From NCBI RefSeq assembly GCF_028898845.1, contig NZ_CP118574.1, positions 8,853,001 to 8,917,000 of the forward strand: 64,000 nt of DNA. The letters run 5' to 3'. The position numbers were made by a program, and so were the translations under genes. This document shows, one piece after another, positions 1-64,000 of the stretch; within the stretch, counting starts at the first letter, position 1, and each line of letters begins with the position of its first letter. The notes under the pieces are model-generated. The model was not told the DNA's origin. It saw nothing but the letters and a program-made list of their open reading frames with translations, and searched no databases. The DNA is from Streptomyces sp. WZ-12. GTDB lineage: Bacteria > Actinomycetota > Actinomycetes > Streptomycetales > Streptomycetaceae.

Positions 1-894
1 GGCGAACGGTGCCCATGCCTTGATCGCGAACGTGTCGCCGTCGCGGACGACCTCCGCCCCGCCGTGTCCGCCCAGGTGCGCCGGCAGGACCAGGGAGTTG
101 GTGTCGCTGGCGCGTCCGAGCAGTCGGCGGCGGGTGGCGCGGGCGGCGGCCGGGTCCTCACAGAAGCAGCTATTGGTGTCGGGTGCCACGAACTGCAACG
201 GGGTGTGCAGCAGATCACCGACGAACAGTGCCCGGTCGGTGCCCGAGGCCAGCGCCAACATCGAGGAACCGGGCGTGTGTCCGGGGGCGAGTTCGAGCCG
301 TAGGTTGGCGTCGATGGTGTGGCCGTCGTCCCACAGCAGGGCCTGCCCCGCCTCGTGCACCGGCGCCACGCTGTCCTCGAAGACGTTCTGGTTGCCGCGC
401 CCCAGCCTGGCGGTGTGGCCGTTCGCCGGGTTCCAGAAGTCGAAGTCGCGGCGTGGCATCAGGTAGGTGGCGTTGGGGAACGTCGGCACCCAGGCACGGC
501 CGTCGAGCCGGGTGTTCCAGCCGACGTGGTCGACGTGGAGATGGGTGTTGATGACGAGGTCGACGTCCTCCGGCCGCACGCCCGCCCGGGCCAGTTCGCC
601 GAGGAAGTCGGTGTCGAGGCGGCTCCAGACCGGCGAGTACGGGCGTTCCTTGTGGTTGCCCACGCCCGTGTCGACCAGGATCGTGCGGCCCTCGCTGCGC
701 AGCAGCCAGGTCTGGATCGCACTGACGCAGACGTTCGCGTCGGGGTCGACGAAGTCCGGCGCCAGCCAGGCACGGTGCTCGTGCCAGGCACGTGCCGGCG
801 CCTCGGGGAAGAAGGTTGCCGGGGCCAACTCGACCGATCCGTAGTACTCGACGATCCGGGTGAGCGAAACGTCCCCGAGCACGATGTCTTGCAT
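1..894 (-). CDS. MBL-fold metallo-hydrolase (3' end outside window)
   Basis: The minus frame is open from an ATG at 894 to the left edge, giving at least 298 residues. The metal-binding motif THLHVDHVGW lies at about residues 117-126 (H118, H120, D122, H123), and APGHTPGSS and FVGDLLH further on supply later metal ligands of the metallo-beta-lactamase fold. The order and spacing fit quorum-quenching-lactonase or generic hydrolase members; the substrate cannot be told. No signal peptide is seen, so it is probably cytosolic. It is divergent from the helix-turn-helix regulator at 1102, with a 207-base gap. This is the usual arrangement of a MmyB-type regulator and its target, so that regulator probably controls it. 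The C-terminus lies outside the window. Confidence 0.88.
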   Translation of the reverse strand, partial: MQDIVLGDVSLTRIVEYYGSVELAPATFFPEAPARAWHEHRAWLAPDFVDPDANVCVSAIQTWLLRSEGRTILVDTGVGNHKERPYSPVWSRLDTDFLGELARAGVRPEDVDLVINTHLHVDHVGWNTRLDGRAWVPTFPNATYLMPRRDFDFWNPANGHTARLGRGNQNVFEDSVAPVHEAGQALLWDDGHTIDANLRLELAPGHTPGSSMLALASGTDRALFVGDLLHTPLQFVAPDTNSCFCEDPAAARATRRRLLGRASDTNSLVLPAHLGGHGGAEVVRDGDTFAIKAWAPFA

Positions 895-1089
895 GGCAGA
901 TCCCGTCCTGGTGCCGATATTGCCCGTGTTGCCGGTGCCTGGCACCTCTGGTTTCCGGCGCCCTTGTTGTCGGGTGCTGCGGTTGCCTGGTGCCGTGGCT
1001 GTTCCCACGCTGGCGCCGGGGCGCGGTGGAGACCAGTCCCGGGCTGTGCCTATGCACGGCAGGGGCAGGCTGGTGGACGGGGCGGCGGG

Positions 1090-1101
1090 CATACTCGGGG
1101 C
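1090..1101 (+). promoter_or_regulatory. Candidate -10 box, leaderless start of the regulator gene
   Basis: CATACT at 1090-1095 sits 6 bases before the ATG at 1102, so transcription would begin at or next to the start codon. No Shine-Dalgarno sequence precedes the ATG, which agrees with a leaderless mRNA, common in actinomycetes. No convincing -35 box is visible. Confidence 0.45.
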
Positions 1102-1962
1102 ATGGCGGATTTCCCCCAACTCGGTGCGTTCCTAAGGGCCCGACGGGCGCGGCTGCGGCCCGACGACGTGGGCCTGCCGGCGCTGCCCGGCGTACGGCGG
1201 GTGGTGGGGCTGCGGCGCGAGGAGGTCGCGCAGCTGGCGGGCGTCAGCGTCTCGTACTACACCCGCCTCGAACAGGACCAGCCGGTCCGCGCCTCCGACG
1301 GCGTGCTGGCGGCGCTCGCCGGCGCCCTACGCCTGGACGAGCACGAGCGGACCCACCTGCGGGAGCTCGCCGTCCGGCGCCCACGGCCCCTCGGCCGCCC
1401 TCCCGGGGAACGCGTCGACGCCCTGACCCGCGACCTGTTGCGGTCGGTCGGGCCCACCCCGGCGCTGGTCCTGGGCCGCCGTACGGACGTGTTGGCCTGG
1501 AACGCCCCGGCCCGTGCCCTCCTCGCGGGACACCTCGAACCCACGGCGCCCGACCGCCCCGCCGACCGGCCGAACCTGGCCCGCATGACCTTCCTCGACC
1601 CGCACACCAGACACCTCTACGCGGACTGGGAACGCAAGGCACGGGCGGTCGTCGGGCATCTGCGGCAGGTCGCCGGACGCCACCCCGAGGACGGGCTGTT
1701 GGCCGCGCTGGTCGGCGAACTGTCCATGCAGTCCGCCGAGTTCGCCGCGCTCTGGAGCGACCACCGGATCCGGCCGTGCGAAGCGGACGGGTATCGGCTG
1801 CGCCATCCGCTGGCGGGCGAGCTCACGGTCACCCAACAGATCCTCGTGCTCGCCCGCACGCCTGACCAGTCACTGGTCCTGGTCACCGCGGAGGAAGGGA
1901 GCCGCTCGGAGGACACGCTCAGAGGGCTGGTACGAGGGGCCGCGGCCGACCCGGTGCACTGA
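1102..1962 (+). CDS. XRE-family regulator with MmyB-like ligand-binding domain
   Basis: A 286-residue protein. The N-terminal helix-turn-helix (about residues 10-75) includes GLRREEVAQLAGVSVSYYTRLEQ, typical of XRE/HTH_3 regulators. The remainder (about 105-270), with VLAWNAPARALL and the aromatic FLDPHTRHLYADWE block, is the PAS-like MmyB ligand-binding domain known to bind fatty-acid-like ligands in this family. The reading frame is open far upstream, but the ATG at 1102 begins exactly at the domain and has a -10 box just ahead. The divergent neighbour is an MBL hydrolase, its probable target; repression relieved by a small ligand is the usual mode (inference). Confidence 0.9.
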   Translation: MADFPQLGAFLRARRARLRPDDVGLPALPGVRRVVGLRREEVAQLAGVSVSYYTRLEQDQPVRASDGVLAALAGALRLDEHERTHLRELAVRRPRPLGRPPGERVDALTRDLLRSVGPTPALVLGRRTDVLAWNAPARALLAGHLEPTAPDRPADRPNLARMTFLDPHTRHLYADWERKARAVVGHLRQVAGRHPEDGLLAALVGELSMQSAEFAALWSDHRIRPCEADGYRLRHPLAGELTVTQQILVLARTPDQSLVLVTAEEGSRSEDTLRGLVRGAAADPVH

Positions 1963-1994
1963 CGGCATGCGTCGGCCCGCACTGACGGCATGCG
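1957..1994 (+). repeat. Short tandem duplication at the regulator's stop codon
   Basis: CACTGACGGCATGCG occurs at 1957-1971 and again at 1980-1994, each followed by a near-identical GGCCCGC, for a period of 23 bases. The first copy contains the regulator's TGA. It looks like a local slippage duplication between the stop codon and the terminator. Confidence 0.7.
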
Positions 1995-1997
1995 CAG

Positions 1998-2036
1998 GCC
2001 CGCCGTCCGTCCCCGGGCGGAAACGGACGGCGGGCC
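1998..2036. terminator. Bidirectional terminator between regulator and tpx
   Basis: GGCCCGCCGTCCGT pairs perfectly with ACGGACGGCGGGCC across an 11-base loop. It lies between two convergent genes, so it can serve both strands. Confidence 0.75.
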
Positions 2037-2077
2037 GGCATCATTAACCCTGCTCCGGGCTCGGCCCGGGCGCGCGC

Positions 2078-2578
2078 TTACTTCAGTGCGGCGAGGGCGG
2101 CGTCGTACTCCGGCTCCTCGGAGATCTCCGAAACGAGCTGCGCGTGCACGACCTTGTCGTCGGCGTCCAGCACGATCACGGCGCGGGCCGCCAGGCCGGC
2201 CAGCGGGCCGTCCTCGATCGCGACGCCGTACTCGGTGAGGAACTCCCGGTTGCGGAAGGCGGACAGGTTGTGGACGTTCTCCAGATCCTCCGACCCGCAG
2301 AAGCGCGCCTGCGCGAACGGCAGGTCGGCGGAGATGCACAGCACCACCGTGTCCGCGAGCTCACTGGCCACGGAGTTGAACTTGCGCACGGAGGCCGCGC
2401 ACGTGGGGGTGTCGACGCTGGGGAAGATGCTGAGGACCTTGCGCTTGCCGGCGAAGTCCTTGAGGGAGCGGTCCGCCAGGCCCGCGCCGACCAGCGTGAA
2501 CGCCGGAGCGGTGTCGCCCGGCTGGGGAAGGGAGCCGCCGACCGAAACCGGGTTGCCCTTCAACGTGACCTTCGCCAT
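2078..2578 (-). CDS. tpx: Thiol peroxidase Tpx (atypical 2-Cys peroxiredoxin)
   Basis: 166 residues, the normal length for Tpx. It reduces hydrogen peroxide and lipid hydroperoxides in the cytoplasm with thioredoxin as electron donor. The peroxidatic cysteine is in FPSVDTPTC (C60) and the resolving cysteine in [11 protein letters not shown] (C94), the same spacing as E. coli Tpx C61/C95; an extra C81 is present. The catalytic Thr and Arg neighbours (T57, R65) are kept. The ATG at 2578 is preceded by an AGGAGGCG-type ribosome-binding sequence. It is monocistronic, with a terminator hairpin beyond its stop. No OxyR- or SigR-type operator could be pinned down. Confidence 0.96.
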
Positions 2579-2718
2579 GAGAAAACGCCTCCTGAGAGTG
2601 CTTGTGCCAACGCCCCGATCCTATCGAGCGCGCACGGGTGCACTCCGGGCGAGGCGACCCCTCGACCGCTGGGCGAGCAGCGGCCCCGGCCGCTCCCCGG
2701 TGATCAGGGTCCGGAGCG

Positions 2719-3447
2719 TCAGTCGAAGCTCACGCCGCTCACCTTGCTGGTGAAGTTCTCGGCGTGCGAGGCGACCGTCTGGGCGTGCGAGGCCAGCGTC
2801 TCCGAGCGGGCATGCAGCTCCTGGGGGTGGACGGAGAAGCTGCCGCCCGCCCCGCCCCCGCCGGCGGGCACCCCGAGGGCCTTGGCGGTGCCCTCGTAGA
2901 CGAGCCCGCTCACCGCCTTCCCGACCACCTCGACGAGCGGAGTGATGGCGGCCTCGATCACCTCGCCGATGACGTACTGCTCCAACTGCTGTTCCAGATA
3001 GCTCGTCGCCTTGCGGGCCGCCGCGATGATGCCGGCCTCCGCCGCCTCGGCGATGCCGAAGGTGACGGCCGCGGCGGCCTGGTCCGCGACGAACGAGATG
3101 GCCAGCGCGACCAGTTCGGCGATGGCCGCCACCTTCATGCCCACGATGACGCCGGCCGCGGCGTCCAGGGCGGTCGCCACGGTGTTGCACGCGGTGATCA
3201 GCTCTTGCATGTGACCGGACGACATCTGGCTCCACTTGGACATGAGGGCCTCGTAGGACTGGCCCTGATAGACCTCGGAGAGCTGCTCGACCAGCGAGCT
3301 GGCGTCCTGGTGACTCTGCTGGAGGTTGTTGCTGAACTCCCTTACGTGTTCGGCGAATTCGCGGACCTTGTCCTCGTTGACGTTGGGCCAGTGGACGCCG
3401 ATGAAGTCGAGAAACGACACCACCGCGTCGGGTAGTTCCAGTGCCAC
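2719..3447 (-). CDS. WXG100-like/EspC-like protein, probable type VII secretion substrate
   Basis: 242 residues from a GTG at 3447, chosen because GGGGGGAG sits 5 bases upstream; the frame extends 18 codons further but without a site. Residues 1-90 resemble the helical WXG100-like N-domain of actinobacterial polymorphic toxins (VNEDKVREFAEHVREFSNN, then a YQGQSYEALMSKW turn in place of W-x-G). Residues about 90-150 are Ala/Val-rich helices. The last 40 residues (SVHPQELHARSETLASHAQ...) resemble the start of an EspC-type T7SS domain but stop early. No toxin domain, immunity gene or ESX core gene is adjacent. It may be a stand-alone structural substrate or a toxin that has lost its C-terminus. 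Confidence 0.6.
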   Translation of the reverse strand: MALELPDAVVSFLDFIGVHWPNVNEDKVREFAEHVREFSNNLQQSHQDASSLVEQLSEVYQGQSYEALMSKWSQMSSGHMQELITACNTVATALDAAAGVIVGMKVAAIAELVALAISFVADQAAAAVTFGIAEAAEAGIIAAARKATSYLEQQLEQYVIGEVIEAAITPLVEVVGKAVSGLVYEGTAKALGVPAGGGGAGGSFSVHPQELHARSETLASHAQTVASHAENFTSKVSGVSFD

Positions 3448-3501
3448 CGCGCGCTCCCCCCGAATCTGATCCGCCCCGTCGTTGCAACGTAGCGCCGGCA
3501 C

Positions 3502-3747
3502 TCAAAAGCGAGGCAAACGAACGGTCAGGTTTCGTTCAGGAGGCGTGGTGGACTTGGGCATCGAGGTCGCTGCGCTCGCCACCCGCCCGAGGGTGCGGGA
3601 GGCGGCGCCCCCGGCGCCGGTGCCCACTTCCTGCCGGTTGAACAACGCACGGATGTGGCCGGGTGAAGGGGTGTTCCCGCCAGACGGGGGCGCGCTTGAG
3701 CCCAAAACCTGAACTTTCAAGAACTGCGTGTCCGCTGTCTCTGTCAT
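3502..3747 (-). CDS. Candidate small protein, 81 residues, unknown
   Basis: An ATG at 3747 is preceded by GAAGGGAG 7 bases upstream, a strong ribosome-binding site, and opens an 81-residue frame (begins MTETADTQFLKVQVLGSS, ends NLTVRLPRF) with moderate G/C third-position bias. There are no cysteines, signal peptide or membrane segment. It lies head-to-head with the LysR gene: the two starts are 15 bases apart, so the promoter of each would lie inside the other's coding region. That is unusual and lowers confidence. I recognise no family. It could be a LysR target gene or a chance frame. Confidence 0.4.
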   Translation of the reverse strand: MTETADTQFLKVQVLGSSAPPSGGNTPSPGHIRALFNRQEVGTGAGGAASRTLGRVASAATSMPKSTTPPERNLTVRLPRF

Positions 3748-3762
3748 GTGCAAACTCCCTTC

Positions 3763-4734
3763 ATGGAGCTGGAGTTGAGACACCTGAGGATCCTCCGCGC
3801 GATCGCTGACGCGGGCAGCCTGACCAGAGCGGCGACGGCGCTGGGGCTCGCCCAGCCCGCGCTCAGCGCGCAGCTCAGACGGATCGAGCGGGCCTTCGGC
3901 GGTGCGCTCTTCGAGCGCGGGAGGTACGGCGTACGGGCCACGGCGCTCGGTGAACTCGTTCTGGAGCGCACGCGGGTCGTGCTGCCCGCGGTGAGCGAAC
4001 TCCAGCGGGAGGCCGCCCGGTTCACCTGCGCGGGGCGGGGAGCCGAGCGGCTGCGGCTCGGCGCGACCCCCGGCCCGCTGCTGGGCGCGCTGCTGGACCG
4101 GCTCGCCGACGCCGCCCCGGACACCACGGTGACGACCCACGTCTCCTGGTCCGAGCGCGAGCTCGCCGAGTTGCTGGCCGAGGGGCGCCTGGACTTCGCG
4201 CTCGCCGGGGCCTGCGGGTCCGCGCCACCGCCCGGCGCCCCGCACCTCGCCTGGCGAGATATCGCCGTCGACCCGGTCTTCGTCATGCTCGCCGACGGCC
4301 ACCCGCTCGCCCGCAGCCGGGAGGTCGACCTGGCCGCCCTGGCGAAGGAGGCGTGGGTGTGCGTACCGGGCGACGGCTGTTTCGGGGACTGTTTCACCGT
4401 CGCCTGCGCCCGGGCCGGCTTCAGCCCCCGCCGCATGTACGAGACGGACACCGCCTCCTGCGCGCACCTGGTGCAGGTGAGGCGCGCGGTGGGCCTGTGC
4501 CGGGCCACCTTCCCGCCGACACCCGGCCTGACCACCCGACCTCTCGCCGGTACGCCGCTGCACTGGCGGCACTTGCTGGGCTGGCACCCGGCGAACCAGC
4601 GGGCCGACACCGCGGCAACGCTGTTGGCGCAGGCCCTGCGTGCGCACGCGCGCACGGCGGTGCGCTGCGACACCTACACGGACTGGCGCGCCAGACGGGC
4701 CGTGCGACCCGACCGGCGCCCCGCTGTGCCGTAG
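3763..4734 (+). CDS. LysR-family transcriptional regulator
   Basis: 323 residues from the ATG at 3763. An in-frame GTG at 3748 would add five residues, but LysR proteins normally begin a few residues before the helix-turn-helix, as here with MELELRHLRILRAIADAGS. The winged HTH runs to about residue 60 (LTRAATALGLAQPALSAQLRRIE), followed by a linker helix and a periplasmic-binding-like effector domain (LRLGATPGP, LDFALAG, PVFVMLADGHPLA). No ribosome-binding site is seen. The nearest candidates for control are the divergent small frame at 3502-3747 and the intradiol dioxygenase at 5043, whose family is often governed by LysR regulators responding to aromatics (inference). Confidence 0.85.
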   Translation: MELELRHLRILRAIADAGSLTRAATALGLAQPALSAQLRRIERAFGGALFERGRYGVRATALGELVLERTRVVLPAVSELQREAARFTCAGRGAERLRLGATPGPLLGALLDRLADAAPDTTVTTHVSWSERELAELLAEGRLDFALAGACGSAPPPGAPHLAWRDIAVDPVFVMLADGHPLARSREVDLAALAKEAWVCVPGDGCFGDCFTVACARAGFSPRRMYETDTASCAHLVQVRRAVGLCRATFPPTPGLTTRPLAGTPLHWRHLLGWHPANQRADTAATLLAQALRAHARTAVRCDTYTDWRARRAVRPDRRPAVP

Positions 4735-5042
4735 CGCTGGAGGAGGGCGCCGTCTGACCGTCCGCGGAGACCCGGCCTGAAGCCGGGGCGGGCGGAGGCC
4801 ACCGCAGGCTCATTCCGGTCCATAACGCTGTCCAGAGGGATCGCACGGTATCTCGCCGAACGGCCACCGCTGCCCCTACCGTCTCCTACGGTGACCGCGC
4901 CAGGCACGGCCCTGCGAAGGGCATGGCGCCGCTCGCGCGCCGCGCCGTGCACGGTCAACGCGGCCGCGTTTTTCTCCGGTCCGTCACCTGTCAGGCACGC
5001 CCTGCCCCTCTTCCTTCCCCACCCAGGAGACCGAGGATCGCC
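4735..5042. other. Intergenic region before the dioxygenase
   Basis: 308 bases with no supportable gene. A GAGGA ribosome-binding sequence lies 5-9 bases before the dioxygenase ATG, and an AGGAG a little further up. I see no clear -35/-10 pair and no strong terminator hairpin. Confidence 0.5.
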
Positions 5043-5870
5043 ATGACACCCTTTCCACGCCGCGACGCCGGCTCCGGCCGGCCGATCAGTCGCAAGAGCC
5101 TGCTGAAGGCGGCCGTCGCCGCCGGTGCCGCGGTCCCGCTGCTGTCCTCGGGCACGGTGGCGCTCGCCCGCGACTCCGCCGGCCAAGGGCACCCCCTCTC
5201 CGTGACACCCGCTTGCGACGACGGGGACGGGCCCACTCACGACCAGATCGAGGGCCCCTACTTCAAGCCCAACTCCCCGCTGCGGAAGAACCTGGTGGAC
5301 TCCGGCATGCCGGGCACCCCGCTGACCGTCAGCGGCTACGTCTTCGGCCGGCACTGCGCCCCGCTCTCCGCTGTGCTGCTCGACTTCTGGCAGGCCGACG
5401 ACGCCGGCGACTACGACATGGCCGGCTACACGCTGCGCGGCCATCAGTTCACGGAAAGGGGTGGAGCGTTCTCGCTGACCACGGTCGTCCCGGGCCTCTA
5501 CCCGGGCCGCACGCGGCACCTTCACGTCAAGGTGCAGGCCCCCGGAGAGCCCGTACTGACCACCCAGCTCTACTTCCCCGGCGAACCGCGCAACTCCACC
5601 GACACGCTCTTCGATCCCGCGCTGCTGATGAACGTCCGCGGGGCCGGGAACGGCAAAGAGGGCACCTTCGACTTCGTGCTGGACGTCGACGGGACGCCGG
5701 GTCCGGGCGACCCCACCGACCTGCCGGGCGGCGCCTGGACGCCCGGCCGTTCCTACCCCGCGGGCGACCGGGTCACCTACCAGGGCGGCAGCTACCGCTG
5801 TGTGCAGGCCCACACGTCGATGACTGGCTGGGAGCCGCCCAACGTGACGGCGCTGTGGCGCCGGGAATGA
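5043..5870 (+). CDS. Secreted intradiol ring-cleavage dioxygenase with C-terminal CBM5/12
   Basis: 275 residues. The N-terminus SRKSLLKAAVAAGAA (16-30) is a Tat-like signal with R-K in place of the twin arginine. Residues about 60-215 form the catechol/protocatechuate dioxygenase fold; Fe(III) ligands are probably Y124 or Y129, then Y153, H159 and H161 in PGLYPGRTRHLHVKV. After a Pro/Gly linker, residues 230-275 (AWTPGRSYPAGDRVTYQGGSY, ending in WEPP...ALW) are a type 3 chitin/cellulose-binding module. This architecture matches the Streptomyces SACTE_2871-type secreted dioxygenases that cleave catechols derived from lignin. It should act outside the cell on polysaccharide-bound aromatics. Monocistronic; possibly controlled by the upstream LysR protein. 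Confidence 0.92.
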   Translation: MTPFPRRDAGSGRPISRKSLLKAAVAAGAAVPLLSSGTVALARDSAGQGHPLSVTPACDDGDGPTHDQIEGPYFKPNSPLRKNLVDSGMPGTPLTVSGYVFGRHCAPLSAVLLDFWQADDAGDYDMAGYTLRGHQFTERGGAFSLTTVVPGLYPGRTRHLHVKVQAPGEPVLTTQLYFPGEPRNSTDTLFDPALLMNVRGAGNGKEGTFDFVLDVDGTPGPGDPTDLPGGAWTPGRSYPAGDRVTYQGGSYRCVQAHTSMTGWEPPNVTALWRRE

Positions 5871-5925
5871 CCAGCGTGCGCAAGGCCGGCTGCTCGTGGC
5901 GGTCGACGGCTCGACCGGGCAGCCG

Positions 5926-6642
5926 TCACCGCTCGCGGCTGCGGAGCACGCAGTCCCCGCACGGCGCAACGCCGGACTTGCGGTGGTAGAGGCAGCAACT
6001 CAAGCGTCGGTAGCCGAAGTTGGGTCGAGGTGAGCCGGGTATCCAGGTGCCCAGTCCCGCATGTCGGCCGTGCCCGGTCAACACCGCGCCCAACTCCCGG
6101 GCCCGTTCCGTCAGATCGGGGCGGGCCGCGGTGACGGCGCCGAGCGCCTCGGCCACCGTGGACGCGGAGTTGCCCCACAGCACCCGCGGGGAGATCGGCA
6201 GCAGCTCCCGCAGCGCCGCGGCGACCGGCTCCAGCAGGCGTAGCCCCCGTTCGTACACCAAGGTCGGTGCGGCATCGCGGTGTACGGCGGGCCGGGCGTA
6301 ATGCAGCGGCACCGCGCCGCCCGGCGCGGGGAGCCAGGCAAGCGTGTCGGGGGAGAGGTCGAGCAGGGCGCCGTGGCAGAGGTGGGAGCCGATCAGCGGG
6401 GACCAGACCCGGGCCGCCAGGCCCTGGAACATCACCGAGGCCGCCACCCGTCGTTCCACCGGCGCCAGGCGGAGCGCGACACCGTCGACCCGGCCGGCGA
6501 GCGCGGCGCGGTCGGTCGCCAACTCGGCCCAGGGGCGGGCCCCGACGGGAACCGCGCCCGTACCGACGTCGAAGAACCGGCCGAGGCCGGCGAGTTGCGG
6601 CAGGATCCGCCGGGCGCGGTCGGTTTCGGGGGAGGCAGTCAC
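5926..6642 (-). CDS. FhuF-like [2Fe-2S] protein, probable ferric-siderophore or corrinoid-linked reductase
   Basis: 238 residues from a GTG at 6642. The C-terminus carries CCLYHRKSGVAPCGDC: C-C-x10-C-x2-C, exactly the 2Fe-2S signature of FhuF ferric-siderophore reductases. The rest (W/A-rich, WSPLIGSHLCHGALLDLS) fits the FhuF fold. FhuF proteins release iron in the cytosol by reducing Fe(III)-siderophores. Here the divergent neighbour is a cobalamin-riboswitch-controlled importer, so a role in reducing an imported Co(III) corrinoid is conceivable but unproven. The frame continues upstream across the riboswitch; the GTG was chosen because the similarity begins there. Confidence 0.82.
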   Translation of the reverse strand: MTASPETDRARRILPQLAGLGRFFDVGTGAVPVGARPWAELATDRAALAGRVDGVALRLAPVERRVAASVMFQGLAARVWSPLIGSHLCHGALLDLSPDTLAWLPAPGGAVPLHYARPAVHRDAAPTLVYERGLRLLEPVAAALRELLPISPRVLWGNSASTVAEALGAVTAARPDLTERARELGAVLTGHGRHAGLGTWIPGSPRPNFGYRRLSCCLYHRKSGVAPCGDCVLRSRER

Positions 6643-6685
6643 GGCCGGACATCCTGTCACACGCGGGGAAAACCGACCCCGTAGA

Positions 6686-6830
6686 CTGTGGGCGGATGCC
6701 AGGAAGCCGGTGCAAATCCGGCGCGGTCGCGCCACTGTGACCGGGGAGCGAACCTCACCAAAAGGCCACGGCCGCAAGGCGGGAAGGCCGGGGGGAGCGT
6801 TGATCCGGGAGTCAGGAGACTGGCCCACTG
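6686..6830 (+). promoter_or_regulatory. Cobalamin riboswitch 1
   Basis: The conserved core is visible: GCCAGGAAGCCGGTGCAAATC at 6698-6718, then GCCACTGTGACCGGGGAGC, and the B12-box-like GAGTCAGGAGACTGGCCC at 6810-6825. The outer stem P1 pairs GTGGGC (6689-6694) with GCCCAC (6823-6828). It ends about 50 bases before the importer's ATG. Riboswitches of this class bind adenosyl- or methylcobalamin and switch the gene off when B12 is plentiful. Confidence 0.95.
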
Positions 6831-6879
6831 CCGTACCCCGACTCCGGCCCGGTTCCGGTGAGAGGATCTTCCCTTCGTC

Positions 6880-7866
6880 ATGCGCATACGCGTGCTTCCC
6901 GGCCTGGCCGCGGCCCTCGGCCTGCTGCTGGTCGCCGGTTGTGGCTCCGCCACCCCCAAGTCCGGCTCGACCTCCTCGGCGCCCGCCGCCAAGGGCTTTC
7001 CCTACACCGTGCACAACTGCGGCGTCACCACCACCTACCAGCGCCCACCGACCCGGGCGGTGACGCTCAACCAGCACGCCACCGAGATCATGCTGGCGTT
7101 GGGACTGAAGAAATCCATGGTCGGCACCGCCTACCGCGACGACGCCGTGCTGCCGCAGTACCGGGCCGCCTACGACGGGATCAAGGTGCTGGCCAAGCGG
7201 TACCCCGACGAGGAGACGCTGCTGTCCGCCGAACCGGACTTCGTCTACGGCGGTTTCGCCAGCGCCTTCGAGCAGTCCCAGGGCCGCGGCCGGCCCACAC
7301 TCGGCAAGGCCGGCATCGACACCTACCTCAACATCGAGAACTGCCCCGGCGGGCCGGTGACCCAGGACACCGACGACCGCGAGATCCGCACCATCGGCCG
7401 GATCTTCGGGGTGTCGGACCGGGCCGAGGAACTGGTCGCCTCCCATCACCACACCCTGGACGGCGTCGCGTCCCGACTGGCCGGCACCCAACCGGTCAAG
7501 ACGTTCGTCTACGACAGCGGGGAACAGACCGCGTTCACCGCCGGCGGCGCCGGCATCGGCAACGACATGGTCAAGCGGGCCGGGGGCCGCAACGTCTTCG
7601 CCGACCTCAAAAAGACCTTCGGCAACGTCTCCTTCGAGCAGGTCGCCCAGCGCGCCCCCGAGGTCATCGTGATCTACGACTACGGTGACACCCCGGTCTC
7701 CGCCAAGAAGGACTTCCTACTCTCCCAGCCCGCCCTGAAGGACGTGCCGGCCATTCGCCACCAGCGTTTCGCCGTACTGCCGTTGAGCTCGACGGTGTTG
7801 GGCGTGCGGGTGCCGGCGGCCGTCGAGACATTGGCCCGGCAGCTTCACCCGGACTCCTTCCGGTGA
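6880..7866 (+). CDS. btuF: Corrinoid ABC transporter substrate-binding lipoprotein (BtuF-like)
   Basis: 328 residues. The signal peptide ends in LLLVAGC, with lipidated C21. Two alpha/beta lobes of the FepB/BtuF type follow (AVTLNQHATEIMLALGL, LLSAEPDFVYGG, VIVIYDYGD). It captures a large chelate outside the membrane and hands it to the permease encoded next. The family also includes ferric-siderophore binders; the cobalamin riboswitch just upstream argues for B12 or another corrinoid. First gene of a three-gene operon, with its TGA overlapping the next GTG. A GAGAGG ribosome-binding sequence lies 14 bases from the ATG, slightly far. Confidence 0.9.
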   Translation: MRIRVLPGLAAALGLLLVAGCGSATPKSGSTSSAPAAKGFPYTVHNCGVTTTYQRPPTRAVTLNQHATEIMLALGLKKSMVGTAYRDDAVLPQYRAAYDGIKVLAKRYPDEETLLSAEPDFVYGGFASAFEQSQGRGRPTLGKAGIDTYLNIENCPGGPVTQDTDDREIRTIGRIFGVSDRAEELVASHHHTLDGVASRLAGTQPVKTFVYDSGEQTAFTAGGAGIGNDMVKRAGGRNVFADLKKTFGNVSFEQVAQRAPEVIVIYDYGDTPVSAKKDFLLSQPALKDVPAIRHQRFAVLPLSSTVLGVRVPAAVETLARQLHPDSFR

Positions 7867-8888
7867 CCCGATACCGGTACGCGGCGGTGGTGGCCGGACT
7901 GGCCGTACTGCTGCTGGCGGCGGCCACCTGCGCGGTCGCCCTCGGCTCGGTCGCGGTGCCGCCCGGGGAGGTCTGGCGCATCCTGGCCCACCGGGTCGTG
8001 CCGTCCCTGGTCGACGCCGACTGGCCGCGGGTGCGGGAGACCATCGTGCTGGACGTCCGGATGCCCAGGGTGCTGCTCGGCGCCACGGTGGGCGCCGGAC
8101 TGTCGGTCTGCGGCATGGCGCTCCAGGCACTGGTCCGCAACCCGCTTGCCGATCCCGGCCTGTTGGGCATCTCCTCAGGCGCCGGCGTCGGTGCCGTCCT
8201 GGTGGTGGTCTGCGGCGTCACGGTCTTCGGGCACTACTCGGTCTCCGCCGCCGCGTTCCTGGGCGGACTGGCGGCCCTGCTGATCGTCTACGCCCTGGCG
8301 CGGGCCGGCGGTCGGATGACCACGGTCCGACTGATCCTCGCCGGGGTCGCCACCGGACAGGTCCTGTCGGCCGTCGCCAGCTTCCTGATCGTCACCTCCG
8401 ACCAGGCGCAGAAGGCCCAGTCGGCGCTCCAGTGGATGCTCGGCGGACTGGGCGGCACCGGCTGGGACGCCCTGTGGCTGCCGGCCGCCGCCGTACTGCT
8501 CGGCACCGTCGCCCTGTTGGGCACCGCCAGGCACCTGAACGTGCTGCTGGCCGGTGACGAGGCCGCCGCCGCACTGGGGCTGGACGTCGGGCGCTTCCGG
8601 GCCCTGCTCTTCGTCCTGTGCGCCCTGCTGACCGGGGTCATGGTGGCGGTCAGCGGAGCGATCGGCTTCGTCGGCCTGATGATGCCGCACATCACCCGGC
8701 TGTTGGTCGGCGCCAACCACCGCCGCGCCCTGCCCGTCGCCGCGCTGCTCGGAGCGGTCTTCCTGATCGGTGCGGACCTGCTCGCCCGCACGGTGATCAG
8801 CCCCGAGGAGATCCCCGTCGGCATCGTCACCGCCCTGGCCGGCGGTCCCACCTTCCTGTGGCTGATGTACCGAAAGGGGCTGGCGTGA
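7863..8888 (+). CDS. btuC: FecCD/BtuC-type ABC transporter permease
   Basis: 341 residues starting at GTG 7863, overlapping the previous stop by four bases. Roughly ten hydrophobic helices are visible, beginning YAAVVAGLAVLLLAAATCAVAL. The family landmarks LVRNPLADPGLLGISSGAG and GAIGFVGLMMPHITRLLVG (the latter the ATPase-contacting region) are both intact. It forms a homodimeric channel for a corrinoid or siderophore. Translational coupling to both neighbours implies stoichiometric synthesis under riboswitch control. Confidence 0.95.
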   Translation: MTRYRYAAVVAGLAVLLLAAATCAVALGSVAVPPGEVWRILAHRVVPSLVDADWPRVRETIVLDVRMPRVLLGATVGAGLSVCGMALQALVRNPLADPGLLGISSGAGVGAVLVVVCGVTVFGHYSVSAAAFLGGLAALLIVYALARAGGRMTTVRLILAGVATGQVLSAVASFLIVTSDQAQKAQSALQWMLGGLGGTGWDALWLPAAAVLLGTVALLGTARHLNVLLAGDEAAAALGLDVGRFRALLFVLCALLTGVMVAVSGAIGFVGLMMPHITRLLVGANHRRALPVAALLGAVFLIGADLLARTVISPEEIPVGIVTALAGGPTFLWLMYRKGLA

Positions 8889-9649
8889 GCGAACTGCGCA
8901 TCGAGTCGGTGACCGTCGAGGTGGCCGGTCGCACCCTGGTCGACGCCGTCTCGCTACGGGCCGGACCGGGCGAAGTGGTCGGGCTGGTCGGTCCGAACGG
9001 GGCCGGCAAGTCCACCCTGCTGCGCACCTGTTACCGGGCCCTGCGGCCGAGCTCCGGCCGCGTCCTGCTCGACGGCACGGACATCCGACACCTGCCGGCC
9101 CGCCAAGTCGCCCGCACGCTCGCCGCGGTGCTCCAGGAGATGCCCGCCGACTTCGGCCTGACCGCCCGGGACGTGGTGGCGATGGGGCGCGCCCCCTACC
9201 GCCGGGCGTTCCAGGCGGACGGCCGGAACGACACCGAGGCCGTCGGCTCCGCGCTGGCATCGCTGGGCGTGGCCGAACTGGCCGACCGGCGCTTCGACCG
9301 GCTCTCCGGCGGCGAGAAGCAACGGGTGCTGATCGCCCGGGCATTGGCCCAACAACCGTCGGTCATGGTGCTCGACGAGCCGACCAACCACCTGGACCTG
9401 CGCCACCAACTCGACGCCCTGCGACTGGTCCGGGCGCTCGGCGTCACGGCCGTCATTGCGGTCCACGACCTCAACCTCGCCGCGGCCTTCTGCGACCGCG
9501 TCTGCGTCCTCGACCAGGGCCGACTGCTCGCCGACGGCGCCCCGGAGGCCGTACTGACCGAGGAGTTGATCGCCGAGGTCTACGGCGTGCGGACGGAGGT
9601 CAGCATGCACCCGGTGAAGGGCAAGCCGAACATCGTCGTGCTGCCCTGA
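8885..9649 (+). CDS. btuD: Corrinoid ABC transporter ATP-binding protein
   Basis: 254 residues from GTG 8885, overlapping the permease stop (GTGA). Walker A is GPNGAGKST, the Q-loop is in AAVLQEMPADF, the signature is RLSGGEKQR, Walker B is VMVLDEPTNHLD and the switch histidine is in AVHDLN. It is a complete FecE/BtuD-type ATPase that powers the importer encoded by the two preceding genes. A strong hairpin follows directly after the stop and ends the operon. Confidence 0.95.
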   Translation: MSELRIESVTVEVAGRTLVDAVSLRAGPGEVVGLVGPNGAGKSTLLRTCYRALRPSSGRVLLDGTDIRHLPARQVARTLAAVLQEMPADFGLTARDVVAMGRAPYRRAFQADGRNDTEAVGSALASLGVAELADRRFDRLSGGEKQRVLIARALAQQPSVMVLDEPTNHLDLRHQLDALRLVRALGVTAVIAVHDLNLAAAFCDRVCVLDQGRLLADGAPEAVLTEELIAEVYGVRTEVSMHPVKGKPNIVVLP

Positions 9650-9661
9650 CGGGCGCCCGCC

Positions 9662-9694
9662 CCGGCCCCCTGCCCGCGGCCAGGCAGGGGGCCG
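9662..9694 (+). terminator. Terminator of the corrinoid importer operon
   Basis: CCGGCCCCCTGCC pairs perfectly with GGCAGGGGGCCGG across a short loop, 12 bases after the ATPase stop. There is no U-tract, as is usual in actinomycetes. Confidence 0.85.
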
Positions 9695-9716
9695 GTGTGC
9701 GGTCAGGGGTAGATTT

Positions 9717-9740
9717 ACTAGGACGTCCAACTATATATTC
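9717..9740 (+). promoter_or_regulatory. Promoter with palindromic element ahead of riboswitch 2
   Basis: An AT-rich island in very GC-rich DNA. TAGGACGTCCAA at 9719-9730 is palindromic around GGACGTCC, and CTATATATTC at 9731-9740 offers a -10 box. The palindrome occupies the spacer, so a dimeric regulator could act here in addition to the riboswitch (inference). Confidence 0.55.
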
Positions 9741-9749
9741 GAGAGCGAG

Positions 9750-9900
9750 GCCCACGGTGCAGGGAAGCCGGTGCGAATCCGGCACGGTCCCGCCACTGTT
9801 ACCGGGGAGCACGCCGTCGAGCAGTACGCCACTGACGTGTAAGAGGTCGGGAAGGCGGGCGGCGCGCGCCGATCCGGAAGTCAGGATACCGGCCGTGGGG
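9750..9900 (+). promoter_or_regulatory. Cobalamin riboswitch 2
   Basis: The core GGGAAGCCGGTGCGAATCC (9762-9780), CCGCCACTGTTACCGGGGAGC (from 9790) and the B12-box-like GGAAGTCAGGATACCGGCC (about 9876-9894) are present. P1 pairs CCCACGG (9751-9757) with CCGTGGG (9893-9899). The next start codon is only about 20-40 bases downstream, so the riboswitch could hide its ribosome-binding site. Nevertheless the first full-length gene is mmsA at 10127, an uncommon partner. Confidence 0.93.
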
Positions 9901-9936
9901 CGTTCCGTGTTGTCCACGAGGATGGAGCAGACACGC

Positions 9937-10017
9937 ATGGCACCGGTGCGTACCCGCGAGCCTGGTCAACCGCCCGGACGGGCGGGGAGGACCGCCTCCG
10001 CGGCCCCCGCCGCCTGA
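9937..10017 (+). CDS. Mini-ORF directly under riboswitch 2
   Basis: A 26-residue frame (begins MAPVRTREPG) starts at ATG 9937, with GGAGCAG 7 bases upstream; an in-frame ATG at 9922, with GAGG in front, would give 31 residues. The peptide is rich in Arg, Pro, Gly and Ala and resembles no protein I know. Its ribosome-binding site lies within the first bases after the aptamer, where cobalamin riboswitches usually act. It may be a leader peptide whose translation decides expression of the operon at 10127, or the stump of a deleted gene. Confidence 0.4.
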   Translation: MAPVRTREPGQPPGRAGRTASAAPAA

Positions 10018-10126
10018 GCGGTCCTTCCGCCTTGCGCGATCCCGCGTCCCCACGGCCCGCCCGCCACCGCGCGCGGCGCGGCCCGGCGCGCCATCCCCGG
10101 ATCCCACCTGACGAGAGCAGGCAACC

Positions 10127-11650
10127 ATGGTCCGTGCACACACTCCCCAACCCGCCCGCGAACTCACCCACTTCATCGGCGGCAAGCCCACCCCGGGAAC
10201 CTCGGGCGCCCACGGCGACGTCTACGACCCCAACACCGGCGAGGTCCAGGCACGCGTCCCGCTGGCCACCCGCGGCGAGACCGAGGCCGTCATCGCCGAC
10301 GCGACCGAGGCCCAACGCGCCTGGGGCGAGTGGAACCCCCAACGCCGGGCCCGGGTCCTCCTGCGCTTCCTCCAACTCGCCGAGCGCGACAAGGACTCCC
10401 TGGCCCGCCTGCTCTCCTCCGAGCACGGCAAGACCATCCCCGACGCCCACGGCGACCTCCAACGCGGCCTGGACGTCGTGGAGTTCGCAGCCGGCATCCC
10501 GCACCTGCTCAAGGGCGAGTTCAGCGACAACGCCGGCACCGGCATCGACGTGCACTCGCTGCGCTCGCCGATCGGCGTGGCCGCCGGGATCACCCCCTTC
10601 AACTTCCCCGCGATGATCCCCCTTTGGCAGGCCGCCCCCGCCCTGGCCTGCGGAAACGCCTTCATCCTCAAGCCCTCCGAGCGCGCCCCCTCGGTCCCGC
10701 ACCGGATCGCCGAACTGTTCCTGGAAGCGGGCCTGCCGCCCGGTGTGCTCAACGTCGTCAACGGCGGCAAGGAAACCGTCGACACCCTGCTGACCGACCC
10801 CCGCGTCGGGGCGCTCGGCTTCGTCGGCTCCACCCCGATCGCCGCCCACGTCTACGCCACCGCCGCCGCCCACGGCAAGCGCGCCCAGTGCTTCGGCGGC
10901 GCCAAGAACCACCTGATCGTCATGCCCGACGCCGACCTCGACCAGGCCGTGGACGCCCTCATCGGCGCCGGCTACGGCTCCGCCGGCGAACGCTGCATGG
11001 CCGTCTCGGTCGCCGTACCCGTCGGCGCGGACACTGCCGACGCCCTGGTCGCACGACTGACGGAACGCATCGCCCAACTCCGCGTCGGCCGCAGCGACGA
11101 CCCGGACGCCGACTTCGGGCCGCTGGTCGGCCGGGACGCCGTCGACCGGGTGCGCTCCTACGTCGACCTCGGCGTCGAAGAGGGCGCCGAACTCGTCGTC
11201 GACGGGCGGGACTTCACCCTCCCCGGCCACGAGGGCGGCTTCTTCGCCGGCCCCTCGCTCTTCGACCGCGTCACCCCGGACATGCGGATCTACCAGGAGG
11301 AGATCTTCGGCCCCGTCCTGTCCGTCGTGCGCGCCGCCGACTACGAAGAGGCGCTGCGCCTGCCCAGCGAACACCCCTACGGCAACGGTGTCGCCCTCTT
11401 CACCCGCGACGGCGACACCGCCCGCGACTTCACCCGACGCGTCAACACCGGCATGGTCGGCGTCAACGTCCCCATCCCGGTCCCGGTCTCCTACTACACC
11501 TTCGGCGGCTGGAAGCGCTCGGGCTTCGGCGACCTCAACCAACACGGCCCGGACGCCATCCGCTTCTACACCCGCACCAAGACCGTCACCTCCCGCTGGC
11601 CCGCCGGCGTCAGGGAGGGCGCCAGCTTCACGATCCCGGTCATGAGGTGA
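10127..11650 (+). CDS. mmsA: Methylmalonate-semialdehyde dehydrogenase (CoA-acylating)
   Basis: 507 residues, normal family length. It converts methylmalonate semialdehyde plus CoA and NAD+ to propionyl-CoA, the last step of valine breakdown. N-terminal family markers are HFIGGKPTPG and YDPNTGEVQARVPLA; the NAD-binding region has GITPFNFPAMIPLW and ILKPSERAPS; the catalytic cysteine is in GSAGERCMAVS; GVNVPIPVPVSYYTFGGWK near the end is characteristic of MmsA. The ATG at 10127 follows GAGAGCAGG. It is first of five coupled genes and lies 227 bases downstream of a cobalamin riboswitch. Its product enters the B12-dependent methylmalonyl-CoA mutase route. Confidence 0.95.
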   Translation: MVRAHTPQPARELTHFIGGKPTPGTSGAHGDVYDPNTGEVQARVPLATRGETEAVIADATEAQRAWGEWNPQRRARVLLRFLQLAERDKDSLARLLSSEHGKTIPDAHGDLQRGLDVVEFAAGIPHLLKGEFSDNAGTGIDVHSLRSPIGVAAGITPFNFPAMIPLWQAAPALACGNAFILKPSERAPSVPHRIAELFLEAGLPPGVLNVVNGGKETVDTLLTDPRVGALGFVGSTPIAAHVYATAAAHGKRAQCFGGAKNHLIVMPDADLDQAVDALIGAGYGSAGERCMAVSVAVPVGADTADALVARLTERIAQLRVGRSDDPDADFGPLVGRDAVDRVRSYVDLGVEEGAELVVDGRDFTLPGHEGGFFAGPSLFDRVTPDMRIYQEEIFGPVLSVVRAADYEEALRLPSEHPYGNGVALFTRDGDTARDFTRRVNTGMVGVNVPIPVPVSYYTFGGWKRSGFGDLNQHGPDAIRFYTRTKTVTSRWPAGVREGASFTIPVMR

Positions 11651-11655
11651 GCACG

Positions 11656-12804
11656 GTGACCACGACCTACCTCACCGAGGACCAACTGGCCCTGGTCGAA
11701 ACCACCTTGGACTTCACCCAGGACCACCTCACCCCGCACGCCCTGGACTGGGACCGCGACAAGCACTTCCCCCTCGACGTGCTCCGCAAGGCCGCCGGCC
11801 TGGGACTCGGCGGCGTCTACGTGCGCGAGGAGTCCGGCGGCAGCGGCCTCGCCCGCGCCGACGGCGTCCTGATCTTCGAAACCCTCGCCTCCGGCTGCCC
11901 CGCCATCGCCGGCTACCTCTCCATCCACAACATGGTCGGCTGGATGATCGACCACTACGGCAGCCCCGACCAGCGCGAACGCTGGCTGCCCCGGCTGTGC
12001 GCGATGGACGACCTCGCCAGCTACTGCCTGACCGAACCGGGCGCCGGCTCCGACGCCGCGGCCCTGCGCACCCGCGCCGTCCGCGACGGCGACGACTACG
12101 TCCTGACCGGCGTCAAGCAGTTCATCTCCGGTGCCGGCGCCGCCCAGCTCTACGTCGTCATGGCCCGCACCGGCGACGAAGGCCCGCGCGGCATCTCCGC
12201 CTTCCTCGTCGACAAGGACGACGCCGGCGTCTCCTTCGGCGCCAACGAGCGCAAGATGGGCTGGAACGCCCAACCCACCCGCCAAGTCATCCTCGACGGC
12301 GTCCGCATCCCCGCCGACCGGCTGCTCGGCGGCGAGGGCCAGGGCTTCCGGATCGCCATGAACGCCCTCAACGGCGGCCGCCTCGGCATCGCCGCCTGCT
12401 CCCTCGGCGGCGCCCGCAGCGCGCTGGACCGCAGCCTGGCCCACCTCGCCGACCGCGAGGCGTTCGGCACCCGCCTGCTGGACGCCCAGGCACTGCGCTT
12501 CCGCCTCGCCGACATGGCCACCGAACTCGCCGCCGCCCGGGCCCTGGTCCACCAGGCCGCCCAGGCACTCGACCGGGGCGACCCCCAGGCACCCCAACTC
12601 TGCGCGATGGCCAAGCGCTTCGCCACCGACACCGGCTACTCCGTCGCCGACCGCGCCCTGCAACTCCACGGCGGCTACGGATACCTGGCCGAATACGGCA
12701 TCGAGAAGATCGTGCGCGACCTGCGCGTCCACCAGATCCTGGAAGGAACCAACGAGATCATGCGCGTCATCGTGGCCCGCGGCCTGACGGAGGCGTTCCA
12801 GTGA
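11656..12804 (+). CDS. Acyl-CoA dehydrogenase, probably isobutyryl-CoA dehydrogenase
   Basis: 382 residues from GTG 11656, with GAGGTG six bases upstream; a GTG at 11647 overlapping the mmsA stop is also possible. It is a full flavoprotein dehydrogenase: YCLTEPGAGSDAAALRT and the substrate loop GNERKMGW-like NERKMGWNAQPTR are seen, and the catalytic base is the Glu in QILEGTNEIMRVI. Given its place between mmsA and the hydroxyisobutyryl-CoA genes, isobutyryl-CoA to methacrylyl-CoA is the likely reaction. Electrons go to ETF. Overlaps the next gene by four bases. Confidence 0.92.
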   Translation: MTTTYLTEDQLALVETTLDFTQDHLTPHALDWDRDKHFPLDVLRKAAGLGLGGVYVREESGGSGLARADGVLIFETLASGCPAIAGYLSIHNMVGWMIDHYGSPDQRERWLPRLCAMDDLASYCLTEPGAGSDAAALRTRAVRDGDDYVLTGVKQFISGAGAAQLYVVMARTGDEGPRGISAFLVDKDDAGVSFGANERKMGWNAQPTRQVILDGVRIPADRLLGGEGQGFRIAMNALNGGRLGIAACSLGGARSALDRSLAHLADREAFGTRLLDAQALRFRLADMATELAAARALVHQAAQALDRGDPQAPQLCAMAKRFATDTGYSVADRALQLHGGYGYLAEYGIEKIVRDLRVHQILEGTNEIMRVIVARGLTEAFQ

Positions 12805-13880
12805 CCGGCGCCGACGACCAGCCCGTCCTGCTGGAGACCCGCGGCCGGGCCGGCTATCTGACCCTCAACCGCCCCCGTGCCCTCAACGCCCTCACCCACC
12901 CCATGGTCCGCCGCATCGACGGGGCCCTCACCGCCTGGGAGAACGACCCCAGCATCGAGACCGTCGTACTGACCGGCGCGGGGGAGCGGGGCCTGTGCGC
13001 GGGCGGCGACATCCGCGCCGTCCACGACGACGCACGCGACGGCGACGGCACCGCATCCGCCGCCTTCTGGGCCGACGAGTACCGGCTCAACGCCCGCATC
13101 GCCCGCTACCGCAAGCCCTATGTCGCCCTCATGGACGGCATCGTCATGGGCGGCGGCGTCGGCGTCTCCGCCCACGGCAGCGTCCGCATCGTCACCGAAC
13201 GCTCCCGGATCGCCATGCCCGAGACCGGCATCGGCTTCATCCCCGACGTCGGCGGCACCTACCTCCTCGCCCTCGCACCCGGATCGCTCGGCCTCCACCT
13301 CGCGCTGACGGGCGCTCAGATCGGTGCGGCCGACGCCCTCTTGTGCGGACTCGCCGACCACTACGTTCCTTCCGAGGCCCTCCCGGCACTCGGCGACGAC
13401 CTCGCCGAGCGCCCCGTCCACGCGGTCCTGGAGCGCCACGTCCGCCCGGCCCCGTCCGGCCAACTCGCCGACCAACGGCCGTGGATCGACGCCTGCTACA
13501 CCGCCGACACCGTCGAGGAGATCATCGACCGGCTCTCCTCCCACGGCGACCCGGCGGCCAAGGAAGCGGCCGAGACGCTGCTCACCAAGTCACCCACCTC
13601 CCTCAAGGTCACCCTCACCGCGCTCCGCCGGGCCCGGCACCTGGGATCCCTCGAAGCGGTACTCGACCAGGAATACCGCGTCTCCTGCGCCTCCCTCACC
13701 GCCCCCGACCTGGTCGAGGGCATCCGCGCCCAGATCGTCGACAAGGACCGCAACCCGCGCTGGTCCCCGCCCGCCCTCGCCGACGTCACCGACGCGCACA
13801 TCGCGCGCTTCTTCGCCCCCCTGGGCGCCGACGAGCTGGGACTCACCCAACCCGGCCCGACACAGGAGGTCCCCTGGTGA
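12801..13880 (+). CDS. 3-Hydroxyisobutyryl-CoA hydrolase (crotonase superfamily)
   Basis: 359 residues, about 100 longer than a plain enoyl-CoA hydratase, which is the length of the HIBCH family. The oxyanion-hole segments LCAGGDIRAVHDDA and MDGIVMGGGVGVSAHG and the catalytic region MPETGIGFIPDVGGTYLL are present; the E and D in this last stretch are the hydrolase catalytic residues. It releases free 3-hydroxyisobutyrate from its CoA ester, the substrate for the next gene's product. It starts at GTG 12801, overlapping the dehydrogenase stop, and ends overlapping mmsB. Confidence 0.92.
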   Translation: MTGADDQPVLLETRGRAGYLTLNRPRALNALTHPMVRRIDGALTAWENDPSIETVVLTGAGERGLCAGGDIRAVHDDARDGDGTASAAFWADEYRLNARIARYRKPYVALMDGIVMGGGVGVSAHGSVRIVTERSRIAMPETGIGFIPDVGGTYLLALAPGSLGLHLALTGAQIGAADALLCGLADHYVPSEALPALGDDLAERPVHAVLERHVRPAPSGQLADQRPWIDACYTADTVEEIIDRLSSHGDPAAKEAAETLLTKSPTSLKVTLTALRRARHLGSLEAVLDQEYRVSCASLTAPDLVEGIRAQIVDKDRNPRWSPPALADVTDAHIARFFAPLGADELGLTQPGPTQEVPW

Positions 13881-14776
13881 CCGTGACCCTCGCCTTCATC
13901 GGACTGGGCAACATGGGCGCGCCGATGGCCGCCAACCTCGCCGCGGCCGGCCACCGCGTGCGCGGCTACGACAAGGTGGCCACCTGCCTGGACGCGGCCG
14001 CCACCGCCGGCGTGACGCCCGCCGCGTCCGCGACGGAGGCCGTCGCCGACGCCGACCTGGTCTTCACCATGCTGCCCGCTGGCCGCCACGTACTCGCCCT
14101 CTACGACGACATCCTCGCCGCCGCCCGCCCCGGAACGCTCTTCGTCGACTGCTCCACCATCGACGTCGCCGACGCCCGCGCCGCCCATGACAAGGCCACC
14201 GCGGCCGGGATGCGGATGCTCGACGCACCGGTCTCCGGCGGCGTCGTCGGCGCCGAGGCCGGCACCCTCACCTTCATGGTGGGCGGCGAGCCGGACGACG
14301 TCGCCCATGTCGCGCCGTTCCTGGACGTGTTGGGCCGCAAGACCGTCCACTGCGGCGGCCCGAGCGCCGGCCAGGCGGCGAAGATCTGCAACAACATGAT
14401 CCTGGGCATCTCGATGATCGCGGTCAGCGAGGCGTTCGTGCTCGGCGAGCGCCTCGGCCTCTCCCACCAGGCGCTCTACGACGTGGCCGCCACCTCCTCC
14501 GGCCAGTGCTGGGCCCTGACCACCAACTGCCCCGTCCCCGGCCCGGTGCCCACCAGCCCCGCCAACCACGACTACCGCCCCGGCTTCGCCGCACCGCTCA
14601 TGGCCAAGGACCTCGGCCTGGCCGCCAACGCGGCCAAGGCCACTGGCGTCCGCGCCGAACTCGGCCAGCACGCGGCCCAGTTGTATGCCGCCTACGCCCA
14701 AGAGGCCGGCGTCGAGGCCGACTTCTCCGGCATCGTCCGGGACATCAGGGAACAGCGCGACGGAGGACCGGCATGA
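13877..14776 (+). CDS. mmsB: 3-Hydroxyisobutyrate dehydrogenase
   Basis: 299 residues from GTG 13877, with a perfect AGGAGGT six bases upstream. The NAD-binding motif is [16 protein letters not shown], the substrate motif is [22 protein letters not shown], and the catalytic lysine is in [10 protein letters not shown]. It oxidises 3-hydroxyisobutyrate to methylmalonate semialdehyde, the substrate of MmsA encoded at the head of the operon. The strong internal ribosome-binding site suggests this gene is translated partly independently, although its start overlaps the preceding stop. Confidence 0.95.
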
Positions 14777-15567
14777 CCACCACGCCACCGACCGACAGCT
14801 ACGAGACGATCCTGGTCGAACGCACCGGCCGCACCGCCCTGATCACCCTCAACCGGCCCGAGGCCCGCAATGCCCTGAACCTCCAGCTCATGCACGAGGT
14901 CGTCGCCGCCACCGAAGCCCTCGACCGGGACCCGGACTGCGGCTGCATCGTCCTCACCGGCTCCGCCAAGGCGTTCGCGGCCGGCGCCGACATCAAGGAG
15001 ATGCGGCCGCAGGGCTACCTGGACATGTACCTGAGTGACTGGTTCGGCGCCTGGGACCGGCTTGGCCGGCTCCGCACGCCGACCGTCGCCGCCGTCGCCG
15101 GCTACGCCCTGGGCGGCGGATGTGAACTGGCCATGCTCTGCGACGTGTTGCTCGCCGCAGACACCGCCGTCTTCGGCCAACCGGAGATCAAACTGGGCGT
15201 ACTGCCCGGCATCGGCGGCTCGCAACGGCTGACCCGCGCCATCGGCAAGGCCAAGGCGATGGAGATGTGCCTGACGGGCCGCACCATGGACGCCGCGGAG
15301 GCCGAACGCTCCGGCCTCGTCTCCCGCGTGGTGCCCGCCGACCAATTGCGCACCGAGGCACTTGCGGTCGCCGAAACCATTTCGGGCATGTCACTTCCGG
15401 TCGCAATGATGGCCAAAGAAGCGGTCAATCGGTCCTTCGAAACCACCCTCGCCGAAGGCGTCCACTTCGAACGCCGAATCTTCCACGCGGTCTTCGCCAC
15501 CGCAGACCAAAAGGAGGGCATGACCGCCTTCATCGACAAGCGCCCACCCCGCTTCACCCACCGCTGA
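14773..15567 (+). CDS. Enoyl-CoA hydratase
   Basis: 264 residues, standard length. The ATG overlaps the mmsB stop as ATGA. Crotonase oxyanion loops [11 protein letters not shown] and [13 protein letters not shown] are seen, with the two catalytic glutamates in GGGCELAM and [15 protein letters not shown]. In this operon it should hydrate methacrylyl-CoA to 3-hydroxyisobutyryl-CoA, completing the path from isobutyryl-CoA to propionyl-CoA. Last gene of the operon; codon choice near its 3' end (CGG TCC TTC GAA) is slightly less GC-biased than the rest. Confidence 0.93.
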
Positions 15568-15584
15568 CCCGCACGGACTCCCCG

Positions 15585-15641
15585 TCGGGCCGCCCGCCCC
15601 GATCACCGCGCAGCACGCCCGGATCCCGGCAGGCGGCCCGA
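15585..15641 (+). terminator. Possible terminator of the valine operon
   Basis: TCGGGCCGCC (15585-15594) can pair with GGCGGCCCGA (15632-15641), but the loop of 37 bases is long. It is the only inverted repeat found just after the operon. Confidence 0.35.
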
Positions 15642-15789
15642 TTGTGCTGCGGGCATTTCCCACTCAACCCTGCACCACCGCCCCACGCACTCGCGTCACC
15701 CCCTCCCCTGAAGTCCCACTAACTACCCCAAATTGTTGGCTACTTATCCGGGCACCGCGACGGCGGCATCGGGATATACGATCTTGATC

Positions 15790-15900
15790 ATGCTTCTCAG
15801 TTCCCTGAGTGCCTCCGCTGTGCCGTCCCCTGACGCACCCGCACAGCCGACCGGCGACGGGCCCGGCCGCCCCGCCCAGGAAACCGGCCCCCGCTCATGA
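15790..15900 (+). CDS. Candidate 36-residue leader peptide coupled to the next ligase gene
   Basis: An ATG at 15790 opens a 36-residue frame (begins MLLSSLSASAVPSPDAP) whose TGA at 15898-15900 overlaps the ligase ATG at 15897 as ATGA. A -10-like GATATACGAT lies at 15773-15782, so the message could be leaderless. The first codons (CTT, CTC, AGT, TCC) are not typical of highly biased genes. No family is recognised. It may serve only to couple translation, or be a chance frame. Confidence 0.35.
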   Translation: MLLSSLSASAVPSPDAPAQPTGDGPGRPAQETGPRS

Positions 15901-17045
15901 GGCCGGCATCCATGCCCGCCGAAGCGGCCGACCGCTCCTGGCCCGTACCCACCGTCGGCGTGGAAGAGGAGTTCCTCCTCGTCGACCCGCACAGCAGGCG
16001 ACTGGCGCCCAAAGGCCCGGAGGTCCATGCGGCGCTGTCGTCCGCCATCCCGCACGCCGAGCCCGAAATGCACGCCGCACAACTGGAACTCGTCACCGGC
16101 GTCTGCCACGACCTGGAAGAACTGAGAAGCCAACTGGTCTGTGGACGCCACCGATTCGCCCAGGCCGCCGAGGAGAACGGCTGCCGACTCATCGCCGTCG
16201 GCATGCCACCGGTCGAAAGCCCGCCCCTCTTCACCCCCAAAGACCGGTACGCCTACATACAGGAGATCTACGGCTCGCTCGCCCACACCTCCTGCGTCGG
16301 CGGCGCCCACATCCACATCGGCGTCGACGGTCTCAACGAGGCCCTGCACGTCTGCAACCTCATGAGACCGTGGCTCCCCGCCCTGCTCGCCCTGTTCGCC
16401 AACTCCCCGGTGCACAACGGCACCGACACCGGCTACGCGAGCTGGCGAACCGTGGTCTGGTCCAGATGGCCGACCGCGGGACCACCCCCGCACCTCCCCG
16501 ACGCCGCCACTTACCACGGCACCGTCGACCAACTGGTGCGCTCCTCCGCCGGCTTGGACGAGGGCATGCTCTACTGGTACATCCGCCCCTCGGTCAGATG
16601 GCCGACCGTGGAGCTACGGGTCGCCGACGTCTCCCTCACCGTGGACGAGGAGCTGCTGCTCACCGCCCTCTGCCGCGGCCTGGTCCAGACCGCCCTGCAC
16701 CCGGCGAACCGCACGCCCACCGAACCACCGATCCGTAGCGAGGTGCTCCGCGCCTCCTGCTGGCGCGCGGCCCGCTACGGAATGACCGGAGACCTGCCGG
16801 ACGCCGCGACCGGCAACCTCGTCCCCGCCTGGCAGGCCGTCGACGCGCTGATAGCCCACATACGGCCGGCCCTGCTGGACTCCGGCGACCTCCCCTTCGT
16901 CGAGCAGGCCACCGGATGGCTGCGCACCCAAGGCAACGGCGCCCAGCGACTCCGCGAGGTCTACCAGCGCTCGGGCCAGAACCCGGCGGACGTCGTCGAC
17001 TACGCGATCCAGGCCACCAGGAGCGCCCCGTACCGCCTCAACTAA
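15897..17045 (+). CDS. YbdK/GCS2-family glutamate-cysteine ligase-like enzyme
   Basis: 382 residues, the usual length of the carboxylate-amine ligase YbdK family. The signature GVEEEFLLVDP near residue 22 is the ATP/Mg-binding start of the fold; SCVGGAHIHIGVDG and TVELRVADVSL are further conserved blocks. Relatives join glutamate to cysteine weakly or make other gamma-amides; in actinomycetes EgtA is the related ergothioneine enzyme, but no other egt genes are here. The true substrate is unknown. An alternative ATG at 15912 would remove five residues; neither start has a strong ribosome-binding site, which agrees with coupling to the small upstream frame. Confidence 0.88.
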   Translation: MRPASMPAEAADRSWPVPTVGVEEEFLLVDPHSRRLAPKGPEVHAALSSAIPHAEPEMHAAQLELVTGVCHDLEELRSQLVCGRHRFAQAAEENGCRLIAVGMPPVESPPLFTPKDRYAYIQEIYGSLAHTSCVGGAHIHIGVDGLNEALHVCNLMRPWLPALLALFANSPVHNGTDTGYASWRTVVWSRWPTAGPPPHLPDAATYHGTVDQLVRSSAGLDEGMLYWYIRPSVRWPTVELRVADVSLTVDEELLLTALCRGLVQTALHPANRTPTEPPIRSEVLRASCWRAARYGMTGDLPDAATGNLVPAWQAVDALIAHIRPALLDSGDLPFVEQATGWLRTQGNGAQRLREVYQRSGQNPADVVDYAIQATRSAPYRLN

Positions 17046-17070
17046 GGCCACAGAAGGCGAATATGAAGCC

Positions 17071-17691
17071 TCATCGTGACCCCGGTATCTCCAGTCCCAA
17101 CTCCTCCTCCAACACCCGCGCCTGCTCGGGGGAGACGAGCGCCAGCACGGTGTCGTAGATGCCGTGCGGCTCCCGTTCGAAATCCACCAGATGGAAGGCG
17201 CGCGGATCATCGTCGGGGGAACACGCGGCAACTGCCTCCACTGCGGCCGCCGTGTCGAAGTAGTCCTCGGAGAAGTGCTCGGCAGAGAAGGAAAACAGCT
17301 CACCGTTCCGCTCGAACTCCAGGACGTCATCCCGCCCGTTGAAATCGGGATAACCGAACCCCTCCACGGGCTCCCCCTCGCGCAGACGCACCTGAGAGAC
17401 GGTGACCGCGCCACCGGTGGCCTCGGCCGCCCGCTCCAACAGCGAGGCGTAGGACTCCTCCAGGAAATCGATGTCGTCGGCATGGATCGACACCGCCACC
17501 CCGAACATCGAGAGCGTGAGGGCGACGTCATAGGGCGTCAATTCCACCCCGTCGGCACCGATTTCCTTGCGGGCTGCCTGCGCCTCGTCGTGAGTGATCA
17601 TGCCGGCGAGCTGGAGGACGTCCGCGACCCGCTCGTAGGTGAGGGGCGAGGAGGAGGAAGAAGAGGAAGAGGGAGAGGAAGACATGGCCAT
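17071..17691 (-). CDS. Hypothetical acidic protein with poly-Ser N-terminus
   Basis: 206 residues. Residues 4-15 are almost all serine, encoded by a purine-rich AGG/AGA-like run on the opposite strand, followed by a compact acidic protein (TYERVADVLQLAGMITHDEAQAARKEIG, then a two-layer alpha/beta-looking remainder with many Asp/Glu). No membrane helix or known catalytic motif is seen. It may start at the second ATG (17685). It is tail-to-tail with the YbdK gene, with 25 bases between the stops. I do not recognise the family. Confidence 0.65.
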   Translation of the reverse strand: MAMSSSPSSSSSSSSPLTYERVADVLQLAGMITHDEAQAARKEIGADGVELTPYDVALTLSMFGVAVSIHADDIDFLEESYASLLERAAEATGGAVTVSQVRLREGEPVEGFGYPDFNGRDDVLEFERNGELFSFSAEHFSEDYFDTAAAVEAVAACSPDDDPRAFHLVDFEREPHGIYDTVLALVSPEQARVLEEELGLEIPGSR

Positions 17692-17782
17692 GGGGTCACC
17701 TTGCCAGCTCCGGGGCTTCGCCGTGGCCGAAGTCCCCTATATTGCCGGCTAGTTGACGAATACTCACGCAGGGCGCCGGCAC

Positions 17783-18934
17783 TCACGAATTGAGCACCCC
17801 GCTCAGGAGATCGGCATCGGCGAGGACGGCCTCGGCCACCTCCGCCGCGGTGCGCCCGTCGGTGGCGACGCGTACTCCGCCGACCCCAGTAGCGTCCAGT
17901 GTGGCGGCCGACGCCACCGCGCGGTCGGCCACCCGCAGCAGTTCGGCCTCGGACCGCCCCCGCAGCGGGTCACCCGGCTGATCCCAACTCCCGCCGTCCG
18001 CACGGGACATCACGCGACGCGTCAATTCCTCCGGTCCGGCGTGCAGGCGGCAGATCGCCAACTCCGCGTTCCCCAGGGCGTCCGCGTACACCGCGGCCGC
18101 AGCCTCGTCCTCAACCGGTCCGGACATGATCAGGCACTGCGCCCCGGCCGCCCGATAAGTTCCCCACACCGCAGCCACGTTGTGGGCCTTGAGCCGGTGA
18201 TTCCCCGGATCGTCGTCCGGCACCGGGTGGCGGAAGCCGAGCTGATCGAGATCGAGGTAGGCCGCGACCACTCCGGCGCGCAGCACCCTCCGGTAGACCT
18301 CGAAACCGACCGTCGACTTGCCGACGCCGGTCGCCCCGCACAGCCACAGGACGGGAGGACGGCCGACGGTCGCCAGTGGCGGGGCCGGGCGCGCCTCCGC
18401 GGCGACCGACCGACCGGCGACCGGCGCGGGCCACCCACCCAGCCGCTCGCCGACCAACCGCGTCACCTCGCCCACCCGCAAACCGCCGGTGTCCACACGG
18501 ACATCCGCGAAGTCGCTCGCGTCCAGCGCATCGGCCTCCCGCAGCACGGCATCGACCAACCCGGCGGGACCGCCGCGACCAAGGAACCGCAGCCGGAGCA
18601 CCTCCCGTTCGGCACGCAACCGACACACCGTCACCGCGGTCTGCGGAACGTCCTCCGGGCGCACCCCACCGGCGGGGTCGACGACGCCGGAGACGATCAG
18701 GGAGCTGACGCCCGCGGCTCGGAAACCGGCCGCCACCGCACCGAGATTGCGCGCCTTCATCCGGTGCCGGCCCGGATCCGTCGCGGGGGCGGGGTAGCAC
18801 ATCCCTAGCTGGTCGATGTCGACGTACCCGACCGCGCCGCGCCCGCCACGTGTTGCCCGGGAGTACATCTCCCAGGCAACCGTGGTCTTCCCGACCCCTG
18901 GTGGGCCACAGATCCACAGCACCGGCAGCACCAT
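17783..18934 (-). CDS. Tandem-duplicated P-loop kinase-like protein
   Basis: 383 residues made of two homologous P-loop domains. Domain 1 has GPPGVGKT at 10-17 and GYVDIDQLGMCYP at about 36-48; domain 2 has GATGVGKS at 200-207 and AYLDLDQLGFRHP at about 225-237. Both continue with a DPGxHRxKAxN block and a FRAAG or YRAAG ... SG strand, so the repeat unit is about 190 residues. The P-loop plus xDxDQL motif resembles small-molecule kinases of the chloramphenicol-phosphotransferase or adenylate-kinase-like type. Neither the substrate nor the reason for two sites can be told. Stand-alone gene. Confidence 0.75.
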   Translation of the reverse strand: MVLPVLWICGPPGVGKTTVAWEMYSRATRGGRGAVGYVDIDQLGMCYPAPATDPGRHRMKARNLGAVAAGFRAAGVSSLIVSGVVDPAGGVRPEDVPQTAVTVCRLRAEREVLRLRFLGRGGPAGLVDAVLREADALDASDFADVRVDTGGLRVGEVTRLVGERLGGWPAPVAGRSVAAEARPAPPLATVGRPPVLWLCGATGVGKSTVGFEVYRRVLRAGVVAAYLDLDQLGFRHPVPDDDPGNHRLKAHNVAAVWGTYRAAGAQCLIMSGPVEDEAAAAVYADALGNAELAICRLHAGPEELTRRVMSRADGGSWDQPGDPLRGRSEAELLRVADRAVASAATLDATGVGGVRVATDGRTAAEVAEAVLADADLLSGVLNS

Positions 18935-18985
18935 GGCCCGGATTATCCCCGGCCCGGGAGGCAGCGTCGACGGAATTAACGACCG

Positions 18986-20008
18986 TCAGCGACCGGCGTG
19001 GATGACCTTCTTCCCGTTCTGACTGAGCGGCACGGGCGTCATCCGCGCGACGGTGCCGCGACTGGTCCCGTCGAGATCCTTCTGCGCGACGTTGACATTG
19101 AGGGACACGCCCTGCCCGCCGCCGAACGTCCCGCTCGCGAAGGCATCCACGCCGTCCGCGGTGATCTCGTAGCCGGTGGTGTCCACGATGGCGTTGGCAC
19201 GGCAGTCGCGGAACACCTCCTCGATGGGGACGAACCACAGCCAGTGGCGGTCGCCGTCGTGATTGAGGTCGACCTTCTCCTCGAACCAGATCGCCACGTT
19301 GCCGGTCATGTTCACGGTGGCGGACCAGTCGATGTCGTACTGCTGGGTGCCGACGACGAGCGATGCCTCGATGAGCGACTTTGACGGAATCCGGAGCGGG
19401 AGGTCAACGCTCCAGGTCTGCGTCTCCTTGTGGGTGTACTCCTGCGTGGACGAGAGGTTGGTCTCGATCGAGGTGGTCTCGCTGACCTTCGCCACCGCCG
19501 GGATCTCCGCCGACACCTCCATGCTGATGCCGATCTTCAACGACTCGGTCACCGATATCCGCAGGTCCTGCTCGGTCGTCTTGCTCTGTTTGTACGTGAC
19601 GGTCTGCTCGACCGCGGAGCCGTTGCGGTAGTTGGTGGTCACGGAGCTGACCTGACCCGGGACGGGGGAGGGGGCGCTGGGGTCGTAGGTGATGCCGCGG
19701 TACTTCGCGCCGACCTGGTAGCGGCGGTAGTCGTTGAGCGCGCTCTGCTTGCCGTACTCGGTGGACGCGGTGAAGCGGCAGCCCTTGGAGGCGGGGAAGC
19801 GCTCCTTGGCCATCCACGCGCCCCAGGCGTCCGTGATCTCCTGTAGGGAGCGGGCCGCGGCCTTGGTCTTCCGGGCGCTCCGCGCCGCGTTCGGTCGACT
19901 GGGCGCGGCCGCCGCGGCGTTGGGGGCGGCGAGGAAGCTGGGCAGTGCTCCGGCGAGGCCGGCGGCCGGGGCGAGGGTGAGAACGCGCCGTCTGGAGACG
20001 TGGCTCAT
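18986..20008 (-). CDS. Tat-exported aerolysin/ETX-MTX2-like pore-forming protein
   Basis: 340 residues from ATG 20008. The N-terminus SRRRVLTLAPAAGLAG is a twin-arginine signal with cleavage near residue 35. From about 115 to 270 the protein is nearly all beta strand, with alternating Ser/Thr and hydrophobic residues: VTTNYRNGSAVEQTVTYKQS, then RISVTESLKIGISMEVSAEIP and SETTSIETNLSSTQEYTHKE, which look like the two arms of the amphipathic transmembrane hairpin of aerolysin-fold toxins. The block VDLPLRIPSKSLIEASLVV also fits the Clostridium epsilon-toxin/Bacillus MTX2 family. Two cysteines (C77, C269) may form a disulfide. The target is unknown; no immunity gene is evident. Confidence 0.75.
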   Translation of the reverse strand: MSHVSRRRVLTLAPAAGLAGALPSFLAAPNAAAAAPSRPNAARSARKTKAAARSLQEITDAWGAWMAKERFPASKGCRFTASTEYGKQSALNDYRRYQVGAKYRGITYDPSAPSPVPGQVSSVTTNYRNGSAVEQTVTYKQSKTTEQDLRISVTESLKIGISMEVSAEIPAVAKVSETTSIETNLSSTQEYTHKETQTWSVDLPLRIPSKSLIEASLVVGTQQYDIDWSATVNMTGNVAIWFEEKVDLNHDGDRHWLWFVPIEEVFRDCRANAIVDTTGYEITADGVDAFASGTFGGGQGVSLNVNVAQKDLDGTSRGTVARMTPVPLSQNGKKVIHAGR

Positions 20009-20416
20009 GGGGGGTCCCAATGCGGTAGGGGTGGAAGGGGAAAGCGGCCGGCCGGCCTGGACAGCAATGCAATCGGTGATCTCCCGTCCCGCATAGGGAC
20101 TTTGGTCCCGAAGCATCCGACTTCGTGGTCGGGAACCGTTGGCGGAGTCCGCCGGCGATGGCCATCGTGAAATGCGCCCACGCTGTGGCCGGATGGTGCG
20201 GCTCGCGCTCCGGCGTCGAGCAGGATCATCGCGGTGACTCCCGCCCGCGCGCACGGTAGTTGACGCCGTGGTGGACGAGGCGGTTGGCGTGTCGGTTGAC
20301 GGGAAACCACGCGAAATTGTGAAGCCGCGCGGACCCCCCTCCCGGTAAGGTTGCGGTATTGCGCACGTGGGCAAGTGTTGTGCACTGGGCGACTACGCAT
20401 ATCGAGGAGGCTGTAG
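20009..20416. other. Divergent intergenic region
   Basis: 408 bases between the pore-former (leftward) and the small gene at 20417 (rightward), enough for two promoters. GGTTGGCGTGTCGGTTGACGGG and TAGTTGACGCC give -35-like TTGACG elements around 20258-20301 on the plus strand. No gene is supported here. Confidence 0.45.
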
Positions 20417-20722
20417 GTGGCACGGGGCGGGATGTCAGGGACAGGCAGCACCAACCTGCGCATCGGCGCGGCGGTGGCGCAGATCGAGGGCCTGTACACC
20501 GCGTTGCGTAGCGCGCGCAACGAGCGCGAGCGGGAGCGCATCCTGGCCGACCTCGCGGACGCCGGGCGGCGCCTCACCGCACGCTCGCTCGCACCGCGGG
20601 GCACCCAAGCGGCCAGCACTCGACCGCGCTCCCGCTGGGAGCGACGACGCCTCCTGGCGGCACGCGGCGCCGACCTGGTGGCGGCGTTGGCCACGGGGGA
20701 GCGACGCCGGGGCAAGGGGTAA
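20417..20722 (+). CDS. Small basic hypothetical protein
   Basis: 101 residues from GTG 20417, with GAGGAGG six bases upstream; a second start at ATG 20432 is possible. It is very rich in Arg (RSARNERERERILADLADAGRRL) and predicted mostly helical, with a probable coiled coil at residues 20-55 and a basic tail ERRRLLAARG...GERRRGKG. No catalytic motif or membrane segment. The good ribosome-binding site and bias support a real gene. Function not recognised. Confidence 0.6.
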   Translation: MARGGMSGTGSTNLRIGAAVAQIEGLYTALRSARNERERERILADLADAGRRLTARSLAPRGTQAASTRPRSRWERRRLLAARGADLVAALATGERRRGKG

Positions 20723-21105
20723 GCCGGCCATCCCGGGCGCGCGGCGGGGCCTTCCCCTCTGCTGCGCTACTGGGGCGTGGTCAGTGACTGTTCGGTGGCG
20801 GAAACGCCTCGGAAGTTGCCCGCCGCCCAACCGAGTTCGGCCTACCCGGAAGCCTCGACCACCTGCGGCCCGCTCGACTCCTCTCCTCGCCGATCTACCG
20901 GGAGTGCTTTGCCTCCTTGGAGTGGTCTTCGGGCCGGCGACGCAAGGTGAGGATTCATGAAGTGTTCGAGCTGTGTGCGACCTGTCTGTGGTGCTCGGGG
21001 GCCAGGCCCAGATGACGTGATCCGGTAACACGGACACACGTCATGAGCCCCGTTCCGGCCACAGTGGCGGGACGGGGCTCCGCGTATCCATTTATGGTGG
21101 GGCAC
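20723..21105 (+). other. Intergenic region with two adjacent hairpins
   Basis: 383 bases without a supportable gene. Near its end are two strong inverted repeats back to back: ATGACGTG(21013-21020)/CACGTCAT(21038-21045), with an inner TCCG/CGGA stem, and GAGCCCCGTTCCGGCCAC/GTGGCGGGACGGGGCTC at 21046-21080 (one mismatch). They could terminate upstream transcription or regulate the lipoprotein gene at 21106. Confidence 0.6.
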
Positions 21106-21540
21106 GTGATCAACAAACAGTGCGCACGTGCCGCCATCGCGGTAATCGCTGCTGCCCTAAGCCTGTCGGCATGCGGTTCCACGAGCTCCGGGCAGAGCGA
21201 CAAGCCACCGACGACGGGCGCAAGCACGAGCGCCGCCGACCCCTCCTCGGCCGATAAGTCGTCAGGCCCTGCCGGCGCGCCGTCGCCGGACGCGCAGCAG
21301 ACACGGACCCTGATGGCCGCGCTCAAAGCCGTGGACCCGGCCCTAGGCGGCAACGAGGCGTGGGCAGTTACCGGGGCCAAGACCGTCTGCGCAGACATCC
21401 AAGCGGGCCAGGCTGACGCCGACGTGGAGCAGGGGGTGCAACTGCGGTTCACGGGGACCAGGCCCGGCACCGTGCCGAAGCTGACGACCGATCAGGCAGC
21501 GCGCATCGTCACAGCCGTCAAGTCGTCGTTCTGCAAGTAG
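21106..21540 (+). CDS. Small secreted lipoprotein, DUF732-like
   Basis: 144 residues from GTG 21106, with GGTGGGG five bases upstream; a longer frame from 21043 would place the signal peptide too far in. The signal peptide ends in LSLSAC with lipidated C23, followed by a Ser/Thr/Pro/Gly linker of about 45 residues. The folded part (about 70-144: TLMAALKAVDPALGG, KTVCADIQAG, ARIVTAVKSSFCK) has two cysteines, probably disulfide-linked, as in DUF732 proteins of actinomycetes. Function unknown; anchored outside the membrane. A terminator hairpin follows. Confidence 0.78.
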   Translation: MINKQCARAAIAVIAAALSLSACGSTSSGQSDKPPTTGASTSAADPSSADKSSGPAGAPSPDAQQTRTLMAALKAVDPALGGNEAWAVTGAKTVCADIQAGQADADVEQGVQLRFTGTRPGTVPKLTTDQAARIVTAVKSSFCK

Positions 21541-21550
21541 GCCGGTGAAC

Positions 21551-21583
21551 CAGCCCCGTTCGGCCAAGGCCCGGGCGGGGCTG
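21551..21583 (+). terminator. Terminator after the lipoprotein gene
   Basis: CAGCCCCG (21551-21558) pairs with CGGGGCTG (21576-21583) ten bases after the stop; GGCC/GGCC can extend it inside the loop. Confidence 0.7.
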
Positions 21584-22105
21584 TGCCGTGCCGCACATCT
21601 GCACGCACACCACCTCCTATCTCCCTCCCGAGTGCGGCGTCGACCGTCGTGCCGCCATGGAGTAACTCTGCAGTGCCTCACGCCCAGTTGGGGGCAGCTC
21701 GCCACCAACAGGCCACCCTGGTCATGGCGTTGAGGACAGCGACCCGCACCCGCCGGGGCCTGCGCCCGCGCGTGGCCTAATAGGGCGACGGCTCCCGCGA
21801 GGTGATCACCCGCGTCCCGCGGGAAGCCCACCGTGCCGGCAGTTTCCCGCCCGACATCGACATCCTCCTGGAGCGCTTGCGCCCCACCGTCCGGCTCGTC
21901 GGCCTCACCTTCCAGGCAAGGCTCCGCAGTAGCCCAGGGGGATCCGCAGATGCGCAGGTGAGCCCGCCAAGCCTGGATAGCCACCCGCACAACCGCATAC
22001 GTGCGGAGGGCAGCCCCCATACCCCCAACACCGTTGCCAGGCGAGCCCGCGCCTCTTCCCTCACTCTGGAAGTGAGGGGGTGTGGCGACCGAGGGAGTGG
22101 TGGGG
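21584..22105. other. Region without a convincing gene
   Basis: About 520 bases. Several open frames exist on both strands, but none has a start with a ribosome-binding site, a recognised domain, or the expected codon bias. It may be decayed sequence; it must hold the promoter of the P450 redox operon. Confidence 0.5.
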
Positions 22106-22315
22106 ATGCAGATCGTCGTTGACCTCACGCGCTGCCAGGGCTATGCACAGTGCGTGTTTCTCGCGCCGGAGATGTTCCAGTTGCACGGGGAGGAAGGGCT
22201 GCTCTACGCCCCGTCCATCCCCGAGGACCAGGAGGAGCGCGTGCGCCAGGCCGTGGCCGCGTGCCCGGTCCAGGCCATCCTCATGGGCGAGGGAGTGAAG
22301 GCCGATGGACAGTGA
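22106..22315 (+). CDS. [3Fe-4S] ferredoxin, P450 redox partner
   Basis: 69 residues from ATG 22106, with GGTGGGG just upstream; a GTG at 22082 would add eight residues. Cysteines are C10, C16 and C53 (C-x5-C ... CP), the arrangement of actinobacterial single-cluster 3Fe-4S ferredoxins that feed cytochromes P450. The last 11 bases overlap the reductase gene, and a P450 gene follows, so the three form one electron-transfer chain: NAD(P)H to reductase to ferredoxin to P450. Confidence 0.93.
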   Translation: MQIVVDLTRCQGYAQCVFLAPEMFQLHGEEGLLYAPSIPEDQEERVRQAVAACPVQAILMGEGVKADGQ

Positions 22316-23675
22316 CCTGCACGACGGGCACATCGTCATCATCGGAGCCTCACTGGCCGGACTGCGCGCCGCCGAGAAGCTGCGCGAGGAGGGTTTCACC
22401 GGCTCACTGACCGTGGTCGGGGACGAGCCCTATCCGCCCTACGACCGGCCACCGTTGTCCAAGCAGGTGCTGCTCGGCCATGTGCCGGCGGACACCACGG
22501 GCCTGCCCATGCGCCGCGACCCGAAAGCCGTCTGGCGGCTCGGGGTGCGCGCCACCGGACTGGATCCCATCGCCAAGCGGGTGTCCCTGGCGGACGGTGA
22601 AGCGCTGCCGTACGACCGGCTGCTGATCGCCACCGGGACCCGGGCACGTCCCTGGCCCAACCCCGAGGAGGCCGCTCTCGACGGGGTGTTCACGCTGCGC
22701 ACCCGCGACGAAGCGGCGGGTCTGTCGGCGCACCTAGCCGCCGGGCCGCAACGCGTGTTGGTGATCGGGGCCGGGTTCACCGGTTCCGAGATCGCCTCGG
22801 CCTGCCGGGAGCGCGGTATCGAGGTGACGGTCGCCGAACGCGGCCCCGCACCCCTGGTGGGCGCGGTCGGCGGCACCCTGGCCAAGCTGGCGGCCGGCAT
22901 GCACCGCGGGCACGGCGTGGACCTGCGCTGCGGGGTGACGGTCACCGCCCTGCGCGGGGACGGCGACGGCCGGTTCGTCGGCGCTGACCTCTCCGACGGC
23001 AGCCACCTCGACGCGGACGTGTGTGTCGCCGCACTGGGGGCGATCCGCAACGTCGAGTGGTTGGCCGACTCCGGACTGGCAGCGGGCCCCCGCGGCCTCG
23101 CCTGCGACGCCGGATGCCGAGCCTTCAACATGTACGGGATCGTCACCGACGACATCTTCGTGGCCGGCGACGTCTCCCGCTTCCCGCACCCGCTCTACGA
23201 GTACCAACTCCTCTCGCTGGAGCACTGGGGCAACGCGGTCGAACAGGCCGAGGTGGCGGCCCACAACATGGTCAATCCGGGGCCGCTGCGACGCCCGCAC
23301 CTCGCCGTCCCGGTGTTCTGGTCGACCCAGTTCGGCCACAACATCAAGTCGGTGGGCGTCCCCACCTTCTCCGACCACGTCGTCATCGCCCAGGGCACGT
23401 TGGAGGCGGGCCGCCTGGCGGTTGTGTACGGCTATCGCGGACGGGTCACCGCCGCGGTCACCGTCAACATGGCCAAGGCGCTGGAGCACTACCGGAACCT
23501 GATCGAGTCCGCCGCCCCGTTCCCGCCGGAGCCCGGCGCCGCGGACCGCCCGCTCGCGGCCGAAATCGCGATCCCCTCCGACGTGCCGGATCCCAAGGGG
23601 CTTTCGCACGGCCCCACCGTGGCACTCACCGGCCACCTGCCGGACCGCCGGCTGGTCACGGTGCAGCACGGCTGA
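22305..23675 (+). CDS. FAD-dependent ferredoxin reductase
   Basis: 456 residues. The FAD site is IVIIGASLAGLRAAEKL, the NAD(P) site is VLVIGAGFTGSEIASAC, the second FAD site is DDIFVAGDVSRFPHP, and YDRPPLSKQVLLG is typical of the putidaredoxin-reductase-like family. The C-terminal reductase domain begins near PVFWSTQFGHNIKSVG. About 50 residues longer than the minimum because of a Pro/Ala-rich tail. It transfers electrons from NAD(P)H to the ferredoxin encoded just before, with which it overlaps. Confidence 0.94.
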   Translation: MDSDLHDGHIVIIGASLAGLRAAEKLREEGFTGSLTVVGDEPYPPYDRPPLSKQVLLGHVPADTTGLPMRRDPKAVWRLGVRATGLDPIAKRVSLADGEALPYDRLLIATGTRARPWPNPEEAALDGVFTLRTRDEAAGLSAHLAAGPQRVLVIGAGFTGSEIASACRERGIEVTVAERGPAPLVGAVGGTLAKLAAGMHRGHGVDLRCGVTVTALRGDGDGRFVGADLSDGSHLDADVCVAALGAIRNVEWLADSGLAAGPRGLACDAGCRAFNMYGIVTDDIFVAGDVSRFPHPLYEYQLLSLEHWGNAVEQAEVAAHNMVNPGPLRRPHLAVPVFWSTQFGHNIKSVGVPTFSDHVVIAQGTLEAGRLAVVYGYRGRVTAAVTVNMAKALEHYRNLIESAAPFPPEPGAADRPLAAEIAIPSDVPDPKGLSHGPTVALTGHLPDRRLVTVQHG

Positions 23676-23706
23676 ACCCATCAGCCAACCCGAGGAGCCC
23701 GATCCC

Positions 23707-24921
23707 ATGCCCGCCGAAACCCTGTTGGCACGCATCACCGACTACGCCAACCGCCCCAACCCCTACCCGCTGTACGCGGAACTCCGCGAGGCCGGCCCCG
23801 TCGTACGGCAGACGGACGGCACCTATCTGATCGGCACTTACCACATCCTCAGCGCCCTGCTCCACGACCCGCGCATGAGCGCCGAGGTCCGCGGTCGCGA
23901 CTTCTCCGCGGAGCCGTCCCAGGGGCCGGTGAAGCCCTCGTTCCTGCAACTCGACGACCCCGAACACCACCGGCTGCGCACCCTGGCCATGCGGCCGTTC
24001 GGCCCGCCGCACAGCCCGGGGACGGTCGACTCGTTGCGCGGCGAGATCAACGCGATCACCGAGGAACTGCTCGCCGGGGTCCGGGACCGCTCCGAGATCG
24101 ACCTCGTCGACGACTTCGCCTATCCGCTGCCCGTCACGGTCATCTGCCGACTGCTCGGCGTCCCGCGCGAGGACGAGCCGATGTTCCGGGAATGGTCCGA
24201 CGCGCTGGTCGCGGCCGCGGACATCAAGCCCGGCGAGGAAGCCGACAAACCGGACCAGGCGACCCTCCAGACCATGGCCGAGATGGGCGGGTACCTGGCC
24301 AACCTCGGCGAGCGGCGCCGCGGCCACCCCAGCAACGACCTGCTTTCCGCCTTCGTCAACGAACCGGACCCGACCATGCGGCTCACCCGCGACGAACTCG
24401 CGCAAACCGCAGTGCTGTTGCTCATCGCCGGTCACGAGACCACCGTCAACCTCATCACCAACGGGGTGCTCACCCTGCTGCGCCACCCCGAAGCGATCGA
24501 CCGGCTGCGCCGCGAACCCGACCTCATGCCCAGCGCGGTGGAGGAACTCCTGCGCTACGAACCCCCGGTCCACATGCGCCAACGCATCGCCCTCGCCCAC
24601 ATGGAGGTCGCCGGCACCATCATCCCCGAGGGCAGCAAGGTCGTGCTCGCGCTCGCCTCGGGCAACCGTGACCCCGCGCAGTTCCCCGACCCCGACCGCT
24701 TCGACCCCGCCCGCCAGGACAACCAACACCTCGGCTTCGGCAGCGGCATCCACCTCTGCTACGGCGCACCGCTCGCCCGCATCGAGGCCCAGACCGCACT
24801 CAGAGCACTGTTGCCGAGCCTCGGCACCACCACCCTGTTGCAGGACCCGCCGCCCTATCGCCAGAACGCGATGCTGCGGGGCCCCCGGCATCTACCGCTC
24901 GCCATGCGGGAGTTCGCGTGA
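23707..24921 (+). CDS. Cytochrome P450
   Basis: 404 residues. The heme ligand is C351 in HLGFGSGIHLCYG; the I-helix oxygen-activation motif is LLIAGHETTVN; the K-helix ExxR motif is in AVEELLRYEPP; the meander and C-helix heme contacts HHRLRTLAM are all intact. It is a soluble class I bacterial P450 of the CYP105/107-like type, supplied by the ferredoxin and reductase encoded immediately upstream (31-base gap). The substrate is unknown; no biosynthetic core enzyme is adjacent. An AGGAGC ribosome-binding site precedes the ATG. Confidence 0.95.
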   Translation: MPAETLLARITDYANRPNPYPLYAELREAGPVVRQTDGTYLIGTYHILSALLHDPRMSAEVRGRDFSAEPSQGPVKPSFLQLDDPEHHRLRTLAMRPFGPPHSPGTVDSLRGEINAITEELLAGVRDRSEIDLVDDFAYPLPVTVICRLLGVPREDEPMFREWSDALVAAADIKPGEEADKPDQATLQTMAEMGGYLANLGERRRGHPSNDLLSAFVNEPDPTMRLTRDELAQTAVLLLIAGHETTVNLITNGVLTLLRHPEAIDRLRREPDLMPSAVEELLRYEPPVHMRQRIALAHMEVAGTIIPEGSKVVLALASGNRDPAQFPDPDRFDPARQDNQHLGFGSGIHLCYGAPLARIEAQTALRALLPSLGTTTLLQDPPPYRQNAMLRGPRHLPLAMREFA

Positions 24922-24983
24922 TCACGGCAGTTCGGGCGATCGTGTCGTGATCACTCGGTGGTCTCGTGATCACTTGCTGGTCT
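24918..24983. repeat. GTGATCAC repeats after the P450 gene
   Basis: The 8-base palindrome GTGATCAC occurs at 24918-24925 (over the P450 stop codon), 24947-24954 and 24966-24973. The last two belong to a 19-base direct repeat, TCGTGATCACTCGGTGGTC / TCGTGATCACTTGCTGGTC (24946-24964 and 24965-24983), differing at two positions. Confidence 0.75.
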
Positions 24984-25470
24984 TCGGTAGGGGGCTGAGG
25001 GAAGCAGCCTGGCGACGGTATTCCACGGCGCTGTGTGCGGAGAAGATCCGGAACTGGTCGCGGATGCGATCGCGGTGCGTGCCGTGACCACCGTGCTCGC
25101 CACGTCCACCGTGCTCGCCGTGCTCGTGGGCCAGTTCGCGCGACCGTTGCTGGTTGTGCAGTCGGGCCTGCTTCTCGGTCTGCACCTTCGACTCGAACAG
25201 GGCCAGAGCGGGCGGGCAGTGCGGTCGGACCGGGTCGAGTTCGCCCGGGTGGAAGTAGGCGTCGCCGGCGTGCAGTAGCCAGCCGCGGCCGGTGTCGACG
25301 GCGACCCCGGCATGGCCGCGGGTGTGGCCGGCGAGCGGGACGAGCAGGATCCCCGGCGGCAGTCCGTCGAGTTCCCGGACGGCGTCGAAGCCGTACCACG
25401 GCTCGCCGAGTCCGGCGTGCGCCCGCCGGCGTGATCGAGGTCGAGGTGGGCAGACCAGTTCGGCACTATG
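24970..25470 (-). pseudogene. Broken MBL-fold metallo-hydrolase
   Basis: One minus frame encodes the C-terminal half of an MBL hydrolase: GLPPGILLVPLAGHTRGHAGVAVD and WLLHAGDAYFHPGELDP carry the later metal ligands, and RIFSAHSAVEY is the usual final strand. The essential first motif is in a different frame just upstream as AHLDLDHAGG, and it is fused directly to the region before EPWYGFDAVRELDG. About 50 residues that normally lie between are missing, as are all residues before the motif. So the gene has lost its 5' end, suffered an internal deletion with frameshift, and gained a low-complexity HGEHGGRGEHGGHG insert. Confidence 0.75.
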
Positions 25471-25497
25471 ACGACCGGTCGAGTTATTTGGGTTCAT

Positions 25498-25977
25498 GAA
25501 GCAAGGACGGCCCCTGGTGGCCCCGACGAAGATCCGCCAACTTCCGGCAATGTCCGCCGACTTGCTTCAACGTCAGGGTGCGGACGGGGGAGTTGAGGTG
25601 GGGTGGTCGTCGCGGCGTCCGGCGCATGGGCCTGGCTCGACCGCCTGGTGAGCGGTCGAGCGATCTCCAAATGCCAGCCTAGACAAGGCTATTGGGACCT
25701 ACTGAGGGATTCCTCGCCTCGTTGTCGAGTTCGACTGTCCCGGGTGTTTCGCCCGCCACCCCGGGCATGCATTGGTATGGACATGCCGGCGCGCCCGCTC
25801 GTAATGTGACGTTGGTCTAGACCGCCGTCGCGTGTCCACCCCCGGTCGCAACGATGCCCGCTGCGTCACCCCCGGGCGCCAACTCGCCTGCCCCGTACTG
25901 GACATGCACGCCATCCCCCACCGCGGTCGCTCGACCCCCTCGTCTGCGGGGCCCGGCCGCACGAAGGAGTCACCGCC
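25498..25977. other. Region before the chitinase gene
   Basis: 480 bases without a gene. A 9-base inverted repeat, TGAAGCAAG (25497-25505) and CTTGCTTCA (25561-25569), borders a 73-base segment next to the broken MBL gene. The DasR-like operator at 25811 and the chitinase promoter lie in the right half. An AAGGAG ribosome-binding site is at about 25964-25969. Confidence 0.55.
25811..25826. promoter_or_regulatory. DasR-responsive element (dre) before the chitinase
   Basis: GTTGGTCTAGACCGCC contains the palindrome GGTCTAGACC with one more base matching the Streptomyces dre consensus (A-N-TGGTCTAGACCA-N-T). DasR is the GntR repressor of chitin and N-acetylglucosamine genes and is released by glucosamine-6-phosphate. 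The element is 152 bases upstream of the chitinase ATG, which fits direct control. Confidence 0.85.
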
Positions 25978-26739
25978 ATGAAGCCCCGTCTCGCCGTCCT
26001 CCTGAGCGCCACCACCATGGCCGCCGGACTCGCCCTCTCCTTACCGGCTTCGCTCGCGGTGGCCGCGGCGGGTTGTGCCTCCTCCTGTACGGTCCGGTCC
26101 GGTGCCGGTACCCGGGCCGAGGGATTCGTCGTCAGCGAGGCGCAGTTCAACCAGATGTTCCCGAACCGGAACCCGTTCTACACCTACAACGGGCTGGTCG
26201 CCGCGCTGAGCGCCTACCCGGCGTTCGCGAACACCGGCAGCGACACCGTCAAACGCCAGGAGGCCGCGGCCTTCCTCGCCAACGTCGGCCACGAGACCGG
26301 CGGCCTGGTCTACGTCGTGGAACAGAACACCGGCAACTACCCGCACTACTGCGACGCCACCCGCCCCTACGGGTGCCCGGCCGGCCAGGCCGCCTACTAC
26401 GGACGCGGGCCGCTACAGCTGAGCTGGAACTTCAACTACAAGGCCGCGGGCGACGCATTGGGGATCGACCTGCTCAACAACCCCTACCTGGTGGAGCGGG
26501 ACGCCGCCGTCTCCTGGAAGACCGCGCTCTGGTACTGGAACACCCAGAACGGACCGGGCACCATGACCGCGCACAACGCCATGGTCAACGGCGCCGGCTT
26601 CGGCGAGACGATCCGCAGCATCAACGGCTCCATCGAATGCAACGGCGGCAACCCCGGCCAGGTGCAAAACCGCATCGACAACTACCAGCGCTTCACGCAG
26701 ATCCTCGGCACCACGCCGGGCGACCACCTGAGCTGCTGA
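25978..26739 (+). CDS. Secreted family 19 chitinase
   Basis: 253 residues. A Sec signal peptide (residues 1-31, KPRLAVLLS...LAVAAA) leads directly into a GH19 catalytic domain with no separate chitin-binding module. The catalytic acid E106 is in ANVGHETGG and the second E115 in YVVEQNTGNYPHYCD; YYGRGPLQLSWNFNY and six cysteines in typical positions complete the bacterial class IV-like fold. It hydrolyses chitin outside the cell by the inverting mechanism and is antifungal in relatives. The upstream dre site predicts induction by chitin breakdown products. Resembles the short ChiG-type enzymes of Streptomyces. Confidence 0.95.
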   Translation: MKPRLAVLLSATTMAAGLALSLPASLAVAAAGCASSCTVRSGAGTRAEGFVVSEAQFNQMFPNRNPFYTYNGLVAALSAYPAFANTGSDTVKRQEAAAFLANVGHETGGLVYVVEQNTGNYPHYCDATRPYGCPAGQAAYYGRGPLQLSWNFNYKAAGDALGIDLLNNPYLVERDAAVSWKTALWYWNTQNGPGTMTAHNAMVNGAGFGETIRSINGSIECNGGNPGQVQNRIDNYQRFTQILGTTPGDHLSC

Positions 26740-26907
26740 CCCCAACGGGCCGCCATTTCGGGCACGTTGGCCCGAAGCTGTTGACCCGAAGGCCGTCGCC
26801 GGGGTGGGCCCACGGACCCGCGGTCCCCGCCCCGGCGCGCAGTCGCGTCGTTCCGACCCTCCCGGGGTTCCCCCTTCAAACGCGCTGGCACCGTTCCCGG
26901 TCGCACG

Positions 26908-26922
26908 TATTATGTCGACCGT
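26908..26922 (+). promoter_or_regulatory. Candidate -10 box of the TetR gene
   Basis: TATTAT at 26908-26913 lies 9 bases before the ATG at 26923, so the transcript would be leaderless or nearly so. A weak -35 candidate lies around 26885. The low G+C of this stretch supports a promoter. Confidence 0.5.
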
Positions 26923-27564
26923 ATGGGAAACGAGGGTGTGGAGAGCTGGCAGATGCCGAAACAGGTGGACCACCGCGAACGCCGCGAGGAGATCGCCCGC
27001 GCGCTGTGGCAGGTGGTGGAGCGGCGCGGCGTCTCGCAGTTGTCCGTGCGCGAGGTCGCGAAGGAGGCGGGCATCTCCCACGGGGCGTTGCAGCACTACT
27101 TCACGTCCCGCGAGGCGATGCTCTCCTTCGCCATGGAGCACGCGACCGAGCAGCGCGCGCTGCGCGTCAAGCAGGGCCTCAAGGAACTGGGTGACCAGCC
27201 GCACCCCCGCGACGTACTGCGGGTGATGCTCACGGAAATGCTCCCCCTGCACACCGACGCCCGCGCGGCCAGTCGGATGAGCGCGGCCTACGTCCTGGAG
27301 GCGCTGCACAACGACACCCTCCACGCCCAGGCGCGCGAGGGGATGGCCCAAGGACGCCTGCTCGTCGAGCAGTTGATCCGCCAGGCGATCGCCGACGGCC
27401 ACATCGCCTCCGACCGCGACCCGGTGGCCGAAACCAACCTCCTGCTCGCCCTCACCGGTTTCACCACCCTCATCGAACTGGACGTGGTCGAGCCCGCCGA
27501 AGCCCTCACCGCCATCGACGCGCACTTGTACCGGCTGTTCGCCGGCGGCGACGGGTCCGCCTGA
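26923..27564 (+). CDS. TetR-family transcriptional regulator
   Basis: 213 residues. The N-terminal helix-turn-helix is LSVREVAKEAGISHGALQHYFTSREAMLSF (about residues 40-70), followed by an all-helical ligand domain (RMSAAYVLEALHND, LLALTGFTTLIEL). The GALQHYF recognition helix resembles BetI/RutR-like repressors. Start at 26923 fits a leaderless transcript; ATG 26953 (MPKQVDHRERR) is equally acceptable by homology. It has no obvious divergent target; the methyltransferase 41 bases downstream or the chitinase upstream are neighbours, not proven targets. Confidence 0.9.
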   Translation: MGNEGVESWQMPKQVDHRERREEIARALWQVVERRGVSQLSVREVAKEAGISHGALQHYFTSREAMLSFAMEHATEQRALRVKQGLKELGDQPHPRDVLRVMLTEMLPLHTDARAASRMSAAYVLEALHNDTLHAQAREGMAQGRLLVEQLIRQAIADGHIASDRDPVAETNLLLALTGFTTLIELDVVEPAEALTAIDAHLYRLFAGGDGSA

Positions 27565-27668
27565 CCCCGGCCCGTTCCCCGCTGACTCCCGCCCCCAGTG
27601 GCTGGATGAGCAACTCGCACCCCCAGGCGCCCTCCCGCCCGAGCGGCGCCTCGTCTACCGTGACACGC

Positions 27669-28505
27669 ATGCCGTACGGGACCCCGGGCAACGACCCGAC
27701 ATCGGGGACAGGGGAACGCCGCCACATCTTCGGGGAGGACGCCGAACAGTACGACACGGGCCGACCCGACTACCCCCACCAACTCATCGCGGACGTCCTG
27801 GACTTCTCCGCCCTGGGCGCGGGCGACGCGGCACTGGAAGTGGGAGCCGGGACGGGCAAGGCCACGCTGCCCTTCGCCCGCTCCGGCGTACCGGTGACAT
27901 GCGTCGAACCGGACGCCCGGATGGCCCGGGTGCTACGTCGCCGCTGCGCGTCACTACCCCAAGTCGCCCTCGCCGTAGCCGACTTCGAGAACTGGCAGCC
28001 GGTACGACGCTACGGGTTGCTGTACTGCGCCCAGGCATGGCACTGGGTCGACCCGGCCGTGCGCTGGACCCGGGCGCGGGCCGCGCTCTCTCCCGGCGGG
28101 GCGATGGCCCTCTTCTGGAACCACTGGCTGCTCCAGAGCGACGAGTTGGCGCACCAGTTGACGGCCGCCCACACCCGCCTCGGCATCGAGATACCGCCGG
28201 ACACCCTCCTCGCCCCCCGCCCCCGCCCCGCGCGTCGCGGCCCCGACGCCCGCCAGTGGCGCGACATGACCGCGAACGGCTTCGTCGACCCGGAACACCG
28301 CCTCTACACCTCCGTACACGAACGCTCCACGCCCGCGCTCATCGAGCTGCTCGCCTCCTTGAGCGGCTACCGGGCACTTCCCGCCGACGCCCGCCAGCGG
28401 ATCTTCGCCGAGACCACCCGCATCGTGGACGCGCACGGCGGCCGCGCACAGATGGAGGTCATCACCAGCCTCTTCCTGGGCCGCGCGGGGGCTGCACCGC
28501 TGTGA
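27669..28505 (+). CDS. Class I SAM-dependent methyltransferase
   Basis: 278 residues from ATG 27669, chosen because a TACCGT -10-like box lies just ahead; the frame is open to ATG 27606. Motif I is ALEVGAGTGKATLPFA; the acidic loop VEPDARM and the post-I motifs VADFENW and YCAQAWHWVDP fit the UbiE/type 11 methyltransferase family (QAWHWVDP is characteristic). C-terminal helices (LLASLSGYRALP, RIVDAHGG) cap the active site. The substrate is unknown, probably a small molecule. Confidence 0.88.
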   Translation: MPYGTPGNDPTSGTGERRHIFGEDAEQYDTGRPDYPHQLIADVLDFSALGAGDAALEVGAGTGKATLPFARSGVPVTCVEPDARMARVLRRRCASLPQVALAVADFENWQPVRRYGLLYCAQAWHWVDPAVRWTRARAALSPGGAMALFWNHWLLQSDELAHQLTAAHTRLGIEIPPDTLLAPRPRPARRGPDARQWRDMTANGFVDPEHRLYTSVHERSTPALIELLASLSGYRALPADARQRIFAETTRIVDAHGGRAQMEVITSLFLGRAGAAPL

Positions 28506-28660
28506 ACAGGAGCGCAGCCGTAGGGAGCGGCCACGGCGCGACAAGGCGAGCCACGAGCACGCGCTGATCGGCGCGCCGGCAGGACAATGCCCCTTGCCCG
28601 CTCCCCACCAGCACCACAATGTGCCCCAACTCCGTCTCGCAACGAAGAAGGGCATCTCCG

Positions 28661-29038
28661 GTGGCTCTGACCAACCTCAACCTCGTCTCCGTCCCGGTCT
28701 CCGACCAGGACCGTGCCAAGCACTTCTACGCCGAGGTCCTCGGTTTCACGGTGCTGATGGACAACCCGATGGGCGAGAACATGCGTTGGGTGATGCTCCA
28801 ACCCCCGGGCGCCTCCACCAAGATCACCCTGGTCACCTGGTTCCCCACCATGCCCGCCGGCTCCCTCAAAGGCTCGGTACTGTCCTGCGACGACCTGGAG
28901 TCGACCCTGCGGGAACTGGCGCACCGCGGCGTCACCTTCCACGAGCAGGAAATCCAACAAGCCCCGTGGGGACGTTGGAAGTCCTTCGACGACCCCGACG
29001 GCAACGGCTGGATCGTTCAGCAGGACGCTGCGTTCTGA
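28661..29038 (+). CDS. VOC-family (glyoxalase/bleomycin-resistance-like) protein
   Basis: 125 residues from GTG 28661, with GAAGAAGGG about 8 bases upstream. The two beta-alpha-beta-beta-beta halves are visible: LNLVSVPVSDQDRAKHFYAEVLGF and SVLSCDDLESTLRELAHRGVTF, ending SFDDPDGNGWIVQ with the usual Asp/Gly turn and the metal-ligand position. Members are dioxygenases, isomerases or drug-binding proteins; no specific activity can be assigned. It lies just ahead of the DGPF/ECF42 pair but has its own start region. Confidence 0.88.
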   Translation: MALTNLNLVSVPVSDQDRAKHFYAEVLGFTVLMDNPMGENMRWVMLQPPGASTKITLVTWFPTMPAGSLKGSVLSCDDLESTLRELAHRGVTFHEQEIQQAPWGRWKSFDDPDGNGWIVQQDAAF

Positions 29039-29241
29039 CCTCTCTTCTCTGCGGTCCCCGTCGGATGGCCGGCCTGTGGGTTCAGTGGACGGGAGCCGCT
29101 GGCGCGTATCGGGTCCTGGACGTTGCGGCCGGGCCGGGTGACCGAGGTTCTGCCTCCGCGCCAAGCTCGGGCCCCGGAACCCGCGTGGCGGCTCGCCCGA
29201 ATTCGGGCTCAGCCACGCGTGTCAAAAAAATCCGATGACGA

Positions 29242-29268
29242 TGTCGAGAACCCGTGACCGGCTCCGTC
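29242..29268 (+). promoter_or_regulatory. Candidate ECF42-type promoter
   Basis: TGTCGA at 29242-29247 is followed after 17 bases by CGTC at 29265-29268, about 50 bases before the DGPF gene. As I recall, ECF42 sigma factors of Streptomyces recognise TGTCGA in the -35 region with a short CGA/TC-type -10 element, so this would be an autoregulated promoter for the sigma factor's own locus. Confidence 0.6.
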
Positions 29269-29320
29269 CCCGAGATGAACGCGACCACAATGGGTCGCAC
29301 CCGCACCAAGGAGAACCACG

Positions 29321-29728
29321 ATGGCCAAGTACCTGCTGCTCAAGCACTACCGCGGCGCTCCGGCCCCGGTCAACGACGTGCCCATGGACAAGTGGACGCC
29401 GGAGGAGATCTCGGCGCACGTGCAGTACATGCAGGACTTCGCGGACCGGCTGGAGAAGAGCGGAGAGTTCGTCGACGGCCAGGCGCTCGCCCCCGAGGGG
29501 ACGTGGGTGCAGTACGGCGGCGCCGGGCGTCCGCCGGTCACCGACGGCCCGTTCGCCGAGACCAAGGACCTCATCGCCGGCTGGATGGTGATCGACGTCG
29601 ACAGCTACGAGCGCGCGATCGAGCTGGCCGGGGAGCTGTCGGCGGCCCCCGGGGCGGGCGGGCGGCCGATCCACGAGTGGTTGGAGCTGCGCCCGTTCCT
29701 GGCCGCGCCGCCCACCATCACGGAGTAA
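29321..29728 (+). CDS. YCII/DGPF-domain protein
   Basis: 135 residues. It begins MAKYLLLKHYRG and contains VTDGPFAETKDLIAGWMVID, the DGPF motif that names this YCII-related family. The proteins are small, cytosolic ferredoxin-fold dimers of unknown chemistry. They are the conserved neighbours and regulon members of ECF42 sigma factors, and one such factor follows here 20 bases downstream. AAGGAG precedes the ATG, and a matching ECF42-type promoter is upstream. Confidence 0.93.
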   Translation: MAKYLLLKHYRGAPAPVNDVPMDKWTPEEISAHVQYMQDFADRLEKSGEFVDGQALAPEGTWVQYGGAGRPPVTDGPFAETKDLIAGWMVIDVDSYERAIELAGELSAAPGAGGRPIHEWLELRPFLAAPPTITE

Positions 29729-29748
29729 CCCTCCAGGTGACCTCTCAG

Positions 29749-30894
29749 ATGGACGAGGCCCTGCTGAGGAGCCTCACCCCGAGCATGCTCGGGATCCTCG
29801 TCCGCCGCGGAGCCGACTTCGCGGCGGCCGAGGACGCCGTGCAGGACGCGCTGATCGAGGCGGTCCGCGGCTGGCCGGCCGACCCTCCGCGGGACCCGAA
29901 GGGTTGGCTGGTCACCGTTGCCTGGCGCAAGTTCCTCGACGCGACCAGGGCGGACGTTGCCCGCCGCCGGCGTGAGGACCTCGTCGACGAGGAGCCGGAG
30001 CCGGGACCCGCGCCCGCGGTGGACGACACGCTCCAGCTCTACTTCCTGTGCGCGCACCCGTCGTTGACCCCCGCGTCCGCGGTCGCGCTCACGCTGCGCG
30101 CCGTCGGCGGGCTCACCACCCGCCAGATCGCCCAGGCGTACCTGGTGCCGGAGGCGACCATGGCCCAGCGCATCAGCCGGGCCAAGCGGACCGTCTCCGG
30201 AGTGCGGCTCGACCAGCCCGGCGATGTCGGCACCGTGCTGCGCGTCCTCTACCTGGTCTTCAACGAGGGCTACTCCGGCGACGTCGACCTCGCCGCCGAG
30301 GCCATCCGGCTCACCAGGCAGCTCACGGCCGCGATCGACCACCCCGAGGTGGCGGGGCTGCTCGCCCTGATGCTGCTGCACCACGCCCGGCGGGCCGCCC
30401 GGACCGCGCCCGACGGCAGCCTGGTGCCGCTCGCCGAGCAGGACCGCGGCCGGTGGGACACGGCGTTGATCGCCGAGGGCGTCGAGATCTTGCAAACGGC
30501 CCTCGCCCGAGACCGGTTGGGCGAGTTCCAGGCCCAGGCCGCCGTCGCGGCACTGCACGCCGATGCGCCCACCGCCGGGGAGACCGACTGGGTGCAGATC
30601 GTCGAGTGGTACGACGAGCTCGCGCGACTGACCGACAGTCCGGTCGTCCGGCTCAACCGCGCGGTGGCGGTGGGCGAGGCCGATGGGCCGCGCGCGGGCC
30701 TGGCGGCACTCGCGGCGCTGGACGGCTCGCTGCCCCGCTACGTCGCGGTGGCGGCATACCTCCATGAACGCGCCGGCGACCTGGGGGAGGCGGCACGGCT
30801 GTACGCGGAGGCCGCGCACCAGGCGCCCAACTTCGCCGAACGCGATCACCTGACGCGTCAGGCCGCCCGACTCAACGCTCGTCGGAATCGCTGA
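29749..30894 (+). CDS. ECF42-type RNA polymerase sigma factor with TPR-like C-terminal extension
   Basis: 381 residues from ATG 29749, with AGGTGA 8 bases upstream; GTG 29737 is possible. The sigma-2 region is at about residues 10-75 (AEDAVQDALIEAVRGWP, DPKGWLVTVAWRKFLD) and the sigma-4 region at 105-165 (ALTLRAVGGLTTRQIAQAYLVPEATMAQRISRAKR). The remaining 200 residues are helical TPR-like repeats (VRLNRAVAVGEADGPRAGLAAL; YLHERAGDLGEAARLYAEAA) ending in PNFAERDHLTRQAARL. There is no anti-sigma gene; in the ECF42 group the C-terminal extension replaces it and is needed for activity. Pairs with the DGPF gene upstream. Confidence 0.93.
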   Translation: MDEALLRSLTPSMLGILVRRGADFAAAEDAVQDALIEAVRGWPADPPRDPKGWLVTVAWRKFLDATRADVARRRREDLVDEEPEPGPAPAVDDTLQLYFLCAHPSLTPASAVALTLRAVGGLTTRQIAQAYLVPEATMAQRISRAKRTVSGVRLDQPGDVGTVLRVLYLVFNEGYSGDVDLAAEAIRLTRQLTAAIDHPEVAGLLALMLLHHARRAARTAPDGSLVPLAEQDRGRWDTALIAEGVEILQTALARDRLGEFQAQAAVAALHADAPTAGETDWVQIVEWYDELARLTDSPVVRLNRAVAVGEADGPRAGLAALAALDGSLPRYVAVAAYLHERAGDLGEAARLYAEAAHQAPNFAERDHLTRQAARLNARRNR

Positions 30895-31018
30895 CGGGTC
30901 GTCACGGAAAGCGGGTCGTCACGGGGCGGCGTCCCGGTGCCTTGGCCGCACATCGGTTGGTCTCGGGCCGGGGCAAGCAGCGCCGAGCCGCTTCTCACCA
31001 GCCGGCCGCCTCCTGCAT

Positions 31019-31060
31019 CGAAGCCGAAGCCGAAGCCGAAGCCGAAGCCGAAGCCGAAGC
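31019..31060 (+). repeat. Seven perfect CGAAGC hexanucleotide repeats
   Basis: CGAAGC is repeated seven times without a mismatch (42 bases). Read as protein it would give Lys-Pro, Glu-Ala or, on the other strand, Gly-Phe dipeptides, but no frame across it has a start with a ribosome-binding site. It lies about 50 bases upstream of the first Zur box. Confidence 0.9.
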
Positions 31061-31108
31061 CGCACCGCAGGGCGGGCCCGACGTGCGCGCAAAGAGCCAG
31101 GCAAGAGA

Positions 31109-31151
31109 TGGCAATGGTTTTCATCTGTGATTGAGATGAAAATCGTTTCCG
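31109..31151 (+). promoter_or_regulatory. Two Zur boxes in the promoter of the metal importer
   Basis: TGGCAATGGTTTTCA at 31109-31123 matches the Streptomyces Zur consensus TGAAAATGATTTTCA at 12 of 15 positions; TGAAAATCGTTTCCG at 31137-31151 matches at 11 of 15. They are 28 bases apart, on one face of the helix range, and overlap the probable -35/-10 region; TAGCGT at 31154-31159 is a -10 candidate. Zinc-bound Zur, encoded at the end of the operon, would repress here. Confidence 0.82.
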
Positions 31152-31224
31152 CCTAGCGTGTGGTGCGTCGCTATGTGGCTGGATCGCGCCCCTCCGTGTC
31201 CGGCGCCGCCCGAAGGAGTCCCCT

Positions 31225-32205
31225 ATGTTCCCCATGTCATTTCCCGCTCCGCGTTCCGGTCGACGAACCGTGCGCATCGCGCTCGGTGTCGCGATGGCCG
31301 TCGTGACCGCCGCGACGGCCACGGCCTGCTCGACCTCGTCGGCGAAGGGCGGCACCACCGCGGCCGCCACCGGCGGCGGCCCGGGCAAGACCATCCAGGT
31401 GGTGGCGGGCGAGAACTTCTGGGGCAGCATCGCCAGCCAGCTCGGCGGCAGTCACGTGAAGGTGACCAGCATCATCACCAACCCCAACACCGACCCGCAC
31501 GACTACGAAGCGACCGCCGCCGACGCCCGCACCGTGGCCGGTGCCCAGTACGCGATCGTCAACGGCATCGGCTACGACGCCTGGGCCGACAAGCTGCTCG
31601 CCGCCAACCCGGCCAGCGGACGCGCCGAAGTCAAGGTCGGGGACCTGGTCGGGATCAAGCCAGGCGGCAACCCGCACCGTTGGTACTCCCCGGCCGACGT
31701 CCACAAGGTGATCGAGCGGATCACCGCCGACTACAAGAAGCTGGACCCGGCCGACGCCGCCTCCTTCGACCGTCAGAAGGCGACCTTCGAGACCAAGACC
31801 CTCGCCGACTACAACAAGCTCATAGCCGACATCAAGGCCAAGTACGCGGGCACCCCGATCGGCGCTTCGGAGTCGATCGTCACGCCGCTCTCGGAGGGGC
31901 TGGGGCTGAAGATGCTCACCCCCGCAACGTTCCTGGACGCGATGAGCGAGGGCTCCGACCCGACGGCCAAGGACAAGGCCTCCATCGACCGGCAGATCGC
32001 GGACAAGCAGATCAAGGTCTACGTCGACAACACCCAGAACTCCACCCCGGACGTGCAGGCACAGGTCAAGGCCGCCAAGGCGGTGGGCATCCCGGTCGCC
32101 ACCGTGACCGAGACCCTCGCCCCCGCGGGCGCCACCTTCCAGCAGTGGCAGACGACCCAACTGCGGGGCATCGAGCAGGCGTTGGCCAAGGCGACCGGGA
32201 AGTGA
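31225..32205 (+). CDS. znuA: Zinc/manganese ABC transporter substrate-binding lipoprotein
   Basis: 326 residues; AAGGAG lies 7 bases before the ATG. The lipobox is TATACS with lipidated C35, after a basic N-terminus. It belongs to cluster A-I metal-binding proteins: ligands are probably H92 (NTDPHDYEAT), H151 (GGNPHRWYSP), a Glu in GASESIVTPLSEG and an Asp in VYVDNTQNS. The His-rich loop of many ZnuA proteins is absent. Zur boxes and the zur gene in the same operon favour zinc. It delivers the ion to the two permeases encoded downstream. Confidence 0.92.
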   Translation: MFPMSFPAPRSGRRTVRIALGVAMAVVTAATATACSTSSAKGGTTAAATGGGPGKTIQVVAGENFWGSIASQLGGSHVKVTSIITNPNTDPHDYEATAADARTVAGAQYAIVNGIGYDAWADKLLAANPASGRAEVKVGDLVGIKPGGNPHRWYSPADVHKVIERITADYKKLDPADAASFDRQKATFETKTLADYNKLIADIKAKYAGTPIGASESIVTPLSEGLGLKMLTPATFLDAMSEGSDPTAKDKASIDRQIADKQIKVYVDNTQNSTPDVQAQVKAAKAVGIPVATVTETLAPAGATFQQWQTTQLRGIEQALAKATGK

Positions 32206-32214
32206 ACTGACGCC

Positions 32215-33156
32215 ATGAACCCGACCGCGAAGGTGCGCGAAGCCGCCACCCGAACCGACCGCAGCAGCGCCACCGTCCCCGCGCCCCGCACCCACGCCCC
32301 CGCCGCAGAGACCGGTAGCGGCCAGGTGATCGTCCTGCGGGACGCCGCCGTGCGCGTCGGCGGCCGCACGCTGTGGACGGGCGCGGACCTCCGCGTCGGG
32401 CCCGGCGAGTTCACCGCCGTCCTCGGCCCCAACGGCGTCGGCAAATCCACCATGATCAAGGTCCTGCTCGGTGCGCTGCCCGCCGCGGCCGGCGAGGTCC
32501 GCGTCCTCGGCGCCCGCCCGGGCCGGGCCAACGACCGGATCGGTTACCTGCCGCAGCGCCGCAACTTCGACGCCTCGATGCGCGTCCGCGGCATCGACGT
32601 CGTCCGCATGGGCCTGGACGGCGACCGCTGGGGCGTGCCCCTGCCGTTCCCGACCGCCCGCCGGCGGGCCGAGCGCGAACGCGTCGCCGAGGTCATCGAG
32701 TTGGTCGGGGCGTCGGGGTACGCGCGCCGGCCGATCGGCCGATGTTCCGGCGGCGAGCAGCAGCGGCTGCTGATCGCGCAGGCGCTGGTCCGCCGGCCCG
32801 AACTGCTGTTGCTGGACGAGCCGTTGGACAGCCTGGACCTGCCCAACCAGAGTGCGGTGGCCGCACTGATCGGCCGGATCTGCCACCAGGAGGGGGTGGC
32901 GGTGGTGATGGTCGCCCATGACGTGAACCCGATACTCCACCACCTCGACCGGGTCGTGTACCTGGCCGAGGGCGGCGCGGCCACCGGCACCCCGCAGGAG
33001 GTCATCACCTCCGAGACGCTGACCCGGCTCTACGGCACCCCGGTCGAGGTACTGCGGACCTCCGGTGGGCGGTTGGTCGTGGTCGGGCAGCCGGAGGCAC
33101 CCGCACTCCACACCGACCGCCACGAGACGCCGGGAGCCGACCATGCTGCTGGCTGA
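32215..33156 (+). CDS. znuC: Metal ABC transporter ATP-binding protein
   Basis: 313 residues. A 45-residue Ala/Thr/Pro-rich N-terminus precedes the ATPase domain: Walker A GPNGVGKST, Q-loop YLPQRRNF, signature CSGGEQQR (Cys in place of the usual Leu), Walker B LLLLDEPLDSLD and switch VAHDVN. The C-terminus also carries about 40 extra residues with several His (HTDRHETPGADH). The ATG may lie further in. Starts 9 bases after the substrate-binding gene and overlaps the first permease gene by 14 bases. Confidence 0.93.
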   Translation: MNPTAKVREAATRTDRSSATVPAPRTHAPAAETGSGQVIVLRDAAVRVGGRTLWTGADLRVGPGEFTAVLGPNGVGKSTMIKVLLGALPAAAGEVRVLGARPGRANDRIGYLPQRRNFDASMRVRGIDVVRMGLDGDRWGVPLPFPTARRRAERERVAEVIELVGASGYARRPIGRCSGGEQQRLLIAQALVRRPELLLLDEPLDSLDLPNQSAVAALIGRICHQEGVAVVMVAHDVNPILHHLDRVVYLAEGGAATGTPQEVITSETLTRLYGTPVEVLRTSGGRLVVVGQPEAPALHTDRHETPGADHAAG

Positions 33157-34048
33157 CGCCGCCGCGCCCGCCTGGTCCTGGAACCTCATCGCCGACTTCC
33201 AACAGATGTGGTCGTTCCCGTTCATGGTCAACGCCTTCCGCGCGGGGGCGATCACCGCCGTGGTGTCGGCCGTGGTCGGGTGGTTCGTGGTGCTGCGCCG
33301 GCAGACCTTCGCCGCGCACACCGTCTCCACGGTCGCCTTCCCCGGCGCGGCCGGGGCGGTCCTGCTCGGAGTCAGCGCGGTCTACGGCTACTTCGCCCTG
33401 TGCGTGGCCGCCGCACTGGTCATCGCGGCCCTGCGCGGCAGCGGCGACCGCGAGGAGTCCGCGCTCACCGGAACCGTCCAAGCCTTCCTCCTCGCCGCCG
33501 GCTTCCTCTTCATCGCCCTGTACAAAGGGCTGTTGGAGGGCCCGCAGACGATCCTGTTCGGCACGTTCCTCGGCATCACCTCGACGCAGGTGACCGTGCT
33601 GGCGGGGGCCGGCATCGGGGTGCTCGCGGTGCTGGCACTGATCGGGCGTCCCCTGCTCTTCGCGTCCCTCGACCCCCAGGTCGCCGCCGGGCGGGGAGTC
33701 CCGGTCCGCGCCCTCTCGGTACTCTTCCTCGTCCTGCTCGGCGCGGCGACCGCCGAGGCCAGCCAGATCACCGGAACCCTGCTCGTCTTCGCCCTGATGG
33801 TCATCCCCGCCGCCACCGCCCAAACCCTCACCGCCCGACCAGGATTGAGCCTCGCGCTCGCCGCGCTCCTGGCCCTCGCGGCCACCTGGCTCGGCCTGAC
33901 CGCCGCCTACTACGCGCCCTACCCGCTGGGCTTCTTCGTGACGTCGTTCGCCTTCGCCGGCTACGTCCTCGCCCGGGGCGGGCACGCGCTGCACGCGGTC
34001 CGCAGCCGCCTCAGGCCGTCCCCGCCGGCCAAGGAGGTCACGGCATGA
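33143..34048 (+). CDS. znuB: Metal ABC transporter permease, first subunit
   Basis: 301 residues from ATG 33143, with GGGAG upstream; the frame is open earlier but inside the ATPase gene. Eight or nine hydrophobic helices are visible (AGAITAVVSAVVGWFVVL, LVIAALRG, ASQITGTLLVFALMVIPAATAQ). The FVVLRRQTFAAHTVS and EASQITGTLLVFALMVIPAA segments are typical of the ABC-3 (ZnuB/TroC) permease family. The gene overlaps both neighbours, consistent with a heterodimer assembled with the next permease. Confidence 0.93.
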   Translation: MLLADAAAPAWSWNLIADFQQMWSFPFMVNAFRAGAITAVVSAVVGWFVVLRRQTFAAHTVSTVAFPGAAGAVLLGVSAVYGYFALCVAAALVIAALRGSGDREESALTGTVQAFLLAAGFLFIALYKGLLEGPQTILFGTFLGITSTQVTVLAGAGIGVLAVLALIGRPLLFASLDPQVAAGRGVPVRALSVLFLVLLGAATAEASQITGTLLVFALMVIPAATAQTLTARPGLSLALAALLALAATWLGLTAAYYAPYPLGFFVTSFAFAGYVLARGGHALHAVRSRLRPSPPAKEVTA

Positions 34049-34902
34049 CCAGTCTGCTGGCCGCCTCACCGCTGGCCCAACCCTTCTTCCTGCACGCCCT
34101 GTTGGCCGGGACCGCCATCGCCGCCGCCTCGGGGCTCGTCGGCTACTTCCTCGTCCTGCGCGCCCAGGTCTTCACCGGCGACGCCCTCAGCCACGTCGCC
34201 TTCACCGGCGCCATGGCCGCCCTCGCCTTCGGCTACGACCTCCGCCTCGGGCTGTTCGCCGCCACCGTCGCCATCGCGCTGCTCTTCGGCACTCTCGGCC
34301 GCGCGGCACGCCCCGACGACGTGGTCATAGGCAGCGTCTTCTCCTGGCTCCTGGGCCTCGGCGCCTTCTTCACCACCCTGTACACCACCTCCCGCAGCAC
34401 CACCAACGGGAACGCCGGCGTCAGCGTCCTGTTCGGCTCGATCTTCGGCATCTCCGCGAGCAGTGCAGTCGTGGCCGCCCTGGTCGCCGCCGGCATCTGC
34501 CTGACGGTGCTGCTCATCGCGCGCCCCCTGCTCTTCGCTACCCTCGACGAAGCCGTGGCCGCCGCCCGCGGCGTGCCCGTCCGGCTGCTCGGCCTCGGCT
34601 TCCTGACGATCGCGGGCGTCAGCGCCGCCGAGGCCACCCAGGCCGTCGGATCGCTGCTCCTGCTCGGTCTGTTGGCCGCCCCCGCTGGCGCCGCGATCCG
34701 GCTCACCGACCGCCCCTACCGCGCGCTCGCCCTCTCCGCCGTGCTCGCCGTACTGGAGATGTGGACGGGACTCCTCGCCGCCCACGCGCTGCCGCAGATC
34801 CCCCCGAGCTTCGCCATCATGACCGCCGCCACCGCCGTCTACTCCGCCACCTTCCTGATACGACGCCCCGTCACCCGCACCGCGGCCCCCGCGGGGGCAT
34901 GA
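34045..34902 (+). CDS. Metal ABC transporter permease, second subunit
   Basis: 285 residues from ATG 34045 (ATGA overlap with the previous stop; AAGGAGG upstream). The same ABC-3 family as its neighbour: YFLVLRAQVFTGDALSHVAFTG, VGSLLLLGLLAAPAGAAIRL. The two permeases are clearly diverged, so the importer is a heterodimer, as in Tro/Mnt/Sit-type systems. Most Zur-linked znuACB operons have one permease, so this may be a second zinc system or one of broader metal range. Confidence 0.92.
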   Translation: MTSLLAASPLAQPFFLHALLAGTAIAAASGLVGYFLVLRAQVFTGDALSHVAFTGAMAALAFGYDLRLGLFAATVAIALLFGTLGRAARPDDVVIGSVFSWLLGLGAFFTTLYTTSRSTTNGNAGVSVLFGSIFGISASSAVVAALVAAGICLTVLLIARPLLFATLDEAVAAARGVPVRLLGLGFLTIAGVSAAEATQAVGSLLLLGLLAAPAGAAIRLTDRPYRALALSAVLAVLEMWTGLLAAHALPQIPPSFAIMTAATAVYSATFLIRRPVTRTAAPAGA

Positions 34903-34927
34903 CCGAAAGCACGGTGAGAGCACGGTG

Positions 34928-35380
34928 ATGGCGAGCAACCGACCGCACACCTCCGCGCCGGCGCGTGAACTGGCCCTGATCGGCCGCCTCACCCAACAGC
35001 GCGCCGTCGTGCTGGCGGCCCTCGTGGCGGTGGAAGGCTTCGTCGGCGCCCAGGCCCTGCACAACCAACTGACCGACGACGGAACCCCGGTCGGCCTGTC
35101 CACGGTCTACCGCACCCTGACCGCCTTCGCCGACGCGGGCCGCGCCGACGTCGTCCGCGACCGCAACGGCGAACGTCTCTTCCGCTACCGTCCCGGCCCC
35201 GACCACCGCCACTACCTGATCTGCACCGAATGCGGCCTCAGCCTCGCGGTCGACTCGGAACCCGTGGAGACCTGGGCCGACAAGGTCGCCCGGACCTCCG
35301 GCTTCGCGGACGTCCGCCACACCGTCGAACTCGCCGGCCTCTGCCCGGACTGCGCACAGGGGCGGGCACGGGTGCAATGA
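34928..35380 (+). CDS. zur: Fur-family zinc uptake regulator
   Basis: 150 residues from ATG 34928 (GTG 34925 would add one). The winged helix is LTQQRAVVLAALVAVEGFVGAQALHNQL...GLSTVYRTLTAFADAG; the DNA-recognition segment TVYRTL is canonical. Metal sites: HRHYLICTECG with the first Cys pair, RHTVELAGLCPDCA with the second pair of the structural zinc. The HHxH cluster of iron Fur is reduced, favouring Zur. Last gene of the importer operon, 25 bases after the permease; it should autoregulate through the Zur boxes at 31109-31151. Confidence 0.93.
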   Translation: MASNRPHTSAPARELALIGRLTQQRAVVLAALVAVEGFVGAQALHNQLTDDGTPVGLSTVYRTLTAFADAGRADVVRDRNGERLFRYRPGPDHRHYLICTECGLSLAVDSEPVETWADKVARTSGFADVRHTVELAGLCPDCAQGRARVQ

Positions 35381-36149
35381 CAATTCCTGCCCCGCAGCCG
35401 GGTAATTCCTGGGCGTCTCCGCGCCGATCGCGTCGCCGACAACGGACCCGACGCAACGACTGACGCGCTTTGCGGAATGGGCCTTCGGGCTCAAGAACGC
35501 GTCAAGTCATCCTCAAGAGCGCAAAGATGGGGCGGGCATGGCCGCGGGGCCCCAGGAAGGTCAACCTTCGCCGTCAACTCCATGCGCTCTGTGGATCACC
35601 CGAGCTGCACATTCCTCCATCCCCGGCGATCTCTTCCGTCGTCCGGTCGCCGACCGTGCCGGTCGATCTCCCTCACCCCACGGCGTCCTGTCTCGTGCAC
35701 CAGGTGCGAAATCAACGCGTGCAAGGGCGCGTTGACCCGCGTCAACACCGCCTCCCCGCCGGCTCGGGAGGAGATCGCCCCGTTGCCGATTCCGTCGAAG
35801 CCGCAGCCCAAAACGATTCTTCGAGATTTCGTACACGAGTGCATTTATGTGTTATACGCACTCAGGCCACGGGATCACGCCGCCCCCGCTATGCTCGCTG
35901 TCGCGCAGCGAGTTGTGGCGATTACCAAACGTCGTGACTGGCTGTCGTGGTGCCGCCGATCGCACGAGGGCTAGGGCGTCCTGGGACCCGGCCCCCTGCG
36001 TGCGGAACGCCGCCGTGGAATGCGCTGCGGCCAAGCAATTGGTGAGCGCGATCCCACGGTCGTCGATCTCGTGCAGGCGGCCTTCTCGTGGTGCCTACAT
36101 CCCCCAAGTACGGCGCCCTGTCCATTCCTTTAGCACTCTGAGGAAGCCG
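35381..36149. other. Long intergenic region before the conservon
   Basis: 769 bases. Open frames on both strands lack ribosome-binding sites, domains and codon bias. The stretch from 35800 to 35870 is unusually AT-rich and holds a palindrome (listed separately). The region probably carries the conservon promoter and control sites; GAGGAAG lies just before the cvnA ATG. Confidence 0.55.
35837..35863. promoter_or_regulatory. AT-rich palindromic operator candidate
   Basis: GAGTGC (35837-35842) and GCACTC (35858-35863) flank a 15-base AT-rich centre that includes TTATAC, a -10-like sequence. The symmetry and position before the conservon operon suggest an operator over a promoter, about 290 bases ahead of cvnA. 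Confidence 0.45.
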
Positions 36150-37640
36150 ATGGTTCGTGCTGGTTCGCCCTCCGGAGGGCCGAGTCCCGCCCCCACCCCA
36201 ATATGGCTCTTGCCATCCACACTCCTGGCCGTGGGTACGTCCGTGGCGGCGTCGTTGACGCCTGCCGTGGCCCTCGTCCCGGTCATCTCGATCGGTGCCG
36301 TTGCGACGCTGGTGGTGGCCGTCGCGACCGGGAAAACGGCACGTCAAACACGTGCACTCGAAAGGCTGCGAGCGGAGAGCGCCGCGCGGGAGGCAGTTCT
36401 GAAGGGCCACCTGGCCCAACAGGAAGCCGAATCCGTACGGATGGCCAAGGAGACCCTGCCCGCGGCCCTGGCCCGCCTCCAACAAGGCGACCGGGCCGAA
36501 GAGGTGATGCAGAAGATCGTCCATGTCTCCGCCGTCAGCCCCGAGTTCGAAGCCGCGTACCGGGCGGTGCTGCGCTGCGTCCTGGAGGCCGTCGAGGTCG
36601 AGGAGGACCTGCGCGACTCCGCACAGCGGGCCTTCGTCAACATCGCGCGGCGCGTCCAGGCGATCGTCCACCAACAGTCCCAGGAACTACGGGAAATGGA
36701 GGACAAGCACGGCCATGACCCGGACGTCTTCGGTGACTTGCTGCGCCTGGACCACCGCACCGCGCTGATCGGCCGCCTCGCGGACAGCATCGCCGTACTT
36801 GGTGGGGCCAGGCCCGGCCGGCAATGGCAGCAGACCATCCCGCTGTTCAACGTGCTCCGCGGCGCGATGTCCCGGATCCTCGACTACCAGCGCGTCGATC
36901 TGCACTCCGTGGCCGAGGTCGGCATCCTCGGACGAGGGGTCGAGCCGCTGATCCACGCCCTGTCCGAACTGCTGGACAACGCCACCCGTTACTCACCGCC
37001 CCAGACCCGGGTCCATCTGACCGCGACCGAGATCCAGACCGGTGTGGCCATCGAGATGGAGGACGCCGGAATCGGCCTGACCGACGAGGCCCGCACGCGC
37101 GCCGAGCGGGCCCTGGCGCAGGACTCGCCCACCGGCCTCGACCTCGACGACCTGGGGGAGTCGCCACGACTCGGCCTGGCCGTGGTCGGCCGACTGGCCC
37201 GCACCAACAAGTTCAAGGTCTCCTTCCGGAGTTCGGCGTACGGCGGCGTCCGCGTCGTGCTGATCGTTCCGCCGGAGCTGATCACCGCGACTCCGGTGCC
37301 CGGCGGGGCCATTGCCAAGGCCACCGTCCTGCCGCCACCGCGACGTCACGGCGGTCCGATGCGCCGCTCGCCGGGGATCGAGGAGGCCATGCCGGCCATC
37401 GCTCCGCGCAGCGCCAACGGGCTCCCGCAGCGCAGGCGTCGAACCCGCGCCGTGATCCCACCCCTGCGGCAGAAGCCCGCGCCCTGCACCACCGGACCCG
37501 ACACCCCGGTGTCGGCCGGTCCGCCCGCGCAGGCCGGACTGTGGCTGGCCGCTTTCCAGGAGGGCATCTCCGGTGAGTCCCGGGTCGATTCCCCCAACCG
37601 TCCCGAAGGCCCGAGCGATGAAGAGCCCGAGACTAACTGA
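36150..37640 (+). CDS. cvnA: Conservon sensor histidine-kinase-like protein CvnA
   Basis: 496 residues from ATG 36150, with GAGGAAG four bases upstream. Two adjacent membrane helices near residues 18-60 (IWLLPSTLLAVGTSVAASL, ALVPVISIGAVATLVVAV) lead into a helical linker and a HATPase_c domain: ALSELLDNATRYSPP (N box), EMEDAGIGLTDEA (G1), and LGLAVVGRLA (G2). The usual phosphoaccepting H box is not evident, as is typical of CvnA. The tail (about 400-496) is Pro/Arg-rich and probably disordered. It heads the five-gene conservon that forms a membrane complex resembling a G-protein-coupled system. Confidence 0.93.
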   Translation: MVRAGSPSGGPSPAPTPIWLLPSTLLAVGTSVAASLTPAVALVPVISIGAVATLVVAVATGKTARQTRALERLRAESAAREAVLKGHLAQQEAESVRMAKETLPAALARLQQGDRAEEVMQKIVHVSAVSPEFEAAYRAVLRCVLEAVEVEEDLRDSAQRAFVNIARRVQAIVHQQSQELREMEDKHGHDPDVFGDLLRLDHRTALIGRLADSIAVLGGARPGRQWQQTIPLFNVLRGAMSRILDYQRVDLHSVAEVGILGRGVEPLIHALSELLDNATRYSPPQTRVHLTATEIQTGVAIEMEDAGIGLTDEARTRAERALAQDSPTGLDLDDLGESPRLGLAVVGRLARTNKFKVSFRSSAYGGVRVVLIVPPELITATPVPGGAIAKATVLPPPRRHGGPMRRSPGIEEAMPAIAPRSANGLPQRRRRTRAVIPPLRQKPAPCTTGPDTPVSAGPPAQAGLWLAAFQEGISGESRVDSPNRPEGPSDEEPETN

Positions 37641-37666
37641 GTCATTAGGTAAGGATGAGTAAGTAA

Positions 37667-38068
37667 GTGGCGACACAGCAGCGGCTCAATATGAATTGGA
37701 TGCTGGAGGGCCTGGCGTCCAGTGTTCCGCACACCCGCGATGTCGTGGTGCTGTCCTCGGACGGTTTGTGCATGGCCCAGCACGGTACGGACGAGGAAAC
37801 CGCGGATCGCCTCGCCGCGGCCTGTGCCGGTCTACAGAGCCTGTCCGCGGCCATCGCCACGGAATTCCCCAACGGCGACGGGCAGATGAAGCTGGTCGTC
37901 ATCGAGGTCAACGGCGGGTTCTTCTACCTCATGGCAGCCGGCGCCGGGGCATATCTGGCGGTGCTGGCCGATGACGACGTGGACGCCGGCCTCATGGGAC
38001 AGGGAATGCGGGACCTGGTCGCCCGGATCGGCCAACACCTCACCAGCCCGCCGCGGGCCGACCAGTAG
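37667..38068 (+). CDS. cvnB: Roadblock/LC7-domain protein CvnB
   Basis: 133 residues from GTG 37667. The Roadblock/LC7 fold is clear: NWMLEGLASSVPHTRDVVVLSSDGLCMAQHG at the start and FFYLMAAGAGAYLAVLADDD in the middle. CvnB proteins bind CvnA and the small GTPase CvnD and act in the signalling complex on the inner face of the membrane. It lies 26 bases after cvnA and 5 bases before cvnC. Confidence 0.95.
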   Translation: MATQQRLNMNWMLEGLASSVPHTRDVVVLSSDGLCMAQHGTDEETADRLAAACAGLQSLSAAIATEFPNGDGQMKLVVIEVNGGFFYLMAAGAGAYLAVLADDDVDAGLMGQGMRDLVARIGQHLTSPPRADQ

Positions 38069-38073
38069 GCCCG

Positions 38074-38445
38074 ATGAGCGACTCGAAACCAGAAGAGCAC
38101 GGGCATTGGGAAGAAGGCGGCCCCGAGCGCCTCTACGTCCTGACATCAGGCCGGAGCGTACCGGGCGAATCGGCGCCCTTGGACATGGTCACGCTGATCG
38201 TGACCCGGAACCGTGCCTCTTCGAGTATGCAGCCAGAACAGGCCGCCATCCTCCGGATATGTGACTACCCGCTGTCGATCGCCGAGATCTCCGCGTACGT
38301 CCATCTGCCGGTCAGCGTGGTCACGGTACTGCTCGCGGATCTCTTGGAGAGCGGTCATATCGAAGCCAGGGCACCGATTCCGACCGCGTCGTTGCCCGAT
38401 GTCGAAGTGTTGGAGGCGGTGATGCATGGACTGCAAAATCTCTGA
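38074..38445 (+). CDS. cvnC: DUF742 protein CvnC
   Basis: 123 residues. The DUF742 signature is visible as ERLYVLTSGRS, LIVTRNRASSSMQPEQAAILRICDYPLSIAEISAYVHLPVSVVTVLLADL, a winged-helix-like block. It is the third partner of the conservon complex. Its last 20 bases overlap the cvnD start, typical of these operons. Confidence 0.95.
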   Translation: MSDSKPEEHGHWEEGGPERLYVLTSGRSVPGESAPLDMVTLIVTRNRASSSMQPEQAAILRICDYPLSIAEISAYVHLPVSVVTVLLADLLESGHIEARAPIPTASLPDVEVLEAVMHGLQNL

Positions 38446-39049
38446 GCCCGTCGTCGGCCCCCGGAGCGAGGACATCCTGCCGGCTACGGTCTCCGCCGCG
38501 GTCAAGGTGGTGATCGTCGGCGGTTTCGGAGTGGGGAAGACCACCCTGGTCGAATCGGTCAGCGAGATTCGCCCGCTGACCACCGAGGAGACCATGACAC
38601 AGGCCGGTGTGGGGGTTGACGACCTCGCCGGAGTCGAGCGCAAGACCCAGACGACCGTGGCGATGGACTTCGGTCGGATCAGCCTGAGCAACGAAATGGT
38701 GCTGTACCTCTTCGGCACCCCGGGCCAGCAACGCTTCTGGTTCCTGTGGAACGGCCTTTTCGAGGGCGCGTTGGGCGCGGTGGTCCTGATCGACTCCCGG
38801 CGCCTGGACGACAGCTTCGACGTGGTGGGGCGGCTTGAGGAGCGCGGCCTGCCCTTCGTCGTCGCCATCAACGCCTTCCCGGACGCCCCCTCCTACCCCA
38901 TGGCCGAGCTCCGCGCGGCGATGGACCTCCCCGATGACGTACCCATGGTCGACTGCGATGCCCGCGACCGTGCCTCCAGCCGCGACGCACTACTGACCCT
39001 CGTGCACTACCTGTACACCCTCACCACCCAAGCCTCGGAGCCCCGGTGA
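38426..39049 (+). CDS. cvnD: Conservon small GTPase-like protein CvnD
   Basis: 207 residues. The P-loop GGFGVGKTT is at 32-40; the MDFGRISL and FGTPGQQRFWFLW segments match the switch II DxxGQxR-like region of MglA/Ras-like conservon GTPases; VAINAFPDAP replaces the NKxD base-specificity motif. It hydrolyses GTP and switches the complex. It overlaps cvnC (20 bases) and the P450 gene (4 bases). Confidence 0.95.
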   Translation: MDCKISEPVVGPRSEDILPATVSAAVKVVIVGGFGVGKTTLVESVSEIRPLTTEETMTQAGVGVDDLAGVERKTQTTVAMDFGRISLSNEMVLYLFGTPGQQRFWFLWNGLFEGALGAVVLIDSRRLDDSFDVVGRLEERGLPFVVAINAFPDAPSYPMAELRAAMDLPDDVPMVDCDARDRASSRDALLTLVHYLYTLTTQASEPR

Positions 39050-40515
39050 CCTCCTTTCACACCAATCAACCCAGTACGACCCCGGCATCCGGACCGCCGC
39101 CGCAGTGCCCCGCCCATGCCCGCACCGGGAACGCCGACGGCCTGGCACGGCTCTTCGGACCCGAGATCGCCGACGACGCACCGGGCTTCTTCGAACGGCT
39201 GCGGGCCCAACACGGCTCCGTGGCACCCGTCCTCGTGGACGGCGACCTGCCGGCCTGGCTCGTCCTCGGCTACCGCGAGAACCTCGAAGTGCTGCGCACC
39301 GCTTCCCGTTTCTGCCACGACTCGCGCATCTGGCACTGCTTCAAGGAAGGCCGGGTCCCGGCCGACTCACCACTCATGCCAGCCCTCGCCTGGCAGCCCG
39401 TCTGCCTCTTCATGGACGGCGAGGAGCACGAGCGGCTCCGCGTCGCGATCACCGAGAGCATGGGGCGGTTCGACCGCCGCGGCATCCGCCGCTGCGTCAC
39501 CCGGTCCGCCAACCAGCTGATCGACGACTTCATCGGCGACGGACAGGCCGACCTCGTAAGCCAGTTCGCGGTCCAACTACCCCTGCGCGTGGTGGCACAG
39601 CTCCTCGGCATGGCGGAGGAGGACGGGCCGCGGCTGGTCGAGGCGGCCCGAGACCTGCTGATGGGCACGGAGACCGCCGTCGAGAGCAACGCCTACCTGA
39701 TGAAGTCGCTGGAGCAGCTCGTCGCCACCAAACGAGCCGTGTCCGGCCCCGATTTCACCTCGTGGCTGATGGCGCACCCGGCCCACCTCACGGACGAGGA
39801 AGTAGCCCACCACCTACGGATCGTCCTTCTCGCCGCGAACGAGAACACCACCAATCTGACCGCCAACACCCTGCGGATGGTCCTCACCGACCCGCGCTTC
39901 CGGGCATCGCTGACGGGCGGCAGCATGACCCTGCCCGACGCGCTGGAACAGATGCTGTGGGACGAACCTCCGACCGCGGTGATGCCCGCGAGGTGGGCCA
40001 CCGGCGACACGGAGCTCGGCGGTCAGTCCATCAAGGAGGGGGACATGCTCCTCCTCGGCCTGGCCCCCGGCAACAGCGACCCCGCGATCCGCCCGGACCT
40101 CTCGGTCGCCATGCAAGGCAACCGCTCCCACCTCGCCTTCAGCGGCGGGCCGCACGAGTGCCCCGGCCAGGAGATCGGCCGGGCCATCATCGACACGGGC
40201 ATCGACGTCCTGCTGACGCGGTTGCCCGATATCGAACTGGCCGTTCCCGAGGGTGAGTTGAAGTGGGTGTCCCACTGGATCGCCCGCCACCTGACGGAAC
40301 TACCGGTGAAGTTCACCGCGGGCCCCGGCGTGACTCGCCCCGCGCCAGCCGGTACGTCGGGGAATGCCGAGCAGAGTGAACACGTCCTTCAGGGTCTCGC
40401 GCCCGGCGGTCCGCTCGTCGCGGGTGGGGCTCCCGGATCAACTCCCGCAGTGAGTGCGCCCGGAGTGCGTCCGTCCTGGTGGGGCCGGTTGAAGGGGTGG
40501 CTGTCAGGAAAGTAG
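39046..40515 (+). CDS. cvnE: Conservon cytochrome P450 CvnE, CYP157-like, lacking the EXXR motif
   Basis: 489 residues from GTG 39046. The heme ligand C372 is intact in HLAFSGGPHECPG, and the C-helix block EEHERLRVAI is present. The I-helix reads LLAANENTTN in place of AGHETT. Most strikingly, the K-helix, which in nearly all P450s holds E-x-x-R, reads ALEQMLWDEPP: Glu is Q302 and Arg is W305. This loss is the published hallmark of the CYP157 family found in Streptomyces conservons. An extra 65-residue tail ends RPSWWGRLKGWLSGK, possibly a membrane-touching amphipathic helix. The biochemical role is unknown. Confidence 0.93.
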   Translation: MTSFHTNQPSTTPASGPPPQCPAHARTGNADGLARLFGPEIADDAPGFFERLRAQHGSVAPVLVDGDLPAWLVLGYRENLEVLRTASRFCHDSRIWHCFKEGRVPADSPLMPALAWQPVCLFMDGEEHERLRVAITESMGRFDRRGIRRCVTRSANQLIDDFIGDGQADLVSQFAVQLPLRVVAQLLGMAEEDGPRLVEAARDLLMGTETAVESNAYLMKSLEQLVATKRAVSGPDFTSWLMAHPAHLTDEEVAHHLRIVLLAANENTTNLTANTLRMVLTDPRFRASLTGGSMTLPDALEQMLWDEPPTAVMPARWATGDTELGGQSIKEGDMLLLGLAPGNSDPAIRPDLSVAMQGNRSHLAFSGGPHECPGQEIGRAIIDTGIDVLLTRLPDIELAVPEGELKWVSHWIARHLTELPVKFTAGPGVTRPAPAGTSGNAEQSEHVLQGLAPGGPLVAGGAPGSTPAVSAPGVRPSWWGRLKGWLSGK

Positions 40516-40519
40516 CCCG

Positions 40520-40554
40520 GTGCCGAGGGGCGCGCGGCGTGCGCCCCTCGGCAC
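40520..40554 (+). terminator. Terminator of the conservon operon
   Basis: GTGCCGAGGGGCGC pairs with GCGCCCCTCGGCAC across a short GC loop, five bases after the cvnE stop; the convergent gene ends 60 bases further on and may share it. Confidence 0.85.
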
Positions 40555-40615
40555 GGTGAGGGGCGCCGTTGCTCCCGTCACCGGTGCGGCCACAGTGGTT
40601 CCGTAGGCCCGACCG

Positions 40616-42310
40616 TCAGACTCTCAGTGGGGTGCCCGCCTTGCCTGCCGGGGCGGGTTGCGGTGCGTACACAGTGCTGTAGGAGTTCGCGGCCAGAATC
40701 CTGTCCAACCCTCCCGCCGCCACGAGTCCTTGGTAGACCAGCTCGACAACGGCATCCTCACAGGACTCCTCGCAGGGGCTGGCTATGGCCGAGAGCAGCC
40801 ACCCTGCGATGTCGTGGATGACGTCGGGCTGGTGCCAGCCGTCCGCGTAGTCCAGCCCCGAACCGTCCGCGCCACGGCTCGCGGTCAGACGGATGGCGCT
40901 GGCCGCACAGGGCTCGTGGACCGGGCAGTTGTGCAACTGCCGGAGCATGTCCTGCCAGGTCGTCGCCGAGGCGTCGAACGCGGTCGCGTGGATGCTCGGG
41001 CGCCGAGCTGCTGCCATGCCGGCAGCGGACTGCGCCCTGGCCAGTCTCTCCGCGAACCGGTGTCGTTCTCCTACCAATCCGTACATATCGGAGGTCAGTA
41101 GCACGAGACGCGGCGGCCAGTCCCGTGCTGCGCAGATCAGCCCGCGCACTCCCATGATCAGGGCGACTCCGGGGCCCATCCAGCGGGCGGTGTTCCCGGT
41201 CTCGTCCATTTCGATGAACTGGTCGTAGATGTCCGCGACCGCTTTGGAGTGTCCGCTGGACAGTAACCGGCGTCGAACGGCCGGGATGTCCGCCTCCATA
41301 GCCGGGAGCGGCCCCCACTCAATGACGTTGCTCAGCATCCCGGTGGCCTTGACCAACTCCCGGGCACCGGGCGGCAGTTGTACCTGATACCACGGAACGT
41401 TCCCCCAAGCCAGATCCGTGATGGCCCGGACCTTCAAGGCGTTGCGCACCAGGTGCATCCTCCGGCACAGCAGGATCAGGTCATCGAGGGTGTGCGTGGC
41501 GTCGTCGGGGATCTCGTGCAGTCGCGTCTCGATGTGCTTCCGCAGCTCACGGCCCTGGTCCCAGTTGCCTTCCCCATAGTCGGAGAAGCCGTAGTAGAGG
41601 TTGATCAGCGTCGCGAGCTGCTGGACGTTCTCGGACTCTCCCCGTCGTCCAAGGCGTGACGTGAGACCCCAACCGAGGTGGATGGACAGGCTGGTGCGTG
41701 GCTTGCCGTCCTCCATCCTCGGAGTCTCCTTCCAAGGGGTGGGGTCGCTGTGGGCGAGGGCGTCGTCCGGTCGTGCATGGGCGATGTGGACGCACGAGTT
41801 CAGGGCGGTGGCGAACCACGCCCCTTTGTGCACCTCCCACTCGAAGCGTGCGCTCTCGCCCTCGGCGTACCCGAGGCCGCACACGGCCAGACCCTGCCGC
41901 AGGCAGGCGTCGAGGTCACCGTTGCGGGCCAGCGCCTCGCGCACCACACCGTGGGCTTCGAGGGACAGGGCGTCATCGGCACCCCACCAGGAAGCATCGG
42001 TGCCGGTGGGACGGGACTTCCCCAGCAGTCTCGCGTACAGGTCGCGCAGAGCGAAGTCGAGGGCGGTGTCCTCCGGGCCGGTGCCCAGAAGAAGTTCGCC
42101 GGAGCGCGCGATCCAGCGGATGCCCGTACACACCAGGCAACCGTCAGAGTGGTTGGAGCGGACTGGGTGGGTGCTGTACGGCGCGTCCTTCCCGAACCGG
42201 GTTGCCGTACAGAGATTGAGGTCGTAGGCCAGCCGGTCGGGCACGAGGGTGCCGTCGGTCTGCCAGGCCGGGGCATCCAGCAATGCTCGCAGGGCGTCCT
42301 TCCGTGCCAT
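40616..42310 (-). CDS. Large orphan protein, unknown function
   Basis: 564 residues from ATG 42310, preceded by GGAGGATTTGCG, a clear ribosome-binding site; the open frame continues upstream without one. No signal peptide, membrane helix or nucleotide-binding motif. There are several Cys/His groups that could bind metal: SNHSDGCLVCTG, RQLHNCPVHEPC, and LLCRRMHLVRN. Many Trp residues (DASWWGADD, NVPWYQVQLPPG, CAARDWPPRLVLL) suggest a globular enzyme or sensor. Codon bias is weaker than in the flanking operons. It is tail-to-tail with the conservon. I do not recognise the family. Confidence 0.75.
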   Translation of the reverse strand: MARKDALRALLDAPAWQTDGTLVPDRLAYDLNLCTATRFGKDAPYSTHPVRSNHSDGCLVCTGIRWIARSGELLLGTGPEDTALDFALRDLYARLLGKSRPTGTDASWWGADDALSLEAHGVVREALARNGDLDACLRQGLAVCGLGYAEGESARFEWEVHKGAWFATALNSCVHIAHARPDDALAHSDPTPWKETPRMEDGKPRTSLSIHLGWGLTSRLGRRGESENVQQLATLINLYYGFSDYGEGNWDQGRELRKHIETRLHEIPDDATHTLDDLILLCRRMHLVRNALKVRAITDLAWGNVPWYQVQLPPGARELVKATGMLSNVIEWGPLPAMEADIPAVRRRLLSSGHSKAVADIYDQFIEMDETGNTARWMGPGVALIMGVRGLICAARDWPPRLVLLTSDMYGLVGERHRFAERLARAQSAAGMAAARRPSIHATAFDASATTWQDMLRQLHNCPVHEPCAASAIRLTASRGADGSGLDYADGWHQPDVIHDIAGWLLSAIASPCEESCEDAVVELVYQGLVAAGGLDRILAANSYSTVYAPQPAPAGKAGTPLRV

Positions 42311-42991
42311 CGCAAATCCTCCGCTGACGTAGAAACAGGAAGACCTTGCCGTCGGACCGAGGCCGTGTCCGCGACAGTCGACAAGCCTGAAGCCCACAGA
42401 TCCGGCCTCAGCCGCCCGGCTGCAACACCGCCGTGGCCGAGAGGGGGCGATCCCGGGTCGTAGCCGACCGCGAGGTGCGTCGGACATCACGACGCACCGC
42501 TCCGCGCGCATGACGCGCCTGGCAGCCCACGGGCGAGGACGGACGGCGCCGATCATGAGGCGCCACGTCCAGTACGTGCATCAGGGATGCGGTATGCGAC
42601 ACAGCAAGGCTCCTCACGAACGTGGTAGAGCACCTGGCGCACTTGCCTCGGGAATCGGCCACCTGGTCCGAGGGGACAGAATCGCGCAGCATCGCACCGG
42701 TGTACAGAGGGCTTCCCGAGTCACTGCACGTCAGCGATGCGCGCCTTTGGCCGATTTGTGAGCACGAGGGGGCGGAGTGCAGCAGGTGTGGTGCCGCGTG
42801 GCTCAGCCGGGATCGGCTCTACTCTGAGGCACCGGGCGGGAGTTCGGGGCGTCGCCAACGGCCGGTACGCCCGTGCGGGGCGGGAGCGGACCCGGCATCA
42901 CGCGCCTCGCGGGGCGGGTGCCCTGGACGAGGAGATCCCGGGTTCCGCCCCGCCCCGACGCCAACGCTCCCGTACCTGCCCGGGCGACGGA
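42311..42991. other. Intergenic region between orphan and SDR genes
   Basis: 681 bases. Short frames exist on both strands but none has a ribosome-binding site with sustained bias. The first 50 bases hold the orphan's promoter. Nothing else is identified. Confidence 0.5.
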
Positions 42992-43771
42992 TCACCCGCC
43001 CGCGATCGGGCCGAGGTAGGTGCCGCCGGAGGCATCGATGGTCTGCCCGGTCACCCAGCGCCCCCGCGGACCCGCCAGGAAGCCCACCACCTCTGCGACG
43101 TCTCCCGGCTCGCCGATCCGTCCGAGCGCGGTGATCGACTCAAGTCCGGCCACCGCCTCGGGAACGCCGGTCCACTCGGCGGTCATGTCGGTCAGCACCA
43201 CCCCGGGTTCGACCGTGTTCACCGTGATCCCGCGCCGGCCCAGTTCGTTGGCGAGCGACGGGCCGAGGGCAGCCAGCGCGGCCTTGGTGACGGTGTAGCC
43301 GATCTGGAGTGGATTCGCGATCCTGGCGGCCGCCGAGCCCACGTTGACGATCCGTCCGCCGTCCCTCAGCAGGGGCAGCGCCCGCTGGACCACGAAGATC
43401 GGCGTGCTCACGTTGATCGCCAGAAGTCGCTCCCACTCCTCCTCCGTGAGCTGCCCGATCGAACTGACCGAGTGGATACCCGCATTGTTGACAAGGATGT
43501 CCAGGCCGTCCGCCCCGTGGTCCGCCAATCCGGCGGTGAGCCCCTCGAACAGTGAGTCCACCGCACCGCTCTCGCCGAACCTGGCCCGCACCGCGAACGC
43601 CCGACCCCCGGCCCCGCCGATCTGTGCCACGGTCTCCGCGGCGGCCGCGTCGTTGCCGCCGTAGTGGACCGCGACCAGCGCCCCCTCGGCGGCGAGCCGC
43701 AGGGCGACCGCGCGCCCGATCCCGCGCGAGCCGCCCGTCACCAGTGACGTCCTGCCGTCCAGTTCCCCCAC
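42992..43771 (-). CDS. Short-chain dehydrogenase/reductase
   Basis: 259 residues from GTG 43771, with GAGAGG upstream; the frame extends further without a site. Classical SDR: the NAD(P)-binding TGGSRGIGRA is at about 11-20, NNAG in DILVNNAGIHSV, the catalytic Ser in VNVGSAAARIA, and YTVTK holds catalytic Tyr and Lys. The end ITALGRIGEPGDVAEVVGFLAG...VTGQTIDASGG is standard for FabG-like members. The substrate is unknown. Stand-alone. Confidence 0.94.
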   Translation of the reverse strand: MGELDGRTSLVTGGSRGIGRAVALRLAAEGALVAVHYGGNDAAAAETVAQIGGAGGRAFAVRARFGESGAVDSLFEGLTAGLADHGADGLDILVNNAGIHSVSSIGQLTEEEWERLLAINVSTPIFVVQRALPLLRDGGRIVNVGSAAARIANPLQIGYTVTKAALAALGPSLANELGRRGITVNTVEPGVVLTDMTAEWTGVPEAVAGLESITALGRIGEPGDVAEVVGFLAGPRGRWVTGQTIDASGGTYLGPIAGG

Positions 43772-44181
43772 GATCGCCTCTCCCCTCGTGCCGCCCCGGC
43801 CGAATCCGGGACCGGTCTCACGTACGTCCGAAGTTCCGCGCTGCCAAAGGGACGAAGGCGTCCAAGGCCAGTGTGTGACGACCGGTCTGAACACCCTCTC
43901 GACCGCACTGTACGTGAGGACCGGCGACGGGATCGGGGGAACGCGATAGCTGGCCGGCTACGCTCCTGCGCCTCCCACGCCCGCAGTCGATCGAGCCGGA
44001 CGGCGACGCCCTCGAAGGCCAGCTCGACCTGGAACACCATGGCGGGCTGACCTTCGAGGGCGTCACGAACAGGGTTACCCAGCGAGTCCGGGCGATGGCC
44101 GCCGGCATCCGGCACGCCCACCAGACCGGTACACCCTGTGCCGGGCGGCCCGGGACCGCGGGCGGACCACCGGCGCCATGG
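43772..44181. other. Intergenic region left of the 44-49 kb operon
   Basis: 410 bases with no supported gene. The left part holds the SDR promoter; the right part is the 3' flank of the operon. No strong terminator hairpin was found. Confidence 0.45.
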
Positions 44182-44751
44182 TCACGGTGCCGATCCCGTC
44201 GGGGGCTCGGCGACCGGCGCCACCCGCGGCCGGGCCAGCCGGCGGTAGTCCTCCGTGTCCAGGGCGAGGGACAGGTGCAGTGCGGCCGCGTTGAAGAAGA
44301 TCTCGCGGTGGGCGAGGAGAGCGGGGTCGACGATCAACTCCAACTCGGGGTCGAAGGAGAAGGGGACGATGGAGCCGCTGACGCAGCCGGAGAGGCGTTC
44401 CGCGGTGGCCTGGTCGGCGAAGGACACGTGGCGCGCCTCGTAGAGTTCCTTGACCCGGTCGAGGTCCACCCGCCGGTCGCCGGGGACGACGGCGAGGGCG
44501 AACCGCGAGGACTTCTTGGTGACCTTGACGCGCATGACGATGCACTTGGCCGCCTGGTCCAGGGGGTGCCCGCGGAGCTCGCTGACGATGTCCGTGCGGC
44601 CCTCTGGGGCGTGTTCGATGAGGCGGTGGCGGGCCCCGCCGTCCTGGAGCAGGGCCAGGAGCCGGTCCGACGTGGCGACGGGGGTGTCGTCCGCCGGCGG
44701 GGTCGGGTCGGCCGGTGCGTGGGTTTCGGGGGAGAACGTGTCTGTCGCCAT
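44182..44751 (-). CDS. YbaK/EbsC-family aminoacyl-tRNA-editing-like protein
   Basis: 189 residues. The core (about 25-165) matches the YbaK/ProX deacylase fold: RLIEHAPEGRTDIVSELRGHPLDQAAKCIVMRV, with the conserved lysine of AAKCIV, then ALAVVPGDRRVDLDRVKEL and the GxxPF-like SGSIVPFSFDPELELIVDPAL loop. Relatives hydrolyse mischarged Cys- or Ala-tRNA. It is the last gene of a five-gene biosynthetic operon, its ATG overlapping the oxygenase stop. It might clear tRNAs mischarged with the pathway's unusual amino acid, or use an aminoacyl intermediate (inference). Confidence 0.88.
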   Translation of the reverse strand: MATDTFSPETHAPADPTPPADDTPVATSDRLLALLQDGGARHRLIEHAPEGRTDIVSELRGHPLDQAAKCIVMRVKVTKKSSRFALAVVPGDRRVDLDRVKELYEARHVSFADQATAERLSGCVSGSIVPFSFDPELELIVDPALLAHREIFFNAAALHLSLALDTEDYRRLARPRVAPVAEPPTGSAP

Positions 44752-45560
44752 CAGCCCCACACCACCGCGGAGTTGAGCGACTCGTCGGCGAAGCCCATGA
44801 AGAAGCCCATGGTGAGGCGGTCGGTGCCGGTGACCCGCTCGATGGAGTGGTACTGCGTGGGGTTGATCAGGTACACGTCCCCGGTCTGCGGCTTGAACTC
44901 GTGGCAGGGGTGGCCCTCGACCACGGTCTCGTCGTACCCGAGGCCACCTTGGATCTTGTACGTCTCGTCCGCGGGCTGCCAGGGCTTGCGGTACATCCGC
45001 AGCTCGCCGCCCTCGTCGCACTCCTGGAGGCAGACCACGCAACTCAGTTGGTAGGCAAGGCCGGTGAGGGCGATGCCGGTGCCCCGGGCGTCCCGCATGA
45101 TGTTGTCGTTGTGCAGCGGGTTGCGCACGCCGTCGGCGTGGATGCGGACGACGGAGGCGGCGTAGTCGCGGCCGTCCGGTTCCTGCGCGACGGAGACCGC
45201 ATCCAGGCCGAGGGCGTTCTTCAGGCCGGTGCGGACCTGGCCGGCGAGGTCGAAGTCGGCGGAGTCGAGCATGTTGCGGGCCTCGTCGGCCGCCTGGAAG
45301 TAACCGTCCAGGTCGTTGAGGTACTTGGCCAGGTAGGGGCCGATGGTGGTGAGGGCGCCGTTGGCGTAGCTCGTGGTGGAGGCGTTGGCGAAGAGCTTGC
45401 CGACGCGGGTCAGGTTGTCGGCGAACGCCTCGGCGGGCAGCAGGTTGCGCAGTACGACCACCGCGCTCTCGCCGTGGGCGAGTTGGCGGAGCAGGTCGGG
45501 GTCGGGCCGCTCGGCGGCGGTGTCGATGACGACGCGGGTCCAGGTGTCAGTCGTGGGCAT
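44751..45560 (-). CDS. 2-Oxoglutarate/Fe(II)-dependent oxygenase-like protein
   Basis: 269 residues. The metal triad is likely H150 and D152 in NPLHNDN and H238 in QYHSIERV, with R248 (GTDRLTMGFF) as the 2-oxoglutarate anchor. The jelly-roll strands around it (AYQLSCVVCLQECDEGGELRMY, GDVYLINP) fit. It probably hydroxylates or desaturates an amino-acid or peptide substrate in this operon. It overlaps the amidotransferase gene by 14 bases upstream and the YbaK gene by a base downstream. C174/C177 and C181 cluster close to the active site and are not usual for the family. Confidence 0.85.
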   Translation of the reverse strand: MPTTDTWTRVVIDTAAERPDPDLLRQLAHGESAVVVLRNLLPAEAFADNLTRVGKLFANASTTSYANGALTTIGPYLAKYLNDLDGYFQAADEARNMLDSADFDLAGQVRTGLKNALGLDAVSVAQEPDGRDYAASVVRIHADGVRNPLHNDNIMRDARGTGIALTGLAYQLSCVVCLQECDEGGELRMYRKPWQPADETYKIQGGLGYDETVVEGHPCHEFKPQTGDVYLINPTQYHSIERVTGTDRLTMGFFMGFADESLNSAVVWG

Positions 45561-46314
45561 GGATCGGCGCTCCTTCGAGGTCGTAACGGTTGCGGGGGCC
45601 GGAGCTCGTGGTCCACGGGATCTCCGTGACGCTGTCGGGCTTCAGCGGCTCCCAGTGGTCCGCGGGGGCGAGGTCGGGGATCACCTCCGAGGAGATCACC
45701 AGCGAGCGTGCGGTCTGGAGCCGGAACATGCCGAAGTAGCGCGGCGCCATGGTGTCCGGCGAGGTCCAGTGGATGACGTACGCCCCGTAGGGGTTCACCG
45801 CGATGGCGTTGCCCGAACTCCCGCCCCGGGGAATGGCGTTGAGGCGGTCCAGGGTCTCCTGCTCGTCCAGTCGGCGGGTGCCGGCGGGGACGATGTAGTC
45901 GAAGTACTCGCGGGAGTCGAACTCCGAACCCTCCATGCCGAGCAGGCGGTGGACCGTCGGCTGGAAGCCGTTGTGCAGGAACAGCCAGGGGAAGGAGCCG
46001 GCGCGCTCCAACGGGTGGGTGAACTGCGGCCCGTGGTTCTTGGCCAGAGTGGCGTGCCGGGCGTGCACGGCCAGGAAGTCGGTGGAGAGGTGCGGCACGG
46101 GCGATTCGTGGCTGCTCTCGGCGAGCGGACGGACGTCCCGGTGGCGCCCCAGTCCGAACGGGGCGTCCGGCTGGCGCCAGACCGCGCCCCAGCCGTTGGG
46201 GTGCACGTCGGTGGGTCCGTCGTGGTCGGCGGTGCGGCCACAGCTCATCGCCTCGGCGGCGGCCAGGATGTCCGCGGCGCGGAAGTCCCCTGTGGCCACG
46301 ATGAGTCGGCACAT
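45547..46314 (-). CDS. Stand-alone class II glutamine amidotransferase
   Basis: 255 residues. The chain begins Met-Cys, so after Met removal C2 is the N-terminal nucleophile (MCRLIVATGDF). The family residues are present: HPNGWGAVW, FLAVHARHAT and FLHNGFQP for glutamine binding and the oxyanion hole. Such proteins release ammonia for a partner synthetase; similar single-domain members include EgtC, which cuts gamma-glutamyl amides instead. With the PP-loop enzyme two genes upstream, the pair could act as a split asparagine-synthetase-like amidating enzyme (inference). It lies 6 bases after the ATP-grasp gene. Confidence 0.88.
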   Translation of the reverse strand: MCRLIVATGDFRAADILAAAEAMSCGRTADHDGPTDVHPNGWGAVWRQPDAPFGLGRHRDVRPLAESSHESPVPHLSTDFLAVHARHATLAKNHGPQFTHPLERAGSFPWLFLHNGFQPTVHRLLGMEGSEFDSREYFDYIVPAGTRRLDEQETLDRLNAIPRGGSSGNAIAVNPYGAYVIHWTSPDTMAPRYFGMFRLQTARSLVISSEVIPDLAPADHWEPLKPDSVTEIPWTTSSGPRNRYDLEGAPIHAHD

Positions 46315-46320
46315 GGCGGG

Positions 46321-47613
46321 TCAGCCTCGCAATCGGTGGGCGACGAGTGAATGCAGCAGTGCGGGGACGCGGTCGGCGGGGCCGCCGCTGACGACCACCC
46401 GGCCGGCGGAGCCGGTGTGCCTGGCGAGGTCGGAGGCGAGCGCCGGCAGGTCGTCCGCGGACAGTGCGGAGCGGTCCGGCGGGGGAGCGGCGCGGTGGAT
46501 CTCGATCGTGATGCCCGGCTCCTGGAGGGCCTCGGCGGCGGCCAGTTCGGCTTCGGACACGGCCGATATCTGGCCGGCGATGCCACCGGTGCCGACGGGC
46601 GGTGACGACGGTCCTACCGGTGTCGCGTCGCCGAGGTGACTGGCGAAGGCCAGTTCCGCCCAGTCGGCGCCGGTCGCCTTCTCGACGAGCGCCACCAGCC
46701 CTCCGCCGGAGAGCCGGAACCCCATCTCCACGAAGACCGGGCCGGTCGGGCCCTGGAGGACATCGAGGTGGAAGGGGCCGGCGCGGTAGCCGGCGGCGTC
46801 CAGGCATGCCTGGGCCAGCGCGTGCAGCTCGGGCGGTGCGTCCGTGCCTGGCCGGGCCACGTGGCCGACCTCCCGGAAGCCCGACAGCCCGGGCTCGCCA
46901 GGCACCTCCTCCAGACTGGTGAGTTTCTCGCAGACGCTCAGCAGTACGGCACTGCCTTGGTGGGCGACGCCCTGGAGCGAGAGTTCGGGGCCCTTGACGA
47001 ACTCCTCCGCCACGATGCCGGAGAACGCGCCGCCGCCGTAGTTGGCCAGCGCGCGGATGCGGTCCAGGGCGCGGCGGCGCTGCGCCGCGCCGTCCACGAG
47101 AAGTACGCCGAGCCCACCACCGCCGTCCGCCGGCTTGATGACCTGCGGGAAGCCGAGCCCATCGGCCGCGCCCTGGTCGCCCAAGTCCAGTGAGAGGAAA
47201 CGGGGTTGGGCCACCTGAGGGGCGCCGCGCAGCAGGGCCTCGCGCTGCTCGCGCTTGTCCAGCGGCCGGAAGTCGACGCCGGCGCCCGGCCACGGTGCCA
47301 CCCGCAACGCCTCGGCCAGGGCGAACCCAGCGTAGACGTAGCGCTCGAAGCCGGTCAGGACCAGGCCGGGCGCCACCCCGGCCGCGGTGAGTGCGGCGCG
47401 GATCGCGTCCGGGTCCTGCGGCCGGGCCACAGCCACCTCGACGTCGAACTCCCGCCGGCCGAGCAGCCGTCGCCAGCGCAGATAGGCGGGCGTCTCGACC
47501 AGCACCGCCCGCATGCCGCGGCGGCGCGCGCAGTCCAGGTACGGGTCCAGGCCGTCCCGGGTGGCGCCTACTTGTACGAAGTCCCCCGGGGGATTGCCGG
47601 TCGTCACGGTCAC
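46321..47613 (-). CDS. ATP-grasp ligase (carboxylate-amine ligase type)
   Basis: 430 residues from GTG 47613, overlapping the PP-loop gene's stop (GTGA). The ATP-grasp core is clear: GFPQVIKPADGGGGLGVLL (phosphate-loop lysine and glycine-rich loop), GIVAEEFVKGPELSLQGVAH, and the Mg-binding end GPVFVEMGFRLSGGG. It activates a carboxylate as acyl phosphate and couples it to an amine, as in dipeptide ligases of natural-product clusters. Substrates are unknown; a second ATP-grasp gene lies at 58686 in the phosphonate operon. Confidence 0.92.
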   Translation of the reverse strand: MTVTTGNPPGDFVQVGATRDGLDPYLDCARRRGMRAVLVETPAYLRWRRLLGRREFDVEVAVARPQDPDAIRAALTAAGVAPGLVLTGFERYVYAGFALAEALRVAPWPGAGVDFRPLDKREQREALLRGAPQVAQPRFLSLDLGDQGAADGLGFPQVIKPADGGGGLGVLLVDGAAQRRRALDRIRALANYGGGAFSGIVAEEFVKGPELSLQGVAHQGSAVLLSVCEKLTSLEEVPGEPGLSGFREVGHVARPGTDAPPELHALAQACLDAAGYRAGPFHLDVLQGPTGPVFVEMGFRLSGGGLVALVEKATGADWAELAFASHLGDATPVGPSSPPVGTGGIAGQISAVSEAELAAAEALQEPGITIEIHRAAPPPDRSALSADDLPALASDLARHTGSAGRVVVSGGPADRVPALLHSLVAHRLRG

Positions 47614-49136
47614 CGGCCGGAGAGCAGTTCGGGCACGACGGGGCCGTCGGCGCTGTGCCGGGTGTGGACGATCTGCTTGTGCGGGTCGCCTTCGAGGATG
47701 GCGTCGATGAGTTCGCCGCCGACGGGGGTGGGGCTGGGCAGACGGAGCGAGCTGGTGTACAGGACCTTGAGCTGATCCACCGTCAAACCCGTGATTTCTT
47801 CCAGGTGTTCGGTGACCTGGGCCGCCGCGACGCCGGTGGTCGGGGTCGAGCCGCCCAGGAGTTCGTGGATGAGCGGGGCGTGCGGGAGGAGGTCCGGCTG
47901 CTCGGCGGTGAGGTACGCCTCCAGGTTCGTGCCCTTCTCGGTGAACGGCGCGTGGACCATGGCGACGAGCTGCTCCTCGGTGAGGCCGTATGCCTGGGCC
48001 GCGTAGGCGTCCATGGCGGCCCGCATCTGGTCGGCCCGGCCCTCGTAGCGCTCCCGCATGAGCGTGACGAGCTGCGGCGGGAACTCCTTCTTGTGCATGA
48101 GGGAGATGGCGAACTCGACGTAGCCGGCGAGCCCTTCGGCGTAGGACTGGCCGTAGCGGTGCTCGCACTTGAGGGCGCGCAGGTGCGCCATCAGCGCGGG
48201 GTTGCCGCAGTCGGACTCGGTGAAGCTGAAGGCGATGTCGTCGAAGCGGAAGCCGAGGTGCTCGGTGAGCAGCTCCCAGTGGTCGCCGGAGGCGTAGGCG
48301 GTGTCGTCGTAGATCGAGAAGAACTGCAGGCCGGTGCGGACGTCGGTGGTGATGGCGTGCTCGGCGATGACCTCCGGGGCGTCGGGGCCGTGGATGTCGG
48401 TGAAGTACGCCTGCGAGATGTTGTTGAGCGAGGCGAGGAAGCCCCGGAATCCGGCGCGCATGTCGCGCGGCGGCTGGAGGCCGAACCGCCGGGCGAGCCG
48501 GGTGACCCACAGGTAGTAGTCCCGCTGCTCCTGTTGGGAGTCGCCGGTGATGATCAGGTCGACGCCGCCGTCGTACCCCGCGGCCAGGCCGAAGGAGTTG
48601 ACCATGCTCAGGTTGCAGGCGTTGCAGAACGTCGGGCGGGCGTCCGCGGCCGTGCGGTGGCCGGTCATCAGGATGTCGAGGCGGTTGCGGCCCACGACGT
48701 CGTCCGTCTGCGGCAGCGTGGCGTCGAAGGGGCGCACCTGCTGGCCGTCGATCAACAGCAGCTCGCAGTCGGGGTCGTTCAGCAGGTGCAGGGAGCGGTA
48801 GGCCCGGTCGATGTTGTCCATCACGGCCTGCGGCATGCCCGCGTGCCGGTTGGTGGCGACCCGCATCGTGAAGGTCCGGCCGTGCTCCTGGGAGAGGATG
48901 AGCTGCATGGTCCGGACGAAGGCGAGGGTGTAGGAGCTGTCCTTGCCGCCGCCGTAGGCCACCAGGACGACATTGCGGGCGAGTTGGGCCTTGTCGGGGA
49001 GGGCGTCGTAGAGGCGGGCGGCGCAGCGGACGGCGCCCTCGTAGTTCTCCTGGGACAGTACGGCCCGCAGCTCCCGGAGGGCCGTGGCATGGTCGGGCGC
49101 CGCTGAGGGCGCGGTCGTGGACACGTCAGTCGTCAT
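47610..49136 (-). CDS. PP-loop ATP-pyrophosphatase-like enzyme
   Basis: 508 residues from ATG 49136, with AGAGGTG about 10 bases upstream; TTG 49145 lies too close to that site. The PP-loop is VAYGGGKDSS (residues 60-69), a variant of SGGxDS that adenylates a carboxyl, amide or carbonyl. RPTFCNACNLSM carries C171-x2-C174, as in PP-loop enzymes of the TtcA or N-acetyl-sugar amidotransferase type that bind zinc or Fe-S. The long helical C-terminal half is not recognised. First gene of the leftward operon. Possible roles are amidation with ammonia from the class II amidotransferase, or sulfur insertion. Confidence 0.82.
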   Translation of the reverse strand: MTTDVSTTAPSAAPDHATALRELRAVLSQENYEGAVRCAARLYDALPDKAQLARNVVLVAYGGGKDSSYTLAFVRTMQLILSQEHGRTFTMRVATNRHAGMPQAVMDNIDRAYRSLHLLNDPDCELLLIDGQQVRPFDATLPQTDDVVGRNRLDILMTGHRTAADARPTFCNACNLSMVNSFGLAAGYDGGVDLIITGDSQQEQRDYYLWVTRLARRFGLQPPRDMRAGFRGFLASLNNISQAYFTDIHGPDAPEVIAEHAITTDVRTGLQFFSIYDDTAYASGDHWELLTEHLGFRFDDIAFSFTESDCGNPALMAHLRALKCEHRYGQSYAEGLAGYVEFAISLMHKKEFPPQLVTLMRERYEGRADQMRAAMDAYAAQAYGLTEEQLVAMVHAPFTEKGTNLEAYLTAEQPDLLPHAPLIHELLGGSTPTTGVAAAQVTEHLEEITGLTVDQLKVLYTSSLRLPSPTPVGGELIDAILEGDPHKQIVHTRHSADGPVVPELLSGR

Positions 49137-49578
49137 GACGGACAAGCACCTCTTTCAACCGGACTAACGGTGGGCCGGCACCATGAGCAGGCGCGGGTGA
49201 GGGAGAAACTGGTCTGATGGCCTGGCGGTTGCGCCAGAAGAAGGGAGGAAAGCAAGGTGGCCGGGCGGGATCACCGGTCAACTCGACGCTGAGAGAAGGG
49301 AATTCGGCTCAGCGCGGCCAGGTGCCTGCACGGGAAACACCCGATGACACACCGGGGGATCTGGTGCGGTCCCGTAGGGACGCCCCATCAGGTGTGCGGG
49401 AGAAAAGGAAAGCCATCCGGAATGTGCCCCCGTCCGGAAACTTCAGTGCTTACGGACTTGCTGTCCGGGGCCCACTCTTGATCACGAATCTCAGCCTTGT
49501 CAATCATCTCGTTTCAGGATGTGGACCGTCCGAGTAATCGTTAAATCGTGAACAGGGCGGCGGGAGTTGGCCTGTTGT
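49137..49578 (-). other. Promoter region of the leftward operon
   Basis: 442 bases without a convincing gene. On the minus strand a perfect -35 TTGACA lies at 49503-49498, but no good -10 follows at 17 bases. The leader would be over 300 nucleotides. G+C drops around 49490-49550, as expected for a control region. Confidence 0.5.
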
Positions 49579-50508
49579 TCACCCGGCGTCGCGGGCCGAT
49601 TGGCCGGAATGAGTTCCCGGCCAACGCCCGCGCAATGCCGCCAATGCGGCGTGGAGAGCGGGGCGACGGCCGGCCTGGGAGCGCCAAACGGCCGAAACTC
49701 GACGGTGGGGCGGGGGCTGCATCGGGACGACGCGAACGGTGGACGGCAGGTCGCCGCGGCCCAACCGGGGCAGCATCGTCACGCCCAACCCGGCCGTCAG
49801 AAGGGCGATTTGGGACTCGTATTCCTCGATCTGATAGGCAATGTCCGGTTCGATGCCGAGATCGGAGAAACAACGCACCAGCCACTCATGGCACATGGCG
49901 CCGGAGCCCTGCCCGATCCACCGCTCTTCCCGCAGGTCGTACGGGGTGAGCGCGGCCCGGTCGGCGAGCGGGTGGCCGGCCGGCAGCGCCACGTCGGCGA
50001 TGTCCTCGCCCAGTTCGACGACCGACAGCGAGGCCGGCAGCGTCAGCGGGGTGTTGTGCCAGTCGTGCACCACCGCGAGATCCGCCTCGCCGCGCACCAC
50101 CAGGCTGACGGCGCGGTTGGGGTCGGATTCCAGCAACCGGCAGTCCAGCGCGGGGTAGCGCCCGGCCAGGCCGGCGAGTGCGGCGGCGACGAAGCCGCGG
50201 CAGGCGGTGGGGAAGGCGGCGAGCACCAGGCGCCCGGTGGGCTGATCGCGCTGTTCCTCCAGGCGCGAGCGGGTCCGCTCCAACACCGCCACGACCTCAT
50301 CGGTGGCCTCCGCGAGCAGCCATGCCGCGGGGGTGAGCTCCACCTTGCCGCCCTGCCGGTCGAGCAGCGCGGAGCCGGTCTCGCGCTCCAACTTGGCGAT
50401 CTGCTGGGAGATGGCGGACGGGGTGTAGCCCAGTGCCGAGGCGGCACCCGTCATCGTGCCGTGGGTGGCCACGGCGCGCAGGGCGCGCAGGCGGTTGAGG
50501 TCGAACAT
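49579..50508 (-). CDS. LysR-family regulator, divergent from an EamA exporter
   Basis: 309 residues. The helix-turn-helix is at the N-terminus (MFDLNRLRALRAVATHGTMTGAASALGYTPSAISQQIAKLE), followed by an effector-binding domain (LVLAAFPTACRGFVAAAL, ADLAVVHDWHNTPLTL, GLGVTMLPRLGRG). Nearest in type to ArgP/IciA-like or HexR-like LysR members that control amino-acid exporters. It is divergent from the EamA transporter with 104 bases between, the classical LysR-target layout. It sits between the two biosynthetic operons and may also act on them. Confidence 0.92.
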   Translation of the reverse strand: MFDLNRLRALRAVATHGTMTGAASALGYTPSAISQQIAKLERETGSALLDRQGGKVELTPAAWLLAEATDEVVAVLERTRSRLEEQRDQPTGRLVLAAFPTACRGFVAAALAGLAGRYPALDCRLLESDPNRAVSLVVRGEADLAVVHDWHNTPLTLPASLSVVELGEDIADVALPAGHPLADRAALTPYDLREERWIGQGSGAMCHEWLVRCFSDLGIEPDIAYQIEEYESQIALLTAGLGVTMLPRLGRGDLPSTVRVVPMQPPPHRRVSAVWRSQAGRRPALHAALAALRGRWPGTHSGQSARDAG

Positions 50509-50540
50509 GAAGCGATGCTAATACCCCACCTTCAGCAGCC

Positions 50541-50562
50541 TTCGCTGGCCCTGACGTGCGAA
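50541..50562. promoter_or_regulatory. Candidate LysR operator
   Basis: TTCGC (50541-50545) and GCGAA (50558-50562) form an interrupted palindrome of 22 bases, containing a T-N11-A-like spacing, in the middle of the LysR/EamA intergenic region. Confidence 0.45.
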
Positions 50563-50612
50563 GACTGTTGAGATGGGCGTCCAGAAGGAGCACGTCCACA
50601 GGAGCCATCGGC

Positions 50613-51518
50613 ATGAAGCCCGTACACGTTGCCTTGGCGGTGGTCGTAGCCGCCGTATGGGGCGTCAACTTCGTCGTGATCGACGTGGGGTTGCGCGATT
50701 TCCCCCCGCTGCTCTTCTCCGCGGTGCGATTCCTGTTGGCCGCCCTGCCGGCGGTCTTCTTCGTCGGACCGCCGAGGGTTCCCTGGCGCTGGGTCATCGC
50801 GGTCGGCGTCGCGCTCGGCATCATGAAATTCGGCATGTTGTTCATCGGCATGCACGAGGGGCTGCCCGCGGGCCTGGCCTCCCTGGTGCTCCAGGGGCAG
50901 GCGGTGTTCACCGTGTTGTTCGCCGCCGTCCTGCTCAAGGAGCGCCCCCGACGGGTGCAGATCGTCGGCATGGCCATCGCCGCCGCGGGCATCGTGCTCG
51001 CCGGGCTGGACTCGACGGCCGGCACGCTCGGCGGATTCCTGCTGGTCGTGGGCGCGGGAGCGTGCTGGGGCCTGTCGAACATCGCGATGCGCAGGGCCAG
51101 TCCGCCGGACACCTTCCGCTTCATGGTCTGGGTGAGCGTCGTGCCGCCCATCCCGCTCGCGCTCCTCTCCATCCCCTTCGAGGGCTGGGACGCGGACCTC
51201 CGCGCGCTACAGCACCTCAACGTCAGCGGAGTGGGTGCCGCGCTCTATGTGGCGTGGGGGGCAACGCTGTTCGGATTCGCCGCATGGGGATATCTGCTGC
51301 GTACCTATGACGCCCCGACCGTGGCGCCGTTCTCGTTGCTCGTCCCGATATTCGGCCTGGCCTCCGCCTGGGTTTTCCAGGGGGAGCGCATGACGGCACT
51401 GACCTTCTGTGCCACCGGCCTCGTCATCGCCGGTATTGCGGTCGGAATGCTGCGCCGCCCGAAGAGGGCGGTAGCGGTGGAGAGCGAGCCGACGGCCGCC
51501 CCGGTCGCGGCGCCCTGA
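50613..51518 (+). CDS. EamA/DMT-family transporter
   Basis: 301 residues from ATG 50613, with AGGAG 9 bases upstream. Ten hydrophobic helices in two EamA repeats are visible (VALAVVVAAVWGVNFVVID to LVIAGIAVGML). WGVNFVVI and FLLAALPAVFF are typical of the RhaT/DMT amino-acid and metabolite exporters. Its divergent LysR partner and its position between two biosynthetic operons suggest export of an amino acid or small product, possibly for self-protection (inference). A perfect terminator hairpin follows. Confidence 0.93.
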   Translation: MKPVHVALAVVVAAVWGVNFVVIDVGLRDFPPLLFSAVRFLLAALPAVFFVGPPRVPWRWVIAVGVALGIMKFGMLFIGMHEGLPAGLASLVLQGQAVFTVLFAAVLLKERPRRVQIVGMAIAAAGIVLAGLDSTAGTLGGFLLVVGAGACWGLSNIAMRRASPPDTFRFMVWVSVVPPIPLALLSIPFEGWDADLRALQHLNVSGVGAALYVAWGATLFGFAAWGYLLRTYDAPTVAPFSLLVPIFGLASAWVFQGERMTALTFCATGLVIAGIAVGMLRRPKRAVAVESEPTAAPVAAP

Positions 51519-51551
51519 GGTCCCCACCGCAGACGAGTTCGCCAACGCACC

Positions 51552-51586
51552 ACGAGGACCGCCCCTTTCGCAGGGGCGGTCCTCGT
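51552..51586 (+). terminator. Terminator after the EamA gene
   Basis: ACGAGGACCGCCCC pairs perfectly with GGGGCGGTCCTCGT across a 7-base loop, about 35 bases after the stop. It separates the EamA gene from the phosphonate operon. Confidence 0.9.
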
Positions 51587-51634
51587 CGTGTGTGCGCCCC
51601 CGGCCGGCCGCCTTGGGTAATTCGATGGAATCGA

Positions 51635-51687
51635 TTGACTCCTTCCGGGAAGTGAATTTACCTTTTGTTTAGCGAGAGTTCACTCTC
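51635..51687 (+). promoter_or_regulatory. Promoter and operator candidate for the phosphonate operon
   Basis: TTGACT at 51635-51640 is followed after 17 bases by TTACCT, a weak -10. Just downstream GAGAGT-TC-ACTCTC (51674-51687) is a compact palindrome suited to a dimeric repressor. This AT-rich patch is the only promoter-like element between the EamA terminator (51586) and the first phosphonate gene (52007); the rest of that gap (51519-52006) holds no gene, so the mRNA would have a leader of over 300 bases. Confidence 0.5.
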
Positions 51688-52006
51688 TGTGAATGATGAA
51701 GTGTGGTTGTTGTGACGACCGTCTCACGCCCGGTTCCCGGGCCCTTGGAACACCGTTCTTGACCCCCGGAAAACCGGGCATACGGGCGCAATTACTCGGT
51801 GTGATTGATCTTGACGTCGCGACTTTCCGACTGCCAGGCTTACGGGAATTCGACGAGCACGGCCCTCAGTTGCCGACTCGTCAGGCGTAGCTGCGGCGAT
51901 TGCCGGCACGCGCCAACGGGGGCATTTCCGCGAAGGGACATCGAGGTCCCGCGCACATTTCTCTTCCCCGGTGTTTCGCACCTCATCAATCGAGGGGAAT
52001 CCACCC

Positions 52007-52534
52007 ATGTCCGTAAAGACCGCCGAGCCGCCGGTGTCCGCGCCGGCCGACGCCGCCGAGGCCGTGGTGCGTGAATTCCTCGACCAGGGGTTCACCCACT
52101 TCACCGGCGTCCCCTGCTCGTTGCTCAAGGGCATCTTCCGTTACCTGGAGAGCCCGGCCAGCCCCGCCGCCTACCTGCCCGCACCCCGCGAGGACAGCGC
52201 GCTCGGCGTCGCCTCCGGGCTGGCCGTGGCCGGCGAACGCCCGGTCGTCCTGATGCAGAACTCCGGGCTCGGCTACTCCCTGAACGTCCTCACCTCCTTC
52301 AACCTCATCTACGACGTCCACCTGCCGCTCGTCGTGAGCTGGCGCGGCCACGACGGCAACGACGCGGTCGAGCACGACGTCATCGGCCGCGAACTGCCCC
52401 GCCTGCTGGACGTCTTCGACCTACCGTGGACCGTGCTCGACCCACAGGCACCCCGCCGCTCGGTCCGGGAATGCCTGGCGCACCACGACGGCGGCCGCCG
52501 CACCTCCGTCCTCGTCGTCCGGGAAGGGGTGTGA
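52007..52534 (+). CDS. Phosphonopyruvate decarboxylase, alpha (N-terminal) subunit
   Basis: 175 residues from ATG 52007, with CGAGGGG 9 bases upstream. It matches the N-terminal PYR half of thiamine-diphosphate decarboxylases: FTGVPCSLLKGIFRYLE, PAPREDSALGVASGLAVAGERPVVLMQNSGLG (with the catalytic Glu of REDSA) and SWRGHDGNDAVEHDVIG. The C-terminal half is the next gene, the split arrangement known for sulfopyruvate decarboxylase and for some phosphonate clusters. It converts unstable phosphonopyruvate to phosphonoacetaldehyde, pulling PEP mutase forward. First gene of the operon. Confidence 0.93.
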   Translation: MSVKTAEPPVSAPADAAEAVVREFLDQGFTHFTGVPCSLLKGIFRYLESPASPAAYLPAPREDSALGVASGLAVAGERPVVLMQNSGLGYSLNVLTSFNLIYDVHLPLVVSWRGHDGNDAVEHDVIGRELPRLLDVFDLPWTVLDPQAPRRSVRECLAHHDGGRRTSVLVVREGV

Positions 52535-52536
52535 CC

Positions 52537-53124
52537 ATGCTGGACATCCGCGAGGCCATCACGGCCCTCCTCGACCGCGACCCCACCGCCCTCTACGTGT
52601 CGACCTGCGGGTACATCACCCGCGACGTCTACAACATCGACGACCGCCCGGGGAACTTCTACCTCGTGGGCTCGATGGGCATGGCGGCCCCGATCGGCCT
52701 CGGCGTGGCCCTCGCCCGCCCCGACCGCCGCGTGGTGGTCCTCGACGGAGACGGGTCCTTCGCCATGAACCCCGGCTGCCTGCCGATGATCGCCGAACAC
52801 CGCCCCGACCTGCTGCACGTCGTCCTCGACAACGGTGCGCACGAGAGCACCGGCGGACAGCGCACCGCCGCACTGGGCGACCCCGCAGCCCTGGCCCGCG
52901 CCGCCGGCTACCCCACCGCCCACACCGCCGACACCCTCGACGGACTCGCCGCCGCCTACCCCGCGCGCGGCAACGCCGGCCCCACGCTGCTGCACCTGCG
53001 CTGCCACCCGCGCACCCACAAGGCCGGCAGGCGCGTCGAGTTGACGCCCCAGGAACTCGTGACGCGCTTCCGCACCGAGGCCGCCGCCCCCGTGCCGGCC
53101 GCCGTCGAAGGGAGCCCGCTGTGA
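52537..53124 (+). CDS. Phosphonopyruvate decarboxylase, beta (C-terminal) subunit
   Basis: 195 residues, beginning two bases after the alpha stop. It is the PP domain of the same enzyme: FYLVGSMGMAAPIGLGVAL and VVVLDGDGSFAMNPGCLPMIAEHRPDLLHVVLDNGAHES, the GDG-x(about 25)-N Mg/thiamine-diphosphate motif. VGSMG is typical of phosphonopyruvate and sulfopyruvate decarboxylases. The active site forms between this and the alpha subunit. A four-base overlap with the next gene. Confidence 0.93.
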   Translation: MLDIREAITALLDRDPTALYVSTCGYITRDVYNIDDRPGNFYLVGSMGMAAPIGLGVALARPDRRVVVLDGDGSFAMNPGCLPMIAEHRPDLLHVVLDNGAHESTGGQRTAALGDPAALARAAGYPTAHTADTLDGLAAAYPARGNAGPTLLHLRCHPRTHKAGRRVELTPQELVTRFRTEAAAPVPAAVEGSPL

Positions 53125-54131
53125 AGAAGCCCGTCCTGCTCGACTGCACGCTGCGCGACGGCGGCAACCAGAACAACTGGGAATTCACCCCGACCGACGT
53201 GCGGACCCTCGTCACCACCCTGGACGCCGCCCGCATCGACGTCATCGAGGTCGGCTACCGCGGCGGCTCCGGCAGTCGCAGCAGCGCCGACGCTGGCATC
53301 ACCGCCCACTGCACCCCCGAATTCCTCGCCGCGCTGCCCGAGGTCCACCACGCCGAACTGGCCGTCATGGTCGTACCGACCGTCTGCCCCGTGCAGGCCA
53401 TGGACGACCTCCCCGACAGCCCCATCGGCATGGTCCGCATCGCCGCGTACCCGTGGAACATCGCCGGCGTACCGGAGTACGTCCGCGCCGCACGCAACCT
53501 CGGCCTGCGCACCGGCGTGAACCTGATGGCCGTCAGCTACGCCGACCCCGCCGAACTCACCGAAATCGCCCGCACCATACGCGCCGAACAGCCCGACGTG
53601 TGCTACGTCGCCGACTCCTTCGGCGCTCTGACCCCGGACGACGTCCGCACCCGCGTCGCGGTGCTGCGCGAACACCTCGACTGCCCGATCGGCCTGCACG
53701 CGCACAACAACCTCGGCCTGGCCGCGGCCAACGCCCTCGCCGGCCTGGACGCCGGAGTGGACTGGCTGGACGCCTCGCTGTGCGCCATGGCCCGCGGCGC
53801 CGGCAACCTCGCCACCGAACAGGCCGCGGCGTTCCTCACCGCCTGGCCCAAGTACGCCACCCACACCGACCTCGCCCAGGTCTGCGAGGCCGCCGAATAC
53901 GTCGCCGAACAGGTCCTGCCGCGGCCGATGGTGGTGCGCCGCCAGGAGATCGCCGCCGGCATCAACGACCACCACTACTACTACCAAGACCGCATCGACA
54001 AGATCAGTGCCCGCTACGGGCTGGACCCGTGGGAGGTCGGCCGCCGCATCGGCGCCACCCGACCCCGCAAGGTGCTCGACGACGTGGTGGCGGACGTCTG
54101 CCACGAGATGACCGGAGGACACACCGCATGA
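53121..54131 (+). CDS. DRE-TIM metallolyase-type aldolase (RhiG-like)
   Basis: 336 residues from GTG 53121. The DRE-TIM signature reads DCTLRDGGNQNNW (8-20); the metal His pair is in GLHAHNNLGLAAAN, and VDWLDASLCAMARGAGN is also conserved. It is nearest the 4-hydroxy-2-oxovalerate aldolase/HMG-CoA lyase group. As I recall, RhiG of rhizocticin synthesis is such an enzyme and joins phosphonoacetaldehyde to oxaloacetate (with loss of CO2) to give 2-keto-4-hydroxy-5-phosphonopentanoate. Its position directly between Ppd and PepM makes the same reaction likely here. Confidence 0.85.
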   Translation: MKKPVLLDCTLRDGGNQNNWEFTPTDVRTLVTTLDAARIDVIEVGYRGGSGSRSSADAGITAHCTPEFLAALPEVHHAELAVMVVPTVCPVQAMDDLPDSPIGMVRIAAYPWNIAGVPEYVRAARNLGLRTGVNLMAVSYADPAELTEIARTIRAEQPDVCYVADSFGALTPDDVRTRVAVLREHLDCPIGLHAHNNLGLAAANALAGLDAGVDWLDASLCAMARGAGNLATEQAAAFLTAWPKYATHTDLAQVCEAAEYVAEQVLPRPMVVRRQEIAAGINDHHYYYQDRIDKISARYGLDPWEVGRRIGATRPRKVLDDVVADVCHEMTGGHTA

Positions 54132-55057
54132 CCGAGCAACACCGCACCACCGCGCGCGGCACCCGCCCCACCCCCGCCGAGGCACTGCGCGCCGCGCTGC
54201 ACGCCGAGCGCCCGGCCCGCGCCATGGGCGCCCACAGCCCGCTCAGCGCCCGCCTCGCAGAGGAGGCCGGCTTCGAGGTCATCTGGTCCAGCGGCCTGGA
54301 GATCTCCGCCACCGCCGGCGTACCGGACGCCAACATCCTGGCCATGCCGCAGTGCCTGGAGGCCGCCGCCGCCCTCGCCCAGGCGGTCTCCACCCCGGTC
54401 CTCGCCGACTGCGACTCCGGCTTCGGCAACGTCAACAACGTGATCCACATGGTGCGCGCCTACGAGGCCCGCGGCATCGCCGGCGTCTGCATCGAGGACA
54501 AGCAGTTCCCCAAGCTCAACAGCTTCATCGAGGGCAACCAGGACCTCGCACCGCTGGACGACTTCGCCGCCAAGATCAAGGCCGCCACCGAGGTCCGCCG
54601 CGACCTGGTCGTCGTCGCCCGCCTGGAGGCGCTCATCTCCGGCCGGGGCATGGCCGAGGCGCTCCGCCGCGCCGAGGTCTACGAACGCGCCGGCGCCGAC
54701 GCCCTGTTGATCCACTCCAAGATCTCCGACCCCGGCGAGGTGTTCGCCTTCCGCGAGGCATACACCGGCGACCTCCCCGTCATCGTCGTCCCCACCACCT
54801 ACCACCAGGTGACCATCGAGGAACTCCAACAGCGCGGCTTCGCCATGGCCATCTACGCCAACCAGGCACTGCGCAGCTCGCTGCGCGCCATGCGGGAGAC
54901 CCTCACCAAGATCATCCAGGACGGCTCCACACACGGCATCGAGGACGGCATCGCACCGCTGAAGGAGATCTTCGACCTCCAGCACATGCCGCAGATGCTC
55001 GAACAGCAGGCCCACTACGAGGCGTTGGGCCGCGAGCTCGCGGAGGCCGGCCGATGA
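54128..55057 (+). CDS. pepM: Phosphoenolpyruvate phosphomutase
   Basis: 309 residues. The diagnostic PepM motif EDKxFPKxNS is present as EDKQFPKLNS (123-132), which separates it from isocitrate lyase and phosphonopyruvate hydrolase relatives. SSGLEISATAGVPD and DCDSGFGNVNNV hold the substrate and Mg residues. It rearranges PEP into phosphonopyruvate, forming the C-P bond; this is the committed step of nearly all natural phosphonates. It lies in an operon directly after the decarboxylase and aldolase genes and overlaps both neighbours by four bases. Confidence 0.97.
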   Translation: MTEQHRTTARGTRPTPAEALRAALHAERPARAMGAHSPLSARLAEEAGFEVIWSSGLEISATAGVPDANILAMPQCLEAAAALAQAVSTPVLADCDSGFGNVNNVIHMVRAYEARGIAGVCIEDKQFPKLNSFIEGNQDLAPLDDFAAKIKAATEVRRDLVVVARLEALISGRGMAEALRRAEVYERAGADALLIHSKISDPGEVFAFREAYTGDLPVIVVPTTYHQVTIEELQQRGFAMAIYANQALRSSLRAMRETLTKIIQDGSTHGIEDGIAPLKEIFDLQHMPQMLEQQAHYEALGRELAEAGR

Positions 55058-56166
55058 CCACCGCACCCCGTGCCACCACCGCACTGCGCCTGTCCTTCCT
55101 CGACACCTGCCTGGACATCGAGCCGGCCCCCGGCGCCACCATCGACGAGGCCCTGCGCTTCCTCGACACCCACGTCGCCTTCGCCCCCCGACCCGCGGAC
55201 GCCGAACCCCCGTTGGCCACGCTCCGCACCGCCCCGGCACCCGACGACCGCCACACACCCCCGGACGGCACGCACTGGGAGGACATCTACCTCCGCAAGA
55301 GCGCCAGCGACTTCTTCACCGTCCCGGCCCGCCGGGCCCAGGCCGACGGCCGCACCTACGTCGAGTGCACCAAGACCGGCACCCGCTTCGCCTTCGACCG
55401 CGCCGCCCGCACCATCGACGTCGCCGTGACCGCGGCCGGCGCCATGGACCTCGTCGAACTCGTCCGCGACCTGGTCCTCAAGGACCAGGAGAACCGCGGC
55501 GCCGCCGTGCTGCACGCCACCGCCGCCGTCAAGAACGGCACCGCCGTGCTCGTCACCGGCGCCAAGGGCGCGGGCAAGAGCACCATCCTGCTGGAACTGG
55601 TCGAGCACTTCGGCTACCGGATCATGAGCGGCGACAAGACCGTCGTGCACGAACAGCCCGACGGGACCACCCTGGCCGCCGGCTGGCCCGACTACCCCCA
55701 CCTCGGCTACGGCACCATCGCCAAGTACCCGGGCCTGAAGGAGATCGCCGGCATCGCGGGCGACTACCAACCCACGGCCGGCCAGGCGTTCTCGCCGATC
55801 GGCAAGTTCGCCGTGGACCCCTACGGCTTCCGCGAGCGCTTCCCCAGCGCCCCCCTCGGCCTCGCCGTCCCGGTCACCGGCATCATCCACCCCAACATCG
55901 GCCCCGGCGACCACACCGTCCTCGCCCCCTTCCCGACCGACCCCGCCGAGCGCACCGAGGCACTGGCCGCCAACATCGAATCGGCCTTCGACGGCGCCAA
56001 CGCCGGCTGGCACCACTACCTCGACGACGGCCGGGCCCAGCACACCGAACGCCGCGCCCGCATCGCCGCCGAACTCGCCAAGGCACCGGCCTGGACCCTC
56101 ACCGGCCCCGGCGACCTCACCCCCGACAACACCCCCGGACCACTGGCACACGGGGGAGCGGCATGA
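55054..56166 (+). CDS. HPr-kinase-like P-loop protein of the phosphonate operon
   Basis: 370 residues. A P-loop GAKGAGKST (169-177) is preceded by GAAVLHATAAVKNGTAVLVT, and followed by GYRIMSGDKTVVHEQPDG, as in HprK-like small-molecule kinases. The first 140 residues are a separate alpha/beta domain. In rhizocticin-type loci a kinase-like protein lies at the same place (after PepM) and has been proposed to phosphorylate the 4-hydroxyl so that phosphate can be eliminated to give the alkene; the same is inferred here. Overlaps both neighbours. Confidence 0.8.
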   Translation: MTTAPRATTALRLSFLDTCLDIEPAPGATIDEALRFLDTHVAFAPRPADAEPPLATLRTAPAPDDRHTPPDGTHWEDIYLRKSASDFFTVPARRAQADGRTYVECTKTGTRFAFDRAARTIDVAVTAAGAMDLVELVRDLVLKDQENRGAAVLHATAAVKNGTAVLVTGAKGAGKSTILLELVEHFGYRIMSGDKTVVHEQPDGTTLAAGWPDYPHLGYGTIAKYPGLKEIAGIAGDYQPTAGQAFSPIGKFAVDPYGFRERFPSAPLGLAVPVTGIIHPNIGPGDHTVLAPFPTDPAERTEALAANIESAFDGANAGWHHYLDDGRAQHTERRARIAAELAKAPAWTLTGPGDLTPDNTPGPLAHGGAA

Positions 56167-56591
56167 TCGAACTCACCGTCGACAGCACCGGCCTGAACTC
56201 TCACTACGACCTCACCGACGAGATCGCCGCACACCTGCGCGCCTCCGACGCCGGCGACGGACTGGCCGGCGTCTTCGCGCACGGCAGCACGGTGGGCCTG
56301 ACCATCATGCGCTACGAACAGGGCGCCGTGACCGACCTGTTGCGGACCCTGGAGCGGATCGCGCCCGACGACGGCAACCGCTATCTGCACGAGCTCACCA
56401 CCGGCGACCCCAACGGCTTCTCGCACCTGAAGTCCTCGCTGCTCGGCACCAGCGTGCTGGTCCCGTTCCGGGACGGTGAACCCGCCATGTCACCGACCCA
56501 CCGCGTGGTGCTCTTCGACTTCGACCTCAAGCCCGCCACCCGCCGGATCTTCCTCGACCCGCCCCGCCCGCACCGGAAGGACCCCGCATGA
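56163..56591 (+). CDS. UPF0047/YjbQ-family protein of the phosphonate operon
   Basis: 142 residues, full family length. The conserved UPF0047 features are present: VFAHGSTVGLTIMRYEQGAV, LERIAPDDGNRYLHE, and GFSHLKSSLLGTSVLVPFRDGEP. Enzymes of this family (YjbQ) have weak thiamine-phosphate synthase activity, so they can bind phosphorylated carbinols and cleave C-O bonds. That would suit elimination of phosphate from the kinase product encoded just before, giving the 3,4-alkene of APPA (inference). A homologue occurs in rhizocticin-type loci. Confidence 0.88.
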   Translation: MIELTVDSTGLNSHYDLTDEIAAHLRASDAGDGLAGVFAHGSTVGLTIMRYEQGAVTDLLRTLERIAPDDGNRYLHELTTGDPNGFSHLKSSLLGTSVLVPFRDGEPAMSPTHRVVLFDFDLKPATRRIFLDPPRPHRKDPA

Positions 56592-57739
56592 AGCTCCGCC
56601 TGGCCACCCCCGGCCCCACCGAGGTCCCGCAGCGACTGCTGCTCGCCGGCGCCCGCGAGATCATCCACCACCGCTCGACGGAGATGGCCGGTCTCCTCCA
56701 CGAGATCAACGAGGGCCTGCCCCCGCTGTTCGGTACCGAACACCCCGTCTACACCATCGCCGCCTCCGGCACCGGCGCGATGGAGGCATCCGTCGCCAAC
56801 TGCTTCTCGCCCGGCGACGAGGTCCTCGTCGTCTCCAACGGCTACTTCGGCGAGCGCTTCGAGGCGATCTGCACCGACTACGGACTGACCGTCCACACCG
56901 TGCGCAGCGACTGGGGCACCAGCGCCGACCCCGCTCAGGTGGCCGCCGCCTACGCCGAACACCCCGCGATCCGCGGCGTGTTCACCGTCTACAGCGAGAC
57001 CTCCACCGGCGCCCTCAACGACGTCGAGGCCATCGCCCGGATCTTCCGGGACACCGACGTCATCGTCGTCGTCGACGCGATCAGCGGCCTGCTCGTCCAC
57101 CCCCTCCCGATGGACGCATGGGGCCTGGACGTCGTGCTCGCCGCCTCCCACAAGGGCTTCATGCTCCCGCCCGGCCTGGCCTTCGTCGCCCTCTCCGACA
57201 AGGCGTGGACGGCCGTGGAACGCGGCTCGGGCCCCGCCTACTACTGGTCCTTCGAGCGGCTGCGCCACTTCTACCCGATGTCCTCCTCGTCCCCGGCCGT
57301 CTCACTGCTGCTCGCCCTGCACGAGTCGCTGAAGATGCTCAACGAGGAGGGACTCCCGGCCTTCCAACGCCGGCACGCCGCACTCGGCGAGGCCGCCGGC
57401 CGGGCCCTGACGGCCCTCGGCTTCCAGCCCTTCATCCAAGAACCACACCGGCGCAGCCACGTCATCACCTCGGCGCTCGCGCCCGAAGGCATCGACACCG
57501 GCGAGCTGTTGAAGACCCTGTCCACCCGGCACGGCGTCACCATGACCGGCGGCCAGGCCCACCTCAAGGGCAAGCTCATCCGGGTCGGCCACGTCGGCGC
57601 CGCCGACCCCCTGGACCTGTGCGCCCTCTTCGGCGCCGTCGAGATGGCCCTGCTCGAACTCGGGCACCGCTTCACCCCCGGCACCGGCACCGGCGAAATC
57701 ATCCGCGCGCTGGCCGACTTCCCCCACGAGGAGAGCTGA
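56588..57739 (+). CDS. Class V PLP-dependent aminotransferase
   Basis: 383 residues. The PLP lysine is K189 in LAASHKGFMLPPG; YTIAASGTGAMEASVAN and VVVDAISGLLVHPLPMDAWG bind the cofactor. It is of the alanine-glyoxylate/2-aminoethylphosphonate aminotransferase type. In this operon it would convert the keto acid made by the aldolase path to the amino acid L-2-amino-5-phosphono-3-pentenoate, or give 2-aminoethylphosphonate from phosphonoacetaldehyde; the order of genes favours the former. Its TGA overlaps the next ATG. Confidence 0.93.
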   Translation: MKLRLATPGPTEVPQRLLLAGAREIIHHRSTEMAGLLHEINEGLPPLFGTEHPVYTIAASGTGAMEASVANCFSPGDEVLVVSNGYFGERFEAICTDYGLTVHTVRSDWGTSADPAQVAAAYAEHPAIRGVFTVYSETSTGALNDVEAIARIFRDTDVIVVVDAISGLLVHPLPMDAWGLDVVLAASHKGFMLPPGLAFVALSDKAWTAVERGSGPAYYWSFERLRHFYPMSSSSPAVSLLLALHESLKMLNEEGLPAFQRRHAALGEAAGRALTALGFQPFIQEPHRRSHVITSALAPEGIDTGELLKTLSTRHGVTMTGGQAHLKGKLIRVGHVGAADPLDLCALFGAVEMALLELGHRFTPGTGTGEIIRALADFPHEES

Positions 57740-58023
57740 TGCTCGTTCTGTTCCAACGTGAGACCTGCCCCGACTGCAAGCCGGTCCGCGAACTCCTGAC
57801 CCGCCTCCAGGTCTCCTACCTCAACATCAACGTGCCCAAGCCCCGTGACGAGCGGCACGAGTTGATCCGGGCCACCGGCAGCAAGTTCATCCCCGCACTC
57901 ATCGACGGCGACACCGTCATCCCGGGCAAGCTGCGGGAGAACGCCGACCTGATCGCCTACCTGGAAAAGCGGTTCGGCGCACCGGACTCCGACGCCCCCG
58001 CCGAGCCGGGAAGCGCCACCTGA
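57739..58023 (+). CDS. Glutaredoxin-like protein of the phosphonate operon
   Basis: 94 residues; ATG shares a base with the previous stop (TGATG). A thioredoxin fold with the active site ETCPDCKPVRELL (C10, C13) and the cis-Pro strand KFIPALIDGDTVIPG, plus LRENADLIAYLEKRF. It may reduce a pathway enzyme, or transfer a thiol conjugate; no redox enzyme in this operon obviously needs it. It resembles the stress-type glutaredoxins/GST N-domains more than thioredoxin. Confidence 0.85.
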   Translation: MLVLFQRETCPDCKPVRELLTRLQVSYLNINVPKPRDERHELIRATGSKFIPALIDGDTVIPGKLRENADLIAYLEKRFGAPDSDAPAEPGSAT

Positions 58024-58026
58024 CCC

Positions 58027-58689
58027 TTGCGTTACGCCATCGTCACCGACCTCCACGGCGACCTCGCGGCCCTGTGCCGGGTCCTCGCCGACGTCGCCCG
58101 CGAACAGGTCGACCAAGTGCTGTGCCTGGGCGACGTCTTCGAGTGCCACATCAGCAAACGGGACCGCGCCGACTACGCGTTCGGGTCCGTCGCGGAGGTC
58201 TTCGACCAGGTCCCGGAGTTGGTCGCACGGCTCGACGGGGCCGTGGTCGTCCGCGGCAACCAAGAGGAACGGATCGCCTCCCTCGTGCCGGACCACGCCC
58301 TGCCCGCCTGGTCCCGCGCCGTGCTCGGCGCCCCGCTGGAGCACCGCACCCCGTTCGCCACCTACTGCCACGGCCACTCACTGCCGTGGCAGCAGGTGGA
58401 ACCGGGCAAGTGGTGCCCGCTGGACGCCGAGTTCGCCGGGCGCGCCCTCGTCCACGGGCACCACCACCGCAGCGCGGTGCACCGGCTGCCCGGCACCGGG
58501 CGCGCCTGGCGGGACGTGACCACCTTGCCGTTCCGCTACGGCGAGCCGGTGCCCCTCACCGCCGGCCACCGCTACCTGGTCAACGTCGGCCAGGTCCGGG
58601 GTGCCGACCCGAACTGGGCGGTCATCGACGAGCGGGCGGCGACCGTCACCTACCACCGACCCGCCCCACAACCTACGGAGCGCGCATGA
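58027..58689 (+). CDS. Calcineurin-like metallophosphoesterase with TTG start
   Basis: 220 residues from TTG 58027 (the only start before the domain). Metal motifs: VTDLHGDLAAL (D8, H10), LCLGDVFE (GD), VVRGNQEER, and LVHGHHHRSAVH. The usual GNHD/E motif, whose His is catalytic, reads GNQEE, so activity may be altered. The family cleaves phosphomonoesters or nucleotides. In the cluster it could remove a phosphate from an intermediate. It lies 3 bases after the glutaredoxin stop and overlaps the ATP-grasp gene. Confidence 0.85.
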   Translation: MRYAIVTDLHGDLAALCRVLADVAREQVDQVLCLGDVFECHISKRDRADYAFGSVAEVFDQVPELVARLDGAVVVRGNQEERIASLVPDHALPAWSRAVLGAPLEHRTPFATYCHGHSLPWQQVEPGKWCPLDAEFAGRALVHGHHHRSAVHRLPGTGRAWRDVTTLPFRYGEPVPLTAGHRYLVNVGQVRGADPNWAVIDERAATVTYHRPAPQPTERA

Positions 58690-59843
58690 CCCGGCAGGTC
58701 CTCCTGCTCAACTCCGACAAGCCCGAGGCGCTACGAGCCCTCGCGCACCGCCCCGACCTGCGGGTCCGGGTGATCACCCGGGAAAGCTACGCACCGCTCT
58801 ACGCCGGCCACGACACCGTCTGCATCGACAGCTTCGAGGATCTCGCCCAGGTCGAACGGGCCGCCTACGACCTCACCCGCGGCGCCCCCGTCGACCACGT
58901 CATCGCCGCCACCGAGAAGAGCATCGTCCCGGCCGGCCTGATCCGCTCCCTGCTCGGTGTCCCGGGTCCCACCTTCGACGAGGCCCTGTGGTCGGCACAC
59001 AAGCGCGCCATGAAGCAACGACTGCGCGCCGCCGGCCTGACCGTCACGGACTTCGCCCAGATCACCAGCGTCGACGAGATACCGACCGCGGCGCGCACCA
59101 CCGGCTGGCCGGTCGTCGCCAAACCGGTACTGGGATCGGGCACCCGCTGCACCCACCGCATCGACTCCGCCGAGGAGTTCGCCCGGCAACGCGCCGCGGG
59201 CACCCTCGACGACCTGGCGGACCGCGGGCTACCCGTCCAGGTGGAACGCCTGGTGGACGTCGTCGGCGAATACCACTGCGACGGCATCGTGCGGGACGGC
59301 GGGGTCACGTTCGCCGCGACCTCCCGCTACTTCGCCCCGCTGCTGACCGTCCAGGCACCGCTGCGCGGCGGCCACCTCGTCGACCCCGCCCACCCGCTCG
59401 CCCGCCAACTGCCCGGCCTGCTCCAGGAGGTGGCACAGGCCCTCCGCATCCGGGACGGCGTCCTCCACCTGGAGGTCTTCGAGACGGCCGACGGCCCGGT
59501 GATCGGCGAGGTGACCACCCGGCCACCCGGCTCCGGCGTGCCCCGGTTGTGGCAACGCGCCCTCGGTATCGACCTGTGGGCGGAGTTCATCCGCGCCGCG
59601 CTCGGCGAGGAACCCGCCTGCACGGCGCCCCGGCAACCCGACCGGATCCACGCCTGGACCCACCTCCCCGACACCCCGGGACTCCTGGACTGGCTCATCC
59701 GAGCCGACGGCGTCCGCGCCGCACTGCCGCCCGCCGAAAACGGCTCCGCGCACATCGAGGTCCAGTTCACCGCGCCCGACGCGGAACAGGCCGGATTCCG
59801 CCAGGCCCGGCTGCACGCGCTCGCGGAGGCGGCCCGCACGTGA
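58686..59843 (+). CDS. ATP-grasp peptide ligase of the phosphonate operon
   Basis: 385 residues from ATG 58686. ATP-grasp elements: GWPVVAKPVLGSGTRCTHRIDS (Lys and glycine loop), LPVQVERLVDVVGEYHCDGIV, and the Mg site GVLHLEVFETADGPVIGEVTTRPPGSG. Such ligases couple amino acids one at a time; in rhizocticin loci an ATP-grasp enzyme links Arg or other residues to APPA. It therefore probably masks the phosphono amino acid as a di- or tripeptide for export and uptake by target cells (inference). Overlaps both neighbours. Confidence 0.9.
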   Translation: MTRQVLLLNSDKPEALRALAHRPDLRVRVITRESYAPLYAGHDTVCIDSFEDLAQVERAAYDLTRGAPVDHVIAATEKSIVPAGLIRSLLGVPGPTFDEALWSAHKRAMKQRLRAAGLTVTDFAQITSVDEIPTAARTTGWPVVAKPVLGSGTRCTHRIDSAEEFARQRAAGTLDDLADRGLPVQVERLVDVVGEYHCDGIVRDGGVTFAATSRYFAPLLTVQAPLRGGHLVDPAHPLARQLPGLLQEVAQALRIRDGVLHLEVFETADGPVIGEVTTRPPGSGVPRLWQRALGIDLWAEFIRAALGEEPACTAPRQPDRIHAWTHLPDTPGLLDWLIRADGVRAALPPAENGSAHIEVQFTAPDAEQAGFRQARLHALAEAART

Positions 59844-61108
59844 GCCGCCTCCTCGCCACCGCACTGCCCGCCCCCGGGACGCCGCGCCTGCTGGCCGCCT
59901 CCTGGCTCGTCAACACCATCGGCAGCGGCCTGTACCTTCCCACCAGCTCGCTGTACTTCACCCGCGTCGTCGGCCTCCCCGTCACCCGGGTCGGCATCGG
60001 CCTCACCGTCGCCGGGCTGGTGGCCCTCGCCGGCGCCGTGCCGATCGGCAACCTCGCCGACCGGCACGGCCCCCGGCGGGTCTTCGCCTGCGTGCTGGTG
60101 GTGCAGTCCGCGGCCATGCTCGCCTTCACCGTCGTCCGCTCCTTCCCCGCCTTCCTGGCCTGCGCGTTGCTGTTCACCCTCGCCGACCAGGGCAGCAACG
60201 CGGCCCGCGGCGCACTGGTCGCCGCGGCCGGCGAGGGTGCCGAACGCGTCCGCCTCCGCGCCTACCTCCGCGTCGTCACCAACCTCGGCATGGGCGCGGG
60301 CGCCGGCCTGGCCGCCCTCGCCATCCAGGCCAACAGCCCTCTTTGGTATACCGTCCTGATCGCGGTGAACGCGGCCACCTTCCTCGGCGCCGCGGTGCCA
60401 CTGCGCTGGCTGCCCCCGGACACCGGCCGCCACCCCGCCACCGACGCTCCGCACTCCCCACCGGTCTCCCGCTGGCACGTGCTCCGCGACACCCGCTACG
60501 TATGCACCACCGCCCTCTGCGGCGTGCTCAACCTCCAACTCCAGGTGATCTCCTTCGCCGTTCCGCTCTGGGTCGCCGACCACACCTCCGCCCCGAAGGC
60601 GATGGCCTCGGTGATCGTCGTGGTCAACGCGGTCATGGTGGTGCTCTTCCAGATGCGCGCCAGCAGGGGAGTCGAGGACGACGCCCGCGCCGCCGCCCTC
60701 TGCCGACGCGCCGGCGTCGCCCTGCTCGCCGCCTGCGCGGTGGTCACCCTCACCAGCGGCCGCGGCCCCGCGCCCACCATCGGACTGCTCCTGGTCTTCG
60801 CGGTACTCCTCACCCTCGGCGAACTCTGGACCTCCGCCGGCGGCTTCGGCCTGAGCTTCAACCTCGCCCCCGAATCCGCCCACGGCCAGTACCAGGGCTT
60901 CTACTCACTCGGCAAGGGCTCATCCCAGGCGGTGGCCCCCTCCCTCCTGGCCGCCCTCTGCCTGGGCGGTCACACCACCGCCGGCTGGCTCGCCCTCGGC
61001 GCCCTCTTCGCCACCGCCGGCCTGCTGATGCCGATGGTGGTCCACCGCGCACCCGTCGCCCGCCCCTCTGGGCGACCCGACCCCCTCACGCCACCTGGAG
61101 CTCCCTGA
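59840..61108 (+). CDS. MFS transporter, probable phosphonopeptide exporter
   Basis: 422 residues from GTG 59840 (GTGA overlap). Twelve hydrophobic segments are visible; GNLADRHGPRRVFA is the conserved MFS loop between helices 2 and 3. LLFTLADQGSNAARGALVA and YQGFYSLGKGSSQAVAPSLL resemble drug/peptide efflux members. Being the last gene of a strictly coupled 11-gene operon with PepM, it is most likely the exporter of the finished product and so gives self-resistance. Its 3' end overlaps the convergent gene at 61086 by 23 bases. Confidence 0.93.
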   Translation: MSRLLATALPAPGTPRLLAASWLVNTIGSGLYLPTSSLYFTRVVGLPVTRVGIGLTVAGLVALAGAVPIGNLADRHGPRRVFACVLVVQSAAMLAFTVVRSFPAFLACALLFTLADQGSNAARGALVAAAGEGAERVRLRAYLRVVTNLGMGAGAGLAALAIQANSPLWYTVLIAVNAATFLGAAVPLRWLPPDTGRHPATDAPHSPPVSRWHVLRDTRYVCTTALCGVLNLQLQVISFAVPLWVADHTSAPKAMASVIVVVNAVMVVLFQMRASRGVEDDARAAALCRRAGVALLAACAVVTLTSGRGPAPTIGLLLVFAVLLTLGELWTSAGGFGLSFNLAPESAHGQYQGFYSLGKGSSQAVAPSLLAALCLGGHTTAGWLALGALFATAGLLMPMVVHRAPVARPSGRPDPLTPPGAP

Positions 61109-61724
61109 CCGCACCCCTCGACAGACCGACCCGCACCAGCGCAGCGGCCAACCTGGCGTCGTCCTCCGGCCGCACCAACTCGCCCAACCCGCGCGCCGTA
61201 TGCGGCAATCCCAGCTCCTTGGCCGTCGCGCGGCTCCGCTCGTCGAAGAACGGACGCAACCCGGGCCACACGGCCTGCACCTCCCGGCAGAAGATGCCCG
61301 CACCGACCGGCCCGATCCGAGGAACCTCCTGCACCAACTCCGCCAACTTCCCCCGCTCCCCGCCGACTTCCTCCCGCATCCGCCGGAGATCGCCGTGCCA
61401 GCGGTCGAGCACGAACTCCGCCCCCCTGCCCAGGGCGGTCGCCGTGCTCTCGTCGTAGCGGACGTAACGGGCCCGACCCAGCGCGTCCACCCGCACCTGC
61501 CAACCGGAGTCCGCCATCGCCCGCGGCGTCCGCAAGCCGGCCGCGAAGAGCTCCCGGGCGGCACCGGCGGCGATCTCCGCCTTGATCCGGATCGAGCACA
61601 GCACCGTCAGCACCAACAACTGGTACAGCGGCGCGGGTTTGTCCCGCAGCGCGATGCCGGCCTCCTCGGCGTACGTCCGGCCGTACGCGGACAACAACTC
61701 GGCCACGGTCTCATCGGAGTTCAT
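61086..61724 (-). CDS. HhH-GPD-type DNA-repair-like protein
   Basis: 212 residues. The helix-hairpin-helix is VQEVPRIGPVGAGIFCREVQ, as in endonuclease III/DNA glycosylase-type proteins; LLVLTVLCSIRIKAEIAAGAARELF is the usual first helical block. The C-terminal 4Fe-4S cysteines are absent, and the catalytic Lys of true glycosylase/lyases is not evident, so it may be a non-catalytic or monofunctional relative. Actinomycete chromosomes often carry it near NHEJ genes; here a LigD remnant follows. ATG 61724 has no strong ribosome-binding site. Confidence 0.82.
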   Translation of the reverse strand: MNSDETVAELLSAYGRTYAEEAGIALRDKPAPLYQLLVLTVLCSIRIKAEIAAGAARELFAAGLRTPRAMADSGWQVRVDALGRARYVRYDESTATALGRGAEFVLDRWHGDLRRMREEVGGERGKLAELVQEVPRIGPVGAGIFCREVQAVWPGLRPFFDERSRATAKELGLPHTARGLGELVRPEDDARLAAALVRVGLSRGAVRELQVA

Positions 61725-61800
61725 CCCGCACCTCGCCCTCGTCCGGCCCCTCCACGGGGCCCAACCACTCCTCGACAGCTCAACTCACCTCATTTCCCGG

Positions 61801-62295
61801 CTACTTGCGCAGACCCGCCAGGCGTCGACGGGCCGGTTTGAGGGAACGCCCACGGAGGTTGCCGCCCCGCCAGGCATCGGCCTTGAGGAGCTGCTCCGCG
61901 CAAGCCGGCGTCCAACGCCCGGGGGTGAGCTCGGGATCGTCCACCTCGGCCCAGCCCACCGGGGCGGCGACGGGCGCGCCGGGCCGGGCCCGCACGGCGT
62001 AGGGGGCGACGGTGATCTGGGCGTAGGCATTGCGTTGGAGGTCCAGACACAGGCGGCCCCGGCGGGCCCGTTTGCTCTGCTCGGTGGTGAGTTTGGTCGG
62101 GATGGCGAGCCGCCAGGACCTCGGCGAGCTCGCGGGCGAAGGCACGGACGTCATCGAAGCCGGCACGACAGCCACGGTGCGGTAGTACCCGGCCGGCTCG
62201 GCCTTGGTGATGCCGTCCCCGGGGAACAGCACCTTCTCCGGCCGGTAGATCTCCACGGTCCTACCGCCGGCCCGCAGTTTCTCGACGGCGCTCAT
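61801..62295 (-). pseudogene. Decayed LigD polymerase-domain (PrimPol) gene
   Basis: The start is a LigD polymerase domain: [24 protein letters not shown], then GYYRTVA. Normally about 150 residues follow before the next conserved block; here they are missing. The block [21 protein letters not shown] then appears in another frame, and after a second shift the first frame resumes with [42 protein letters not shown] and [11 protein letters not shown] to a normal end. So a large internal deletion plus a frameshift have removed the catalytic aspartates. The intact gene would have taken part in non-homologous end joining. Confidence 0.85.
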
Positions 62296-62596
62296 CGCTC
62301 CTCCCTGGGCCAGAACGGTGCCACTGGGCCGCGGCGGCTCGACGGAGCGGGAGAGGGGCCCCGAATTTCAGCGTAGGGGGTGGGGCCGGCGGCGGCCACG
62401 TCGACTGCGGAACGGAACGAACCAACCGCGCACCGTACCCCGGCGCCCCCTCGCCCACCGCCACCGATTGGCCGTAAGGAAAGGGAGAAGGGGGTGATAC
62501 CGGTGTGGCGTCGGGCCGGTCGCGTCGGCGAGCCGCTACACACGAAAAGCGCTGTCGCGCCGGAGGAAGTCCCGGTCACCGTGCCCCGGAGGAGCC
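62296..62596. other. Divergent region before ctaD
   Basis: 301 bases. It holds the remnants of the LigD promoter and the ctaD promoter. GGAGGAG lies 4 bases before the ctaD ATG. No other gene is supported. Confidence 0.5.
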
Positions 62597-64000
62597 ATGT
62601 CGCAAGTGGGCCACACCCCTCACCGCGCACCGTTGGATTCGCCCACCAATCCACGGGTCCGCACGGGCGGCCGGATCAGGAAATACTTCACGACCACCGA
62701 TCACAAGGCGATCGGCAACATGTATCTGGTCACCGCCTTCGGCTTCTTCCTATTCGCCGGGCTGCTGGCGATGATGATGCGCGCGGAACTGGCGCAGCCC
62801 GGAATGCAGTTCTTCAGCCACGAGCAGTACAACCAGCTCTTCACCATCCATGGCACGGTGATGATGCTGCTCTTCGCGACGCCCACGTTCGCCGGATTCG
62901 CCAACGCCGTCATGCCGTTGCAGATCGGCGCACCCGATGTCGCCTTTCCCCGACTGAACGCGATGACGTACTGGTTCTTCCTCTTCGGCGGGCTGATGGT
63001 CGTCTCGGGCCTCGTCGTTCCCGGCGGGGCGGCCTCGTTCGGCTGGTTCGCCTACGCCCCGCTGAACCGCGCCGACCACACGCCGGGCGCGGGCGGCGAC
63101 CTGTGGGCGGCCGGGCTGGTGGTGGCCGGCCTCAGCACCGTGCTGGGCGCGGTCAATTTCATCGCCACCATCATCACGCTCCGGGCCCCCGGCATGACGA
63201 TGTTCCGGATGCCGATCTTCACCTGGAACATCCTCTTCACCTCGATCCTGGCCCTGCTCGCCTTTCCGGTCCTGACCGCCGCGCTCCTCGCCCTGCTCGC
63301 GGACCGGAAACTCGGCTCCCACGTCTATGACCCGGCGAACGGCGGGGCGTTGCTCTGGCAGCACCTCTTCTGGTTCTTCGGCCATCCGGAGGTCTATATC
63401 GTCGCCCTGCCGTTCTTCGGGGTGGTGAGCGAGATCATCCCGGTGTTCAGCCGGAAACCCACCTTCGGATACATGGGCATGGTCGGCGCGACGATCGCCA
63501 TCACGATGTTGTCGGCGACGGTGTGGGCGCACCACATGTTCGCCACCGGCGGGGTCCTGCTGCCGTTCTTCTCGCTGATGTCCTTCCTCATCGCGGCACC
63601 GACCGGCGTGAAGTTCTTCAACTGGATCGGCACCATGTGGCAGGGCAGCCTCTCCTTCGAGACGCCGATGCTCTGGTCGATCGGATTCATGGTGACGTTT
63701 CTCTTCGGCGGACTGAGTGGGGTGTTGATCGCCTCACCACCACTCGACTTCCACGTCACCGACAGCTATTTCATCGTCGCGCATCTGCATTACGTCCTGT
63801 TCGGCACCATCGTCTTCGCCACCTTCGGCGGCTTCTACTTCTGGTGGCCGAAGTGGACCGGCAAGATGCTCGACGAACGCCTGGGAAAGGTGCACTTCTG
63901 GATCCTGTTCGTGGGATTCCAGACGACCTTCCTCGTCCAGCACTGGTTGGGCGCGAGCGGCATGCCGCGCCGCTACGCCGACTACCTCCCCGCCGACGGC
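62597..64000 (+). CDS. ctaD: Cytochrome c oxidase subunit I (3' end outside window)
   Basis: At least 468 residues from ATG 62597. Heme-copper oxidase landmarks: [10 protein letters not shown] (low-spin heme His), [17 protein letters not shown] (Cu-B His cross-linked to Tyr), WAHHMFATG (two Cu-B His) and [12 protein letters not shown] (high-spin and low-spin heme His). About ten membrane helices are present; the last one or two lie beyond the edge. It reduces oxygen to water and pumps protons in the aerobic chain. Other cta/qcr genes are not in the window, so this may be a second, isolated ctaD copy, as seen in many Streptomyces. Confidence 0.96.

Follow-up and report, generated by a model that had tools for sequence, protein, structure and literature searches.

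A conserved Streptomyces operon joining a PP-loop enzyme, an ATP-grasp ligase and a tRNA-editing protein: a tentative route to an amino acid antimetabolite

Five genes of Streptomyces sp. WZ-12, for a PP-loop enzyme, an ATP-grasp ligase, a class II amidotransferase-like protein (GATase), an Fe/2-oxoglutarate oxygenase and a YbaK-type protein, lie close to a phosphonate operon (table 1). This combination raises a question: What could these genes make together, and do they serve the phosphonate genes or a pathway of their own? The window considered here, the whole stretch of 64,000 nucleotides that was analysed, covers 8.85-8.92 Mb of a 9.55 Mb genome in which the PP-loop gene is single-copy. 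The ATP-grasp gene overlaps the PP-loop gene by 4 nt, the oxygenase gene overlaps the GATase gene by 14 nt and the YbaK gene overlaps the oxygenase gene by 1 nt, while the largest gap within the five genes is the 6 nt separating the GATase gene from the ATP-grasp gene. Neither the PP-loop protein nor the GATase has a Pfam or NCBIfam match of its own at E 0.01.

Table 1. Coordinates of the operon, its regulatory regions and its neighbours within the window.
Feature	Position	Strand	Properties
PP-loop (ATP pyrophosphatase/AANH) enzyme	47610-49136	-	508 aa; GGGKDS 62-67, C171-x-x-C174, C310
ATP-grasp ligase, L-amino-acid-ligase type	46321-47613	-	PF13535
Class II (Ntn) GATase_4-like protein	45547-46314	-	EgtC-like fold, Cys2 nucleophile (structure model and conserved residues)
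Fe(II)/2-oxoglutarate oxygenase, WelO5 family	44751-45560	-	HxD motif; PF22814, E 1e-22
YbaK/ProX-type aminoacyl-tRNA editing protein	44182-44751	-	tRNA_edit PF04073, E 3.5e-21
LysR-type regulator	49579-50508	-	named from similarity between loci; conserved with the operon
EamA-type exporter	50613-51518	+	divergent from LysR; 45% identity to an EamA-annotated protein in L002
Leader, LysR to PP-loop	49137-49578	-	aligned TTGAC
EamA-LysR intergenic region	50509-50612		candidate regulatory site TTAGCATsGCTTCA
Phosphonate operon	52007-61108		

The earlier note on this DNA had taken the five genes as one unit and proposed a neighbourhood search, which bears it out: the whole set is kept together in identical order in the Streptomyces loci L003, L004 and L005, in Micromonospora (L006) and in L021, from the genus of the window, with 57-90% identity to the window genes. 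Such constancy of order indicates that the grouping is not due to chance. The unit is in fact wider than five genes in most of the genomes with the operon, for the LysR gene and the divergent EamA gene, which the earlier note had correctly placed between the two operons, recur in matching arrangement in L003, L005, L006, L007 and L021; L004 has the five genes without this pair. Two further loci are cut or broken: the contig of L007 ends about 1 kb past a PP-loop gene that is split over frames, and L032 retains all five genes as fragments. A frame change makes the oxygenase and YbaK genes of L005 read as a single ORF; this accounts for their apparent fusion, which we do not count as evidence.

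The LysR protein would control the gene set. TTGAC is aligned upstream of the operon in all six loci that have a LysR-PP-loop gap (as TTGACA in five of them), a count that leaves out L004 with its missing LysR, and the candidate site in the EamA-LysR gap is present at the LysR start in 6/6 loci. A search of the leader for a regulatory RNA or T-box, which might have identified the amino acid, gave no RNA family, the one sub-threshold match (E 0.11) lying elsewhere. PP-loop genes of this family are rare, occurring in 13/392 genomes of the genus, 3/394 of the class and 2/396 of the phylum, in counts that take in all subtypes and the window's own genome and come from overlapping draws; 685 proteins belong to the family at E <= 0.001 among the candidates scored.

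Does the operon then serve the phosphonate genes, as the earlier note had thought it might? The two operons do adjoin, with the LysR/EamA pair between them, and the same holds for L005, where the first eight phosphonate genes have matching position and order with 69-85% identity; the last three were not seen in the L005 stretch examined. Co-location is thus real in two genomes, the window's and that of L005, but it is not general, because the remaining five of the seven genomes carrying the operon or its uncut start, several of them drafts, lack a strong pepM match. That phosphonopeptide tailoring is required of the operon can consequently be rejected. We also give little credence to the proposal that its enzymes modify the phosphonate product where the two operons meet. 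Besides the side-by-side position, this proposal has in its favour that G375, whose operon is broken, also has a (split) pepM match at E 1.5e-67, about 1.1 Mb away; against it, the operon has a regulator and an exporter of its own. In G030, pepM lies about 8 kb from a PP-loop gene of a different subtype.

The character of the pathway depends largely on the PP-loop enzyme. Its family has only three invariant cysteines, C171 and C174 of a CxxC motif and C310, present in 136/136 sequences. The CxxC aligns with that of TtuA-like thiolases, whereas the third cysteine takes up a position like that of the final cluster ligand in NcsA, a placement read from the VIA end point only; with TtcA the PP-loop is shared, the hhalign alignment with a single E. 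coli TtcA sequence covering 51 columns around it only. The family is nevertheless distinct from these tRNA thiolases. In comparison with TtuA-like proteins (14 sequences, only two of them over the family cut-off), the stretch from PP-loop to CxxC is 34 residues longer and the spacing between the second and third cysteines is 136 rather than 88-90; the Lys/Arg that follows the thiolase CxxC becomes M178 in the window protein, GHNxDD is replaced by GDSxxEQ, and the terminal zinc-finger cysteines are absent. No thiolase family model of NCBIfam or Pfam matches at E 0.01. The E-value of hhalign against TtuA is weak, and TilS, used as negative control, reached E 8.4e-4 with an alignment of 28 columns confined to the PP-loop, so that values of this order mean little by themselves. 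Searching solved structures gave nothing better than E 0.01 with the protein sequence and no match with its profile.

A closer parallel is offered by CtaC, the Fe-S thioamide synthetase of AANH type involved in closthioamide biosynthesis, which combines a PP-loop with a CxxC and a distant third cysteine; by published residue numbers rather than alignment, its C154, C157 and C284 compare with C171, C174 and C310. The closthioamide cluster, through CtaD, and the window operon both contain an ATP-grasp protein, and no sulphur-mobilising gene is recognised in either. CtaC homologues have been reported near NRPS genes, just as L024, a member of the window's PP-loop family, is fused to an NRPS module. 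CtaC, however, acts on a carrier-protein-bound substrate, whereas no carrier protein is encoded in the window operon, which makes a free substrate likely. Judged from these sequence features, the likeness suggests a CtaC-like protein that activates amides and carries a [4Fe-4S] cluster.

By fold and by profile, the PP-loop protein is nonetheless closest to N-acetyl sugar amidotransferases, or NASATs (WbpG, WbuX, LpNASAT 8wex), for which the profile match (E 3e-7, probability 93%) is stronger than that to TtuA-like proteins. The reaction proposed for these enzymes converts an amide to an amidine. Among five NASATs, all over the family cut-off, one (L060) carries a CxxC after the PP-loop, followed by four more cysteines, one at a distance of 128 residues; such a CxxC is missing from the remaining four. 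NASAT-like domains bearing a CxxC also occur inside NRPS-like proteins (L065, L066). The top fold match and the similar cysteine set of L060 thus keep amidine formation under consideration: the PP-loop enzyme would use ammonia to make an amidine from an amide or an amide from a carboxylate, and the GATase or a nitrilase-fold protein found in L025 and L026 would be its glutaminase. An Fe-S cluster is favoured by the cysteine triad, which alone, however, does not decide between sulphur and ammonia. We regard this alternative as doubtful, if worth serious attention. A triad of Fe-S type has no stated role in ammonia transfer, and the N-terminal zinc tetracysteine given for NASATs in PMC10607449, CxxC-Xn-[GN]xCxxC, is absent from the window protein, which has only Cys38 before the PP-loop. 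Moreover, a scan of the window's own genome with the NASAT model TIGR03573 found nothing at E 0.001, and NASATs belong to an O-antigen setting, whereas that of the window operon is of amino acid type.

The genomic neighbours of the PP-loop gene bear on the role of the enzyme. We read 21 loci, including the window, assigning families by Pfam in L002, L022, L025, L028 and L052 and by similarity or eye in the rest; six of them are operons of window type. L025 and L026 combine PP-loop, ATP-grasp and YbaK genes with an opposite-strand carbon-nitrogen hydrolase in place of the GATase and oxygenase. Four loci (L028-L031) have two ATP-grasps, methylaspartate mutase E and a B12-binding protein, as well as a class II synthetase-like protein (PF00152), a luciferase-like protein and a transporter, and a Methylobacter plasmid (L002) carries a PF00152 protein, a B12-binding protein, mutase E and EamA. 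Two ATP-grasps accompany an A-domain-like protein and TauD-type and luciferase-like proteins in L022 and L023, and an ATP-grasp lies with an EamA-like transporter (by eye) in L027; the fusion in L024 is of C-A-T-PP-loop form (by eye), while L052, and by eye L058, have an A-T protein, an asparagine synthetase and a thioesterase. The recurrence of genes for making amides or loading acids suggests that the PP-loop enzyme acts on an amide rather than making one. Amides can also be dehydrated to nitriles, as by QueC/ToyM, ArtA and PesC; were the PP-loop enzyme to do so, the product would be a cyano amino acid and the nitrilase-like protein of L025 and L026 would serve in resistance or processing, an outcome that we consider unlikely.

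The second question concerns the GATase. Its structure model (pLDDT 91.8) has EgtC as top Foldseek matches (4zfk, E 1.8e-12, TM 0.67), ahead of other class II GATases, and it combines the EgtC-like fold with the N-terminal cysteine; in an alignment of 34 sequences, Cys2 is kept in at least 90%, and Asn115-Gly116 and Asp133 in all. EgtC is a gamma-glutamyl hydrolase of ergothioneine biosynthesis. Identity to EgtC is about 20%, though, and in sequence profile the protein is nearer other class II GATases: the profile search of solved structures returned 1te5, 3mdn and PurF, with EgtC not among the matches. Many relatives carry a precomputed PF13230 assignment, and the EgtC model TIGR03442 does not match the window protein and matches one relative (P0230) only weakly, at E 6.2e-6, below its cut-off. 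The GATase occurs in 5/246 genomes of the genus, two with the whole operon and three (G071, G081, G091) that are not among the genus PP-loop matches. At the loci of these three (L081, L082, L083) the oxygenase lies nearby with 53-59% identity, cut by the stretch end in L081, together with ATP-grasp-like genes, a transporter and a glutamine-synthetase-like gene; families are Pfam-confirmed in L082, as is the glutamine synthetase in L083, and rest on similarity in L081. No PP-loop or YbaK gene was found in the 18 kb covered at these loci. An Embleya plasmid has the GATase with none of the other genes, oxygenase included, within 12 kb. Hence, the GATase and oxygenase form a module of their own in three of the four PP-loop-free loci. 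In L082, the protein encoded 2 nt past the GATase has gamma-glutamylputrescine synthetase as best match (E 1.4e-126, below the cut-off), a glutamyl setting that fits hydrolysis of a gamma-glutamyl bond. From the structure model, the GATase is probably a gamma-glutamyl hydrolase or a glutaminase.

Since each occurs without the other, the GATase and the PP-loop enzyme are not an obligate pair, which weighs against the use of ammonia. The idea of a split, rewired asparagine synthetase, put forward in the earlier note, has to be abandoned: the GATase is no obligate glutaminase partner, and the PP-loop protein has no Pfam match to an Asn_synthase domain at E 0.01. Human asparagine synthetase ranks fourth to sixth in its Foldseek search.

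The iron motif of the oxygenase is HxD in 7/7 copies, which indicates a hydroxylase-like enzyme; a WelO5-type halogenase is rejected, the motif not being HxG. For the ATP-grasp protein the nearest NCBIfam model is PRK02186 and the third is that of the dapdiamide synthase DdaF, both far below cut-off. The operon appears most likely to join two modules, one with the Fe-S-type PP-loop enzyme, the ligase and the tRNA-editing protein, the other for hydroxylation and glutamyl release. This modular structure is observed, as are the gene set, its conservation and the intact motifs, whereas the chemistry is inferred. How might these parts work together? The reading that we prefer, tentatively and with less than even confidence, is a self-contained operon that builds an amino acid antimetabolite in the form of a glutamyl or peptidyl conjugate. 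The ATP-grasp ligase would form an amide bond between an amino acid and a partner, glutamate being our guess; the PP-loop enzyme, with a [4Fe-4S] cluster on C171, C174 and C310, would adenylate the amide carbonyl and exchange its oxygen, most likely for sulphur to give a thioamide; the oxygenase would hydroxylate the conjugate, the EgtC-like Ntn hydrolase would cleave off the glutamyl group and EamA would export the amino acid. The beta-ethynylserine (bes) pathway provides a precedent with an ATP-grasp-made gamma-glutamyl conjugate, Fe/2-oxoglutarate enzymes and a free amino acid antimetabolite, features that our proposal would share; it is not known to have a PP-loop enzyme, EgtC-like hydrolase or YbaK.

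More speculatively, the PP-loop family could consist of unrecognised Fe-S thioamide synthetases of actinobacteria, myxobacteria and methanotrophs, with varied amide-making partners (ATP-grasp, AsnA-like, AsnB-like, NRPS); here the product would be a free thioamide amino acid poisoning translation, with immunity by tRNA editing. Those members of the family that were tested are without a Pfam or NCBIfam match, and its genes appear to be markers for a class of biosynthetic clusters. Were amide thionation its reaction, thioamide chemistry would reach small, carrier-free amino acids and there would be a sequence handle for mining sulphur-containing antimetabolites. A matching cluster was not found in the open-licence PMC literature under PP-loop/ATP-grasp, YbaK self-resistance, CtaC in Streptomyces or EamA/ATP-grasp/deacylase, nor, judged by title, among the matches listed for deacylase self-resistance.

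The last component, YbaK, has a gene in each of the six operons of window type as well as in L025 and L026. Its conserved lysine and G-x-I-x-P-F motif are intact in 9/9 aligned copies, and among solved structures YbaK 2dxa is closest in sequence (E 3e-6); against the Cys-tRNA(Pro) deacylase model TIGR00011 it scores 49 bits, short of the 153-bit cut-off. An editing protein and an exporter within a biosynthetic operon suggest that tRNA can be charged with the product. YbaK is therefore probably a means of self-protection, which would deacylate tRNA mischarged with the product amino acid and so spare the producer. A linked tRNA-editing protein would then indicate both a translation target and a self-resistance route usable in genome mining. 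In Micromonospora (L006), a second copy of YbaK lies beside EamA.

In three clusters of other genomes (L081, L082 and L083), relatives of the EgtC-like GATase and the WelO5-type oxygenase of the five-gene operon are grouped with a gene for a glutamine-synthetase-like ligase, and dehydroquinate-synthase-like and DegT aminotransferase genes lie in the same clusters. These Pfam assignments were made mostly on L082; the products are perhaps glutamylated aminocyclitols.

The PP-loop family of the window appears also at L024 (6243-10919), fused behind an apparent C-A-T NRPS module, read as such by eye. Two NRPS-like proteins, L065 and L066, contain internal PP-loop domains resembling N-acetyl sugar amidotransferases (NASATs), with an N-terminal tetracysteine and a CxxC, downstream of which we recognized by eye an apparent C-terminal part of an A-domain. 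The NASAT gene of L060, which scores above the model cut-off, encodes a thiolase-like CxxC plus later cysteines and adjoins an aminotransferase-like ORF.

The remaining features are collected in the table.

Additional features of the window and of locus L003
Feature	Location	Basis
Cobalamin riboswitch	window 6673-6842	
Cobalamin riboswitch	window 9738-9911	
Apparent ferredoxin reductase + P450 pair	window 22305-24921	by eye
Apparent ferredoxin reductase + P450 pair	L003:1686-4300	by eye
564-aa protein	window 40616-42310	
Phosphonate operon	window 52007-61108	

The ferredoxin reductase/P450-like pairs of the window and of L003, a Streptomyces locus with the same five-gene operon, share 72-85% identity; in the window roughly 20 kb separate the pair from the operon, and in L003 about 3 kb separate it from EamA. 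The 564-aa protein had no match in Pfam or NCBIfam at E 0.001. The phosphonate operon contains genes for a split TPP decarboxylase, HMGL-type aldolase, pepM, HprK-like kinase, UPF0047, aminotransferase, glutaredoxin, phosphoesterase, ATP-grasp and MFS proteins.

Downstream of the first riboswitch is a periplasmic binding protein gene. Shortly after the second, an aldehyde dehydrogenase gene (10127) opens a run including a 3-hydroxyisobutyrate-dehydrogenase-like gene (13877). The run has the appearance of a valine/isobutyrate catabolic pathway, and regulation of such a pathway by B12 would be unusual.
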